In this document: one piece after another, positions 1 through 64,000 of the stretch | Position numbering within the stretch: position 1 is the first letter of the stretch | Layout: every line of letters starts with the position of its first letter | NCBI RefSeq assembly: GCF_000218685.1 | Contig: NW_006763290.1 | Coordinates: 3,994,908 to 4,058,907 of the forward strand | Direction of reading: 5' to 3' | From: Serpula lacrymans var. lacrymans S7.9 | Taxonomy: Eukaryota; Basidiomycota; Agaricomycetes; Boletales; Serpulaceae | Length of the DNA stretch: 64,000 nt | Notes under the pieces: generated by a model | What the model saw: the letters and a program-made list of their open reading frames with translations, nothing else | Told to the model about the DNA's origin: nothing | Databases searched by the model: none | Made by a program: the position numbers and the translations under genes

Positions 1-984
1 AATATGCATCTCATGTTGCACAATATCTTCCCCTGGAGCATTTGCAAGGAGTTTTGATCCATGGGCCATTGGTGTCCATACTGGTTTGCAGTTCTTCATT
101 CCAGTACGCTCCAGGACTGTGTCAATATATTGGTGTTGCAATAGGGATATTGTTTTGTTTGAACAATCACGTTGGATTTCTATTCTGAGGATGTATTTTG
201 CTTCTCCAAGGTCCCGCATTTTGAATATGGATTTGAGTTTGGCTTTTGTGATATCCATGAATTTTCGGGATGAAGCTCCTAGGAGGAGGTCATCTACATA
301 GACAACAACAAAGCATATTTGTTTGTTGTCCCGGAATACATAGAGACATGTTTCTGCATTTAGTCTTGTGAAATCGAGCTCCTGGAGCTTATGATCAAGA
401 GTTTTGTTCTATGTACGATCAGCTTGTTTTAACCCGTAGATGGATTTTTTCAATCTCCAGCAGTATCCAGGTTGGATAGGAATACCCCCTGAAGGAAGCA
501 TGTACAGTTCTTCTTCAAGTTCTCCATTGAGATAAGCTGTGGATACGTCCATTTGATCAAGTTCTAGGTCGTACTTTGCTGCCAGGGCTAGAATAATACG
601 GATTGACTCTAAGTTTGCAACCAGAGCAAAAACCTCCTGGTAATCAATCCCCTCCCTTTGAGTAAAACCTCATGCAACAATCCAGAGTTTGTATCTCTCA
701 ATGTTTCCGTTTTGATCAAACTTGATCCGGAACACAGGTTTTGATGTGATGGGTTTTACTCCCTTTGGAAGTGGAACAGTGTCATATACTGCATTAGTAT
801 TGAGACTTAGGAGTTCCTCCTCCAAGGCAGACTTCCATAATTCTCCATCCTGACGTGATAAGGCTTCCTTTAGTGTCCTTGGAAGGTCTGTGTTAGATGG
901 ACCGGTACTTGCTATTCCAGCAAAGAATGTCTCCTCTGTATCAGATGTTTCTTCATAAACCTCAGGAGTGTTAGGTTTCTCCAT
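1..984 (-). pseudogene. Copia-1 reverse transcriptase (partial)
   Basis: Copia-type RT (RVT_2 family). The translation shows the Copia hallmarks MDVSTAYLNGEL and IYGLKQA, and the catalytic YVDDLLL motif at about 282-300. RT copies element RNA into DNA inside the virus-like particle. Two stops interrupt the frame. A TGA at 670-672 sits where a basic residue is usual before GFTQREG. A TAG at 409-411 follows GLKQADRT, where tryptophan is usual. Both can be explained by C:G to T:A transitions. The 3' part with RNase H is cut by the window edge. Confidence 0.88.
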
Positions 985-1696
985 GGAGTTGTCATGCTGC
1001 TCTTTTCAAGACTGTTCCTCATCTAGAGTCCTTTCAGTTTTTGTCTGCAGGACGGGTCTGGTGACTGCTTCTGCGTACTCCTAGGACTTCAGCAGGCATG
1101 ACTGCTCTTTTAGGAACTTGTGCAGATACTCCAGGGAGTAGACACATTTGTGTATTTGTTGCCCCACTCACTCCTGAAGGTGTTGAATCACTCCTCGGCG
1201 GCGTTGGATGACTCCTTGGAGGTGTTGTATGCCTTCCAGAAGCTGATCCAATGGACAGGCTGTCTAGCTGTATTCGGACTTTTTCCACATCAGCTGGCTG
1301 TATGTTGAGGGGCTGTCCTCCCATTGACTGTAACTCTACTTTGGCTTTCCGTTCTGAAGATGGCCAGTGTTCAGGTCTTGGTTGTAGAGACTATTGTGGA
1401 GGGTGTCTTAGCTGATCAGGTGCTCCCACTGTTCTCGGAACGTCTCCACGGAGGTATTGCCCCACTGCTCTTGGAACATCTTCATGCTGATATGGTTTCA
1501 TTGCTTGTGGAACATCTCCTTGGAGATGTGGTTCCATTTGCAATTCATTTTGATCTCGGATCCGAGGGTCAGGATCATCCTCCTCCAATGTTTTTTGGTC
1601 TGGATAGTGAGCATTCTCTGGAATGAGTCCCTCCCACTGATCTGTGCTAGTGTCTGTGTTCCAGGAAGCAGTGTTATCCTTTTGTACCTTTCCGGA
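985..1696 (-). pseudogene. Copia-1 integrase C-terminal / RT linker
   Basis: This is the low-complexity spacer that Copia polyproteins carry between integrase and RT. Part of it (1034-1324) ends in RRSSHQTRP, like the RRSSR motif that commonly precedes Copia RT. The part at 1391-1588 contains a short imperfect peptide repeat of the type GDVPxAVGQYL, visible in the DNA as repeated TGGAACATCTCC-like units. The spacer is split over two frames, so at least one frameshift is present. No catalytic function is expected here. Confidence 0.6.
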
Positions 1697-2584
1697 TTAA
1701 TTGAATATGTCATGCCGACTGGAAAACACAGTCCATTTTTCAGTGTCTAGGAGTTTGTAGGCTTGCTTTCCATGTGTGTAGCCAATCATTATGGCTTTGC
1801 GCCCCTTGGAGTAAAACTTCCCTTGCCTTTTGTCTTTTGGAATCAAGGCATATGCTTGGCATCCGAAAGGGCAAAACAAAGTTGGATCAACTCTCCTTTT
1901 AAACAGTATTTCATATGGGGTCTTTCCATGGAGTCCTGATGCTGGACTGCGTGCTGTGATATATGCAGCTGTTTGCATGGCATCTACCCAAAATGACTTT
2001 GGGAGCTTGGAATCATGGAGCATAGTGGTTGCTAATGTAGCCAATGTCTGATTCATGTGTTCTGCAATGCCATTTTGCTCCAGAGTATCTGCAGCTGTAG
2101 TTTCTTGGATGACACCATCTCCTCGGAGTTGATTTTTGAATGCATTGCCAGTATATTCTCCTCTCCCATCGCTCCGGAGGAATTCTGTGTATATTGGAGT
2201 GAAGTTCTCTTCTCCCAAATGAGTCCAGAAGAATGTTTGGACATCTTCTTTCTATTGCTTGTATCATTCCAGTGCTTCACTTTTATGTTTTAGGAAATAT
2301 ATCCATGGAAATTTGGAGAAATCATCTACAATGATAATCCAGTACCAAAAACCCTCCCTGGAAGTTGGTTTGATTGGTCCTCCAACATCTGAGTGCACAA
2401 TTTGTATGGGGTGCTTGGCTCGGTTTCCTCCAATGGACTTGAAAGGTAATTTCTTTATCTTTCCTAAAGCACAAGGTTCACAAAACTCCGGGGTTCCGGT
2501 AAGGGTGTCTATGTCCTGGAGCTGTTTTTTTGTAACCATTCGTTGCAAGCGGTCTATTCCGATGTGTCCCATTCTCCTGTGCAA
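1697..2584 (-). pseudogene. Copia-1 integrase with GAG-pre-integrase zinc domain
   Basis: The N-terminal part has the HHCC pattern (HRRMGHIG ... CEPCALGK). The catalytic core follows, with the first Asp in VHSDVGGP, the second in LRSDGRGEY, and the Glu in EQNGIAEHMN, so the DDE triad is complete. Integrase inserts the cDNA and makes the 5 bp target duplication. The core is interrupted at about 2250-2264 by two close stops in a stretch that reads EALE*YKQ*K. The first stop can be explained as TGG to TGA. Confidence 0.88.
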
Positions 2585-3028
2585 TCAATTTACATCTACT
2601 GCTGCAAAAGCTGACTCCGGGTTGATTTCGGGTTTTGCTTGGATGTGATAAAGTCCTCGCTTTTGTAAGGCAGTGAGGATAAGTTCCTCCTTTTTCTGAA
2701 CTTCACAAGTGTTTGACCCTGCTGGAAAAAGTGTTGATAACCCCGTTTTGGACAATTTGTGGACAGAGACGAGTGCTAAAGTGAAGTTTGGCACAAGTAA
2801 GACATTTGACAGTGCAATATTGTAGTCCTTTTTGCCAACAGTTGCTTGTAGGATTACTGTTCCAATTCTGATAGCATTTACAGAGCATTCATCCTCAAAA
2901 CTGATTGTCCTCGGAGGATGCAGAACATGGTATGTTCCTGGCTCAAACCAGGAGCAGTGAGGGACCATGTGGGATGTTGCTCTGGAGTCAATAATAATTG
3001 TTGTTTTGGTCTTATCGGGTTCCGACAC
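2585..3028 (-). CDS. Copia-1 aspartic protease region, active-site Gly replaced
   Basis: The retropepsin motif of Copia elements is normally DSGATSHM. Here it reads DSRATSHM, with an AGA codon at 2981-2983 where GGA would be expected, that is a G to A change in CpG context. The Asp is retained, but the Gly of the DSG triad is normally essential, so this protease is probably inactive. The flanking residues (NVLLVPNFTLALVSVHKL) match the LxVPxxxxNLxSVxxL stretch that follows the protease in Copia polyproteins. Confidence 0.85.
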   Translation of the reverse strand: MSEPDKTKTTIIIDSRATSHMVPHCSWFEPGTYHVLHPPRTISFEDECSVNAIRIGTVILQATVGKKDYNIALSNVLLVPNFTLALVSVHKLSKTGLSTLFPAGSNTCEVQKKEELILTALQKRGLYHIQAKPEINPESAFAAVDVN

Positions 3029-3121
3029 AAGGTAAGCTTGAATGCGTTTAGCAAGTGGCTTGGAAATATGTACATGTTCTAATGCAATATGACTCTGTTC
3101 ATCCTTGGAGTCAGATCCAGA

Positions 3122-3971
3122 TTATTGCTCCGCTGTATTTGCCTTTTCCTTCTCTTTTCTTTTATCCTTGTGTCTTTCTTTTCCCTTTTTCCTTTGACTT
3201 TTTCCAGCTGACTGAAGTGTTCGACACTCTGAGGTGTTGTGTGATTTGACTTTGTGGAAGTCACACCACTTCTCCTCGGATTTGAGTGCTGATTCGGAAC
3301 CTCCAGGGGCCTTCCCTGACTGTCGTGCAACTTCTGCAGTGATCCAGATCTCAACTGCACCAAAGGTAAGTTTATTTTCTTCAATTGTGTTGATTACCGA
3401 TGACTGATATATTTGCCATTCAGGAGTGCATGGGAGAGATTGGAGAAGAGCAAAGGCCATGAGTTTGGTATCATCTCCTAGTTTCATTCCGGAGAGGTGT
3501 GAAGCAATTGTCCGGATTTTCGCAATGTGGTCCTGGATAGGTGATGTCCCATCCCAGGACAATTTTGTGAGTTGCTGGAATGAATAGAAGGCCGAGGCAA
3601 TGTTGGATGTCTGATGGAGTGAGACAAGTTTATCAAATAACTCCTTGGAGCTGGTGAGGTCTCCAGTCCTCATTAGGAGGGCATCAGAGATGTGGTCCTG
3701 GATGATTCCATGTGCCTTCTCATCCTTAAGTATCCAGGTGATTTCAGGATCCTCCGAGGAGGTAGGTTTTCCTGGTGAGGGCTTAAGCTCCTATCCGGTA
3801 ACAATCCGGAGAACTTTTTCCCGACGTAGCTTTGAGATGATCCAGAGTTTCCATATCTGAAAATTGTTGGGTCCAGTGAGAACTGGACATGCAGATGTAT
3901 TGTGTGCTGTGGTCATGGTTCTGAGATTTCTGTTTCAAATAAGAATTAATTCCTGCGTAGCTTTTGCACAC
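3122..3971 (-). pseudogene. Copia-1 gag (UBN2-type capsid)
   Basis: The segment contains a Copia-type gag: LFDKLVSLHQTSNIASAF, a QLTKLSWDG segment and KIRTIASHLSGMKLGDD, all typical of UBN2/Retrotran_gag_2 proteins, which form the particle. A zinc-knuckle-like stretch reads CDFHKVKSHNTSEC, a variant with one Cys replaced. The C-terminus is a Lys/Glu-rich basic tail. The N-terminal part (3783-3971) and the main part (3122-3673) are separated by a stop near 3783 and a short open stretch. The first gag codons start right after the primer binding site. Confidence 0.8.
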
Positions 3972-3985
3972 CAGGGCTCATAACC
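3971..3985 (-). other. Primer binding site for half tRNA-iMet
   Basis: On the element strand the LTR is followed directly by GGTTATGAGCCCTGG. The first 14 bases are the exact complement of the anticodon stem-loop of eukaryotic initiator tRNA-Met (CAGGGCTCATAACC, containing the CAT anticodon), not of its 3' end. Drosophila copia and yeast Ty5 are known to prime from a cleaved half-tRNA in this way. The site also fixes the inner LTR border at 3986. Confidence 0.85.
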
Positions 3986-4221
3986 TAATAAATCTATGTG
4001 AAACTCAGCCGCTGCCCAAGAGGCTATAGAAACAACTGAGGTATTTCTAAACTAAGCCCCCTACTACTTATAGTCGGAGGTGCTACTCGCTACAGTATAA
4101 TGACTCCTAGGAGTACAATTGTGCTCCTAGGAGAACAATGGTGACTCCATGGAGTGGTGGCTATGCTCCATGAAGAACAATGGCTGCTTTGGCAGAGACC
4201 GGGTTTATCCGGTTTTGTCAA
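3986..4221 (-). repeat. Copia-1 LTR (family LTR1, 236 bp)
   Basis: On the element strand it begins TGACAAAACCGG and ends ATAGATTTATTA, directly against the primer site, so the family has TG...TA ends. Three other copies occur at 17108-17429, 32057-32343 and inside 50848-51418. Two of these have perfect 5 bp target duplications that confirm the borders. This copy lacks about 75 bp present in the solo copies. It contains the CTCAG...CTGAG stem-loop discussed in the findings. Confidence 0.9.
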
Positions 4222-4225
4222 TAAG

Positions 4226-4441
4226 TTATACCTTGTTGTCCTGAATAAACCTCTCAAATTTCTGTGTCAGAGAAGTGATTCCAGCAGCCTTATCTGCTTC
4301 CATCTGTGCCATCTGAAGTCTTGGCCATTCTTCTTCTTGTTTTCTCCAGTTACCCTTGTCAGCAGTTTTTTGTGCTTCAACTCCTACTATGTGCTGTTTC
4401 AGAGAGTCTTCCAATGCGGCTTTCTCAAGAAGTTCATTCAC
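4226..4441 (-). pseudogene. Coiled-coil orphan-family gene fragment
   Basis: A short charged open frame starting MNELLEKAALEDSLKQH and ending QKFERFIQDNKV. Its C-terminal part resembles the coiled coil at 22785-23012: QMEADKAAGITSLTQKFERF compares with QIAAEKAAKIAILAQKLENI. The two are probably from the same Agaricomycete orphan family. Copia-1 abuts it directly, so it is likely the 3' remainder of an interrupted gene. Function unknown. Confidence 0.45.
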
Positions 4442-4957
4442 TTTGTATCTGGCTTTTTGCTCCTCTAGTGCCTTGGTGAAAATGGCTTTAACACTAACTC
4501 TCCATTTTATGTGCTCATCTTGTGTATTTTGAGTGTATTGTCAAAGCTGCAAGGGGCAGTACATTATCAGTGCAACTCTCCAGTATATAATACTGTTCAC
4601 TACTATACTTACTTTTGTTTTCATCCAACTTCTCTCTCTGTTCTTGTTCTGCTCTGCAATATACAAGTGATCATGAAACATACTGGATTAGTCTACCCAT
4701 CATACGAGGGAAAGATCAATAATGAGATGAGTTTGCTTACCTGGGGTTTTGTGGGCGGGCTCATTTGTATTTCTTGCTCATCATTGGAGTTATGGTAGTA
4801 CATAGATCTATTTAAACAATCATTGATTTGTTTGTCCACAGATTCCCTTTGCACGTCTAGTGTGAAGTGAAGTGGTGAGATGGTAAGTTTATTCTGATAA
4901 AAAGACAGGAGGGGCTCTTATGATATTAGCTGTTAGTTAGTTAGAATGATGCTATTC

Positions 4958-5095
4958 CACTGTGGGCTTTGGCTTATTAAAGCCCAGCTTATATCCTAAA
5001 AACATTCAATTTTAGCTTTTTTTAGCTAATCAAAATCCAGAACTCCCATATTTTCAGGATATAAGCTGGGATTAAATAAGCCAATGCCCACAGTG
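4958..5095. mobile_element. MITE with ~46 bp terminal inverted repeats
   Basis: The left arm starts CACTGTGGGCTTTGGCTTAT and runs through CCCAGCTTATATCCT. The right arm is its near-perfect reverse complement, ending in CCCACAGTG. The arms leave only about 45 bp of AT-rich loop, so the whole 138 bp would fold into one hairpin. No clear target duplication is visible, so the superfamily is not assigned. A non-autonomous DNA transposon is the simplest reading. Confidence 0.75.
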
Positions 5096-6424
5096 TTTAT
5101 GGAGTTTGTGCTGCTCAAAAAGTTCTCCTAGTAGTCTAGAGCGGCATGGGGGCATTTGGGGTGGCTCTTATATAAATGAATTGTTGTATTTTATCTGTAC
5201 AAGGCTTCCCATCTCCCCATCCCAAATTTACATGGAAACTTTCAATTCTGATCACTCACCCAACATAGCAAAACTTCTCATCCTCCTGGGTGCAGGTGTT
5301 TCCCTTGCTGTTTGCATTTGATTAGCAGAAACTATTGCATGGTTTCATCTCCATCCTGGCTCAGAGCTTATCATCTGACGGCCAATATTTCTCTTCTGTG
5401 TTCTACCTTTCAACAGCTCCCCTCATATCACTAATATTAAAGAGATATGTGTTATTATTTGTGTAATATTTTGTTTACAGGCTTTATTACTACTAAACAT
5501 TTACACTTGTGTTCCAAAGAAGGCTTAGTTAGTAGTAGTGATAGTATGAAATACATTTGTAACTAGCCATATATGTTTGATACTGACAAGAATGGCGTAC
5601 AATTCTATTGAATACTAAAAAACTGGCAGCTATTTACCCTTCTTGACACTATTACTGATACTAATGAACCTGAGTACAAGTACACTGTCAATTCACAGCA
5701 TGAGGGGTGAGCAAAAGAAAGGAGTGCATATTTACTACATTGTTGCTTTTTGTTCCAACCATCATCATCAAAAGGTCACCAAGGAACTCTGTGCCCCTGT
5801 CCAGATGCTTGTCAACCAGTCCTTTTGTTTTGATAGAGGTCCTTAACTGCAATCAAGATGGGCTGTCCATACCAACAAATGTTTAACAGAAGTAAGAAGT
5901 ACACCAGCGAAAAGGTATAAATTATTGCAAGTTTTCTCCAAAAGCTTCCAAACATAACTACACACGGGATGTTCAACTTGTCATATTTATTTCCCCCCTC
6001 TAATGGATACAAGCTCTGCGCACATTCAAAGGACACACATCTGCAATCTACGTTGCCTCTATATTGCAGGATGGGACTCTTCTAGCCAGTAGAGGTAAGT
6101 AAGCCTATGTGAGTACTCCAATATTGCTGACAGTGTCAAAGGCTATGATGGACTCATGGTTTGGAATCTTGAAAAGAAAAAAGAAACTGTTAATACGGTC
6201 CCTCTTTGGCCTACAAATAACATATGAGGCTCTGTTGCATGCACAACATGGACTACAATAACTGAAGATCTGTGTGAAAGTCTAATCCATGGAACAGAGC
6301 TTGGGTATTTGATTATATGGCGCCAGGAATTATAGCCGATAAGCTTTGGACAGACAATAAAGAAATAGATTCATGAACTGAGCTCCCAAAACTTTTTCTA
6401 GGGATACTTTGAAGAAACATGCAT

Positions 6425-6560
6425 AAAACAACTAGTTCCTCCCATCTATATTAAAGTCTCCTTCTAAGTTTTGTGGTCCTTCTCTGAAGGACCTTTACTC
6501 TGCTCCACCTTTCATCCTCTACTCTCACCTGTTCACTCTATTGAGTTAGGGACCAAGGTC
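6425..6560 (+). repeat. Dispersed repeat with GGTCCTTC/GAAGGACC hairpin, copy 1
   Basis: About 130 bp that reappears in reverse orientation at 13640-13770. It centres on a GGTCCTTCTCTGAAGGACC palindrome and reads on through CTCTGCTCCACC and CATCCTCTACTCTCACC. The function and the family are unknown; borders are approximate. Confidence 0.6.
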
Positions 6561-7307
6561 TGCGGAAGGGCTAGCGCATGAGCTAAGTCAATTCCCAACC
6601 TCATACTCTGCTCCGCCCCCCACCATATCCCCATACTCTGAACTCCGCTCCTCCAAAGGTCACAGTTCTGGCAGTCAAGCATTACAAAAGCCACTTTGAG
6701 TAGTAATTTACAGGGATTGTTCTAATGGTTAAAATTGCTCTACATTGTCATTGTCATATTCTTATTGATGGCTGTACACCAATCACTTGTAGAGATATGT
6801 GGCATCAATGACAACAAGGAATAAGCACTCACCAACACATATGAAAAATTTATACCTATCAAATTTGGACTTTTAGGATTCTGTCTTATTTTTGGACTTT
6901 AGTATATACTTGACACCTCCGTTCTATCTACAAGGACTGAGGTGGGCTTTTGGCAGTTTCATATTTACTACAAAACATTTTACTTACATAACACTTAGTT
7001 ATATTTCATTATAGAATATCTCATGACATTTCATCACCACAATGCAAAGTAAGCTAGATTCATAGTTCCCAATGACAGACACTTACCTTCCTTAGTTTGG
7101 TTTATATGATGCACAACTATCTGGGAGCAAAACTTGGGCCCCAAAATTCAAGCTGCTCAACCTCAGCAGCTCAGGTGTTGATGAAAAAGGAATCACCTCA
7201 TAGATACATAACTAATATAAAAAATGGACCAAATTGCAAAGAAGAGCTAGCCACATCCATGTGAAGGAGAAAATGGATACTGCAAAGACATCATGTGATC
7301 AAGAACA

Positions 7308-7627
7308 TGTTAGTTTTGGTGATTCTGCACCTTTGTGCTACCTATATATTTTCATTCCTTTCTCTATCTATTCTTCTATTATTCACTATTGATTGTGTTC
7401 TCTATTATTTTGCCTTTGTGGCTGCTTTGTTTACCTTTGTTTACAAAACTTCGGACAGTACTGCAGAGTCCAATGCTTCCTATTCTCTAGTTACTCACAT
7501 TGGACTCTAGGTACTGTATACCTGTCATACTCTCTAATAATAAAGTTACTCACATTGGACTCTAGTTCCAGTCCCTGATTGCTCTCAGCAAGTGGCTAGA
7601 CACTTCCTTCAAGCTTTGTTCTTAATA
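7308..7627 (+). repeat. Solo LTR, family LTR2 (320 bp)
   Basis: Begins TGTTAGTTTTGGTG and ends GTTCTTAATA. A perfect target duplication GAACA flanks it (7303-7307 and 7628-7632). A second copy of the same length lies at 39237-39556 with its own perfect duplication, and a diverged copy lies in 50848-51418. Inside there is a repeated TTACTCA(C/T)ATTGGACTCTAG unit. TG...TA ends are shared with LTR1, which suggests a Copia origin, but no internal region is present. Confidence 0.85.
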
Positions 7628-7632
7628 GAACA

Positions 7633-8069
7633 ATCTGTAGGGAATGCTGTTCAAGCAAAAAATAGGTTCAATTAGGGATATATTGGAAAGTTTGGTAAAA
7701 GAGATACAACCTTGGAATAAACCATCTGGCCAGGGTGGGATAGGAAGAAAAAGATACAGACAATATAGTAGTATGGATAAACAGAATGGACAGATTAAAG
7801 AGTCAAAAGCAGGAGAGGTAATATTGATAAAGTGTTTAGGCATTAGAAACTGTAATCTCTAGAATTCATCTACCATCTTCTGTCATATAGCTGGGAGGTA
7901 AAAACACCCCAGTAGCAGTGGTAAATTTTGACCTTGCAAAGGTGAGTACTCAATGTAGTACTAGGAGGTAGAAACCCCCCAGTCACTGTCATGTTTGCTA
8001 TGTTGGACCATCCACTCCTCTTTTTCTGTAGTGTTTTCACACCATAGTCATCCTTCAGAGGCTTTATAC
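7633..8069. other. Intergenic stretch with duplicated segment
   Basis: No gene recognised. A segment around 8025-8065 (CTGTAGTGTTTTCACACCATAG through TTCAGAGGCTTT) is echoed at 8498-8550, just after the LTR3 insertion. The LTR therefore entered a locally duplicated sequence. Confidence 0.4.
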
Positions 8070-8460
8070 TATAACAACCAAGAGTTTGCTACTCCGGTGC
8101 ACAACTCAGACAAGCTATAGAGATGATGATGAGGGAGTGGCTACCCTTTAGGCTCCAACAAGTTAGTTGTGAGGATATAACAGGAGGACTCGCTGAGGAG
8201 TCTCCTGGATCTATTCAGGTATATATACTAATACAGAGTGTTTGTACTTATTTACTGTACAGTTGATAAAAGCAGTGGCTGATGATGTCAGAGGGCACAG
8301 CCCGTGTAACCAGCTCCACTGCGTGAGAGACTTGTAGCTAAAATAGAAGGTGGAGTTTGAGTAAAATGGAAAGTGCCGCATGGCACAATGTGTGAAAACT
8401 ACAGTATAAAGTTAAAGAGGAGAATGAAAATTAAAGGTTCAAAAATTGTGTATCGTAACA
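8070..8460 (-). repeat. Solo LTR, family LTR3
   Basis: On its own strand the LTR starts TGTTACGATACACAA and ends with a TTGGTTGTTA variant. Flanks are TATAC (8065-8069) and TATTC (8461-8465), a 4/5 target duplication. It contains the family's near-palindrome GGAGACTCCTCAGCGAGTCC and a TATATATA motif, likely the promoter. No internal region is attached. Confidence 0.82.
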
Positions 8461-8844
8461 TATTCCAGGATTCTCCCTATCTACAACATAGTCCTTTTTG
8501 TCTGTAGTGTTTTTACATCACAGATGTCCTCCAGAGGCTTTCACTATGGATCCTGCATCTAGAGGCCTCAACTGTGCACAATCTTTGCCTCCCCTCACAT
8601 CACTAGGGAGCATTAATTCAATGTTACTTATCACCAAAGTTCTCACTAATGTTCACCTTCCCCATCTTTTTTCTACTAGTACAATTATCCCTCTCACCAA
8701 AAATTCCACTCACTCTAACCTCCTCCCCTCCTTCTTACCCTTTCCACCAGTATATCTTACTGTAAGTCTTGATCCAATATTGTGCAAGTATCATTGTGTT
8801 CTGACTATTGAAACAGATAGACGCAATCTTTCTTATGCACCGGA

Positions 8845-11800
8845 ATGGCACAGTCAAGTCACCCAATCTTCATTCATCTGGACAATGTACCCTTTGTTTA
8901 TGCCCCGCTTAATTCAGAAACAATCCCATATGTCCCTCCAAAGAATAACATCCTTTGTGCTACTATGCATCCTCAGGAGACACTTTTTACACGTCAGGCA
9001 AGTAAAATCTACTCCTATATTGGATTTACACCACTCAAAATTCACTTTGAAGGCATGCTCCTTGGTTGTCTTGCTCTTCATTCCAAGGTTCCTGTGGAGT
9101 ACGTCAATGGCAAATACTACCTCACAGCAAACTTGCAAGAGTTTTGGTTGATGCTAGAGGATGGTGATTTATACACAATATACCATCTTGAAAAACTTCA
9201 GCCCATCCTTTGGCCTCTCAATGCTGAGTTATATCCATACCCGCAAAATTTTAAATACCTGCTTGGACACAAAACAGAAGTGAAAGCAACTAAAGCTGTG
9301 CTACTTCGCCTTCCTACACTTTTTTGGCTTTTGCTCTTTTGCTTTAGCCATGTTAAGCAAAGGTCAAAAGTTAGACATCCTATACCCTTCTTGGGCTTGT
9401 GCACTACAAGACCTTTGTGGCCTTCATCCTGAGTGGGTGAAGGGATTATGCCTCTCAGTTATAGGCAATTTTTCCAAGTCTTAAACAGGCTGGAGTCTTC
9501 ATGCATGCTGCACAATCACACACATGGATTGAAACAGTACAAACTCTTATTGGTGCTAATGCCCCTGTGAGATTTTTTTATGGCATATACCAGCAATATA
9601 TGTAATCTCCCACCCAAAACCATGATAGCTCCCATTCAAAAATACTTCCCTTCTCCAGAGCAAGCCAAAGCAGCAAAGGCGGATAAGGAGAGAACTGAAC
9701 AAGAACACCTGGAGAGAGAGCAACTCAAGATAGAGGCTGTCTACACCGTGTACCATGAGCAGCTGCTCTGTGAAGATAAACATAAACTCTATGAACCATT
9801 ATGATACTAAGTGGAGTACCAAGTAGAGAAAAGGAGCAGACAAATTCCTGGGGAGTATTGGAGAGACTTCTTTGGATGCAGGGATGCCAAAAATGCTGTA
9901 ATACATGCTCACAAGTCTCTTTACAGTCAACAGCTGTGCCTCAGCATGGAGAAGAACATGGTAAGTTTTCCAATGCCAGAGACATGTGAATGTTATAGCT
10001 TGTGAACACTGGTCAAATATCCCAAATTGACACAAATATTACAACGGCTTCTCTCACTGCTGGGATATATGCCCCAACTTTGATCCTGAATTGAATGCGG
10101 ATTACTTGTTGGAATCACTACAGGGCCATCAGAAAAAATTCAGTTAACAAGCCCCAATGTTGCCAGAGTATTTCCAACAGGCTAACAATTTCTTGCATTA
10201 AGGTTTGACATTACCCGCAATTGACAAGTTATCCCCCACCATAGCATATTACTGTTACGATTCAAGTTTACTCTCATTTTATCCTTCACCTTTTCCTTTA
10301 CTTATCAGACTATATTCCTTTATCTAGTGGTTATCACTCATCATTATCTTTATAATCCTATATGTACACTTTTATATCTTATCCCTCTATCCCTTTGTAC
10401 ACATTTCTCCTTATTTTATCTTATCCTTCCTTTTCCTTTCTTGGACACACAGCCTTAGCCCTATATCTTGTGATCTGCGGGCCTTACAAGGATACTCCTT
10501 ATAGCTACATTATGGTCACACGTCCTTGATCTATTCTTGCTATTTCCCCAAAGATACTCCTTTGGACTACAAACCTCTCACCCTTAACCCTGGAGGTCTT
10601 TACACTATTGGCTCTTACTTACAAACCCAGCTTGGAGCTGAGCTTGGATTCACTACCTATTCAGTATATAAACCCCTGTATAACAGTAGAATAGGACAAG
10701 TTGAGTCTACTCTACAATTTCCTTCTATCATCTGAGGAAACTCTAACATTCATAACCCTATCCCTGCCAACAATAGAAGACCATGAAGATGGATGGTAGC
10801 ATACCTTTAGAGTTGAATGTGATCTAATAGCAAAGCAGATTGTAACAATTACCATTAAGTGATTTTCTGTTGTATTGCTATGGTTTCAGACAGAGGGATA
10901 ATTTCTTCCCTATCTATGATCACACATTCAACCTCACTAGATGGAACAATGTTAAGGCTGTCTTTGGGGATGTCAACTCAGATGCAGTGCCCCTTAGCTG
11001 GGTGGACACTGCTTATTATTTCACATCCTCCTTTCAAAGCCAGTACAATAGAACAAATGATGCTTTGTCACTTATCTGGGACATATTACCCTCATGTCCT
11101 GACTACATTTGAGAGCACAAATTCCCCTTCATTATCAGTACCATTTGATTCAAGGGTAATTTGCAAGACAGCTATCTAATCAGCCCTCGTGATACAATGA
11201 AATTCCCTCCATGGGTCATCTGCTTGCATGAGGTTTTGTCTGTTTTAGAATGTGCAAGACGTGGTTTTGGGCCAAGCATATAGGATATCATATTAGAGCT
11301 TGTAATGAAAGGCATTCCATTTCACACTCTTGAACAGGTGGAGCCCCCACCTGCAACTGTCCCTTCATATTATGTGACCTTGGGATATCACCAAGAAGGT
11401 TACAAACCTGACGCCATTGACTATAGCTGCTACAAAAATGTTCATGATGAGTTGTCGTGGGCATGTAGCATTGCTGGGAGGTGGGGTGGCATGGCATATT
11501 GCAATTGATGTTATTTCTCCAGAAGTGGTCTTATCATGACCTTTGAGCAGTCCTTGGAAACCTAAAGAAATCTTTCAGGCTGTTGATGGTCACTACTTTA
11601 TTGTGACTGCTTGTCACAAGAAGAGCTTGACCTCATTGTGGGTGTCTACAATATCTATACTGGACACGGGCCTCAAACCTCCCAGTCATCCTGGTGGCCA
11701 AAGGATTTTATGTTTATAGGCAGTGGTCTAGATGCAGACTTTTGGTCATCCTCAGCAGAATAATAGTTTTACACACATTTGGAGCATATTTATCATAGAC

Positions 11801-11885
11801 AGCTGAGTTGAGAGGTGCAAAACAGTGGAAGAATAGTTTGGTGATGAATAAGAAAACTGCCAAGTGTCTCAAGTTCAACAAATAG
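8845..11885 (+). pseudogene. Orphan-family gene, paralogue A (decayed)
   Basis: I do not recognise a domain, but this is clearly a paralogue of the gene at 17824-20718. Shared blocks in order: an N-terminus with IHLDNVPFVYAPLNSETIPYVPP and IAFTP-like segments (8845-9250); LHPEWVKGL...VIGNFSKS (9420-9480); a charged helix and QVEKRSRQIPGEYWRDFFGCRD (9640-9900); HTFNLTRWNNVKAVFGD...SWVDTAYYFTSSF (10920-11040); and CLSQEELDLIVGVYNIYTG (11600-11670). The blocks lie in changing frames with several stops. Some breaks may be introns, but stops at 11761-11766 inside a conserved block argue for a pseudogene. Families like this are expanded in Agaricomycetes. Confidence 0.6.
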
Positions 11886-11889
11886 ATCA

Positions 11890-12560
11890 CTTGTGAGTGT
11901 ACTTCATTTTGGTTTTAGCTTTCTTTCTTTCTTTTGTTGTGTGAATACCCCATTGTACTATTCAATATGTCACCCAACTTATAAGCATCAGGGTAGTGTC
12001 ATGTATCAATTCTTTGTAATAGCAATATATTTTCTTCCAATTTCTTTAATGTACAGTACAATAAAAAACATGTGTGATTGTTCAAAATTAAATGAAATTC
12101 CATGACAGCATATATTTTACCATGCTGTGCAACAACAACAACAGTAAGTGATCCGGATAACATTAGAGGACCACAATTTATTCACAATAATTAGATCCAA
12201 CAACTAGATCCTTTGTATAATATCTATAAAGAAATCCCATATCAAGCGTAGGAACACATCATAGCATTACCCTGCCATGGGCGGCCACTAGCTATTGATT
12301 ATGCAGATTTCTCCGTGTCTGCAAAACCCTGGTGCTTTCCATTACCTTCCCTCTTGTTACACTTTTTTTGTCATTTTTCATTCTTTTTAATTAGACTGCT
12401 GGCTATTCAGTCTAATAACTCTTCTACATAGCTGGCTGTTACAATTTGTAGTGTTTCTACACTGTGAATTATTCTCATGATGTATTCAGCCCTGCATAGA
12501 TTCAATCTTCAACTGCTTAGTGGGTCATCCCCTGGTGTTATCAATCTGTTATAACTGTCA
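11890..12560. other. No gene recognised
   Basis: AT-rich sequence between paralogue A and the next open frame. It has no conserved repeat or coding signal that I can identify. Confidence 0.4.
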
Positions 12561-12563
12561 TTT

Positions 12564-13056
12564 GTGCTTCAAAATCCAGTCTACAGGCTTGTGTTTGTTG
12601 ACTTTGACGAGTTTACTGCCAACAGTACACTTGTTGCCCTTGAAGACCAAGGTATCAATCATGTAAGAATTGTGAATGAAGTATTCCCTTCTGGAAACTT
12701 ATTCTGGAGATATGTTCCAAAAGCTATATTGGAGCCTACAGTGGAAGGTGAAGGATCTTGGCCTCAAGTGGTTAACCTAAATGGTTGGATTGTTTCTCAT
12801 ACATTCTTGTTTGATTCTTAAAATCTACAGCGGACTTGTCTGTTGTACAATAGACCAATGGGACCTATACAAGGTAGATCCCACCTACAAATGTCATGTA
12901 TATTTAGCGCCCCAAATCTCCAACATTGCTCCATCACGTGAGGACCCCGCACTAACGACAGCAAGTAGTGCAATGTCTGTTGACAATGATAATGCTGCAG
13001 AGTTTGTAAGCAATACTAGTAAGCTCCCCAGTACATCACATGGACCTGGAAAATGA
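12564..13056 (+). CDS. Hypothetical protein, two apparent exons
   Basis: The first frame starts MLQNPVYRLVFVDFDEF and stays open for 85 codons. A second frame from about 12820 reads through IDQWDLYKVDPTYKCHVYLAP and ends after an acidic, Ser-rich tail. The two overlap and could be joined by a short intron near 12785-12830, though no ideal splice pair stands out. No domain is recognised. It may be a fragment of a larger orphan-family gene. Confidence 0.35.
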
Positions 13057-13239
13057 AAATGTTAGCCTTCTAACATAGCTTCCTCATATATAAGATTTAA
13101 TAAACCTTCTTGATAGCATTGGAGACAGAAGAGGATGGGACTTATGTGGATGAGTTTGAAGGTTTAAGTACAATGTTTCCTCCTTGCCAAGGTCATAAAT
13201 GAGCCCATGATCTTGCCCCCAAGTGACATAACTCAATGA

Positions 13240-13539
13240 TTGACCCACAGTACCTTTAAACAACGACAGAACTTGAACATGGCTTGGGATACACAATGGA
13301 AAAATGTGGAGATAGATTGTTTGAGGTTTAATGACAAGGAAGTGTTAGCAAAAGCAGAACCACTTGCTTCCATGCAAGAGGAGCAGAGGAAAACAGTGGC
13401 TTGTTTGTTGCAAGAGGAGATGCAGAGGAATGATAGGGAACAGGGGGAGGCTGACGAGGGAAAAACCTATCCTTTGGTTCATCACAGTTTGGGAGTTCTT
13501 CAATACATTCAATATCTTTGTCAGAACTGTGACCTTTAG
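13240..13539 (+). CDS. Hypothetical coiled-coil protein
   Basis: An open frame of 99 codons. Its central part (about residues 30-72) is rich in Glu, Gln and Arg (EEQRKTVACLLQEEMQRNDREQGE) and would form a helix or coiled coil. No domain recognised. This could be a fragment of a coiled-coil orphan gene like that at 21166-23012, but the sequence match is not convincing. Confidence 0.25.
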   Translation: MTHSTFKQRQNLNMAWDTQWKNVEIDCLRFNDKEVLAKAEPLASMQEEQRKTVACLLQEEMQRNDREQGEADEGKTYPLVHHSLGVLQYIQYLCQNCDL

Positions 13540-13639
13540 ACTAATCAGAGTTTGGAATATGGAGATGGGGGGGGGAGTGGGGCAGAGTATGAGGTTGGGA
13601 GTTGACTTAGCTTGTGTGCTAGGCTCTTCCACAAACTTT

Positions 13640-13770
13640 GGTCCCTAACTCAATGGAGTGAAGGGGTGAGAGTAGAGGATGAAAGGTGGAGCAGAGTAAA
13701 GGTCCTTCAGAGAAGGACCACAAAACTTAGAAGGAGACTTTAATAAAGGTGGAAGGAACTAGCTGATATT
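13640..13770 (-). repeat. Dispersed repeat with GGTCCTTC/GAAGGACC hairpin, copy 2
   Basis: Reverse-complement copy of the repeat at 6425-6560, including the central palindrome and the TTAGGGACC/GGTCCCTAA segment. The two copies lie about 7 kb apart in inverted orientation and bracket paralogue A. Confidence 0.6.
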
Positions 13771-14092
13771 TGAACTGCAGGAATGGAGTACAGGAGCTAC
13801 GGCTTATATACTATTGGAGGAATTGGAGTTTGTAAGGAGTAACTCATAATGTAGATATGGAGTTCCATGTGGACAATTCAATTATCTAGCAAGGGGACAT
13901 CATATGTGAAGGGAGTGTACCATAAGGTCTAAATTACAGAGTCCATGAGAATGTGCAGAAAAAATGTATGGCAGACTAGAAGTCCAGTGCAGGAGAATTG
14001 GAGCGGATATCCAGAGTACCATGTGGGGGTGAGGTACAGGGCTATGCAAAGCGGCAGAGTATAAGGAGCATAATTCTGAGAGTACCGAAGAT

Positions 14093-14377
14093 TTGGGTGT
14101 TTGGACTCGAGGATCTCTGACTTTTGGAGGTCCAGAAATCATAGCCTGTGGCATGGATATGACAATCTTGCCCTTGACCAAAGAAGTCCCTTGGCCTATT
14201 CTTGCGCACCCTAGCACTGTGACACTACAAAATATTCGCTGGGACAGTATAAATGCATTCTTTGTCAAAGAAAGATCTTTTCCTGAGTTCCAGAACATCC
14301 TCAAAATTGCAAAATGGAAGTATCACCGGGATAAGTGGGCAGAAAACACTCAGATCAAAATTTTTGAATGTAACTAG
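14093..14377 (+). CDS. Hypothetical protein fragment
   Basis: An open frame of 94 codons, MGVWTRGSLTFGGPEI to KIFECN, with an unusually gene-like composition for this region. It is followed by solo LTR3 sequence at once. I recognise no domain; it may be the tail of an orphan gene truncated by the LTR. Confidence 0.3.
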   Translation: MGVWTRGSLTFGGPEIIACGMDMTILPLTKEVPWPILAHPSTVTLQNIRWDSINAFFVKERSFPEFQNILKIAKWKYHRDKWAENTQIKIFECN

Positions 14378-14414
14378 TATAATTTCACAGGTAGAGAATA
14401 GTATTGAGTGTGAA

Positions 14415-14751
14415 TAGACCAATACACAATTTTTGGGCCTTTAAATTTCATTCTCCACTTTAACTTTCTTTTGTAGTTTTCACACACTGTGCCATGCAGC
14501 ACTTTCCATTTTGTTCAAACTCCACTTTCTCGTGCTGCACTGCTTTCCTTTATTCTTAGATACAAGCCTCTCACGCAGTGGAACTGGTCACACAGGCTGT
14601 GCCCCAATAGATCAAGGAGACTCCTCAGCAAGTCCTCCTGTTGTTTACCCACAACTAACTCGGTCCTATCTTGAGGGGTAACCACTCCCACTCAATTCAC
14701 TACTGCTTGTCTGAGTTGTGCGCCAGAGTATACAAACTCTTGGTTGTTACA
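14415..14751 (+). repeat. Solo LTR, family LTR3 (diverged)
   Basis: Matches LTR3 from ACACAATTTTTGGGCCTTT to CTCTTGGTTGTTACA. The first bases have drifted, with TAGACCAATACAC where the family has TGTTACGATACAC. No clean target duplication is visible. It is shorter than the full 410-416 bp, with an internal deletion. Confidence 0.75.
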
Positions 14752-15571
14752 CTGTATGCACTGATGTTGTGTACTGCATGTGTGATTACCAGGTGATCAG
14801 TGGGCAGCAAGTGGGTGACACATTTCATTTGCCTTGAAATGGCTTATTTTAGTTGCTACCAGAATGGCAATGAAAATTTTTACATTAGTATGACTGAACA
14901 TATGAACCAAAAAGTGCATATTTGCACTGTCATTTTAGGTGTTTTACATGGCAGATTTCACAAAACAATAAAATATCCAAGTAAATTACAAACACAATTC
15001 ACCTGGTAAATCCAAGACAACATTTCTGCTTTTGTAGAGGATTAAATATTCACTACAATAATACTATTGTTGGACAATAGGTGCAATTGGTCTGGGGAGA
15101 AGTTGGATAACTCACCAGTTGTTGAGCTTTAGACTGTCGGAACTTGACCAGTAGATATAATTTTTAGTTTTCTAGTTGCCTATGTAGAAAAATAAGCAAG
15201 AACTTGAAACATTGGAGCAGCGGAACAAAACCAAAAAGACGACACATGTTTTGGAATGGTTCTGCAATTTCTGGTCACACTGGCACTCACAGACCAAATC
15301 AGGCGGAGCTTACCAGTCAAATTCCGCCAGGTCACCAAGTCCTGACGCTGGTGGTATGTGCGGTACGTACCGAAGCGGAGCTAGCGGTCCTTGATTGATT
15401 ATCTTGGTGTGTGATTGCCTGTTTCGGTCGCCTAGTCACGACTCCATCATTGTTTTCGTTAAATATTACATTTAGGTTGCAATTTTCAATCACATTTTGC
15501 AGGGTGAAAATTCTCCTCAGTCTCAAGTGTAACGTTCTGAGGACACCTAATAATGAAGCAAGATATAATCA
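14752..15571. other. Intergenic, 3' flank of Cut8/Sts1
   Basis: No gene recognised. The stretch nearest 15572 is less AT-rich than the transposon-filled surroundings and probably includes the 3' UTR of the Cut8 gene. A short inverted motif GGCGGAGCTTACC/GGTCACC lies near 15300, without a family assignment. Confidence 0.4.
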
Positions 15572-16880
15572 CTACAATATGATAGGACAATCAACCTGCT
15601 TCCCCGATGGAGCCGTTTTACCTAACAGCCACCCCACTTTTGAAACCCATTTGTCTCTTACGTTTCCAAACCCATCACACTCCTCTGGCCATCTCACTTC
15701 AGCCAACTCATCTAACGTTCTTTCCCATCCTCTCACTGTCTCTCGCCCGAACATACCTCCTTTTTCATTTACAATCTCGTCTACCACATCAACCCAAGCT
15801 TCCCATTCGTGTGTCAGGCGAGGAAGAAGTAAAGGGATTAAATAAGACCGAGTGAGTGGTGGTTGAGAAATACAGTGGTTGGTAAGGGCTGAAAGAAAAC
15901 CGAATGTTTCTGTGGGATGTACATTGAACGTATATTGAATATGTGGATCGAGGATTGAGGAACTGGGAGATGACTGCGAGTGTCCAGAAGTCGGTTTTTG
16001 AGAGGCATTGGTATGGGAAAAATAAGGGAGATAGGACATGGATGTAGATACAAATTCCTGCATGTGAGGCTGTATTCGAGTTATGATATACGATTCACGG
16101 ATGCCGCTGCGACCGTGCATATTGGAAGGATTGATTGGCGGAGAAACCAGTCGTGCAAAGTCATCTTCTGAGTTGCCGGACGAAGCGAAACGATTGTAAC
16201 TGCCTCCAGGGGCAAAACCAAATGAAGTCGTTGACGAAGCAGCGGGGGAACATATATATGCATTAGAATAAGGATAAGCATCCCTTAACTTCTTCGCCGA
16301 TAGCGCTAGAGCTTGGATAGCCATGTCTAATGTTGGCCGCGGTATGAGGGGCATCATAAATGATTTCAGCGACGGCTTTGCGTGGATTAAAGAATTCAGG
16401 AGTGTCAATAAAGAATGTGGTGGCAAGCCGGCTGGTAACAAACTGCAGTCAAAACAAAAACAAAATATAGCAGCAGAAGCCAAGAAACTTACCAAGCAAT
16501 ACACCCACATCAATATCATCCTGAATGCCTGTACTTTCCTTTCCAGTGCTAAGGACCTCGGAGGCCATTGTCGTTTTGACACGTTTCGATACCCCATAAC
16601 GAGATCTTTCAGGAGCGGGACATTGATCCATGCCATCGTCTCTTTCCCCTGGTGCACTATCTGGTTCAAATGGATCCTCTGTTTCGTGTCGCCGTTTCTG
16701 TAGGCGGGGGACAGTATATGTATCATTGTAAGCTAACTGCTGAAATGAAACAGGTTGGGAATATCCTGGTCGCAATCTGAATTCCCGGCCCACGTCGCCC
16801 GCTGGATTTGATCCATAGGAAGAAGCTGAATGGATGGTAGACCAATAAACGTCCACCTCAGGACACACTACGTTGGCCAT
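15572..16880 (-). CDS. STS1: Cut8/Sts1 family nuclear proteasome tether
   Basis: Cut8 (fission yeast) and Sts1 (budding yeast) anchor the 26S proteasome to the nucleus. Two exons are visible: 16493-16880 and 15572-16431, with a 61 bp intron (16432-16492) starting GTAAGT and ending CAG, which restores one 415-residue frame. The N-terminal part has basic KRVKTTMASEVL, a likely nuclear signal. The diagnostic core follows: LLTLLNSLIHAKPSL, then LIPRPTLDMAIQALALSAKKLRDAYPYSN, then a helical C-terminus with HEWEAWVDVVDEIVNEKGG and W-rich segments. I chose the Met at 16880 (MANVVCPEVDVYW) as the usual start; an upstream in-frame Met at 16985 would add 35 residues. No stops, and codon content differs from the surrounding transposons. 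Confidence 0.85.
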
Positions 16881-17107
16881 TCTTAACAAAGAAAAAACTA
16901 CGGGTGACTCATCTGCAAGTGTGTTGATGTGGCGTGTGCTTTTGTTAGCATACACTTCACCGTGAGGAAAATTTTGACCCCCCAAAATGGTGTCGGTAAT
17001 GAAAATTTACCGGAACATTTCAACCATACAAAAGTAGTAACATTGAGCTGTCCTAAAATACCATTGTAAATGTCAAATGCTGATAAACATTTCATTGCTA
17101 TTAAAGT

Positions 17108-17429
17108 TAATAAAACTAAGTGAAACTCAGCCGCTGCCCGAGAGGCTATAGAAACGACTTTATTATTAACCTAAGTGAAACTACAATAGATGTTAGTTTA
17201 AGGTGATCTATAATAAATGTAATGTAACATACCTCAGCCGCTGCCCGAGAGGCTATAGAAATGACTGAGGTATTCCTATACTAAACCCCCTACTACTTAT
17301 AGTCGGAGGTGCTACTCGCTACAGTATAATGACTCCTAGGAGAACAATGGTTACTCCATGGAGTGGTGGCTATGCTCCATGGAGAACAATGGCTGCTTTG
17401 GCAGAGACCGGGTTTATCCGGTTTTGTCA
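17108..17429 (-). repeat. Solo LTR, family LTR1, with internal duplication (322 bp)
   Basis: On the element strand it starts TGACAAAACCGG and ends TTAGTTTTATTA. The target duplication AAAGT is perfect (17103-17107 and 17430-17434). A block of about 50 bp containing the CTCAGCCGCTGCCCGAGAGG stem-loop occurs twice, at about 17128-17160 and 17234-17266, which makes this copy longer than the others. Confidence 0.88.
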
Positions 17430-17638
17430 AAAGTGTGACTGAAAATTAATTTTAATGGGCACAAAATCATTCAATCATATTTAAAATTTGAGAGAGTGTT
17501 TCTTATGTGACTTTCAATGAGCCATAAAATGGGGTCGAGAATGTGATATTTTGTGTACAACGTACTAATGATGCCAAAATGTTATATTTTATTTGCTATT
17601 TAGGGGGTGGGTGGAATAATGCATTGTGGGATTGACGA

Positions 17639-17735
17639 AATGTGTCGCCCACTCATCGCCCACCTATCACCCACCTGCTGCCCGTTTGTCACCCACTCAT
17701 CACCCAATGGTTGTCCGCTCACTGGCCACTTAGTA
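17639..17735. repeat. Degenerate CACCCA minisatellite
   Basis: Imperfect repeats of a 9-10 bp unit such as TCACCCACT or TCGCCCACC, about nine units, on the plus strand. They drift towards the right edge (TTGTCCGCTCACTGGCC). Confidence 0.6.
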
Positions 17736-17823
17736 TCTTACGTGTCCATAATTGTCAATTATAATTCACAATATATCTATACAATTGATTAAGACTAAGA
17801 CAGACAGACATAAGACTAAAATA

Positions 17824-20718
17824 TTAGAACCACTTTAAAACAACATCGAGAGAAATACTGTCATTACAATCTATAAACTTGATGGCTACTTTAGTCATGC
17901 TCATGCCATTTTTCCACTGCTTCCCATTTCTAAGGTCTGCACCATCACTACCAATATATTCCAGGTGGGTATAAAACCATTGTTTAGCAGCTGATGACCA
18001 GAAGCCAATATTCAGTCCACTGGACAGATATGCAGAATGCCTGGGCCACCATGAAGAGAAAGATACCTGAGGGCCTTGTCCAGTATAAGTGTTGTAAACT
18101 CCACAAATAAGGTTGAGCTCTTCCTGAGAGAGGCAGTCATTGATAAAGATACAACCATCAATGGTCTCATCAACTTGCTTCAGTTCTTTGGGGTCACTCA
18201 ATGGCCCCAACAAAACTATATCTGGGCACAGAGTGTCAATTGATAAACACCATTTAACACCACCCTGCATCAATGCCGCACAACCACATGGGCCTTTAAG
18301 GAGTTTATTGTGCACTTCCTGGTAGCATGTGTAGTCAATGTTGTCTGGCTTGTAACCCTCATGACGGTATCTAGGGTAATGCTTTGTGGAGGAACGGATG
18401 GGGGAGCAACCTTGACTTTGAGAAGGGTCTTGAAAGGCATCCCTCTAGATGCGAGTTTCAATACTATGTCCTTGATTTTAGGCCCAAAGCTTTGTCATAC
18501 ACACTCTAGTACAGTTGATACTTGACTCACAAAAACACCCCACCCAGGCACTGAGGCTGTATCACAAGGTGGGAGCAAGAAGTTCACTTTCTCAAAACCT
18601 GATTTGTCCTTGAAGCGGATAGGATCAACAATAAATAGAAGGTCATGGGCTTGCATGTGTTTGGGGCAAGATGGAACCATGTCCCAAATAGGCGGCAGGA
18701 CATTTTGTGCTTTCTGATATTGGGGGCAAGATAGGAATGTGGATGTAAAATAACGCGCAGCTTCGACCCAGCTTGGAGTTTTGTCTGGAGATATATCTCC
18801 GAAGATATGTTTCACCTCAGATCACTGAATGAGAAGCGCTCTGTAGGGAGGAAGCTGTATCTGTACTGAAGGGTATCAGACACCTGTGGTAAATTGTGCT
18901 TCATATGGGTGATCTGACGTTCACAAGCGGATGATGATAAGTCTTTATAGACCGTGGTTATTACAACAACACAATTTTTGGACCTTTCCTTTATTTATTC
19001 TCCGCTTTAACCTTGTACTTTAGCCTTCACACATGGTGCCACACCGCACTTCCCCTTTTGTCAAAACTCCTCTTTCTCGCGCTGCATTGCCTTTCTTCTT
19101 ATTCACAACTCTCTCACACAGTGGAGCTGGCCATGCGGGCTAGGCCCCATGATATCATCAGCCACTGTCGCTATCAACTGTATAGTACACATGTACAAAC
19201 AACCCTGTAGTAGTATATATACCCCAATAGATCCAGGAGACTCCTCAGCGAGTCCTCCTGTTGTATACCAACAAACTCTCTGCAGCCTAAGGGGTAACCA
19301 CTCCCTCTTCATTTTCTTTATAGTGTAGTTCTGTGTGCGCCAGAGTAACTAACTCTTGGTTGTTACAGTGGTCTTGGACTTGGCGCAGTATTCTGGCCAT
19401 ATCGGCCCTCTTTGGATGAAAAGTTGCAGGGTATCCAACAGTACACCTTTGTTTTTCTTCATGTACAATGGAAAATCACTGCGAATATCCCAGGAGTGCC
19501 AGAGACTATCATAGTATTTGTGTTGGTTAGGTATTTCCAACCAACGCCAATGGACAATGTTGAAGGGCATCCGCAGTCACACCCAGTACAATCCACAGTC
19601 ATATTCTCACGTCCATTTATAAATGTGACATTCTCTCATCTCTGGGACAGGAAAGCCTGCCAGTTTGTCATTTCTCATGAGACATTGCCAATGGCTATAT
19701 CTTGATTCATAAGCTTGTAAAACAGCATTCCCTTCATCCCTTCTGGAGAAAAAATCTATTCAATGTTCTCTAGGTCTCTGACCACTTCCCTTCTCTAGTT
19801 GAAATAGAAGTGGTCCAGGTGCAGATCCAATGTATGCATACTCATCCTCAAATTCCATCCTTGTCTCCATTTCCAGCTGTTCCTTCATGAGCATATCCTG
19901 TTTCATCTGCTTCTTGTTTGAAATTGCATCTAGCACTTGGGACTCCGAGGGGAAATATTTTTTGAAGCAGGGCATTGGTGAATGAGTATAGAACTTTCCA
20001 TAGACCCCACAAAAAAGCTATACAGGAACACCCACATCAATTATAACTGATATTATATCAGTCCACAAACAGTGGTCACCAACACTGACAAACATCCCAG
20101 TGTGCTTGATGGACTTGGAGAAATTGCCTATAACAAAAGCCCCTAGTCCTTTGACCCACTTTGGATGAGCTCCACAAGAGCCCTGTAGCATACAAGCCCA
20201 TGGGGGGAATGGATTTTGCAAATTGCGACCTTTGCTCATCATAGCTAAAACAAATGAGCACAAGCCAAAAAGAGGCAGGAAAGCAAAGCAAGATTTCAGG
20301 ATGGCTCTGTGTGCATCCTCCTCCATCTTGTGTCCTCAAAAATAGCCGAAGGTATAGGGGTAAGGGAAGGCCTTGGCCTCTTGCTGTCAAGAGAACAAGT
20401 GATGTAGCCTATTCCATCCTCCAGTCTTAACCACAATGTGATTAAGTCCTTTTTGAGGTAGTACTGGCTATTCAAACATTGTAAAGGGATTTGGGCAGGA
20501 AGGGAGAGTTGACCGAGCAATGGCCCCTTGAAACCAACTTCATCTGGTGTGAATGCAATGTGGGGATAAATATCAGATGCCCAGCAGGGGACGAGTGTTT
20601 CACAAGTATGCATATAGTGTTCAAGTTTCTGTTCTTGAGGTGGGATGTATGGTAGAATATCTGAAGTAGGCAATGTATAAACACCTTGCTGCTCATCCAA
20701 ATGCACAGTGAATGCCAA
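17824..20718 (-). pseudogene. Orphan-family gene, paralogue B, split by a solo LTR
   Basis: Paralogue of the gene at 8845-11885, in the opposite orientation and better preserved. It starts MAFTVHLDEQQGVYTLP at 20718 and ends at 17824. Blocks in order: IAFTPDEVGFKGPLLGQL; WACMLQGSCGAHPKWVKGLGAFVIGNFSKS; a charged helix with QLEKGSGQRPREH; LEIPNQHKYYDSLWHSWDIRSDFPLY; SWVEAARYFTSTF; and CLSQEELNLICGVYNTYTG to FWSSAAKQWFYTHLEYIG at the C-terminus. A solo LTR3 (18959-19367) with a perfect target duplication cuts it between blocks 4 and 5. No domain known; the product is unlikely to be made intact. Confidence 0.65.
18959..19367 (+). repeat. Solo LTR, family LTR3 (409 bp)
   Basis: Starts TATTACAACAACACAA (family TGTTACGATAACACAA) and ends TTGGTTGTTACA. 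Perfect target duplication GTGGT at 18954-18958 and 19368-19372. It interrupts orphan paralogue B. Confidence 0.88.
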
Positions 20719-21165
20719 GTGGTCAGTTTGTCTTAAAATCTGTTTTAGATACTAGTATAATTAAATAGAAAAAATGATTCAAAAAATGAAACTTACGCGG
20801 TTCATGCTGGAAATAGATAATCTTTGGGTAATAGGTATCACTGAGATGGTGTCTGTAGATTAGGACAAACATTGGTTGTTGTTTTAAAATGTAGTATTTC
20901 TCCTTGAGTGGCCCTTGAGAACGTATATAGTGTATGCACAGTGTAAACGCAGAATTGGAGTGCCTGGAGCGTTGGAGCGGTGGGAGGGGACAATTAATTT
21001 ATTGATAAACATTTACAATGTATGCACAATGTAAACACTAGCCTGAGGCAATCAGTGGTAGTTGCAATGGTTAGAAAGGATGGGTATTAAACACCCCAAT
21101 TGTACACCACAATACATTGCATAATCATTTGATTGGGACCAGGTATTTACAGTATTAGTACACTT
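20719..21165. other. Intergenic region 5' of paralogue B
   Basis: No gene seen. A motif GTATGCACA(A/G)TGTAAAC occurs twice, at about 20930-20950 and 21018-21038. It is probably a local duplication. The stretch may hold the promoter of paralogue B. Confidence 0.4.
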
Positions 21166-23012
21166 ATATATGGCTGACTCCTTGCCCACTTACTTCAAAC
21201 CACCTAAATTGCTCTTTAAAAACTTTTAAAGTCATCTTGTGATAGCTGGAGCTCTGGCTTTCATACCAGTTATCGTCATATAAGATCTGGGGAAGCTTGC
21301 AGACCGGATTTTGCTTAGAAAGGGAGTTTTTATTGCTATGTGTCCGCCTGGCAGATTTAGATCCTTGTTGGGAGTATAAGTTGTCATCCTGGATTCAGGT
21401 CTTATCAATAATACCAAGTTCCTTCTCAATATTTCTTCTCCAAAACATTACCTTCACTCTGTACACTTTTTGCACTATTCCTTTGTCATCTCTATCCACA
21501 TTACTCTTCTCCAAACTCATCCCGTCTTCTTCTTTTAAATATTCAACTAGGTCCTGCAGCTATTCCCAAACAGCAATGTCTGCTGCACTGTGTTGTTCCT
21601 TCATCTGGATTATCACCTCCGAAGTCTTTTTTCTACGTTTTAATTTCTGCACATACATTCAAAAAAAATGTTGCAAGCAACCTCGGGCACTCACATTGCT
21701 TCTCCTCTCCCTCTGTCTTGCCTGCATCAACCTGTCCTCTTACTTGGCTACTAGTCTGTTTTTTATGTTGTCCCATATTTCTAGTTCATCTTTGGCAGTG
21801 ATCTGCCTTCCAATGTGGTTTGATCCTGCCAAACTTTCTATGATTAGGTCTTCTAGGTAGCTATCTGGAGCATCAGGGAGCCGCCATTTGGTCTTCTCTT
21901 GTATTAGCTCCTCTAGCAGGTACTAAAATATCTTGTGATTCCACTTGGAAGTCATATTGCCTCTCATGTCAAAACGCAGGTGGTCTTTGCCAGATCCGAC
22001 AGCTCCATTATCACCCCTATTTAATGCAACTATGTCTTGTCTTGTTGCAGGTTCGTGCAGTGCAAACTCTTCATTCTTTCCAACATCAAATTTTGTCTTG
22101 AATATACACTGCAAGAGTCTCTATTATATTGTAAGTTCCATATTCTGTATAAGTGCTCATACAGTGATTCACCATGTATTTTTTGTGTACTTCTTTATTG
22201 TTTCTAGATTGCTGTATCTCTGCCACTTTCCCTTTTTGCTGTCTACGTGAGTAAGAGCTGCTTTGATGCTGTAGACCAATTTCAGCCTGCGCAGAAGGGA
22301 AAAAGGACAAACTGGGGAATGCCTGGCGCATCACCCTCTCTATCAAGTTAACAAATCTTGCATCTTCTTCGTCTTCATGGGTCTGCCATTCTGGAGTCTG
22401 GGGGGATGAAGATTTGAAGGTAAATTCTGGTTGGTCCGGCCACTTTGTTACAGAGGTCCTTTTATTAGTATTGGTTAAGGTATAGTACCGGTTTATATAC
22501 AACTTTGTGTCCCACTAAATTTATTTGTGCAGATGCCCTAGAGATGAACAATTGGTGCTTTGTGTCTGAGTCATCCTTTGGGAATGGTCTGTAGGCGCCG
22601 GGATACTGGTAAGGAGGTTTTCTCAAATATAGGGGTTGCAACTCAATTGCTGAGGCTCAATTGTGAAGGTTGCCCCACCATGTCCCCCTAATTCAAGGTT
22701 TTGGTATCATCTACAGATTGATATTGGGCTTGGTGACTATCTGTTCTTCCAGAGGGGTCAGAGGGGTTTTCTGGATTTTGTATCCTAGTTTGTAACCTCT
22801 TGCAAGATTATCAGTGAGTGCAATTGTATAGATTTTGCCAAAGGTCTCACCTCATTTTCCCTAGCAATATTCTCGAGCTTCTGAGCCAGAATGGCTATTT
22901 TGGCAGCCTTCTCTGCTGCTATTTGTTCCAACTGTAGTTTTAGATGCTGTTTGTGCTTTTCCCTTTCTTCTGCTTTTTTTCTTTGTTTTTCCTCTTGTTC
23001 TTGCCATGCCAC
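21166..23012 (-). CDS. Agaricomycete orphan-family coiled-coil protein
   Basis: Read on the minus strand, it starts near 23012 with MAWQEQEEKQRKKAEEREKH, a long charged coiled coil. The middle (22086-22502) reads TPEWQTHEDEEDARFVNLIERVMRQAFPSLSFFPS. Then come EEFALHEPATRQDIVALNRGD and DHLRFDMRGNMTSKWNHKIF (21923-22114), followed by WRLPDAPDSYLEDLIIESL, RRNIEKELGIIDKTRI, ILYDDNWYE and TLKVFKEQFRWFE towards 21166. I recognise this architecture as a recurrent, TE-associated hypothetical family of Agaricomycetes without a known domain. Frames change several times, so introns or frameshifts are present; I cannot say whether it is intact. A fragment of the same kind of coiled coil lies at 4226-4441. 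Confidence 0.5.
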
Positions 23013-23031
23013 AGAATGTTGAGTTGAGAAT

Positions 23032-23357
23032 TATTGAGAGAAAAACTCAGTCCTGTAACAAGAAGACTGATTTATTGGATAAGTACCTATTGAGAGAAAA
23101 ACTAAGATAAGATCAGTAAGTGTTGTCATAAGGGAATATTATAGTATCATACCTCAGTCCTGTAACAAGAAGACTGAGGTTTGCAAACGAGGCAATTACA
23201 TGTTTTTAGACAGAACCATGGGAAAGTAAGTGACTATTATGTAAACAGTAAAAAAGCGGAAAGTAGAACAGGCAGTCAGCATGTTCAATTTAGAGAGAAA
23301 AGAAAGAAAATAGTACATGTGCATTGTAGAGTAACTATGATGTTTCTATAGCTAACA
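23032..23357 (-). repeat. Copia-2 3' LTR
   Basis: On the element strand it starts TGTTAGCTATAGAAAC, right after the polypurine tract. It probably ends at a CTCTCAATA near 23032 or at the duplicate near 23088. It contains CTCAGTC...GACTGAG stem-loops at about 23047-23070 and 23155-23180. The right-hand partner LTR is missing, so the outer border is not proven. Confidence 0.65.
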
Positions 23358-23990
23358 CATCCCCTTAAACTGAACAGCAGTGGAAATGTCGAGTTTGAAC
23401 CGAGCAAGTGGCTTGATAAGCATGTTAGCAGGCATTTGATCAGTTGGACAGAAAGTCAGTGAAATGACTCCTTGATCAGCCACTTCTCAAATAAAGTGAA
23501 AACGGACATCTATATGCTTGGTTCTAGCATGGTAGACATTATTTTTTGATAACTCAATAGAGCTGTGGTTGTCGGAGTATAATATAGTGGGATGAGCCAG
23601 GTCTGTTGTGGTAATGTCTTTCCATATGGCCTCCTTGGTGGCATGCACTATGGCAATGTATTCAGCTTCGGTGGTTGAAAGAGCGACTATAGGCTGTGTT
23701 TTAGAGTTGCACGAAACAGCACCACCATAGGTACAGAAGTGTAGGCAGAGATTGAATGCCTGTGGTCGTGGGAAGCAAAATCAGCATCAGAGTGGCCAGT
23801 GAGTTTGTCTCAAATTTGACCAATGACTAAGCAAAAAAAATTTGTTGCCTTCAGATAGTGTAGAGCGTGCTTTGCCGCCTCCCAATGAGTAGTGTTGTGG
23901 TCTTGGAGAAAACAAGATAGCGAGGAGACTGCAAAAGAGATGTTGGGTCTAGTGCATATGGCAGGATACATAAAGGACCCGACAACTTCT

Positions 23991-24218
23991 TGTTAGAATA
24001 TACTCTGACATACCAATACTCCATAGGATAATACCTCTGATTTGTAAGCCAGCCCAGTATGCAGCAGCTATTCTGTGTAAAACGTCTGTGGTTGCATGTT
24101 ATGTTTAAGATCCTACATTGTATAACCTTGGCCATATAGCTCAATTGGTAGAGCAGCTGGCATGTATCCAGAAGGTTCCAGGTTCAATCCCTGGTCTGGT
24201 TATTATTTAATTTTATCA
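23991..24218 (+). mobile_element. LTR5: tRNA-carrying LTR-like element, copy 1 (228 bp)
   Basis: Starts TGTTAGAATATACTCTGACA and ends TTTAATTTTATCA. It is flanked by a perfect CTTCT duplication (23986-23990, 24219-24223). Removing it restores the Copia-2 RNase H/RT frame. TG...CA ends plus a 5 bp duplication fit an LTR, but neither a PBS nor a PPT is attached, so it is solo or a miniature element. It carries the tRNA-like sequence at 24130-24202. Two more copies occur at 30871-31098 and 31710-31937. Confidence 0.85.
24130..24202 (+). ncRNA. tRNA-like sequence in LTR5 copy 1
   Basis: 73 bases fold as a cloverleaf: acceptor GGCCATA with TCTGGTT, D-arm GCTC/GAGC, anticodon stem mostly paired, T-arm CCAGG/CCTGG. 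The A box TAGCTCAATTGG and B box GGTTCAATCCC are intact, and TTTT follows within 15 bp. Loop bases are CATGTAT: position 33 is A instead of the invariant T, and the last pair of the anticodon stem is G-A. So this is probably a tRNA-derived promoter or small RNA, not a working tRNA; by position the anticodon would be TGT. Confidence 0.7.
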
Positions 24219-24744
24219 CTTCTCTGTATGGCATGTTTTTCACTTTGTCGGTTTAACTAGCAGAAGATGGAGTTTGTGATTTGACCAGTAGTTTGCCAGG
24301 CTCCATAGGTGTTGTGGTTAGTTTGCAGTCGGACATATTGAAGCATGCAAGAATTGTGTCTATCAAAGCCTGTTGGCCAAGACTAATTGTACGAGTGTTT
24401 CTGTTTTGCAGGATTTCTATGCCCAGTAGCCAGTGTGCTTCACCAAGGTTGGTGATCTCATATTCATCCTTAAAGCCAGTTTTAAACTCTTGTATAGTCT
24501 CAATCTTTTTGCTGCAATTAGCATGTTGTCAACTGAGACTATAACAATGGTCCTGTCATTTTTGTGATGTCGAATAAAAAGAGTGTGGTCATTTTGTGAT
24601 CTGGTGAATCTGAGTCGTGTAAACATTTTGGTAAGTTTGTCATACCATTGTTTTCCTGCTAGTTTAAGACCATAGTCCTTTATTCAGTTTACAGACAAGG
24701 CCAGACTGTTCTTTTGTTAGGCAGTATGGTGGAGGATGCGTGTA

Positions 24745-26079
24745 CATCAGGAAAACATGATTTTGCTATAGTTGGCTATATTTGGTACTTTTAACAAATA
24801 TAGCAACTGTGGCAAAAAATAATGTATAAGTTGCTATAGAAGCGGTGGCCATGGTATTTATGACATTATATTTGCATCTAGTACCATCCAGAACAGATCA
24901 TAACAAATTAAAGCGGATAATGACATTAAGTGCTCCTAGAGTACAATAGAAATAGTAGTTGCTATTATATAGCAGTATATATACATTTGGTACCAATAAG
25001 AACTGATTAGAATGAATAATAATATTAAGTGACTTTGGAGTAAGATACATATAAATTTCAATCAAACTACAATTGCTTTACCTTATATGCATTATTACAT
25101 CAGTAACAATTTCATCCATTTACCTATCCATAACCCATCCATCCATCCTGCCATCCATCCATCCATCCACCACCCACCCATCCATCCAGCTAACCAGTCC
25201 ATCCAATTTATCTGTGCTTCAGTGGAGGGCAAACTTGGTCTCTGACCACTTCCCAAGGCATTTTAAACTCCGCTTCAATATGTCCAATATGCTCTGCCAT
25301 ATTGGAGCGGAGCTTGAAATATCTGCAGAGCACTCTACACTGTCTACAACAGTGTGGAAGGCTCTTCAAGGTTGTGGTGTACAATGGGCAGGCTGTAAAA
25401 AGGCGGGATTGTGCTGCCAGAACAATCCCTCCCCCCGACTACCCCGCTCATTGTGTTGCATGACCTCCAAGTGTGGGAAAAATAAATATCATTGGCTGGA
25501 TGATGACTTCAAATTCAGAGAAGTTTTAAGTACCTATACAATTTTTCTAAACTAATATAACTTCATCAAGATAGCTTTAAATTTTAAAAGCCTTCAACGC
25601 TGTCTACAATGTCTCAAAGGTTGGTGCTAGTGTGGAATTTTTTATCTGGTAAGTTATGTTTCTTTATACACAATTTATTTGTTTCTGATTTTTTAGTAAT
25701 GTATTCAAGCTTTACATTTGAGTAGTTGTACATTTCAATATACTATACTTGTTACTTTGTACATTAAATCTATAGTATAATGATTATAATATACTCTGTA
25801 TCTGTTTCAGAGTGAAATAAAGCTTATTAGAGCAACTAAAGCACAGTCATTTTGGGTTTTGACACTGTGCTTTAAATCAATCTAGATGCAAAAAGTACAC
25901 ACTAAATGCAAAATAGTATGATATAGTATGCTATAGTACAAGCAACTGTCTACTAGTTGTACTAATTGATATGAACCGATATGAACTGATATGGCTAATA
26001 TATTTGCTATAATAGCAAAAATTATGAACTAGTGTGTACTTATTAGCATTACTTATAGTAAAACCATGTTTTCCTGATG
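24745..26079. mobile_element. TIR transposon A (1335 bp) inside Copia-2
   Basis: Ends are CATCAGGAAAACATG and its reverse complement CATGTTTTCCTGATG, extended inverted repeats of about 28 bp. A TA dinucleotide flanks it on both sides (24743-24744, 26080-26081), and removing it with one TA restores the Copia-2 RT frame. The first 11 bases match the ends of elements B and B' in the Helitron (56341, 59147). No transposase is seen inside, so it is non-autonomous. Inside lie a CCAT microsatellite and two ~60 bp imperfect direct repeats near 24885-25045. Confidence 0.85.
25109..25207 (+). repeat. (CCAT)n microsatellite
   Basis: Interrupted CCAT/CCATCCATCCATCC units with degenerate CACCCACC and CCAGCTAACCAGTCC variants. 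It lies inside TIR transposon A and gives a Ser/Pro/His-rich frame that should not be taken for a protein. Confidence 0.8.
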
Positions 26080-27932
26080 TATATATTTTTGTCAACTTGT
26101 GTATTAAGGTGAGCACTTTTAATGACAATCTGATGGATTTTGACATTTTGATGTGCTGCATATGCCAGAACAAGACAATTTGTTGTCATCCGAGATACAG
26201 CTGAATATGTTTCAGTGTAGTTGACACCTTATTGTTGGCCATTTCCATTTGCTACCAGCCTAACTTTGAATTTCAAGAATTCATTGTTGGGTCCACACTT
26301 GATTTGAGGCACAAAATGACATTGAATAAGGTTTCCGTTTGGTGGTGGCTTGACCAGTTCCCACATGCGTAAGGTCTCAATTTGTTTCAGTTCATCATTT
26401 ATAGTGTCTAACCATTGCTTCCTGTGGGGGCCCTTTGAACACTTTGCTCATGGTCAGCGTGTTATATTTGGGAGTCGCTATGGTGCGTGTTATATTTGGG
26501 AGTCGCTATGGTGCGTGTATCTGCAGTTTGGGCGCTGAGGTAAGTCCCGTTGACCTCACTATAGCCGCTGTTGTCATCTGATTTGTATTTGCCAGTTATA
26601 GCCGTGACTGTTGCTGCAGTGACACATCCTTCATGTAGAGCTCTATAGAAGCCTGCAGGCTTCAGCTCTACACATTTAGGATGTGGTTGAAGGTCTTGCT
26701 TGGGTTCTCCTGGTAGGATTGGGTCCTTTGGAGGCTCAAGAGGTGGCTGGTTGACATTTTGAGGTGGATCAACAGCAATGGGTTTGAGAGGAATTGGATG
26801 AGGTTTGAGTGGAGGTGTGACTAGGTGGTGTACAAACACGAGGTAAGTCCAGCACATTTATTGCTGTGTCCAGCAAGTTGTGCAGTTTGCTAATATTGTT
26901 TGTTGCAGTATCATCAGGATCAAAAAAGAACTGGTAGTCAATGTTGTCTATATGGGCTGTAGTGAGTTGTTCTTCTGGATTAAAAATGTCATCTTGTTCG
27001 ACCGTTAAAGTGCGTCTGTCTGGCCAGTAAACTCTATAAGCCTTGGACTGACCATCATATCCTACCCATTTCCCTAGTTTAGCACATGGGTCTAATTTCC
27101 CTGCACCTATGGTTTTCACATACACTGTGCATCCAAATTCATGTATATCATGTAGGTCTGGTTTTACGCTATGTAGAATTTTGTATGGTGTTTTGCCACC
27201 TAGTGCTCTGGTAGGTGCTTGGTTCTTGATCCAGACCGCATGTTTTAATGCTCCACTCCAGAGGAATTTAGGCAATCCGGCCCCAATTATCATTGTGTGG
27301 GCACACTCAACAAGAGTGCAGTTTAAGCGTTCTGCGACACTGTTTTGCTGGGGTGAGTCATGTGTGGTGAGTTCTCTCACTGTGCCTTGTTTTGCAAGAT
27401 GTTCATCATACTTTGCACTCATATATTCTCCCCCGCAATTAGATCTTAGAACCTTTATTCTGGTGCCGTCTTTTTGGGTATGTAACCATGCATCGTAGTT
27501 CTTATAGATGGCCAGGACTTCATCTTTTGTTGCGAGAAACTAGACATGCATTTCACAGGAATAGTCATCCGTGAACGTCAGCATGTACTTTTTTCCTTTA
27601 AAGCCTTGTACCGTTGCAGGTCCCCAAAGGTCCGAGTGAGTCCTTTCATTATAAGTTTTTGCCCTGGTATTGCTTGCTTTTGGAAAAGGCTTTCTGACTG
27701 CTTTAGCGCATACACAGATTTCACAGAAGATGATCTTTTTGGCCTCATCTATGGTTATGCCCCCAGCTAAACCTGATTTAATAAGGTGTTTGAGCAAATT
27801 GTGGGCAATATGACCTATACAACAGTGAAGATCATTTATGGACATTATTACAGTGAGGTGGGCAGATCTTTGTATGTGATCTGATTTGAGTATGTGATAA
27901 AGGCAATATAAGTCAGTAAAATCACTTGGCAA
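26080..27932 (-). pseudogene. Copia-2 integrase and RT N-terminal part
   Basis: 27540-27932 holds the GAG-pre-integrase zinc region (CEICVCAKAVRKPFPKAS) and the first catalytic Asp in HSDLWGPATVQG. The next part (26769-27422) continues with TTHDSPQQNSVAERLNCTLVECAHTM, which carries the catalytic Glu, then WSGALKHAVWIKNQAPTRALGGKTPY. The RT begins further down, ending in KSAHLNTQVDKNIY next to transposon A. Gag and protease upstream are absent. A 26 bp tandem duplication (GCGTGTTATATTTGGGAGTC...) lies at about 26457-26510. Confidence 0.8.
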
Positions 27933-28209
27933 GATGTTGTAAACATATGGTAGTGCCTTTCAAACCCCCCTTAATCTGCTAGAGGTTGAAATTAGGATCT
28001 TTGACTATATTGTCACTGGATCCTTGGCAGCCTGAGGTGGGTCTGGGATAATTTTATCTTGGCTGGCATTCTCATTGAACACTTTTTTCACAATATAAAG
28101 AGATGTGTTATTACTAGATGAATAGACTGAGCACTGAGAAACTAGATTTTTAAGTAGTAGTAATCCATAAACTTACTATATGTGTGCCTTGAAATGTCCA
28201 ATAATTGTA

Positions 28210-30300
28210 TTATTGTCTGCATGGCACTGTGCTTGGAAGAACTGTAGATAGCACTATGAATAACAGACACTCATGAAAGGTTGGTTTACTTACATCCTGC
28301 ACACATTTGGTAACATGTATTGCACCAAGTGACACATCTTCATTGACTATACCACTACACATTGTGATGGCTGCTTGAAAACCATACAGCAGTCTGCCCA
28401 GGGCTCTTGCAGAGCATAACATCTTGCTCTGACTCGAGGATTTGTTGCCATGTGTCAGGGTAGGCTGCTTTGAACACAGTGTAACACTATTTTTGTACTT
28501 CCACATTATCTATTACTGATATTAGCTTCAAATGAATATTATTGTTATGCTTTTATCTCACCAGTAACACCTTCTGAAAGGCCCACACTAGGGACACGCT
28601 TAAGTTCCTCAGTAGTGTCAACAGAAAAATACCTTGTATATATATTCCAAAAGTTGTATTTAACATTGGTGGGGCCCTTGGCCTTGTTCTATAAAGTAAG
28701 GGGTCTGGTGGTTGGTTGTCACAGGATATCCTTACAAGCTATCCAGAGTGGTCAATACTGCTAGCCTCAGGTGGTTGCACTGGCGGAAAAAGTTTGTCAG
28801 CAAGCTTTTGTGCAGGGTTGGGTGGTGTCGTTGGATTTGATAACAGTGTTTGAGTTGGTAAAACATTACATTTGATGTCAGGATATAGCCTTTTACTGGT
28901 CCATCTGCACAGTGTTTTGAGGGGTTGGGGGAATTATGTCAGTTTTTAGGATAGCTTGCACATTAAGAAGGTGGAAGTTAAGAGCAGGGGAGACAGAAGG
29001 CCAGAAAGACATTGACACAGCAAATGGAGGTCCAGGACCTACAAAGGGAGACTGTGGAGGCTCAAGGGAACCCCTACCCCAATAGGGTGTTCAAAAAGCA
29101 TCTAAAAATATGTTATCAGCTGTTCAGAATACTCTGGTGTGAGTGAGCCTACCTGCATATGCTACATTGGAGCCTCCAGGAGCACTGTGAGGATGCATCT
29201 CAACCTTTTGCATTCCTTCCTATGGCACATTGTAACCTCTTGGAGTGTCTGGAAAAATCCATAGTCCGGCTTAATTATGGCCTTGATGAGGCTGGCCTGA
29301 ACCTTGCACGTGGTGGGCTGAATACTGGCCGGCTGGTGTAGGCAGATATATATGCAATTGTTGCATGGGAAATGAAAGGGGAGGAGAGGGGTGTAGTGCA
29401 GACAGTTATTGAGGCTGGTGGAAATCATATGTGCAAATATGAGCTGATGGCAACTGTGTGTATGTGACAAAATATTCTGGTGGGGCTCCAGCTGGCTCAT
29501 CTGGGAGCAGTGCATGGCATGCCTACATATAACACTCAATCCCACTGTCACAATTAGTTGGCTTAATGTGTGTAGCTGTTGTGTTGGGGTAGGAATATCC
29601 AATTTATTTCCTCCGCCTACCTGTTCGAGAGGAATGGTGTGTTCTGAATCTTAGAGGTTAGTTAGCAGTGAGGACACCTTTGCATCTCTACAATTTACAG
29701 GCATACTTTGCTGAAATAGTATATCAGTGTTAATTAATAAAACAAAGATGTCCAACTTGCTTTGAAGGGCAATTTGGTATGGGCCAGATAGACCTAAAAT
29801 CATGGGGATATTTGAGTTTCTGCATAAGTAGGGGACTGAGTAAACAAAGATGGGGACAGGAGGGGACAAAGGTTCAGATGTACTATCTTTCTTCTTAAGA
29901 ATGAAAAAATACAGATACCCTAAAAGAGACATATTAAGATTCCCTTGTAATAGGAGTTAAGGTCTCAGCAATACTCGTAATACAATTCTTATTTACTGTA
30001 TTTAAATGCTGTAAAAGGCATCTCTATGTTGATATCTGGTGCCAATAGACTACAATGGGCAACAAACATGCCTAAAAAAAGAGAAAATAAAACCAATGAA
30101 GATCTCAATGTGACTAAAATCAACAAGATAAAGATGAGAGTGTGACACTTTTGGACATTAATCAGAAAATATACTTATTTCTTTGCTTGCTCTCCTCCAG
30201 TATATTTCCACCACTGGATCTGGCCATCCTTCAACTCCAAGAGGTTAGTCTGGGGGGGATTTTTTGATACCTTGAGTGGGAGCTTGATGTAAATCTAGTT
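28210..30300 (-). pseudogene. Orphan gene remnants, Pro/Gln-rich
   Basis: Several minus-strand open segments that never join. 28210-28506 reads SKMLCSARALGRLLYGFQAAITMCSGIVNEDVSLGAIHVTKCVQDVSKPTFHECLLFIV, a pattern like other Agaricomycete orphan genes. 29162-29602 and the stretch near 28800-29060 are Pro-, Gln- and Tyr-rich, like the low-complexity half of such proteins. Stops and frame changes are frequent. I do not recognise a domain. Confidence 0.35.
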
Positions 30301-30870
30301 GTGTTGATACTGACAGGAAGGTTTCTGAGTTGCAGGCCTGCCCCTGGCCTCAGCGGTGCTATCAAGATTAAGACGGGGTAGTGGGAATGCTTCCAAGACT
30401 GTTTAAATTGGTAATATGTTCTTTATGGAAAAATATAGGCCTCAATACGACAGATATGGATTTCTTGAGATGAGCCTTGGGCCAGGTTTTTTGAACTTCT
30501 GCCATAAAAGACCTAAAAACTCAATGACATTTGACCTAGAATGGTAAACCTCATATAATGGCACATTACACATAGCAAAGCCATAATATAGTGTGACTAT
30601 CAAAAGGTCAAGCACAGATAAACAACACAAGAAGATGACATATAAAGCAACACATTTATTGTACATTACCAAGTACTAACAATTTTCAGGCACCAGTGTC
30701 TTATCATTTGTTGCTTCCAAGGCATCACCAGCATGGCTAAGCTCATGGAAATTTGCAGCTTAATGCATATCTGCGAACTCGAGTGTATGAGTTTTGAGGG
30801 ATCCATCATGAGGCTTAAGGGACTATGCTGATCCTTCTCTATGAGAAAGCTTGTGGTGTTGTGCTGATCC

Positions 30871-31098
30871 TATTAGAATATACTCTGACATACCAATACT
30901 CCATAGGATAATACCTCTGATTTGTAAGCCAGCCCAGTATGCAGCAGCTATTCTGTGTAAGACGTCTGTGGTTGCATGTCATGTTTAAGGTCCTACATTG
31001 TATAATCTTGGCCATATAGCTCAATTGGTAGAGCAGCTGGCATGTATCCAGAAGGTTCCAGGTTCAATCCCTGGTCTGGTCATTATCCAATTTTATCC
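30871..31098 (+). mobile_element. LTR5 tRNA-carrying element, copy 2
   Basis: Same 228 bp as copy 1, but both ends have drifted (TATTAG... and ...TTTTATCC), and no perfect duplication is visible. A GATCA near each edge may be a degraded one. It lies in the last part of the Plavaka 1 coding region, facing copy 3 in inverted orientation. The tRNA-like part is 31010-31082. Confidence 0.8.
31010..31082 (+). ncRNA. tRNA-like sequence in LTR5 copy 2
   Basis: Differs from copy 1 only at the 3' end of the acceptor (TCTGGTC, which pairs better). A and B boxes are identical, the anticodon loop again reads CATGTAT, and TTTT follows. Confidence 0.7.
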
Positions 31099-31709
31099 AA
31101 ATGATCTTTGGGCCAGTTAGAAGGGGTACTATGTGTGCCATATAAAGTTGTAGATAGCTTAAAGATCACTCTGAGACGTCCAAATTCTTGTGCCTGGTAC
31201 AATTTTTAAACAGATAGTAGATAAAGCTTTATATTATAGAACTTACCTGTCAAACCTGTTGATTCACAGTCATTGGAGTTTATTACTATAATAGTATCAA
31301 ACCTAGGATGCTGTCCACCAACACTTGAGGGTTTTGCCTTTACAGCATCCATTTGGTCATCAAACAAGTCCACATTGTTTCCAAGAGTCTAAAAGGAGAA
31401 TTTGAATAAGTGGAAAATATCAAGGTTTCGAAATGGAAGAGGATAAGATCTTGTTTGTACTCTGGAATGGGGCTGCTGTAATTTTTAATTAAGATAGATT
31501 TTTAGTACGTCCTCAAAGCCTGGGCAAGAGCACTTTTCCATGACAGATATAAGTGATTGCTGGGATTTGCTTGGATTCTTTGCAATAATGATATGATGAT
31601 CCTGAGACTTGGCACAAAGGAAAACATCTTTATCGTCTTTTTCCATGCTCATTTTAAGATAACTCTCAAAAGCAATTATTTTTTCCCTATGCAGCAGCCA
31701 GGTAATCAT

Positions 31710-31937
31710 TGATAAAATTGGATAATGACCAGACCAGGGATTGAACCTGGAACCTTCTGGATACATGCCAGCTGCTCTACCAATTGAGCTATATGGCCAA
31801 GGTTATACAATGTAGGATCTTAAACATAACATGCAACCACAGACGTTTTACACAGAATAGCTGCTGCATACTGGGCTGGCTTACAAATCAGAGGTATTAT
31901 CCTATGGAGTATTGGTATGTCAGAGTATATTCTAACA
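31710..31937 (-). mobile_element. LTR5 tRNA-carrying element, copy 3 (228 bp)
   Basis: Inverted relative to copies 1 and 2. Perfect ATCAT duplication at 31705-31709 and 31938-31942. Removing it restores the Plavaka 1 reading ...NEAPQMI/TWLLHREKI.... Length equals copy 1 exactly. The sequence is almost identical to copy 1, which suggests recent activity. Confidence 0.88.
31726..31798 (-). ncRNA. tRNA-like sequence in LTR5 copy 3
   Basis: Minus-strand counterpart of the other two, with identical A and B boxes and CATGTAT loop. The acceptor ends TCTGGTC A. A TTTT run follows near the element end. Confidence 0.7.
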
Positions 31938-32056
31938 ATCATTTGAGGAGCTTCATTCCTCTTATTGGACCTCCATCTATCTTTAGCAAAGTCTATATGA
32001 AATCTTTCAAACATCTCCATATTGTAGTTGTTGGTGGTGCCAAACCATGTGATAAA

Positions 32057-32343
32057 TGACAAAACTGGATAAACCCGGTCTCTGCCAAAGCAGCCATTGT
32101 TCTCCATGGAGCATAGCCACCACTCCATTGAGTAACCATTGTTCTCCTAGGAGCACAATTGTACTCCTAGGAGTCATTATACTGTAGCGAGTAGCACCTC
32201 TGACTATAAGTAGTAGGGGGTTTAGTATAGGAATACCTCAGTCGTTTCTATAGCCTCTTGGGCAGCGGCTGAGGTATGTTACATTACATTTATTAGAGAT
32301 CACCTTAAACTAACATCTATTGTAGTTTCACTTAGGTTTATTA
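32057..32343 (+). repeat. Solo LTR, family LTR1 (287 bp)
   Basis: Starts TGACAAAACTGG and ends CTTAGGTTTATTA. Perfect target duplication ATAAA (32052-32056, 32344-32348). It splits Plavaka 1 between HYQEF and ITWFGTTNNYN. This is the best-defined copy of the family. Confidence 0.9.
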
Positions 32344-32384
32344 ATAAACTCCTGGTAGTGTAAGAGGGAATGAAATTTAGGTAT

Positions 32385-32798
32385 TGTAGCAACCAAGAGT
32401 TAGTTACTCTGGTGCACAACTAGAACAAACTATAGAGGTAGTGATGAGGGAGTGATTACCCCTTAGGTAGGACCGTGTTAGTTGTGGGTAAACAACAGGA
32501 GGACTCGCTGAGGAGTCTCCTGGATCTATTGAGGTATATATACTACTACAGGTTGTTTGTACATGTTGTACTATACAGTTGATAAAGCAGTGGCTGATGA
32601 TGTCAGAGGGCACAGTCTGTGTGACCAGCTCCACTGCATGAGAGACTTGTAGCTAAAACAAGGAAAAAGGCAGTGCAGCACGAGAAAGAGGAGTTTGAAC
32701 AAAAAGGAAAGTGCTGCATGGCACAAGGTGTGAAAACTACAGTATAAAGTTAGTGAGGAGAATGAAAATTAAAGGTCCAAAAATTGTGTATCGTAACA
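32385..32798 (-). repeat. Solo LTR, family LTR3 (414 bp)
   Basis: On its own strand it starts TGTTACGATACACAA and ends TTGGTTGCTACA. Perfect target duplication GGTAT (32380-32384, 32799-32803). It splits Plavaka 1 after DHFNIP, 37 bp from the LTR1 insertion. Confidence 0.9.
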
Positions 32799-34884
32799 GG
32801 TATGTTGAAATGGTCCCTGATGCCAAGACAAATACAGATATCTTTGTGTTGGTGAAAAATATTGAGAGATCGGGCAAGGTAGCCCGAGGTGGTATCATCA
32901 TGCATTGTGTATTGTGCTATCTGAATAAAGTCTAAAAGTGATCAATAGGTAATTATAGCATGACATGGAAGTTTGCCAATAAGGCATCCCAATAGTATCT
33001 TTGCCATATCTTTCCGTTCCTTCCCCCCTATTTGACCAAGAGCAGAAAGGCCATTCTTGAAATAACAAACACCAAAGCAGGGAGGAAGTGCTCTAATGCG
33101 TGCATCAAGGTCTTTAGGATCTAGTAGTTTCTGGCACCAATGCACCATGTGCTTGAAAATGCCCTGGTATAACTGCTGGAGGACATCAGGAGTGATTGCA
33201 ATATGGATGTTACAGTTGTGTATCTTCCTTAGCCTTGTTAATTACTGACTCTGTCCATTGATCAGTACGTGGCTCTCCTGCAGTAGAGGCTGAAAGCTCT
33301 TCTGGAGGTTGTTTGTATTTGGGGTAGGTACCATATTTTGAGCACATCACCAGACACTGCTCTGGATAATCTGCCACATAGCAGGCTAGCACAGAGTATA
33401 CTCTTCTCACTGCTCCATCTCCTCCTACCACCTCTATTCCATCCCTCCCAGCTTTTGTTAATGGGTCCAAAATAATCTTCATTGACTCATGAAATAGTCT
33501 CTGCACTCTGGATGACTTTTCTCTCGGAGTGTTACATGCCTATGATTTTGCTTACAGACAAGTAGCCAATTAAGATACAGGCATGCTGGCTTGGCCTCCG
33601 TTGTATTGCACGTGGAATATTGCCCAAAGTTAGATACACAGGATAGGCAGATTTGGAATCTGAGAACTGTGTCAATTGTGTTTTGTCTGTAGCAATTACG
33701 ACTGGTGAAAGAGCTGCTCCCTTAGGTAGACGTACTTGCACACATAAGAGTCAACGTTCAAATAAAATTAAAATTCCCAGCATAATACTGACCTGGATTG
33801 CATGCCACCGCTTTCCAGTCCACATTTTATTGTAAATTCTATTCTCTTTCTGTGCATTACTGAATATCTTCTTAGGTTTGTAGACAATGTGTTTTGCATG
33901 GGCTGGGTTGCCAAGGAGGCTACAAATGGCAGAAAGGATATCACGGTAATGAATTAGATGCTTGTCATCAGGGGCATCTGGGAATGCAATGGTTTTTGAC
34001 GTCCAATCAGCTCTGGATAGAATACCAGAATCAACTATCTTGTGTAGCCCTTTAATATTGTGATAGGACAATCCCAGTCTCTCTTTGACCTGAAACAATG
34101 GCTTCTTTAAGGAGATCCAGGAAGTAAATAGAATAAAGACATACCACTGGAATAGCTAACAAACGGTCAAATGATTTGTGACCTATTCCATCCTGGATCG
34201 CCCAACAGGCGACTCACCAGTCTGTTTCTGATGCAAATGGAAAAAACCTAGTATCCTGTGGTCCAGGGGCATCTGGGAAATTATTATCCATATCCACATC
34301 GACATATTTGTCTACAGCCCCTCTTGCCCCTTCAAACTCTTTTCTCCATCTCTTATGCAAGGTATGGTCCATACATATTATCTGACCTACTGTAGGGTGG
34401 TGAATTTTTATGCTCATCATCATTATCATTCAGAGAAATGGCATTTGGATGATTATAAGGACCTGCTGCCTCCCCTGGCTCCAGATCCTCCTATTCAGGT
34501 TGCTTGAGTAGGATGAATGCAAATAGATCTTCTTCAATATCTTCCACAGTATCTCCAATGGATTCCTCCTGGAATGGATGTGGAGGGCCATAGGGATTAT
34601 CTAAATTTTCTTCCACTAGCAATCCTTGCCTCTCCAAGTTGCCATCCTGCTGGGTTAGGACCTCTCTCAATTTACCCTTGCAGTACCAAGCACAGCTTCT
34701 TGCAGAGCCAAGGTGCGTATTGAGGGCACGGGTGCTGGTAAAAGCTCTGCCACATGATGCTGGGCATGGGTGAGGAGTATTACGGTTGACAAGCATTTTG
34801 TTGGGTTGGAGAATGAGGAACAATGAATGCTACAGAGAACCCAATTTTACAGATGTCAAACAAGGTCACATTACAAATACATAA

Positions 34885-37448
34885 TTATTTAGTACAAGGG
34901 TGCTTAGAATCTGCAATATCAGAAGCAAAGAACAAAGACAAGGCATTATGATGGCGTTTAAGAGATTGGAGAGTAACAGCTTGCAGACAATTGGATGCCT
35001 TGACTGCCTGAAGAGAGGATGCGGAGGAAGTGATCAAATTCGAATACCTTGCCATACTTCCACTGGTCCTCTTTGCACCTGAAACATAGCTCAACACCAA
35101 AGGGGCCTGGAATGCAAATCACTCGTCATCAGACCTCCAAAGATCCAGATGATGGACAAACCCTGATGATCTGCTTCCACTTTTCATTGCATTGAATTTC
35201 CTCTAGAGCTTCCCCGAGGATATCAAAAACATTGTCATGGGAGGCATGCAACAGTACAAAGAATGGTGGCGGACCCGCCTCTACAAATCTCTTTGAGAGG
35301 AACAATGTGGACCCAAACAAAATCTTACAGAGGCGCTTGAAATAAGGGGTTGTAAAGGCAAAGTTCAGATACATTATTTTCAAGAAACAAGCTGAGACCA
35401 TCGACTCTGCCAAAGGTCTGATACTTGTGGAAAGCAGCGTCAGAGCGGGTAAACATTGAAGTGAAATCGGGATTTAGCCATTCCTTGATGTTGTCTTTTT
35501 CTTTAGCATCTGCATCTTTCATCTCATACGGCTTTACCATCAAGACACACATGGCCAGCAATACGTAATAAAACAACTCCAGGTCATGATCGGCAGTGTG
35601 TCAAATCCAGTCACCAGGCTGTGTATTTTGCACTTCCACTGCCATAAAAGGCTCTGTCCCCTGTAAAAAAATACATCAAACAAAATAATTTAATGATGGC
35701 CGATATAAACACTTACTGTACACTCAAGAACATGATTTCCATTACCAACCTGCCAGCCCTCCTTACTCAACTGTTGTATAACCTCATCAAGAGTACCCTC
35801 TGTCCAACGTCCACTCAGGTTGATTATTATGTAAAAATAAATCCAACAAATAGACACTCTGGTCAGAGCGGATTATTTCTTCCTCGTGGTTGAAGGTGGA
35901 TAGCATGGACTTCACCAACTCTTGCAGCTTCTGGACCCCACCAGATTTGAATCCAAAATAGTGGTCATTCTGGTCTGAATCTTCAGACACGTTATCTGTA
36001 CGTTTCTTTGAGTCGTCTGAATGCTCCGCTAACTCTTCAGTATCTTCAAATACAGCTACAAATCCCCAGTCTGCAAGTAAACCCCTCCGTATGTGAGTAT
36101 TGGGAGGTGCACATCCCTCTGGAGCTTTCAAAAAGGGCCAGTCAGACAGTGCTTGATCCACAATAAGGGAGTTGCTGATTGAGCCATCCTGGTGTAAGAC
36201 TTTCACAGAAACTTGGCCTGAAACAGAGGTCACCATTGCCATATTGTGACCTAGTTAATGTCAGTATAGACAAATTGATAGTGGGTATGATACTTGCTTT
36301 TGATGAGATCAATGATCACGACAAGGAGCTCCTTTAGGCAATTAAAATCTGTTATAATTGCACCAGCAGGTGTAGTCATTGAACAAATGTGAACACGCAG
36401 TTAGTAAGGGTGGTGTGGATGAGCCAAAACTTGGGCCCTCTCCTTGTTTTTCAGGGATAATGTGGAGCCAAGGGCATCATGAATATTGGACGTGGAATTA
36501 TATTCTGGACTTTGGCTTGATTGATCATGCTGGGCCCATCACTTTGAGCTGCAAACTTTCTCTTCACAAATGAGATGTGGGACTCCCTTTACTCCTTTTG
36601 CTTCAAGCAGGCGAAAAATTGTACCCTCAGTAAGACTGCGGTGAGTATCATGCCAAGTATCCTTCACTATCAGATTGACACCTTTTAACCGCAATATCCA
36701 TGGGTCATCTGATCTCCTTAATATAGGTATTTGTGCTTGCCTGACTACAGTTCCACGCCCATGGATGCTGTCAGAAATAAAGAGAATACAGTGAACCTTC
36801 AATTCACCCAAAGTGCTGATGCGAACATAATTGGGGTTAGCCCCAGTATTGTAGGCCAAACACTCGTCTGAGCCATGGGAACATCCAAGGAGAAGGTGTT
36901 AGTTACTGGTGAAAATTGAGTTCAAATGTAATGATTGAGCCACCCTGATCCATGTAGAGCAAATTGAAGGAAGAACCTCATATAGAAAGACCTTAAAAGT
37001 GCATGAGATCAGTAGGAAACTAGATAATAATGTAAGGAGTACCTAGAGTGTAGATATATCAATCTTGTGCAGCCCTAACAAATGACAATCTTCCCATAAG
37101 CTGTTTGTGTACCTTGTCAAAAGAGGCTTTATTTTCCTCTTGGTCCTTGAGCTCACCAAGACTGTTGGCATTTCTTATACTTGCAGGAGGGAGTTTAAGG
37201 GGATAAAATGTGTCACTGTAGGATATGAGCTCAAGATCTGGGTGGCGCCTTCCACCAGCATCACCGACTACTTGGATAGCATATGCAGAAGTCCACCATC
37301 TGAACCTCTTGAAGGTGCCAGAATCCACAAGCTGATCAACTTTGTGAACCAGATAGTTCAGAAAATCTGCGACCTCTCCTTCTGAGCCAGGGCTCCATGG
37401 TTTAGTCAAATCAGACCAAGAATGGCAGGTGCTCAAACACCTGCTCAA
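34885..37448 (-). pseudogene. FunK1-type protein kinase, with in-frame stop
   Basis: FunK1 is a large fungal-specific kinase family, strongly expanded in mushroom-forming fungi; substrates are unknown. Blocks on the minus strand: N-terminal FRWWTSAYAIQVVGDAGGRRHPDLELI (37059-37448); N-lobe with LIVKDTWHD and EGTIFRLLEAKGVKGVPHLI (36539-36859); TDFNCLKELLVVIIDLI (36300-36380); catalytic loop LHQDGSISNSLI at about 36160-36195, which keeps the Asp and Asn; DWG in place of DFG near 36070; then GTEPFMAVEVQ and HDLELFYYVLLAMC near 35570-35660. Several introns are likely. A TGA at 35601-35603 sits between WI and HTADHDLE, where Arg is plausible. It may be recently inactivated. Confidence 0.75.
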
Positions 37449-37856
37449 CTGCCTTTTTTGGCTATCCCAAAAATGCTATCCATATTGGAATGTGAGCTGC
37501 TGGCATGTGCACTGAGCATGCATAGGAATGACCTTATGCATCTGGTGGAAATACTCAATAGTATCCAAGACCTGAAGGCCTGGTCAACTTTCAGAGCAAC
37601 TTATCAACATTTCTATTGTACCCATCAATTTTGGCTGCATTGCCAGGTGAGTTTTCAAGTTTGATTTCTGATCTGGCTATCCTCAGCTGAAACTATATAT
37701 TCGTCAGTTCTATTTGAATCCGAGTTTTTGTTAGGTGAAACCTCACTAGGTACGTTTACATTTTTCTTTCCAGTTCCTCTTTGGAGAGCCAACGGCACCA
37801 TTCAATACTACATCTAATTTAATAACCTACCTAAAGAGCAATCAGCACTACCAAAC

Positions 37857-40150
37857 ATGCTTCCCTGGTTGGACAAGTCTCATCTTTCTACTGGCACTGA
37901 TACACTTCAAGATTCTGGTTCTGAATCAATCAACCTACCCAATACCAGCCTTCCAAAAAAAACCATTATGGCTTCCAAGCAAAGCAATCAAGGGAAATCC
38001 AGAGCAACAAGACGACAAACCCAACAACCTCAAGACCTGGCACCAGCTTCTGAGCCCCATCGCCCTTGTCCTAGGGGTGGTATTACTTTTGCACTGCAGC
38101 GTCAGGGTGGCGAAGGTACATGGTGACAATGAAGTAGTCCCTGGATCAACGCAAGCAAGGATGTCAGTGCCATCATTGCCACTCTTTCATCCGCTTGTTG
38201 GGGCTCTGACACGCACAACCTTGGCTCCTAAACGTCAAGTCTGCAATCCAGGAGGGAGCATATCTCAATGAATCACTTATGTCAGTTGTTGCCCGTTGCA
38301 AGGGACTTAGTGGCAAGGACATAGCAGTCAACTTTCTTCTGATGGTTAACCTTATGCAGCTTGTCACAAAATGTCAAAGGTAAGTACACTTGTCTTTCTC
38401 TCATATTCAATATCCTTCGCTCATATCTCAAATTGTAGTACCAAAATACAAACAGGTCTCTCTCTCAATAGAATATACAATCAAGAAATTACACATCTGT
38501 CCAATAAACCCAGCAAAAGGGCATTCTAAGACTGGCATTTCACTGGAAGCAAGTTTGCAGCCCTTGCTGGTGGAGGCTCCATATATTTATTAGTACTTCT
38601 TGCCGGCTGGGTCTTTGTGTTTCAGTTGCTGCCATGGAGGGCACTTCACCATGGGACCTTGCCAATTTGCTAAGAATGCCAAAGAAAAGAATTGAAGATA
38701 GTCGCCTTTTATACACCTCTGACAAGCTTTAAAAAGAGACTATCGAGGGAAATTTAATTATCGACCAAACCATTTCTACTATCAGTTGCATGCACCTCTC
38801 TTTGCCCATTAGCATGGCATTAATGTTCTCCCTGGCTATACTTGCGGAGCATCAGCTAGCCAATGAATTTGGTTGCACAAATATCAGCTCTACAGACTGT
38901 TTTTTTGATTCTGTTATCTTCAAGTGCGTGCTATAGTTTTTAGCTTTATTGAAGTTTAATAGGATATCCTTGCTAATGACAATATACCTAGTAACTTTGT
39001 TTTACTTAAGTGTGACTGTGTCGCCTGGCAGTCTTGCTACACTTCCACTATTTGCACTGGTAATCCAGCTATCCCTCTGCACTAACTGGGTTACAACATG
39101 CTTGCACCACTGGAACACTCATTTCTGAGTAGGCCATACAGTCCCCTATCAACTGAAATCAATGAGGAAAAGGACTGTCCTCTTCCCAACTCCTATCCAT
39201 CTTGCTTTCTCAGCGAGAAAAACATCACCACCATCCTATTAAGAACAAAGCTTGAAGGAAGTGTCTAGCCACTTGCTGAGAGCAATCAGGGACTGGAACT
39301 AGAGTCCAATGTGAGTAACTTTATTATTAGAGAGTATGACAGGTATACAGTACCTAGAGTCCAATGTGAGTAACTAGAGAATAGGAAGCATTGGACTCTG
39401 CAGTACTGTCCGAAGTTTTGTAAACAAAGGTAAACAAAGCAGCCACAAAGGCAAAATAATAGAGAACACAATCAATAGTGGATAATAGAAGAATAGATAG
39501 AGAAAGGAATGAAAATATATAGGTAGCACAAAGGTGCAGAATCACCAAAACTAACACATCCCTACATCATATAATCATTCTTTGGCTGCAAACAAAGTCT
39601 TTCAGGAAGAACACGGTCGCAATGCCAATGTCCTGTGGACTGAGAAGGAAAGGGAACAAGCAGTGAGGGGCCATGTAGCAACAGACACTAATGACTTGCA
39701 AACACAGGTATGTGGCTACACATTGGGAGCCTTATCCGATCATTTACCTGAGTTATTGCTAGCTTCAGTCTCTGTATCAAAATGATGTAAAGGCTACATG
39801 TGAGACATACCTGAGGATCCCAGCAAACATCATTTTGGGGTAAGTTCATTGTACACTATTCTAATAATCACTCTATCCACAAGATTGAGCTCCAGCTGCC
39901 TGAGGAGTATGAGCTATTGGCTGAAGTTGCGTCGATTTTGCCTGGCAACAATTCGTCTCCAATATTCCCCTTCCTTTCACTGGTGATTAACCTCAATGTC
40001 TCTATCAGAGGTCATTGAGATAGCAAAGACAAGGACTTCTGTCTTATCCTTCCTATTGGTAATATCTAAGGTGAAGCCCTACACACAAAACAAATTGTTG
40101 TCGAGAATTTGCACATTTTGCATTACAAAAACTAACAGCCATTATTGACC
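37857..40150 (+). pseudogene. Orphan-family gene with possible 2-oxoglutarate/Fe(II) dioxygenase end
   Basis: The start (37857) is a disordered, basic MASKQSNQGKSRATRRQTQQ-type N-terminus. Then 38215-38380 reads IQEGAYLNESLMSVVARCKGLSGKDIAVNFLLMVNLMQLVTKCQR; 38570-38930 has AMEGTSPWDLANLLRMPKK and related blocks. After a solo LTR2 the frame goes on (39575-39715), and at 39890-40060 it reads LVINLNVSIRGH*DSKDKDFCLILPIGN. In the relatives I know of, this is GHRDxKDK with an HxD, as in double-stranded beta-helix dioxygenases; here the residue between H and D is a TGA (40016-40018). The second half with the other His is missing. Dioxygenase assignment is an inference from one motif. Confidence 0.4.
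39237..39556 (-). repeat. Solo LTR, family LTR2 (320 bp)
   Basis: On its own strand starts TGTTAGTTTTGGTG and ends GTTCTTAATA, with a perfect CATCC duplication (39232-39236, 39557-39561). It has the same length as the copy at 7308 and is almost identical to it. Confidence 0.9.
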
Positions 40151-40204
40151 ACTGTGACAACACCAACAAGACACAGTCTTGAGGCAGTGGAGCACAATAA
40201 AAAC

Positions 40205-40505
40205 AACACTCAAAAGAAGAGGAAGAGGTGGGAGTGGTTATCCATTAGGTTTTGACAAGTTAGTTGTTGGTAGACAACAGGAGGACTCGCTGAGTCCTTC
40301 CCCATGTATTGCTTCTGTATATATACTAAAATACATGAGGTACTGTACAGTTGTAAATAAAGTTTAAAGTCTGATGTTTAGCATGTGACCAGTCACATGG
40401 TGAGCCTAGACACTGGTCAGGTGATGTGTTATATGATTGGTCATGTGACTATGAAAAGTCCGAAAATGTAAAGTAAAGTAAATGGTCACATGATCAGTCC
40501 ACATA
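40205..40505 (-). repeat. LTR4 fragment
   Basis: Related to the LTR at 60988-61384. Shared parts include the GGAGGACTCGCTGAGTCC hairpin arm, GTATATATACTAAAATACATGAGG, and the CATGTGACC(A/G)GTCACATG palindromes. Both ends are truncated or too diverged to place. Confidence 0.65.
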
Positions 40506-42369
40506 TTCACTGGAAATCAAGCATATCATAGTGAACTATAGTGAACGTGTTCACTATATCATGGCTACAAGGTGCAAGAAAGTCAAGCAATCTCTAGCTT
40601 CACAACGCTGGCTAGACAAACCGGGGTGAGATCATTTAATTTTCTCTGTGATTCTCTTTGATTCCATTATTAACATATTTTATACTTTAGTGTACGCTAT
40701 TCAAAATGATAAAGCCAGACTCAGGTCAGCTAAGTACATATATTTTCCTTTGACTCTTGACTTAACACTTCATTATTGTACAATTTGTTGGAATAGGAAC
40801 CGCGCAAAGTGAGTTTGCGTCTTTTTACAGTGGTGTACATGCTCTGATCTATCTAATGTTGTACAGAAAGATAGAAACAGAATCTGAGGCAAGCACCACT
40901 TGTGCTGGAGCCATGAAGAAGAGAGAGAAAAAGGAAACCGCCACTCTCTGTAGAGGTCCCTCTGCCTTCCAACCTTCAGCCTCCCAATTATTGAACCAGC
41001 TTCGGAAGAGGATAGTTGAATGGGAGATTGGCTGGGAACCCTAAAACACTTGTTTGAGCCGTTTGAAGAGGGCCTGGGTCAAGCACAAAAGGAGAATATG
41101 AGTGGCATTGAATATTTTTTTGAGCAGTGCAACATTCATGCAAAGGAAGGGCGGACAATCCTACAAGACTTCAAGGCTCACATGACTCACGGTTTTGACT
41201 ACACAGTGTCACCAGAGGAAGTACAAGATTGGTTTCTGACAGTGTATGATTTGATGCTGAAGATTTCATTTGAGGTCAAGTTCTTCAAAATCAAAGTGTC
41301 CGAGTACGTGCATGGTACTATCTTGCCAGATATATCAGGTAAGAGAGACCTGTAATGCTGGAAAGATGAAGTATATATTTTTGGACATTATACTCCAGTG
41401 TGCATAGCAAAAAAATCCTAGAGAATCAGTCATATAGCAAATTTCCTAGTCATTTCATAGGGATTATCCTGTTCAAGTTGGCAGGCTTGCCAGAAGTGTT
41501 GTACAAAAAAGGCAACTATCTTTGAGGCGTGTGACAGCATTGTATGTACATTGGCTGTGAGTGCTTGGATTTCCAACATTGTTCTTTGCCCAATTCATTC
41601 ACCATTCCAGTAGCAGTTCCCCCAAATCCCAAGGCATAAGTGTTTGTGACAGTCGGGTGGCTGGTTTTTTCTGCAATGACCAGTAAGTCCATTACTGGTG
41701 TTAGTATCAGTTTAGGGGCATACACTCAAATCACACCCGAGCGCTGAATGCTGAGCTGTGGTGGGTGCACATCATATGCAATCCTGACACGCCTATTTTT
41801 TGGCAATGCAACCATAGGGGCAATCAAGAATCAAGCACACCCTTGGAGTAAACATATTACAGTCCTACATGGTGACATGATTAATGCCTTTCTCCACTAT
41901 TCTCACTACTTACATTCATTCTTGTGCCGTTCAATGATGGATCAAGTGTTTATCTATTGTTGTATGTGCTACATTTCTTCCCCAATCTAGTAATCATATT
42001 GACTCACTGCAAAGAGGAGCCGATGCACTATCATCACACCAAACCTTCCACGCTCACCAAAGGTAAGTACTCGTCACTTGGTGTTATAACTTCTAAATGA
42101 AACTAAGCTAACTGTTATCATTTATCAGAGACTTTGGCTCACTTTTCACATGACACCAACATTTGCCACTGTGATATTGTGATGATCTTTTGCGATTATT
42201 ATATTTAGTTATCATATATTTCTTGCCCAAAAGTTTATTTAATGTTGATGCAGGTTTAATATTTGGTGGTCCTACTAGGCCGTTTTGGCCAAAACACCGG
42301 CATATTTTTATTTTATTGGCATATATGCAAGTAAAGAGTAATACAGAAGAGGTCAGCTCCTTCTCCCCT

Positions 42370-42384
42370 CCCCCCCCCCCCCCC
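42370..42384 (+). repeat. C15 homopolymer
   Basis: A run of 15 C on the plus strand inside or near a likely intron. A place where sequencing length may be unreliable. Confidence 0.8.
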
Positions 42385-44586
42385 AACCAGAGACCCCCCA
42401 AGACACAATTGTCACTTCAAAGAAGCAGCCTCCATCCATCCATGTCCAAATTCAATTTCCCTCCTCCAAATGAGATGTTTCAGGGAATGGCGCAGGATAA
42501 AGGCGAGAGGGAGAGACTTTGGAACTTCTTAAATGATCCTCTGGAAGTCCCCCCTGCGCTGATAATGTCCAGAAATAATGGTTTTCGGAGGAATGAGCTG
42601 GAGGATCGTACAAGTTATGTACTGGATGCAGACTTAGACAACACGACATTTCGGAGACGGACCTTGGCACTACGAGCAATTGCCAAAATAGCAAGTTGCA
42701 ACAGTCTAACACCAGAGATGCAAATGGAAAACTTTCACCGGTGTGCTCCAAGATTGAACAAAGAATCAAAAGGTAAAAATATACATGTTTGGTCTTTATC
42801 TATTCTTCACTGCTAGTCTTTGTGGGATTGCATTTCCCTGTCACACAAAGGGAAAGATAAGTGGCAGCTCTGGAACAGCCAAAATTATCTGCAACAGTCA
42901 AAGAATAGGCTTACTGTGATTATGATGTTACGGCCATATCCTAGAACGGGATGGTTTGGCTCATTCCATAAAGGAATAGTTATGCAATATTAGACCCATT
43001 GTTTACCTTTTCACTCCCAATTATGGTCCGGAGTATAGCCATAGTAGGCTTTCAGTCAGCGCTGTGCTTTTGGTATGTCGCACCGAGTGATTTCGGCGAA
43101 TGCTCGTAGTGTGGACCTGTTGTTAGCCTCTTGGCCGAGGGAGACAAGCTCATCCACAACATTACCTATGATGCGGGATACACCATACCCCTTTTGGTTC
43201 AACCCACTTTTCTAAGAGCCCCAGTTCCCTGTAGATCACAGGCCAGACAAGATGCCTAGCAACCCTTGGAGCATGCATGAACACCCACCAGCAACCTCTC
43301 CACTCCCAGACACCCTGGCAAACAGCACATCTAATCAGTCAGCCACAGTGAAACCAGATGTGTCAGTCAATCCATCTGACACATTATCCCCACCTGATCC
43401 ATCTGGCATGTCGCCCCCACTTGATCCATCTGGCACGTTGCCTCCAACTGATTTATTGCAAGGTGAACCAAAAGAGGCTTTTAATATATTCAGCGGCACA
43501 TTGGGTGCGTCTATCCCTCTCGGTGACAGAGCGACACTCCCTTCTGGCAGTGTTCATCCTACAGAGGGGCAATTGGCACAGGCTGATAGTGCGACGTGGG
43601 CCTCACACAATCCCACTAGAAGGACATTACCTGTTTGCCCTCCTCTGCGGCCACTTACTGATGCTGCAAAGGCCTCGAGAAGTATTCCAAGGGAAGTAAA
43701 AAAAACAACATGCTCAAGAAGCTCAATAAAGACATCATTACATTTGTAAAAGAGCAAAATAATAAAATTACGGACATCGCCAAAAATCATGATGTAAAGG
43801 TGGAAAAAGTTAAGAATATGGTAATTGCGTACACCCACTACACGAAGGTGCGAAAACCACAGCTTCACAATGCTATATTACATGCCAAAGCATTAGAAAT
43901 AAATCCAAGTACATACTTTACACTTTGCCTGTGGTTATAAACATACCTTACTGGTTCTCATATTTAGGTCTGAGTCCGGGAGAAAGGAAGGACCTTATTG
44001 AGCTACAGAACATGGCCACGAAGGACAAACAAAATCTGTCAGAAGAACAAAAATAGGAGCTCCTCCAAAGATTGGCCGACAATTGCATATACAAGGCCAC
44101 AAGCATGTGATTGAACAATGCCACAGCAACCAGAGACGTTATGTGCACAGCTGATAGCATGACTAAGGAGGTATGCTCCTATAATCATCTATTTTACATG
44201 TATTTTGATTAGGTTTTCTGTTAGCTTGATAACCTTTCCTTACAAACAGGAACGTACAGCTTTTTTTTTGTCACGCCCGGGCATATCAACAATCTTGCGC
44301 AGCCAACGTGGTACGGCAGTGATAATTCACTGAATTTTCTTTAAGATGTGTTAAAATTGATCCCATCAAGGTTTCAAGGTTGTTCATATTGTGGGCATGC
44401 ACTTGTAACCAGAGTAAGTCCTTTCCCGCTCCACTGGCAAGCTAACTGACAATGTATTGTAGACACATCGGAATGTAATACACTTGCTGTTGTACGCAGC
44501 CAATGTGTGGAGTTGATTTATATTCAACAAAACTCACTACAGACTTCATAGAGTGCTTACTCAACAATGGAGCAGTTTCCATGAAC

Positions 44587-45002
44587 TGTTACGATAACAC
44601 AATTTTTGGGCCTTCCCTTTATTTTCATTCTCCACTTTAACCTTGTACTTTAGCTTTCACACATGGTGCCACGCGGCACTTCCCCTTTTATCCAAACTCC
44701 TCTTTCTCACGCCGCGTTGCCTTTCTTCTTATTATAGACACAACTCTCTCACACAGTGGAGCTGGCCATGCGGGCTAGGCCCCATGATATCATCAGCCAC
44801 TGTCTTTATCAACTGTATAGTACACATGTACAAATAACCCTGTGGTAGTATATATACCCCAATAGATCCAGGAGACTCCTCAGCGAGTCCTCCTGTTGTT
44901 AACCAACAAACTCTCTGCAGCCTAAGGGGTAACCACTCCCTCATCATCTTCCTTATAGTGTGTTTCTGTGTGCACCAGAGTAACTAACTCTTGGTTGTTA
45001 CA
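44587..45002 (+). repeat. Solo LTR, family LTR3 (416 bp)
   Basis: Starts TGTTACGATAACACAA and ends TTGGTTGTTACA, with a perfect TGAAC duplication (44582-44586, 45003-45007). Both the TATA-like TAGTATATATACC and the near-palindrome GGAGACTCCTCAGCGAGTCC are present. It splits the orphan gene just before its MNYVNYE block. Confidence 0.92.
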
Positions 45003-45466
45003 TGAACTATGTAAATTATGAGACCGCCATTGTGCAAACCCACAAGGTCCGGTTGGCCAATTGGCCCACTGGCCTGAAATTTGTCAATCTATCCTTCATA
45101 GGAACTGTCGGTGATATACAAACCCTTCACAACTCCCTAAGAACTGGTGAGTGCCATTGGGAGAAGCTCACAAGACTCCAACAAATTGCCCATAAACTCG
45201 ACCTAGAGAGACGTCAAGAGGCTGGAGAAATCGTTGGGAAACCACAAAAACAGCGCTCAGACGCTGGTACCAAGCGCAAGCAAGGAGGTTCCTTACAGGG
45301 TGGAAGAGGAGCTGCCCCAGCACAAAGAGGCCATGGAGGGGTGCCGGGTCAAAGTGCGATGAGCCGAGAGATTGTTGAGAGCTCTGGGGATGAGTAGGAT
45401 AAGTAGATAGTACAGTACTCACTGGCTCAAGGAACATGTCACTATATTCTCTCCAATCACTCAAAG

Positions 45467-45835
45467 TTGGTCTTTGTCTCCATGTTCATTGAGAAAAGGT
45501 GCAAAGTGTACAAGAACAATATAAATTCTATGCTAAGAAGGGCGTTCTCGAGCTTGCTGTGTCAGACAACGAGCTTGAATCTTTCGAACATCACAGTGTT
45601 GTGTAATGTGTGTGACATTCCTGCGATGTCAGGCGGTGCTGACGTGTACAGTGATGACTCTAGACTCAGACATGTGGCATTCCGGGTTGTTGGTCCTTTT
45701 GAGCGTGGCTGCCAAATCCCCGCCGCAAGAATAGCTCACAAACCTCCAAAGTCTCAGATTTATCCAAGAGATATTGAAGGAGGCCTGCAAAGACAATTTG
45801 GGAGGCTAACTAGCTGTGCAATCAGCTGGAGGTAG
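45467..45835 (+). CDS. Hypothetical ORF
   Basis: Open for 122 codons, MVFVSMFIEKRCKVYKNNINS ... ISWR. Cys-rich in the middle (LLCQTTSLNLSNITVLCNVCD). It begins 70 bp after the orphan gene. Nothing recognisable; it may be a chance frame or an additional exon. Confidence 0.25.
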   Translation: MVFVSMFIEKRCKVYKNNINSMLRRAFSSLLCQTTSLNLSNITVLCNVCDIPAMSGGADVYSDDSRLRHVAFRVVGPFERGCQIPAARIAHKPPKSQIYPRDIEGGLQRQFGRLTSCAISWR

Positions 45836-46499
45836 CAAGGCTAATTAGCGGACTTGCATGGGAATCACAGGTGTAATTACCAGTGAATATTATATAATAC
45901 ACTAACATAAGTTCCAGTGGTTATTATAATATTGTCAAAAATCCGACTACTCAGATCATACAAGTGAAAATGTGTTTAATACCTGGTTGTGATCTACTTG
46001 TAATGTGTATAGAACCTGTTCATTCCAACTCATTTTGATGTGGAGTGATCTGATCAACATGTGGTTGGAATGTGGTGAATATGTAGGGATTTCCGGGACA
46101 TTGCAACATTGTGTCAGAAAAATCTGTTTAACCAGATCAGACCTTTCAAACGTCTGTAACTTACCTGGGCCACCTGATGATCTGAGCCGTTGGTGATCAG
46201 AATCGGATCAGACTTTGAACAGATTACAATCAGGTGGATCAGCTGGGATAAGAAGATAAGGGACTTGGATTGTGTCTGATGAGAAACATATTGGAACTGG
46301 GACAGAAAACGATCAGGCGGATTAGCTGGGGTAAGAGGGATATGAGCAACAGATATTCTCTGACCAGACATGACCAGATTAAAAGAGAGCATAAATGGGT
46401 CAAAATAGATGACATCAGACAGACTTAGCTCAATGGTTCAAAATGTTAATACAACTGAGATTTTACTAGTGTAGTTAATAATACAAGCTCTAGTTGTCA
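45836..46499. other. Intergenic with short direct repeats
   Basis: No gene seen. Two related units with AATCAGGTGGATCAGCTGGGATAAG and GATCAGGCGGATTAGCTGGGGTAAG lie about 90 bp apart near 46225-46345. They may be subterminal repeats of Plavaka element 2, whose coding part starts just to the right; no terminal inverted repeat could be matched. Confidence 0.4.
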
Positions 46500-49400
46500 C
46501 TTCCCAAAATGTAGGAACATATCACCGTCAATCAAGTCACTTAAGTAAAACCGGCCTTCCTTCAGATCAAAAGCCTCAATCATATGAGCTCCCCGAATCA
46601 GGGACCCAGCCATGACCAACTTGAAATGTCTCGCTTCATCATATAAAAGTGCCCCCAACCATCTGGTCCTCGGAATTCCATTTGATGGCTTGAAATCTTG
46701 ACCGATGCAATATCAAACAAAGAGGACTGAAGGAAACATCAAAAGAGAGTTTGGAGTCGAGCAGGAACTGGCTCCAATGTTTTTGTGTTAATGAGAACAC
46801 AGTCAAAGCGTGATTCTTTGTTGAAATTTGGGTTGCAGCAAAGGATGTCCCGTCCTTTGCTCCAGTCCTCGTGTGATTGATATTTGAGATAAATACATTC
46901 ATATTTCCTAATCTGTGGAACATGGAACAACATTAAAGCTGTAAAGTATATCAGAGATCAGCTTACTATGATGGGACCGTCTCCAACGGCTACATTGCAA
47001 CTTGAGACTAAGAAACTCCGCAGACGCTTGTGAAATCCTTTGAGGCCCTCGCAATGCTCTATAACTACCAAGCTTGTCAGGTTTGTGGGAGATCCTAGCA
47101 TCCAGTGGTTACCGGGGGTAGGTTGCATCAACCTCTGGTCATCATTACTGCCAGCGTCATCTCTTAAGTCTTGGTCCTCAGTGTTGTTATGGTGGGCTTT
47201 ATCATAGTTGTCAACGGTCATTCGTATGTGGGTGATGGCTTCCTGGTTCTTGTCAATGCAAGCCATCTGTGGAAACTGAACATTGGGCTTTTGGTACGCA
47301 TAATTATGTTTGCTTATCTGGCTGTTTGTATCTTTCCGGTTTGTCTGCTCTTAGGCTTCTTGTGCCTCTTGATGAAAGCCCTCGCTGACTCGTGTGTCGT
47401 AGTTTTCTGTCGCACCCTTCTGCCAGATTTCTGTGAGCATATGATATACAGTGTGTTGCTTGCTAAAGTGGAAGTCCTTCTCGTAATTGTTTGAAATGTG
47501 CTGTATTATAAGAGCCATTAGGAAACAATCAAGATACAGTACATGTAGAACCACTACTTACTTCACAACATTGTTCATATTGAGTAATATATTCTTTAAG
47601 CCGGTGTGTCCTCCCTTCGGTCATACAAATGAGGCCAATCATGAGTGGATATCTAGCATAGGCTTGGATACCATGTACTAATGTTGAGTTCCTAGGGAGA
47701 ATTTGGACGATGCAGTGGAGAATACACTAGAAGAACAGAAAAGTTAGTATATAGCGCTAATAAATAATGTATTAAAGACTACGCACCTTGAGTATATCAT
47801 AAAACACTTGACCATCCGCATATTTGACTGTGGTGACGTTCATGAAGTGTTTGAGTCCAGGCCATCTTGATACATTCCGCATACTATATATTCCAAGTTT
47901 GAATGAGACATCAAGTTTGACGTGTAGTTGAAACTTACTTTCTGGCCATATGGCCTTTGTTTCCGTTTTCTGCTAACACTGTGAGGAGGAGCGAGATGTG
48001 CTTACCCCATTTTCCTAGATCATCAGAGTGCAATTTATCATATGAAATTGAACAATATGGGTCCGAGTGGTCGAGTGACCAAATAAAGTTCTGTAAAAAG
48101 CTAGTCAGTGGAAGATAATAAAAATACGGGGAGAAAACCTTGGTTGCATGTAATCCGTGGGCTTGTAAGATTTGTTCAGCCTCCATTTTATTTGATGCTG
48201 TGATTGAACACTTGTACACCTTCTCCATGTTGTCAGTTGTGCGACACTGGAAATTTCCACATAGTTTGGTTAAATTGTCATGGCAGACAAGACATTTTGG
48301 GCATGGAAATTTGGCCAGGGCCGCACACGTAGCTGTTAGTGCACAGCTTTTGTTGCCATCAACAGACTTGACTGGTATTCCTGGATGTATCACTCTACCA
48401 ATTTTGTCACCACAGGCCATTGCTTCTCTGAAGTGTGCAGGCCATCGTAGTGAGTGGAATATTACTTTGGCGACCTTGTGGTAAACTTCACGCTTGAAGC
48501 ACTGCCATTTAATGGTATCAGCAGTGTTTTGGTCAGATGGGTTGGCCGGGTCCAGAGGCTGTAAAAACAATGCAATAAAAAGCCCCTGCATAGCAGAAAG
48601 AATACTTACAATTGGCATATACCCTACAAGAACACCTCCTCCATTTCCGATGCATTTCTTACCCCCCGTGGCAAAAATAGCGGACAAATAATTATAGGGT
48701 GCTTCTTGACCCGCTTAGTGATATTCCCTTTGTTGAGCCAGAGAGAGATTGGTAGAAAGCAATGCGGTGGTTCTTCTTGTGGAAAGTATTCCTGCATTCA
48801 AATTAATCCACATCAGAAAGCATGTAAATGTATATACTATATATTTACCTGTACGTCCCACCATTTGTTGGCTGAATTGAACTCGTCGTATATGCGTCCT
48901 TTCAAGACTATCCTACCATTTTGGCGGCAATAATATTTGCGACAGGGATTCCAAAGGATGAGAGGCACTAATGTCTCATCCATAATCCAGTTGCGATAGA
49001 TTTTCCACGGATCTCGATACTGAAACTTGAAGTAATGAGTTTCTCCTAGATAACATGCAGAAACATTGCCTTCCTGAAACTGAAAGAAAAGTTAGAAGAA
49101 TCAATCTTGAGGGTCATTTTTGCCTACCTGGACATATTGCGCATGTGCTACTTGTAAAGTCTTCTCGATGTCTGCATAATTCCGAAATGTAATGTTAGTA
49201 TTATCTGCCCATCCATGATGTATCCCATATAACTGTGTGTTTACTATTGATTTACTTAATAATCCCCTGACCACTATTTCCGCGTATTCAAAGTTGGCAT
49301 AATTGTGAAAGGGCACCCACAGTTTGATCTCCAGTGCAGAGCCAAGTCCAGCTTTGTGGTTGCCTTGATCAGCTGAAGGGGTAACACTGTCCAGGGGAAT

Positions 49401-49899
49401 TATGACTGGGTCGTGCTTCCCACTTTGAGGATGGTGGACAACTTGAATAAAAGTTGCACTTGCTTGATATCTGTTGGACATTAATTTTGTTGTTACCAGA
49501 TTCTGCTAAGTTAAGATTCAAGTCTGTCAGGCACAGTTGAAAGACATGATATACTCCCGCACCACTGATTGGAGGACCCAATTCAACCTCGTCATTGACT
49601 TGAGTCCGGTCTCCGTCAGCCTGATAAGACGCACAAAACTGTAAGTTTAAGAAGTTGAAAAAGAAAGACATCAATACCTCAACAGTTTTCTTTCTTTTTT
49701 TATTTGGCTCCTCAAGTGATCTCCCTAAGCACCGTTTCTCTGAATGGTTTCCTTGTCGTGCTGCTAGCTCTAATTGTTCCTGATTTCTGACCTTGCAGGA
49801 CTCAATGTGCTTGTCAAAGCACTGTGTGCTTTGGTGTTGTTGAGAGTATTTACACCATGGTCTTTTTTTTGCCTCGGTTGTCCTAGGAATATGAGACAT
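46500..49899 (-). pseudogene. Plavaka (CACTA-like) transposase 2
   Basis: The start is MSHIPRTTEAKKRPWCKYS at 49899, with a Cys/His pattern ending in HIESC. Then VPFHNYANFEYAEIVVRGLLSKS (49100-49480), KWWDVQ (48860), LPISLWLNKGNITKRVKKHP (about 48720-48770), GNGGGVLVGYMPIV, KFPCPKCLVCHDNLTKL, SDPYCSISYDKLHSDDLGKWGKHI (47935-48687), NYDTRVSEGFHQEAQEA (47351-47400), and EDWSKGRDILCCNPNFNKESRFDCVLI (46739-46930). This is the block order of fungal Plavaka transposases. In other members the segment here reading LWLNKG commonly has Asp; Asn would remove a likely catalytic residue. Frames change, with introns probable. Divergently transcribed from the DUF6698 gene. Confidence 0.8.
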
Positions 49900-50847
49900 A
49901 GTGTAGTTAGCTAGTATAGTTGAGCATGGAGATGTTGTTGTTGAGAAAATCATAGATCTAAAATTCATGGTTAGCCTGGTGTACGTAACAATTGAATCAG
50001 AGTCAATAACAGATACTCCACACTGTTGCTCGTCTCCAACCAGAACAGTGCAGATGGAAAAAAAAAGAAACATATCAAAGTCAAGAGGAAAAGGACCTCT
50101 ACCAATCAAAAGGCTGCTCATCAGACTGCTCAAGCTCCAGGAAGAAAAATAGCCCATGCAAAGAGCAGGGTTGTTTCACGCAGACAGGCGTCTAGTACCA
50201 AAATGGAGGATAATAGTGAACAAGAGAGAGGTGGAGATGATTCAGAAGTATTAGACTCACCAGATAGTAACGAGCATCCAAGCTCTGCACAGAAACCCAA
50301 CAGTAACACGAAATCAAATATTGATTTATCAGAAATCAGTCTGTGAATGTCACCGGCATCACTGTATAAGGTAGAGACAGTCAGTTTCTGGTCTACAAAG
50401 ATGTGCTAATGGTGTATATAGGCTGCCCGTAATACTCAGATTGCAGCTAATGCTGCAAAGGAAGAAGCTAAAACTATGCGTCGTAAATACAACGATGCTA
50501 TGAATGAGGTACATCAGGATGAGTCTGTTGAAAGGGGATCAAAGAAGAAAAAAGACACCAAGAGCTCAAGGGATGATGACATACACCACAAGCAAGTGAT
50601 CAAGGGACTGGGGCATCAGTTTGAGATAACTCATGCTCTTTGGCTACACGAGCCTACCAAGACTTTTCAAACAATTATTGGCGACGAGTATGATAAACTG
50701 GACCGTTTTGGTAGCACAGCTGCTAGAGTGCAAGTTCAGCTTCGTGATATTTTAGACGTATTTCCTGCGACATACCATGGCGACCTTCCAAATCGCTGGT
50801 TAGGCCGTTCAGTGAGTGGTCCAGAAGTTTTTAAGCAATGTTTGAAA

Positions 50848-51418
50848 TGTTAGTTTAAGGTGATCTCTAATAAATGTAATGTAACATACCTCAGCCGCTG
50901 CCCAAGAGGCTATAGAAACGACTGAGGTATTCCTATACTAAACCCCCTACTACTTATAGTTGGAGGTGCTACTCGCTACAGTATAATGACTCCTAGGAGA
51001 ACAATGGTTACTCCATGGAGTGGTGGCTATGCTCCATGGAGAACAATGGCTGCTTTGGCAGAGACCGGGTTTATCCGGTTTTGTCATTAGTTTTGGTGAT
51101 TCTGCACCTAGTTGTGCTATCTATTTTCCCTTCTTTCTAAATCACTTTCTTCTTTATTCTTTTTGCTCTATTGTTCAGTATTCACTGAGCATTCTATTAT
51201 TTCGCCTTTGTGGCTGATTTGCTTACCTTTGTTTACAAAACTTCGGACTAGTATTGCAGAGTCCAGTATTCCTATTCTTTAGTTACTCATACTGGACTCT
51301 AGGTACTGTACACATTCTGTACTCTCTGATAATAAAGTTACTCATCCTGGACTCTAGTTCTGTCCCTGTTAGCTCTCAGAAAGTGGCTAGACACTTCCCA
51401 GAAGTTCTCAATTGAACA
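50848..51418 (+). repeat. Nested solo LTRs: LTR1 inside a diverged LTR2
   Basis: A perfect TGAAA duplication (50843-50847, 51419-51423) flanks the whole. The outer LTR2 starts TGTTAGT at 50848, resumes at 51087 and ends TTGAACA. The inner LTR1, on the minus strand, ends with TTTTGTCA (51086) on the plus strand. TTAGT occurs on both sides of LTR1, so it entered LTR2 seven bases from its end. About 36 bp of the inner LTR1 end are missing, which a deletion between two TGTTAGT copies explains. Confidence 0.82.
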
Positions 51419-52262
51419 TGAAACTCACCTGATTGTCAGTTCCGTGATGGAATACAAGAACAGCAGTCAAACACAGCTACTCGTCTTCAATCTCGAGGTG
51501 CCATCATTTTTAATTGCATGGAGGAAGACTTGAGGGTATCTCGCAAACAATGTGCAAAGTTTAGTGAAGATATTGGGTGGGTGGAAAATGCAAACGGTAC
51601 CTCGACATATCATCCATGGAATGTCAGTGTCCTTCATCGAGACTACAAGGGACACTTCGACATCCAAACAGTTTTTTTGAATCCAATTCTTCAAAAAGTA
51701 AGTTAATAACAGCTGAAAATAAGAACTAAAAGCCAACCGAGCAGACAACGAGCTGTATCATACAAGGGCCTGCATCCATAATTGCAATGAACGAAGGCAA
51801 ATCTTCTCGTGCTGCAAGAATCAATGAAACAATGGATCTAAAATGGGGATTAAACCATACAATGCCTGGCATGATCACAGCTTCTGCTGTCCTTGTGAGT
51901 ACTTCTCAAGCTCATAGAGAAATCTGACTAACATACAGGGATTGATTTAGGCTCATTGGACCTTATCTCCAGATGATTGCCTCAAGGAAAAGGGAAACAA
52001 ATCTGGCATTTGTTGGCACAATGACTTTGACAACTACCTGGAGTATCTTTTAAGCGGCCTTCAAAAACAAAAAAAAAGTGTATTCAATATATTCCAAGAG
52101 TGGGATCAAGTCTTTTTCCCCAATACAAGCCATGGACTCGCAGGCCAACTGAGCAACACAGACAGGGACCAATTAATGCAAGGTGTGATGGCTGCATTGA
52201 ATCATGATGAGGATGGAAATGAACAGCCCAAAGGCCAAAACGGCAATTCTGAACAAGGCTCT

Positions 52263-52275
52263 GGGGGGGGGGGGG
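52263..52275 (+). repeat. G13 homopolymer
   Basis: A run of 13 G in the Gly-rich tail of the DUF6698 gene. Length may be unreliable, with consequences for the frame. Confidence 0.8.
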
Positions 52276-52631
52276 CTCAACGAGGGTGGGAACAACAAAG
52301 ATGGAAGCAATAACTTCGAACAGTGAAGGCAGCATGTGTGTAGATGCCTCTGATATTAGATAAGATACAAATACTAGTGAATTGATCTTATCAGACGTCA
52401 AATGACTGACTGGCTTTGTAATCTTATTGATGATCAATTGATCAAGCTTCAATCCGGACAGCTTAAACCAAGGTGTCGATAACACCAAGTCCAAATGTGA
52501 GTTCAAGAAGCTGTCCAAGACTATGGGAGACAAGTTGGACAAAGAGAAAGGCAGGTTCATACAGTCTTTACTAACACAATCAACAATAATGATACAGCAG
52601 TGATTTGTATTCGCTCTACTTTGACACAAAC

Positions 52632-53769
52632 TCATGGAGAACACCCATTCAGCACTTCAGTCTGCTCACGGATCGCCCCTCCAATGTCTTCTTTCAACAC
52701 TCTTCCCACCTTATCAAGATTCTTTTTTATGTTCTGTAATGTCTCTTCCAAATCTTGAGAGACTTGACCGTCTGGTGCTTCTGACCTTGCAACTCTCCTC
52801 CTTTTCCCCGGGTTAAGTGGTGAGAGCTCCATTTGCAATACGAGGAATTGATGCGCCCCGCAACCGGTCCCAGGAGTCAATGGGGGAATAATGTTGATCT
52901 GCTGAATGGTACCAACGGTGAGCCCAAATTACTGTGATCTCAATCTATGTACCTCATTGCCAATGGTATCTTGATCACCTATGCAACACTTCAAAGGGAC
53001 AGTGCCTTTTCCATCACTTTTTCCTGTTGTCTCGGCAACATTTACTACAGAGTTTTTTCAATCAAACTGGTAGGTCATAAAACATAATTCCTGTGTATTA
53101 AATTTCTTACCTCTTTGTTTGCTGCATTAAAAGAATTGACCAGGTTCACACCAGGCATGGGATGTTTATCAGCACTGGCTGTGTCATCTACCTGGGATTT
53201 AGTGGGTGTCGAAAAACTCGGGGTACTTTGCTGGTATTGTTTGAGCTGATTGTACTTGTAACGCCCTTTTCTATCCACAGGACAACCCTGACCAAATCCA
53301 CCACCATCATGGTATGATATCACACCATCAGATGTGTGCGTGCTTGTGGAGCCCAATCTCAGCACTGGAGAGTCTTTGGTTGGCGGAGGCGGCGTAGGTG
53401 TATGAGGTGAGACCAGGGGACTTGTTGCAGCTACAAGCCCTGCATTATTTTCCTTCTGCTTTACTGAATATGTGTCCCCATGAATTTTCAGCCAGTGTTT
53501 CTCGAGTTTACTGGGACCTTCGGCAGCATGTGCAAGAACTGTGGGAGCAGCGTTATTATAAGTAGATGACTTTGAGCTGTTCTCTGACAACGACGTCTTT
53601 TCAATACAAGGTGTGGAACTACGTGTCGTCGCTTTCCTGTGTATGATGGCATGGGTTGTTGGATTATGGGTCCAAGTGTATTGTTGGGCTCTGCTTCCAG
53701 TGAGCAACGATGCAGTATCTCTTGATAATTGTTTATATGCTCCCTTTTAAATACCACCAATACAAACAC
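52632..53769 (-). CDS. Hypothetical protein, Ser/Pro-rich with C-terminal coiled coil
   Basis: Minus-strand blocks: 53075-53707 with SPHTPTPPPPTKDSPVLRLGSTST and a possible NLS-like RKGRYKYNQLKQYQQS; then 52632-52880 with NPGKRRRVARSEAPDGQVSQDLEETLQNIKKNLDKVGRVLKEDIGGAI, a basic stretch plus an amphipathic helix. The two blocks lie in different frames and could be exons joined by an intron around 52880-53075. No family recognised. It lies tail-to-tail with the DUF6698 gene. Confidence 0.4.
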
Positions 53770-55050
53770 TTGATGTTGCAGGCCTTTGAATCTTCAAACT
53801 TACAAGGTATGTCATCAGCCTGCACAATGCACACACATTTATTGATAACCCAAGTATGCTTGCAGAGCCAATCAACCCTGGTGTTTTAAACAAGGAAGCC
53901 AGCAGCCAACAAAGACCACGGCAAGGAGCTGCACTACTCAGCTATGTATTATGGTCTTTCTGACCATCAACCAGTCAGTCTCACCCGCTGTTTTTGCAAC
54001 ACTAGGAGCAACATTTCCCCTTCCGACGCCCGGACCATCCCATAGCTTGCATTATCACTTAACTTGCTACCCATCTGAGGAATGGGATGAGAATCATGAA
54101 TCAATGTGTACGGTATTTACTGATACTAATGGCTTTGTAATATACAAATCTGCCTCGGGGATATCACTTTAACAACTAGTAGACACTATTTACAATGAAA
54201 TATTATGGCTATTGTCTCTTTTTACTCTTAAGCTTTAAGATTGAAAACTGGCAAAAAGCAAACAAAAGCATGTATTAAAAACTCCTATTAGGCCAAACCA
54301 GACACGATAGGACCATTGAGCCTTACTAATACCAGGCCAGCATTGTCCGTGTCCTCTGCCTGAATTAACGGATATCCTTGATCGCAGCTGAATTGACAGG
54401 TCACCCTGGTGAGCTCAATCAGCATACTCCGGCACTTCAGCACGATCAGCCGTGTCAGCGCAATCAACGTGGCTAGTGTATTCACGCTCGTCACGTGTAT
54501 TATCCTTACAGGTATCTGATCGAACCTGTCCGCAGCGTTCTGTATCTAATATATTATCCAAATTTCTTACAACATTATCATGCCGCGTTCGGCCAAATCA
54601 TGAAAAACGGATTTTTGCGACATGCATAAGAGTTTTTTCGCAGTGCGTGGTCTTACACGATTCTGACTGGGATTCAAGCACTAAGCACAAATAGAAGCAA
54701 ACCAAGTTAAGAAACCAAACAAATCAACGCCTAAATCACCACACGTTGATCATAAACAGCCAAAAGTGAAGAAGGACAGTGATATAGAAAAGAAAAGTTC
54801 AACGGCGGAATACATATTTGAATACAGAATGTAATTGTAGTTTCTCCCACCAACAACGTAGTTATATATGTCAAAGAGGGTGTGATTACGACGATATCGA
54901 ATACTGCAAAGAAATCAAAAAAATGTAGGAATGGATGTGGAGCGCAGCGCCCGCAGATATCGAGTCAAAGTCATCACGAAAAGCCACTAAAAATCGAAAT
55001 TCATAGGGGAAAGAAAATTGGTATACTGAACGTGAAGTAGGACTGTAACT
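53770..55050. other. Mostly non-coding; one weak ORF
   Basis: 53951-54172 (+) is an open frame of 73 codons with LPTPGPSHSLHYHLTCYPSEEWDENHE, no domain known. 54180-55050 has no recognisable gene. From about 54440 the composition becomes richer in CpG than the transposon-filled part, like the Cut8 neighbourhood. Confidence 0.4.
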
Positions 55051-55117
55051 CACGAGGTAAACGGTTCACCAATCGGGACCTCCTCCGCTTCCACCTCCCC
55101 CGAATTGATATGTGGTT

Positions 55118-55384
55118 GGACTGACGTTCTGTAGATCAGGTCAGAAAATAAAATATCATCACTGTGGATGTGGTATGAAGACGAACTGATTCTGACTCTC
55201 TGCTGATAGCGACATTCGGCCGAGATACCTGAACCGTACAGTGAGCGCGGAATCTTAGAAACCAGACAAGGAAAGGAAGGGCACAAACAGGGAGAGTAGC
55301 CGTGAGCTGAATAAGAGCTGCGACGACGAATACGATGCACCTCTTTGAAAACAGCATTTGGATTGATAAAGATATCGGTTTCAC
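55118..55384 (-). CDS. Putative small secreted protein (two exons)
   Basis: The frame starts near 55354 with MLFSKRCIVFVVAALIQLTA, a good signal-peptide pattern, and runs LPVCALPFLVWFLRF. A donor GTATCT after TVQ and an acceptor CTACAG near 55130 would join it to NVSPTTYQFGGGGSGGGPDW followed by a stop. The C-terminal Gly-rich motif looks like a real exon end. This is an inference from splice-like signals alone; no family is known to me. Confidence 0.3.
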
Positions 55385-55428
55385 AGTAGAAATGAGCGAT
55401 GGCAGCGAGGGACCGTTTTATTTGAAGT

Positions 55429-55835
55429 GTGAGCAATATGAGAAAACAACCTTCCACGCGCTCGGCCCATCTCCGAATTACTTACTATATGGCCACCCAG
55501 GAACCGAATGCACGGCCGCCGGTTAAATATCAGAATATCATGGAGCGACAGTCCAAATTAGGTTGGTCCAAAGTAAGAGCGCGTACGGTTACAGAGAACA
55601 CCAGGTCCATCACGTGGAGGCTGCCGTCGGAGATTCAACCGTACGGCATAACCTCAAGTTCCAGGAAATCAATGAAGGTACGACAAAGCCACAGATGTCC
55701 TTATATGGTGTTATCAAAACTGACATTGTTGGAACCTATTTACGCTACAAGCAGAACGAGGTCCAGCCCGTGGCTCTGCCACTGGTGCGATGTTTTTGCT
55801 ATATGATAAATAATAATAATAATACTGTTAAGTGA
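55429..55835 (+). CDS. Hypothetical ORFs, divergent from 55384
   Basis: Two overlapping frames: MATQEPNARPPVKYQNIMERQSKLGWSK in one (about 55490-55575), and NLKFQEINEGTTKPQMSLYGVIKTDIVGTYLRYKQNEVQPVALPLVRCF in the other (about 55630-55800). Composition and CpG content look like a host gene rather than a transposon, but no family is recognised and the splice sites are unclear. Confidence 0.3.
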
Positions 55836-56340
55836 TCAAAATGTTAAGTCAGTGAACTTATGCTGTCTGTAATGTATGCTAGGTCTTTGAATCCTATGAT
55901 GCATTTTTGACTTACTGTTCTGTCATTGAATGTCCTTATAAGCCTGCCCTAAACTTGTGCACAGTATACTGAATTCAAGCAGATGGTTCATTGAATCTTT
56001 ACAAACATCAACATATATTGTAACATAAAAAGTCTGTGGTATTACATTGATAAATTGTTGAGAAATTAAAAAAAAAAAGACTCCAGAAATGGTAAAGGAT
56101 GATAATATGGTCTGATATCAAAACATTTTAGTAAAAAGGGTGAGAATTGCAGAAAAATCTACTTGCCAGTCACGGATAAAGCCAGTCAGAATTTTGGGAT
56201 ACACCACATTGATGGTACATCTGTCATTTGAACCATGTGGAAATAGCACTTTTATTCTCTCTCCTGAAGTGCAGTGAGACAATGCAACATAAAGTTGCCC
56301 ATGTGAAAACACTGAAACACATAAAATCCAGCCCAACCTG

Positions 56341-57136
56341 CATCAGGAAAAACCCTTTTTCTATATAGTGCTATATAGCCACCACCTATATATATAAACA
56401 CATTCATAGAAACTATAGTACTATCAGTGCAGTCATAGCTCTTATAGCTCTTATAGCACAGTAGTAGGCAATTTTAACCAAGGGGAGAAGTATCTATAAT
56501 TCCCTCAAACTCTGGATTAATCTAATAAACTTGTTCAATAATAGAAAGAGGCCAGAAGTGTTTGGAGTTAAGTATATTGTTATAGGCAAGGCACTATAAG
56601 TGCTTTTATAGCCTATAGCAGCCTACATAGCTCCTATAGCTGTAAAGGTCATAGTTATAATATAGTTCAAGGTGCTTAAAAGGGCTAATAAATTATCCAG
56701 TATTAACTAATTATGTAGCCTGTATTAGTGAAATAGTAGTTTGTATCCCTGATACTCACAAAATAAGAATAATGATTTATCCAGATATAAGTAGTGACAA
56801 TGAGTAAAAAAATAATCTAAGTCCATGAAAGGTCAATATATAACATGTGTATAATACATTTTATAAGCTCTCATGGTGTAGTGGATAAATGTGATGTGTG
56901 GCTATAGGTTGCTTAGTCACTCAAGAGCTGCTAGCAGGTTGAGAGTTCAAATTCTGTCTGTGTTAATTTTTTATATCAGCCACACAACAATTTCCAACAT
57001 CTATAAGAGCATTTATAGAGCTATATGAGGCTCTATAGATGGCAGAGGTTCTATAACAGGTTTGACCACTATAACAGCTTTATAAGTACTTATAGTGCTA
57101 TAGAGCTCTATATAGCTACCCCCATTTTTCCTGATG
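56341..57136. mobile_element. TIR transposon B (796 bp) inside the Helitron helicase
   Basis: Ends are CATCAGGAAAAACCC and its partner (...GGGGGTAGC to CCATTTTTCCTGATG). A 2 bp duplication, CA on the gene strand, flanks it (56339-56340, 57137-57138), and excision restores SVTQVGLDF. No protein is encoded. Subterminal parts are packed with AGCTCTATAGC-like units, probable transposase-binding sites. It carries a tRNA-like box pair at 56867-56965. Identical in length and sequence, as far as I compared, to element B' in the opposite orientation. Confidence 0.88.
56867..56965 (+). ncRNA. tRNA-like Pol III boxes in element B
   Basis: A-box-like TGGTGTAGTGG (56874-56884) and B-box-like GAGTTCAAATTC (about 56943-56954), some 60 bp apart, then a TTTTTT run. 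The spacing would fit a tRNA with a long variable arm or intron (Leu/Ser type). Acceptor and T-stem pairing are poor, so it is a tRNA relic at best. Whether it is transcribed is unknown. Confidence 0.45.
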
Positions 57137-57948
57137 TGTGTCACTGATTGCCCTTGAGACTTGTTGATGGTCATGGCAAAGGCAACATGGATAGGGAATT
57201 GACAACGTGATAGCTTGATGGGCAATTCTTCTGATGAAGGTTCCAATGTGAGGTGTGGAATAAAAGCTATCTTTCCTGCATGTTTTCCTCCTAAGACACG
57301 GCACTTCAATACTCTTCTCTTCATGTTTATCAAAATCATGCGTGTTCCATTACAGAGTCCATTTAGGGGATCAATGTTGCGGAGGAGCATAAGTGGATAT
57401 CCAGCTTTAAGTTTGAGGTGCGCTTCAGGAAGGCCAGATACCTGCAAGGAGTTCAAGAATTCCACAGAATAATATTTATGCCCCTCTCCAACCACTTTAT
57501 CAATTGACAGAGCCACTAACTCTTCTCCAGGGAATTTTGTGAGGATTGCTGAATTAAAGTCACTAACTGCATCATTTTTTGCAGAGAGGATAGTGCGGTG
57601 GAGGAAATCATGGTCATTTTTGTCTCTATTTGCAATTCCAGGATAGGTAGTGTCGACTAATGAGTCTATGGTGTTTTCTGGCATAAGCACGTTGGCAGGA
57701 AGCTCAATAGTTCCATCTCCTGCAATTCCGCAACCACCACCAACATCCAGGAGCCAGCTAGCAAAGGCTTCACTTTCTGGAGTACGGTCCAGGCGCATGT
57801 TCTGTGTGAGATAGCAGACATAGATATTTGTCCATGGTTGTGACCTTCTAAAAGAGGCAGAAATGATGTGTTGCCTTGACCCTCTTGGAACAACAGGTGT
57901 TGTTTGGCGGAAGTCCCCTCCAAAGACCATTGTAATACCTCCAAATAG

Positions 57949-58092
57949 AAGCTGATCACCCAAAATGTCCTGCATTGTGTGATCCAATGTGTCAATCCCA
58001 TGACGGTGTTGCATTGGTGGAAGCTGATCACCCAAAATATCCAGCATTGTGTGATCCAATGCGTCAATCTCATGACGGTGTTACATTGGTGC
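57949..58092 (-). repeat. 72 bp tandem duplication in the helicase
   Basis: The unit AAGCTGATCACCCAAAAT... occurs at 57949 and again at 58021, with about 8 differences. It adds 24 codons in frame (LDHTMxDILGDQL twice) just after helicase motif II. The premature stop lies at its upstream edge. Confidence 0.85.
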
Positions 58093-59146
58093 TTCATCCC
58101 AGACTATAACTCCAATATGTCTCAATACCTCATAGAGGTCAGAGTTTTTTGGAATCCTGCATGTGGATGTTTCATGTACAGGAATAGGGATTTCAAAGCG
58201 TAAATAAGCTGTGCAGCCACTCTCCAAGAGCAGAGATGAAATCCCAGAGGATGCTACACATAGAGCAACATTATGATTATCCCTTACTCGAACAGCGGCT
58301 GCAATTGTATTACAGAGATATGTTTTGCCCCCACCTCCAGCACTGTGGATAAATAAAGTAGTTCCCTTATTATGGTGGATTGACTGCATCATGGTATCAA
58401 AAGCATTCTGCTGCTCTTGATTGAGCCTCTCTACATTATCTTCAACCTCCAAAGTAAGATCAAATCTGTCATGGTTTTGCTGCTCGTGGAAAAGATTGTT
58501 TGCAATGATAGGCTCCCATTGTTGCTGAGGAAAAGGCATTGGTGGGAAGATTGTAAGACATTTGTTGGATTGAGTAAGTATGGATTCCAGCAAGAATAGC
58601 CTATAATCATAAATCTGGTCTTCTGAAGGTTGGGCTATCCCTCTTTGAAGAAGGCAATGGTGTAAATCATCACAAATCTTGTATTTGTGCTGGTTCCAAA
58701 GGTTTGCAGGCTCATTTGGGAGACATTGCAGTAAGGTAACTGCAAAGAGAACATGGAGTTCAGGGCCTGTCTGCATATTTCCTGCTTCTGCCAAACACTG
58801 ATTCCATTCACCATCGTCTTCTAACTGGCCACGTGCAGCACATGCAGCTTTGTAAGTTGGATGTAAAACCCCATTAAATGTGCGCAAATCTTCCCAACTC
58901 TCTGCTCCAGGGATCACAGTGAGCAGTGTACGGAGGTAGAAGTGCTCCCCTTGGCTTGGATGGACAAACAACATTCTCCCTATAGCAAATCATTGTTTTC
59001 TTGGAGTCCATTTTTTGGCACCTTTGTTCCAGACAAAGTATTGAGGATAAGGTATGTGACAACCTTCAGGGTGATCTTTATTAGCAGTGAACCATTCTGT
59101 GAGTTGAGTCTTTGATGTACTGTCATTATTGATTATATTCTCTGCA

Positions 59147-59942
59147 CATCAGGAAAAATGGGGGTAGCTATATAGAGCTCTATAGCACTATAAGTACTCA
59201 TAGAGCTGTTATAGTGGTCAAACCTGTTATAGAACCTCTGCCATCTATAGAGCCTCATATAGCTCTATAAATGCTCTTATAGATGTTGGAAATTGTTGTG
59301 TGGCTGATATAAAAAATTAACACAGACAGAATTTGAACTCTCAACCTGCTAGCAGCTCTTGAGTGACTAAGCAACCTATAGCCACACATCACATTTATCC
59401 ACTACACCATGAGAGCTTATAAAATGTATTATACACATGTTATATATTGACCTTTCATGGACTTAGATTATTTTTTTACTCATTGTCACTACTTATATCT
59501 GGATAAATCATTATTCTTATTTTGTGAGTATCAGGGATACAAACTACTATTTCACTAATACAGGCTACATAATTAGTTAATACTGGATAATTTATTAGCC
59601 CTTTTAAGCACCTTGAACTATATTATAACTATGACCTTTACAGCTATAGGAGCTATGTAGGCTGCTATAGGCTATAAAAGCACTTATAGTGCCTTGCCTA
59701 TAACAATATACTTAACTCCAAACACTTCTGGCCTTTTTCTATTATTGAACAAGTTTATTAGATTAATCCAGAGTTTGAGGGAATTATAGATACTTCTCCC
59801 CTTGGTTAAAATTGCCTACTACTGTGCTATAAGAGCTATAAGAGCTATGACTGCACTGATAGTACTATAGTTTCTATGAATGTGTTTATATATATAGGTG
59901 GTGGCTATATAGCACTATATAGAAAAAGGGTTTTTCCTGATG
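59147..59942. mobile_element. TIR transposon B' (796 bp), inverted copy of B
   Basis: Same length as B, with flanking CA dinucleotides (59145-59146, 59943-59944). It sits in the spacer of the Rep-helicase gene between the Tyr motif region and the helicase. It begins CATCAGGAAAAATGGGGGTAGC and ends GGGTTTTTCCTGATG. The pair B/B' forms an inverted repeat with about 2 kb between copies. Confidence 0.88.
59318..59416 (-). ncRNA. tRNA-like Pol III boxes in element B'
   Basis: Inverted copy of the feature at 56867-56965, with the same A- and B-box-like motifs and A-run (T6 on the minus strand). Confidence 0.45.
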
Positions 59943-60371
59943 CATCATCATGGGCATTGAAGAATACAGTTTGCTGATCCTTTAATTGAATGGGAAGGCG
60001 CAATACCGTTGGTTTTTCTTCATGCATAGGGAACTCCAAAAGATGTCAGCATGCTTCCACAGGACCAATATAGCGACCATCAATATATTCCTGAATCTCA
60101 TCCCTCGGCTACCTTGCATCTCCATGCACAATTCCTACATCTGCACCTTGTTCTCCCACCACAACTGAAGCTCAATTATGGCCCTTGTAAATATATTTAT
60201 GAATATATTTGACGGCTTTAACAGATGAACAGATTTCAACATTGATGTGACAGTCATATCTGGCAGAGAGATATGCATTGTAAGGGACAACATCACGGTT
60301 ATTAAAAACATGACCACTTGAAGCTGTATAAGTCCTCCCATTGTCAGGCCTTGCATATTCTGGATAACCAT

Positions 60372-60787
60372 TGTTACGATACACAATTTTTGGACCTTTA
60401 ATTTTCATTCTCCTCTTCAACTTTCTTTTGTAGTTTTCACACACTGTGCCATACGGCACTTTCCATCTTTGTTCAAACTCCACCTTCTCGCACTGCACTA
60501 CTTTTTTCTTATTTTTAGCTACAAATCTCTCACGCAGTGGAGCTGGTCACACGGGCTATGCCCCATGACATCATCAGCCACTGCCTCCATCAACTGTATA
60601 GTACATGTGTACAAACAACACTGTAGTAGTATATAAACCTCAATAGATCCAGGAGACTCCTCAGTGAGTCCTCCTGTTGTTTACCCACAACTAACTTGGT
60701 CCTATCTTAAGGGGTAACCACTCCCTCTTATTACTCTTCTTGCTTGTCTGAGTTGTGCGCCAGAGTAACTAACTGTTGGTTGTAACA
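60372..60787 (+). repeat. Solo LTR, family LTR3 (416 bp)
   Basis: Starts TGTTACGATACACAA and ends TTGGTTGTAACA. Target duplication ACCAT/ACCAC (4/5). Splits the Helitron Rep between GDGG and GYPEYARPDN. Confidence 0.88.
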
Positions 60788-60987
60788 ACCACCATCACCA
60801 AATCTGGTTTCAGCACAAAACTCTTTGCGATAGCGTTTTGAGCATGCTCTATTCTTCATGCACCGGGCTCCAGGGTGCTCAGGTCCACATGGACCGTGCA
60901 TCATACACTTTGTGACCGTTGAATATAACTTTGGTTGTGTGACAGGATCAGGAATTTGAGCAGAGACAACAGAGTCAACCTGGGTGG

Positions 60988-61384
60988 TGTTATAATTAAC
61001 ATACCAGCACCTACTTACGCTTCACTTTTGTACTTTTACTTTTATTTTTCCAAGTCACATGACCAGTCATGTGACCATTTACTTTACTTTATATTTTCAA
61101 CTTTTCATAGTCACATGACCAGTCATGTGGCATATCACCTGACCAGTGTCTAGACTCATCATGTGACCGGTCACATACTGGACATCGGACTTTGAACTTT
61201 ATTTACAACTGTACAGTACCTCATGTATTTTAGTATATATACAAGAGCAATACATGGGGAGGACTCAGCGAGTCCTCCTGTTGTCTAGCAACTAACTCAC
61301 TGCAGCCAAAGAGGTAACCACTCCCCATCATCTTCTTTAGTGTGTTCCTGTGTGCGCCGGAGTAAATAACTCTTGGTTGTTACA
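60988..61384 (+). repeat. Solo LTR, family LTR4 (397 bp)
   Basis: Starts TGTTATAATTAACATACC and ends CTCTTGGTTGTTACA. Target duplication GGTGG/GGTGC (4/5). The 3' half is close to LTR3; the 5' half differs and is dominated by three GTCACATGACCAGTCATGTG-type palindromes. Splits the Helitron Rep after ICDGT. Confidence 0.85.
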
Positions 61385-62869
61385 GGTGCCATCACAGATT
61401 TTATATTGATCTTCCAAGAATATGAGAAGATGCATGTGTGAGAAACCCTGCTTTTGGTATTCCACAGTGTAAACAGATCCCGAAGTCTTTCCAAAGATCC
61501 CATCTTTGACTTCCTTCAACAGTGCCTTTTTTTTCTGATAGAAGACACGTGCAAAAATGTCAGGACGGTCTGCAGCAGTCTGTTTTCTTGTAGGCATATT
61601 GGGGTCATCATCTACTTCACCGGCATTGTTGTATGCCTCTTGAATTTCAGGCCAGTTGGTGTTTGCTGTCATTGTAAGGAAAATATCAGGTTTATGGCAG
61701 TGGCGACATATAGCCATGGAGTCCTGGAAGAGCTGGTACATGTGCCGTGTACTGCCAGAATGAGAAGATGGTAGGACAATGTTCTGGCCCTGTTGACCCA
61801 AATCTATTTTCCCATCATTTCGATCCATAGCATCTTTAACGCCTTGGTAAAGATTTGCCCTTATGTCTTTTTGATGATGACGGACCCACTTCAATTCACT
61901 TCCTGCTGTGGAAGCCCATGCATCAACACAATACTCCTGAAGTAGCTTTCCACCATAGAAGAGATTAGATTGATTGGCTCCTCGGGGATGGAGATAGTAT
62001 GCATAATAACACCGCTGGGAGACATATTCACTGCATATATTTCCATCAGCATTTTGAATAGACCGTATTGTCCTATGCCACCCTTGTTCTCCAAAGGGAA
62101 ATAGGAGGATATAATGCAGAGGTGAATAAAGGGGTCGCAAATGGCTGATATGCTTGAGACCACCACCATGATCAAATTTCAGCCGCAAAACAATATCACG
62201 GTGCTCATCAACATCTTGTTCTCCATCTCCAGGGATAACAGCAGCAACTTCATCTGCAGTAGAAAGATTATAACAATGTTGGTCCAGAGTTTGGTCAAGA
62301 GCTATATGGGCTGTTATTTTGGCACGTTCTGCTTCAGGCTTTTCCATGATAATCTGATAAGCTTGCTTGTACAAAGGGATGAATGGATTGAATTGCTTCA
62401 GGGTATTCTGGATCTCCAGCATGGTTGCTGGTGTAGTGCCATGCCCCTGGGTATTCTCATTACGTAGAGAAAGAGCAGTCTGTGGGTGGTGAATGTAAAG
62501 CTGGCCAAAAGAGGGAGTTTCACCTTCAGGTGGATGGAATGCGCTGATGCTATGATGAAGGCCTCCATGGATACGGAAACTATAAGGTCCTGCAGCACTT
62601 GTGACAGCAAGGTCTATATTGACACCCAAAGATGTAAATGCAAAGGCATTGTTGTATGAGCGGACTTTGTCACGGAATTCACGTGCAGTAATGTCAACCC
62701 CACGGAACAGATGGCGTAGAGCAGCAGGTGCTTCCTGGAAATGATCCAGCCTAACTTGACCTTGAAGGCAGTATACACCAAATTTTAGATGGATCCTGGA
62801 GGAACTTGTGAGTCTCTCGGTATCCCAGTGTAATACTCCACAATTATGGCACTCTACGTCCATGTTGCG

Positions 62870-63675
62870 TAAAGTATGACGGTATAGAGGCTCTACATAT
62901 GGTTGTTGAGCCTCCTGGCATATTACCTATGCTTGGCGGCGGTTGGCAATATTTTGTTCAGTTGCAAGTCATTGAGGCCTTGGCATCCTTGGTGTATTTC
63001 TGGCAGCTACCGGTTCATTTAAGTCCCTGCCTTGGTCTACAGCATCCCTGGCAGCCCTGTGGGCCTGATCTGCTAGCTTGTCTTCCCTCCTTTCAAGCTC
63101 TTCTTGAGCAGCTCTTTGGATTCTAATGAGTTGCTAAGCTTGTAGCTCTTCATAACACAGATCAGCATGCTGAGAATGCTGCTGTACCTGTAGTCTAATT
63201 GCCTCCTGACGTTCAATTTCTCTTTCCTGGTGATCCTCAGCCAACTGCTGTTCCTGCCTTTGGAGCTGTATTGCTTCCTGGTGTTGAATCATTTGATCCT
63301 CAGCCTGCTCCTGCCTTCATAGTCTATTACGCCATTGATTAACCTGTTCTGCATGTCAGTTTTGGAACCCATCTAATAGCCTTTTATTGTAGTCAACACC
63401 ATGGGTAGCAAGCAACTGGTTACCCTGCCGCATTTGAAAAGGGGGCTGCAATTGAGGGTATGCAGGTCCAGCTAATAGCTGGACATGCAATAATCATGCA
63501 CAGGTCCTCCAAAATTTGGACGCGCAATATTGATATTTCTCAAATCTCTACAATCCAAGAGGTGCTCTCGTCGCACACTTGGTGATGTCATCTGTTGATA
63601 ATGTTGTATACAATCTCTATTGCAATGTTCACCACGTTCTTGTTCGGGAGTCTGTGGAATATATCTATAAATCAC
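62870..63675 (-). pseudogene. Helitron N-terminal Gln/Glu-rich region
   Basis: On the minus strand this reads QLQRQEQQLAEDHQEREIERQEAIRLQ and QLIRIQRAAQEELERREDKLA, a long coiled coil as in many fungal Helitron proteins, but with several stops. Another open piece (63472-63675) reads SPSVRREHLLDCRDLRNI. No promoter recognised. Confidence 0.6.
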
Positions 63676-63929
63676 ATCAATATATCAGTTAGTGGTTAAT
63701 GACACATTGACAATACTACACATACTGCATATTTGAATTGCTCATATTCATATTTATGTATTTGCTATATGCACTGATTTATTGATAATTTGGGCTTCTG
63801 TAATCAATGTGTCAGTTTTAATTGAATCAACACCATAAACTGTTGTAAACTCACATTATGTAAGCTGTGTTTTTATGTGTGGGGAAGGGTCTTTGATTTT
63901 ATTTTTATACACGCTACAGTGTGGTTGTT
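63676..63929. other. AT-rich spacer
   Basis: No gene or repeat recognised between the Helitron N-terminal region and the LTR at the window edge. Confidence 0.4.
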
Positions 63930-64000
63930 ACAATTGACGTACCAGTACCTACTTACACTTCACCTTTTTCGTACTTTTACTTTTATTTTTCCAAGTCACA
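63930..64000 (+). repeat. LTR4, start of a copy cut by the window edge
   Basis: TGTTACAATTGACGTACCAG through CTTTTATTTTTCCAAGTCACA, a match to the first 70 bp of the LTR at 60988. The rest lies outside. Confidence 0.8.

Follow-up and report, generated by a model that had tools for sequence, protein, structure and literature searches.

What kind of element carries a tRNA-like sequence inside its terminal repeats in Serpula lacrymans, and whose proteins move it? We focused on a 64,000-nucleotide stretch of contig NW_006763290.1, hereafter the window. The initial annotation had described three copies of a 228 bp unit there, and all three are present exactly where it placed them. We refer to this unit as LTR_A. 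The copies and their parts are as follows.

23991 to 24218, plus strand: LTR_A copy 1, a solo LTR of 228 bp with TG..CA ends and TSD CTTCT
23986 to 23990, no strand: 5′ TSD of copy 1, CTTCT (sequence)
24219 to 24223, no strand: 3′ TSD of copy 1, CTTCT (sequence)
24130 to 24202, plus strand: tRNA-like sequence of copy 1, A at position 33 (ARAGORN Thr-TGT; RF00005 50.2 bits)
24137 to 24148, plus strand: box A region of copy 1, TAGCTCAATTGG (sequence)
24181 to 24191, plus strand: box B of copy 1, GGTTCAATCCC (sequence)
24211 to 24214, plus strand: TTTT at the LTR end of copy 1, possible Pol III terminator (sequence)
30871 to 31098, plus strand: LTR_A copy 2, altered ends TA..CC, no TSD (sequence)
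31010 to 31082, plus strand: tRNA-like sequence of copy 2 (sequence, ARAGORN)
31710 to 31937, minus strand: LTR_A copy 3, a solo LTR with TSD ATCAT
31705 to 31709, no strand: TSD of copy 3, lower-coordinate side, ATCAT (sequence)
31938 to 31942, no strand: TSD of copy 3, higher-coordinate side, ATCAT (sequence)
31726 to 31798, minus strand: tRNA-like sequence of copy 3 (sequence, ARAGORN)

Copy 3 is 98.7% identical to copy 1 over 228 aligned bp, and copy 2 is 96.9% identical over 225 bp. The unit had been credited with LTR hallmarks. These hold for copies 1 and 3, with their TG..CA ends and TSDs, but not for copy 2, which starts with TATTAG, ends with TATCC and has no TSD.

We searched the genome (42.6 Mb in 29 contigs) for the first 24 bases of LTR_A, allowing up to three mismatches. 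The pattern occurred at 141 places, 73 on the plus and 68 on the minus strand. The reversed pattern, used as a control under the same conditions, occurred at none. The repetition of LTR_A is far beyond chance. We then examined 59 distinct copies, which are the best-matching by similarity rather than a random sample and are probably biased towards young copies. Both ends were present in 51. Sorted by hand, 35 of these have their own perfect 5 bp TSD, eight lie in multi-LTR elements and eight have none. For comparison, random pairs of 5-mers from the window were identical at a frequency of 0.0013. Solo LTRs make up the majority of the copies examined.

The search proposed with the initial annotation also recovered a whole copy with internal region, PBS and PPT. 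This TRIM, L025, is 566 bp long (LTR_A of 228 bp, 110 bp internal, LTR_A of 228 bp) and is flanked by the TSD CAATA. Its two LTRs differ at 7 of 228 sites. It is the sole TRIM seen with two whole LTRs, against 141 LTR starts; in a second copy, L020, the 3′ LTR is truncated after 54 bp. The TRIM is noncoding and encodes no protein. The internal region starts with the PBS GGTTATGAGCCCTG and ends with the PPT tract GGAGGGAG. This PBS is perfectly complementary (14 of 14 nt) to part of CAGGGCTCATAACCCTGAGGTC, which occurs at two places in the host genome and which we take to be the anticodon arm of initiator tRNA-Met. Complementarity between the PBS and the tRNA-like part of LTR_A itself reaches 5 nt at the longest. 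Hence, the tRNA-like part is not the primer, and self-priming was ruled out.

Short, dispersed units with Pol III boxes could also be tRNA-derived SINEs. However, LTR_A has fixed TG..CA ends and 5 bp TSDs, and its tRNA-like part is close to the 3′ end, not the 5′ end. The profile of a SINE, a 5′ tRNA head with a variable 3′ tail, long variable TSDs and no LTR pair, was not found. Copies with two LTRs, a PBS and a PPT already refute a SINE, the probability of which we put at next to nothing. In this respect, the initial annotation had chosen correctly.

We next considered what the tRNA-like part does. ARAGORN called tRNA-Thr(TGT) in all three window copies. Over the retrieved loci and the window together it made 95 Thr(TGT) calls and a single Ile(TAT) call, with overlapping loci counted repeatedly. 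Copy 1 exceeds the cut-off of the Rfam tRNA model RF00005 (29 bits), as do the four LTRs of two larger elements described below, L031 and L032 (44.8–52.5 bits). The sequence also bears out A at loop position 33 and TTTT shortly before the element end. A functional tRNA would have U33 and a cloverleaf; the minimum-energy fold of the LTR_A tRNA-like RNA gave no cloverleaf (z about −1.3), yet ARAGORN and RF00005 accept the sequence. A working tRNA is unlikely, and we read the tRNA-like part as a putative promoter instead. We infer that Pol III may transcribe the TRIM from it.

Alternatively, the tRNA-like part could be a dead passenger, with Pol II transcribing the TRIM from the upstream half of LTR_A. 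Base 33 and the poor folding fit this, and so do the lack of significant conservation of the boxes and the T-run result. Among the examined copies, the A and B boxes carry 8 changes, against a mean of 19.8 for two random 11-mers, which is not significant (P 0.22). Depletion of T runs, which would hint at Pol III use, gave a null result in LTR_A (1 observed, 1.24 expected from dinucleotide shuffles, P 0.65). Hence, the earlier proposal of selection on the Pol III promoter is not demonstrated; the outcome that would have refuted it, faster decay of the boxes than of the remaining unit, was not seen either. Per site, the examined copies showed 0.0086 changes in the tRNA part and 0.0095 in the tail, against 0.0183 upstream, and of 156 windows ranked by changes, the tRNA window came 16th from the bottom. 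When copies were picked by upstream similarity the tRNA part had 25 changes in 2161 sites, and when they were picked by tRNA similarity the upstream part had 114 in 3819; copy choice confounds this comparison, and the two copy sets may differ in age.

Other observations speak against a dead passenger. Matches to both boxes are intact in copy 1, as first described, and in the more diverged loci L047 and L056. Of the 59 examined copies, 57 retain a run of four or more T residues in the tail, and none has such a run elsewhere in the LTR. The boxes are also conserved across the Helenus families described by Kojima (2024, PMC10886601). We regard the dead passenger as possible, if doubtful, and continue with Pol III transcription as the preferred reading.

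A noncoding TRIM needs proteins from elsewhere, and the candidate is a coding element that we call Copia-B. Its LTR, LTR_B, is 320 bp long and its 14-nt PBS is the same as that of the TRIM. The window contains two LTR_B sequences and one diverged relative.

7308 to 7627, plus strand: solo LTR_B, 320 bp, TSD GAACA
39237 to 39556, minus strand: solo LTR_B, 320 bp, TSD GGATG
51087 to 51398, plus strand: diverged relative of LTR_B, 80.6% identity

An LTR_A query matched no LTR_B within the window at E values up to 1. Hence, the identity of the helper rests on recombinants and the PBS. Most Copia-B copies were located by sequence pattern. The ordinary form is LTR_B/Copia/LTR_B, for which one copy, assessed at its outer ends only, has the TSD CTATC (C2:2363). 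The open frame in L031 has 1410 residues, with gag, integrase and RT in Copia order (domains gag_2, Pol_BBD, gag_pre-integrs, rve, SH3 and RVT_2); a protease, placed from the Pol_BBD region, is a guess. The longest frame in L032 has 1220 residues. The RT has 149 matches in the genome, 59 of which, L031 itself included, cover the whole query at 96–100% identity.

We next took a census of the sequences that precede the shared PBS. The 99 Copia-B PBS sites are preceded by an LTR_B end in 79 cases, an LTR_A end in 10 and neither pattern in 10. Conversely, seven of the 10 TRIM PBS sites were assigned to LTR_B or diverged LTR_B and three to LTR_A. The LTR_B-end pattern itself fits four of the seven. 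The others lie behind diverged LTR_B: L047 and L056, where the sequence was read through, and L103, provisionally assigned since LTR_B begins about 330 bases before its TRIM PBS. One of the three LTR_A-side sites, L109, is a rearranged locus with the LTR_A tail only. A looser LTR_A-end pattern also caught C6:1601896 and C25:3235, but the sequence places both with LTR_B. An eleventh, more diverged TRIM internal region, L110, also follows an LTR_B-like end. Two of 85 LTR_B/PBS sites fall outside both PBS lists. LTR_A ends in AACA instead of ATCA at four LTR_A/Copia junctions. Since AACA is also found in diverged LTR_B, we place the exchange at the PBS edge.

Were these junctions integrated as units? 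Both flanks were tested for five mixed-LTR insertions, and four have a perfect 5 bp TSD. Three are LTR_A/Copia/LTR_B hybrids (CATCC, GATAC and GTATC), known from their ends and RT positions rather than whole bodies, and one is an LTR_B/TRIM/LTR_A hybrid (TAACT). The GATAC hybrid lacks part of its body, as its RT is about 2.3 kb too near the PBS. The fifth insertion, LTR_B/TRIM/LTR_A, has the flanks TGATT and ATATA, with no TSD match. Likewise, the flanks of a tripartite insertion at C1:1897 (LTR_B, TRIM internal region, LTR_A, Copia, LTR_B), ATAAC and CACAG, do not match. Four loci stood outside the five-insertion test: C1:1801 and C6:2528, where no LTR_A start lay at the expected position, C2:1759, with a 5′ flank only, and C6:1602 (L047).

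Such structures could instead stem from recombination between neighbouring or nested insertions that had already integrated, and the lack of TSDs in the two insertions with unmatched flanks would fit this. The perfect TSDs of the other four argue against it, given how rarely random 5-mer pairs agree. In addition, LTR_A showed no match to LTR_B in the window at E values up to 1, and unique flanks would supply no homology, which would leave an exchange from outer LTR end to PBS with no obvious substrate. We consider recombination after integration improbable. Conversely, unlike LTRs within one matching TSD are what an intermolecular second strand transfer at the shared PBS predicts.

Two compound insertions, L031 and L032, are 6.2 and 6.3 kb long and bounded on each side by LTR_A, with Copia frames between and perfect TSDs (TAAGG and AAAAA, respectively). 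Taken by their outer LTR_As, TSDs and reading frames, they suggest an autonomous Copia with tRNA-bearing LTRs of its own, of which the TRIM is a deletion product. However, the order in both is LTR_A, PBS, Copia, LTR_B, PBS, TRIM internal region, LTR_A, and an autonomous Copia was dropped as an explanation once the internal LTR_B was found. The predominance of LTR_B before Copia-B PBS sites is likewise against it. Furthermore, the LTR_B/PBS junction is TTATCA in one compound and TTAATA in the other, and 6 of 110 TRIM-internal bases differ, so that the two look like separate events and not one amplifying lineage. We consider an autonomous tRNA-LTR Copia very improbable. Similarity of the outer LTRs was ruled out as proof of a single event in the compounds; other copies are equally close. 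The compounds may also have formed when a Copia circle entered a resident TRIM through homologous recombination. It is also conceivable, but a long shot, that they record a TRIM capturing its whole helper to become a self-sufficient Copia with tRNA-bearing LTRs that could transpose as a single 6-kb unit.

The interpretation that we consider highly probable is that the TRIM is of Helenus type, that it is copied and integrated by Copia-B proteins, and that the hybrids arise via strand transfer at the shared PBS. The role of Copia-B proteins, as read from these sequences, is well supported by the recombinants. Briefly, host initiator tRNA-Met would prime TRIM RNA at the PBS through its anticodon arm. 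Should Pol III initiate at the 5′ end of the tRNA-like part and terminate at TTTT, R would span that interval, some 85 nt. The TRIM RNA would be packaged, copied and integrated by Copia-B proteins. TRIM and Copia-B cDNAs may be made in one particle, the hybrids being the reason to suspect co-packaging. Plus-strand strong-stop DNA of one element could then pair at the PBS of the other, a transfer predicted to yield integrated LTR_A/Copia/LTR_B and LTR_B/TRIM/LTR_A hybrids. Further switches could give the compounds LTR_A/Copia/LTR_B/TRIM-internal/LTR_A.

A tRNA-carrying element had been thought unusual for a fungus. This is contradicted by precedent: tRNA-carrying TRIMs are named Helenus (TRIMp3), and fungal families are listed (Kojima 2024, PMC10886601). 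The LTR_A TRIM fits Helenus in the structural features tested, the published families being compared by description. As described by Kojima (PMC10886601), the LTR of Helenus elements contains a tRNA-like sequence that has A and B boxes; the elements span 311–1263 bp, a range that includes our 566 bp, and in fungi have 5 bp TSDs. Solo LTRs are common, some fungal families carry a Thr or His tRNA (Thr-type in LTR_A), and the anticodon loop of initiator tRNA-Met is the commonest fungal PBS type, as here (PMC10886601). Neither Serpula nor Boletales appears in Table 1 of that paper, whose main text does not mention Serpula (PMC10886601). A census of Boletales transposable elements gives 0 TRIM copies for S. 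lacrymans in its Table 4; hence, the LTR_A family is not classed as a TRIM there (PMC5689174).

Copia was also proposed as the Helenus helper, on the evidence of similar PBS or internal regions (PMC10886601); here, LTR_A is found on Copia-B bodies. Kojima considers long LTR stretches unlikely to be common to helper and TRIM, on the grounds of the weak processivity of Pol III (PMC10886601). The unrelated LTR_A and LTR_B agree with this expectation, and the hybrids put LTR_A onto Copia bodies nonetheless. The main text of that paper uses none of the terms hybrid, chimer- or template switch (PMC10886601). Our literature search, which left most subscription journals outside its reach, met no report of Helenus/Copia hybrids. 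A probable Copia helper, identified through hybrids with the TRIM, is new relative to known Helenus.

Ty5 and Drosophila copia use initiator Met as primer tRNA. To our knowledge, their LTRs contain no tRNA. Like the TRIM, both prime at the tRNA anticodon loop (named in PMC10886601). The initial likening to plant Cassandra is apt, in that a small-RNA gene with a Pol III promoter lies inside a TRIM LTR (PMC7215508). Cassandra differs in being a plant element with 5S RNA rather than tRNA, and its transcripts are reported (PMC7215508), whereas the LTR_A TRIM is known here from sequence. No helper of Cassandra was known to Kojima (PMC10886601).

Template switching has been invoked before. Sabot and Schulman (2007, PMC1950507) explained in this way complexes with an internal LTR and TSDs, and attributed VejuL and BARE2 to switches between different RNAs. 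Their complexes resemble our compounds: an internal third LTR lies between outer LTRs that are similar, the TSDs match, and co-packaged templates are invoked (PMC1950507). However, each of the four is from a single family (Angela-like, Squiq or Opie), with the switch at R in their model (PMC1950507). Our junctions instead link elements of two kinds, a TRIM and a coding Copia whose LTRs are unrelated, at the PBS that both have. TRIMs with Pol III promoters were already known, but the coding element that mobilises them has so far been inferred from similarity. Hybrid insertions preserve, in the DNA itself, encounters between two cDNAs in the course of reverse transcription. With a search for mixed-LTR insertions that meet at a common PBS, the helper question can be answered from a genome alone. 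The hybrids also suggest that what ties parasite to helper is a PBS in common and not LTRs in common.

Among the 59 distinct copies studied of LTR_A, the 228-bp end repeat of the TRIM that carries a tRNA-like sequence, C>T or G>A changes accounted for 125 of the 196 departures from the majority base. These changes suggest cytosine deamination. One locus is rearranged:

L109, C1:1020640-1020720: head-to-head LTR_A arrangement

Here, a Copia-type purine tract followed by an LTR_A start faces an inverted LTR_A tail with the TRIM PBS. Perhaps self-integration generated this arrangement.

Searching the genome with the Rfam tRNA model (RF00005) also identified a second tRNA-like repeat:

L056:2455-2527 (-): second tRNA-like repeat, RF00005 search

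Of 2018 candidates genome-wide, 63 places were scored and 39 of these had an identical score of 51.0 bits. Presumably, the 39 places represent a single repeat family. Inspected by eye, none coincided with the LTR_A places among the first 100 of 141 LTR_A starts. A decayed copy (41.7 bits) lies in an insertion of ~193-196 bp, which has a short duplication but no TG..CA ends. One second-type place adjoins an LTR_A-like end at C1:1801 (kb).

Other features were evident in the window:

57013-62863 (-): on inspection by eye, frames resembling Helitron helicase and Rep-like fragments
8070-8270: ~200-bp repeat copy
14602-14749: ~200-bp repeat copy
19172-19365: ~200-bp repeat copy
32387-32593: ~200-bp repeat copy
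44797-45000: ~200-bp repeat copy
60589-60783: ~200-bp repeat copy
61264-61382: ~200-bp repeat copy

The ~200-bp repeat has numerous relatives across the window and fetched loci. At C1:1795 (kb), a copy directly follows the junction between PBS and LTR_B, the 320-bp LTR of Copia-B.

Genome-wide reverse transcriptase (RT) matches revealed another Copia group (RT 44-47% identical). When two genome-wide lists were matched by position, by eye, this group appeared to share the PBS of Copia-B and the TRIM, preceded by an LTR ending GTTTTATTA.
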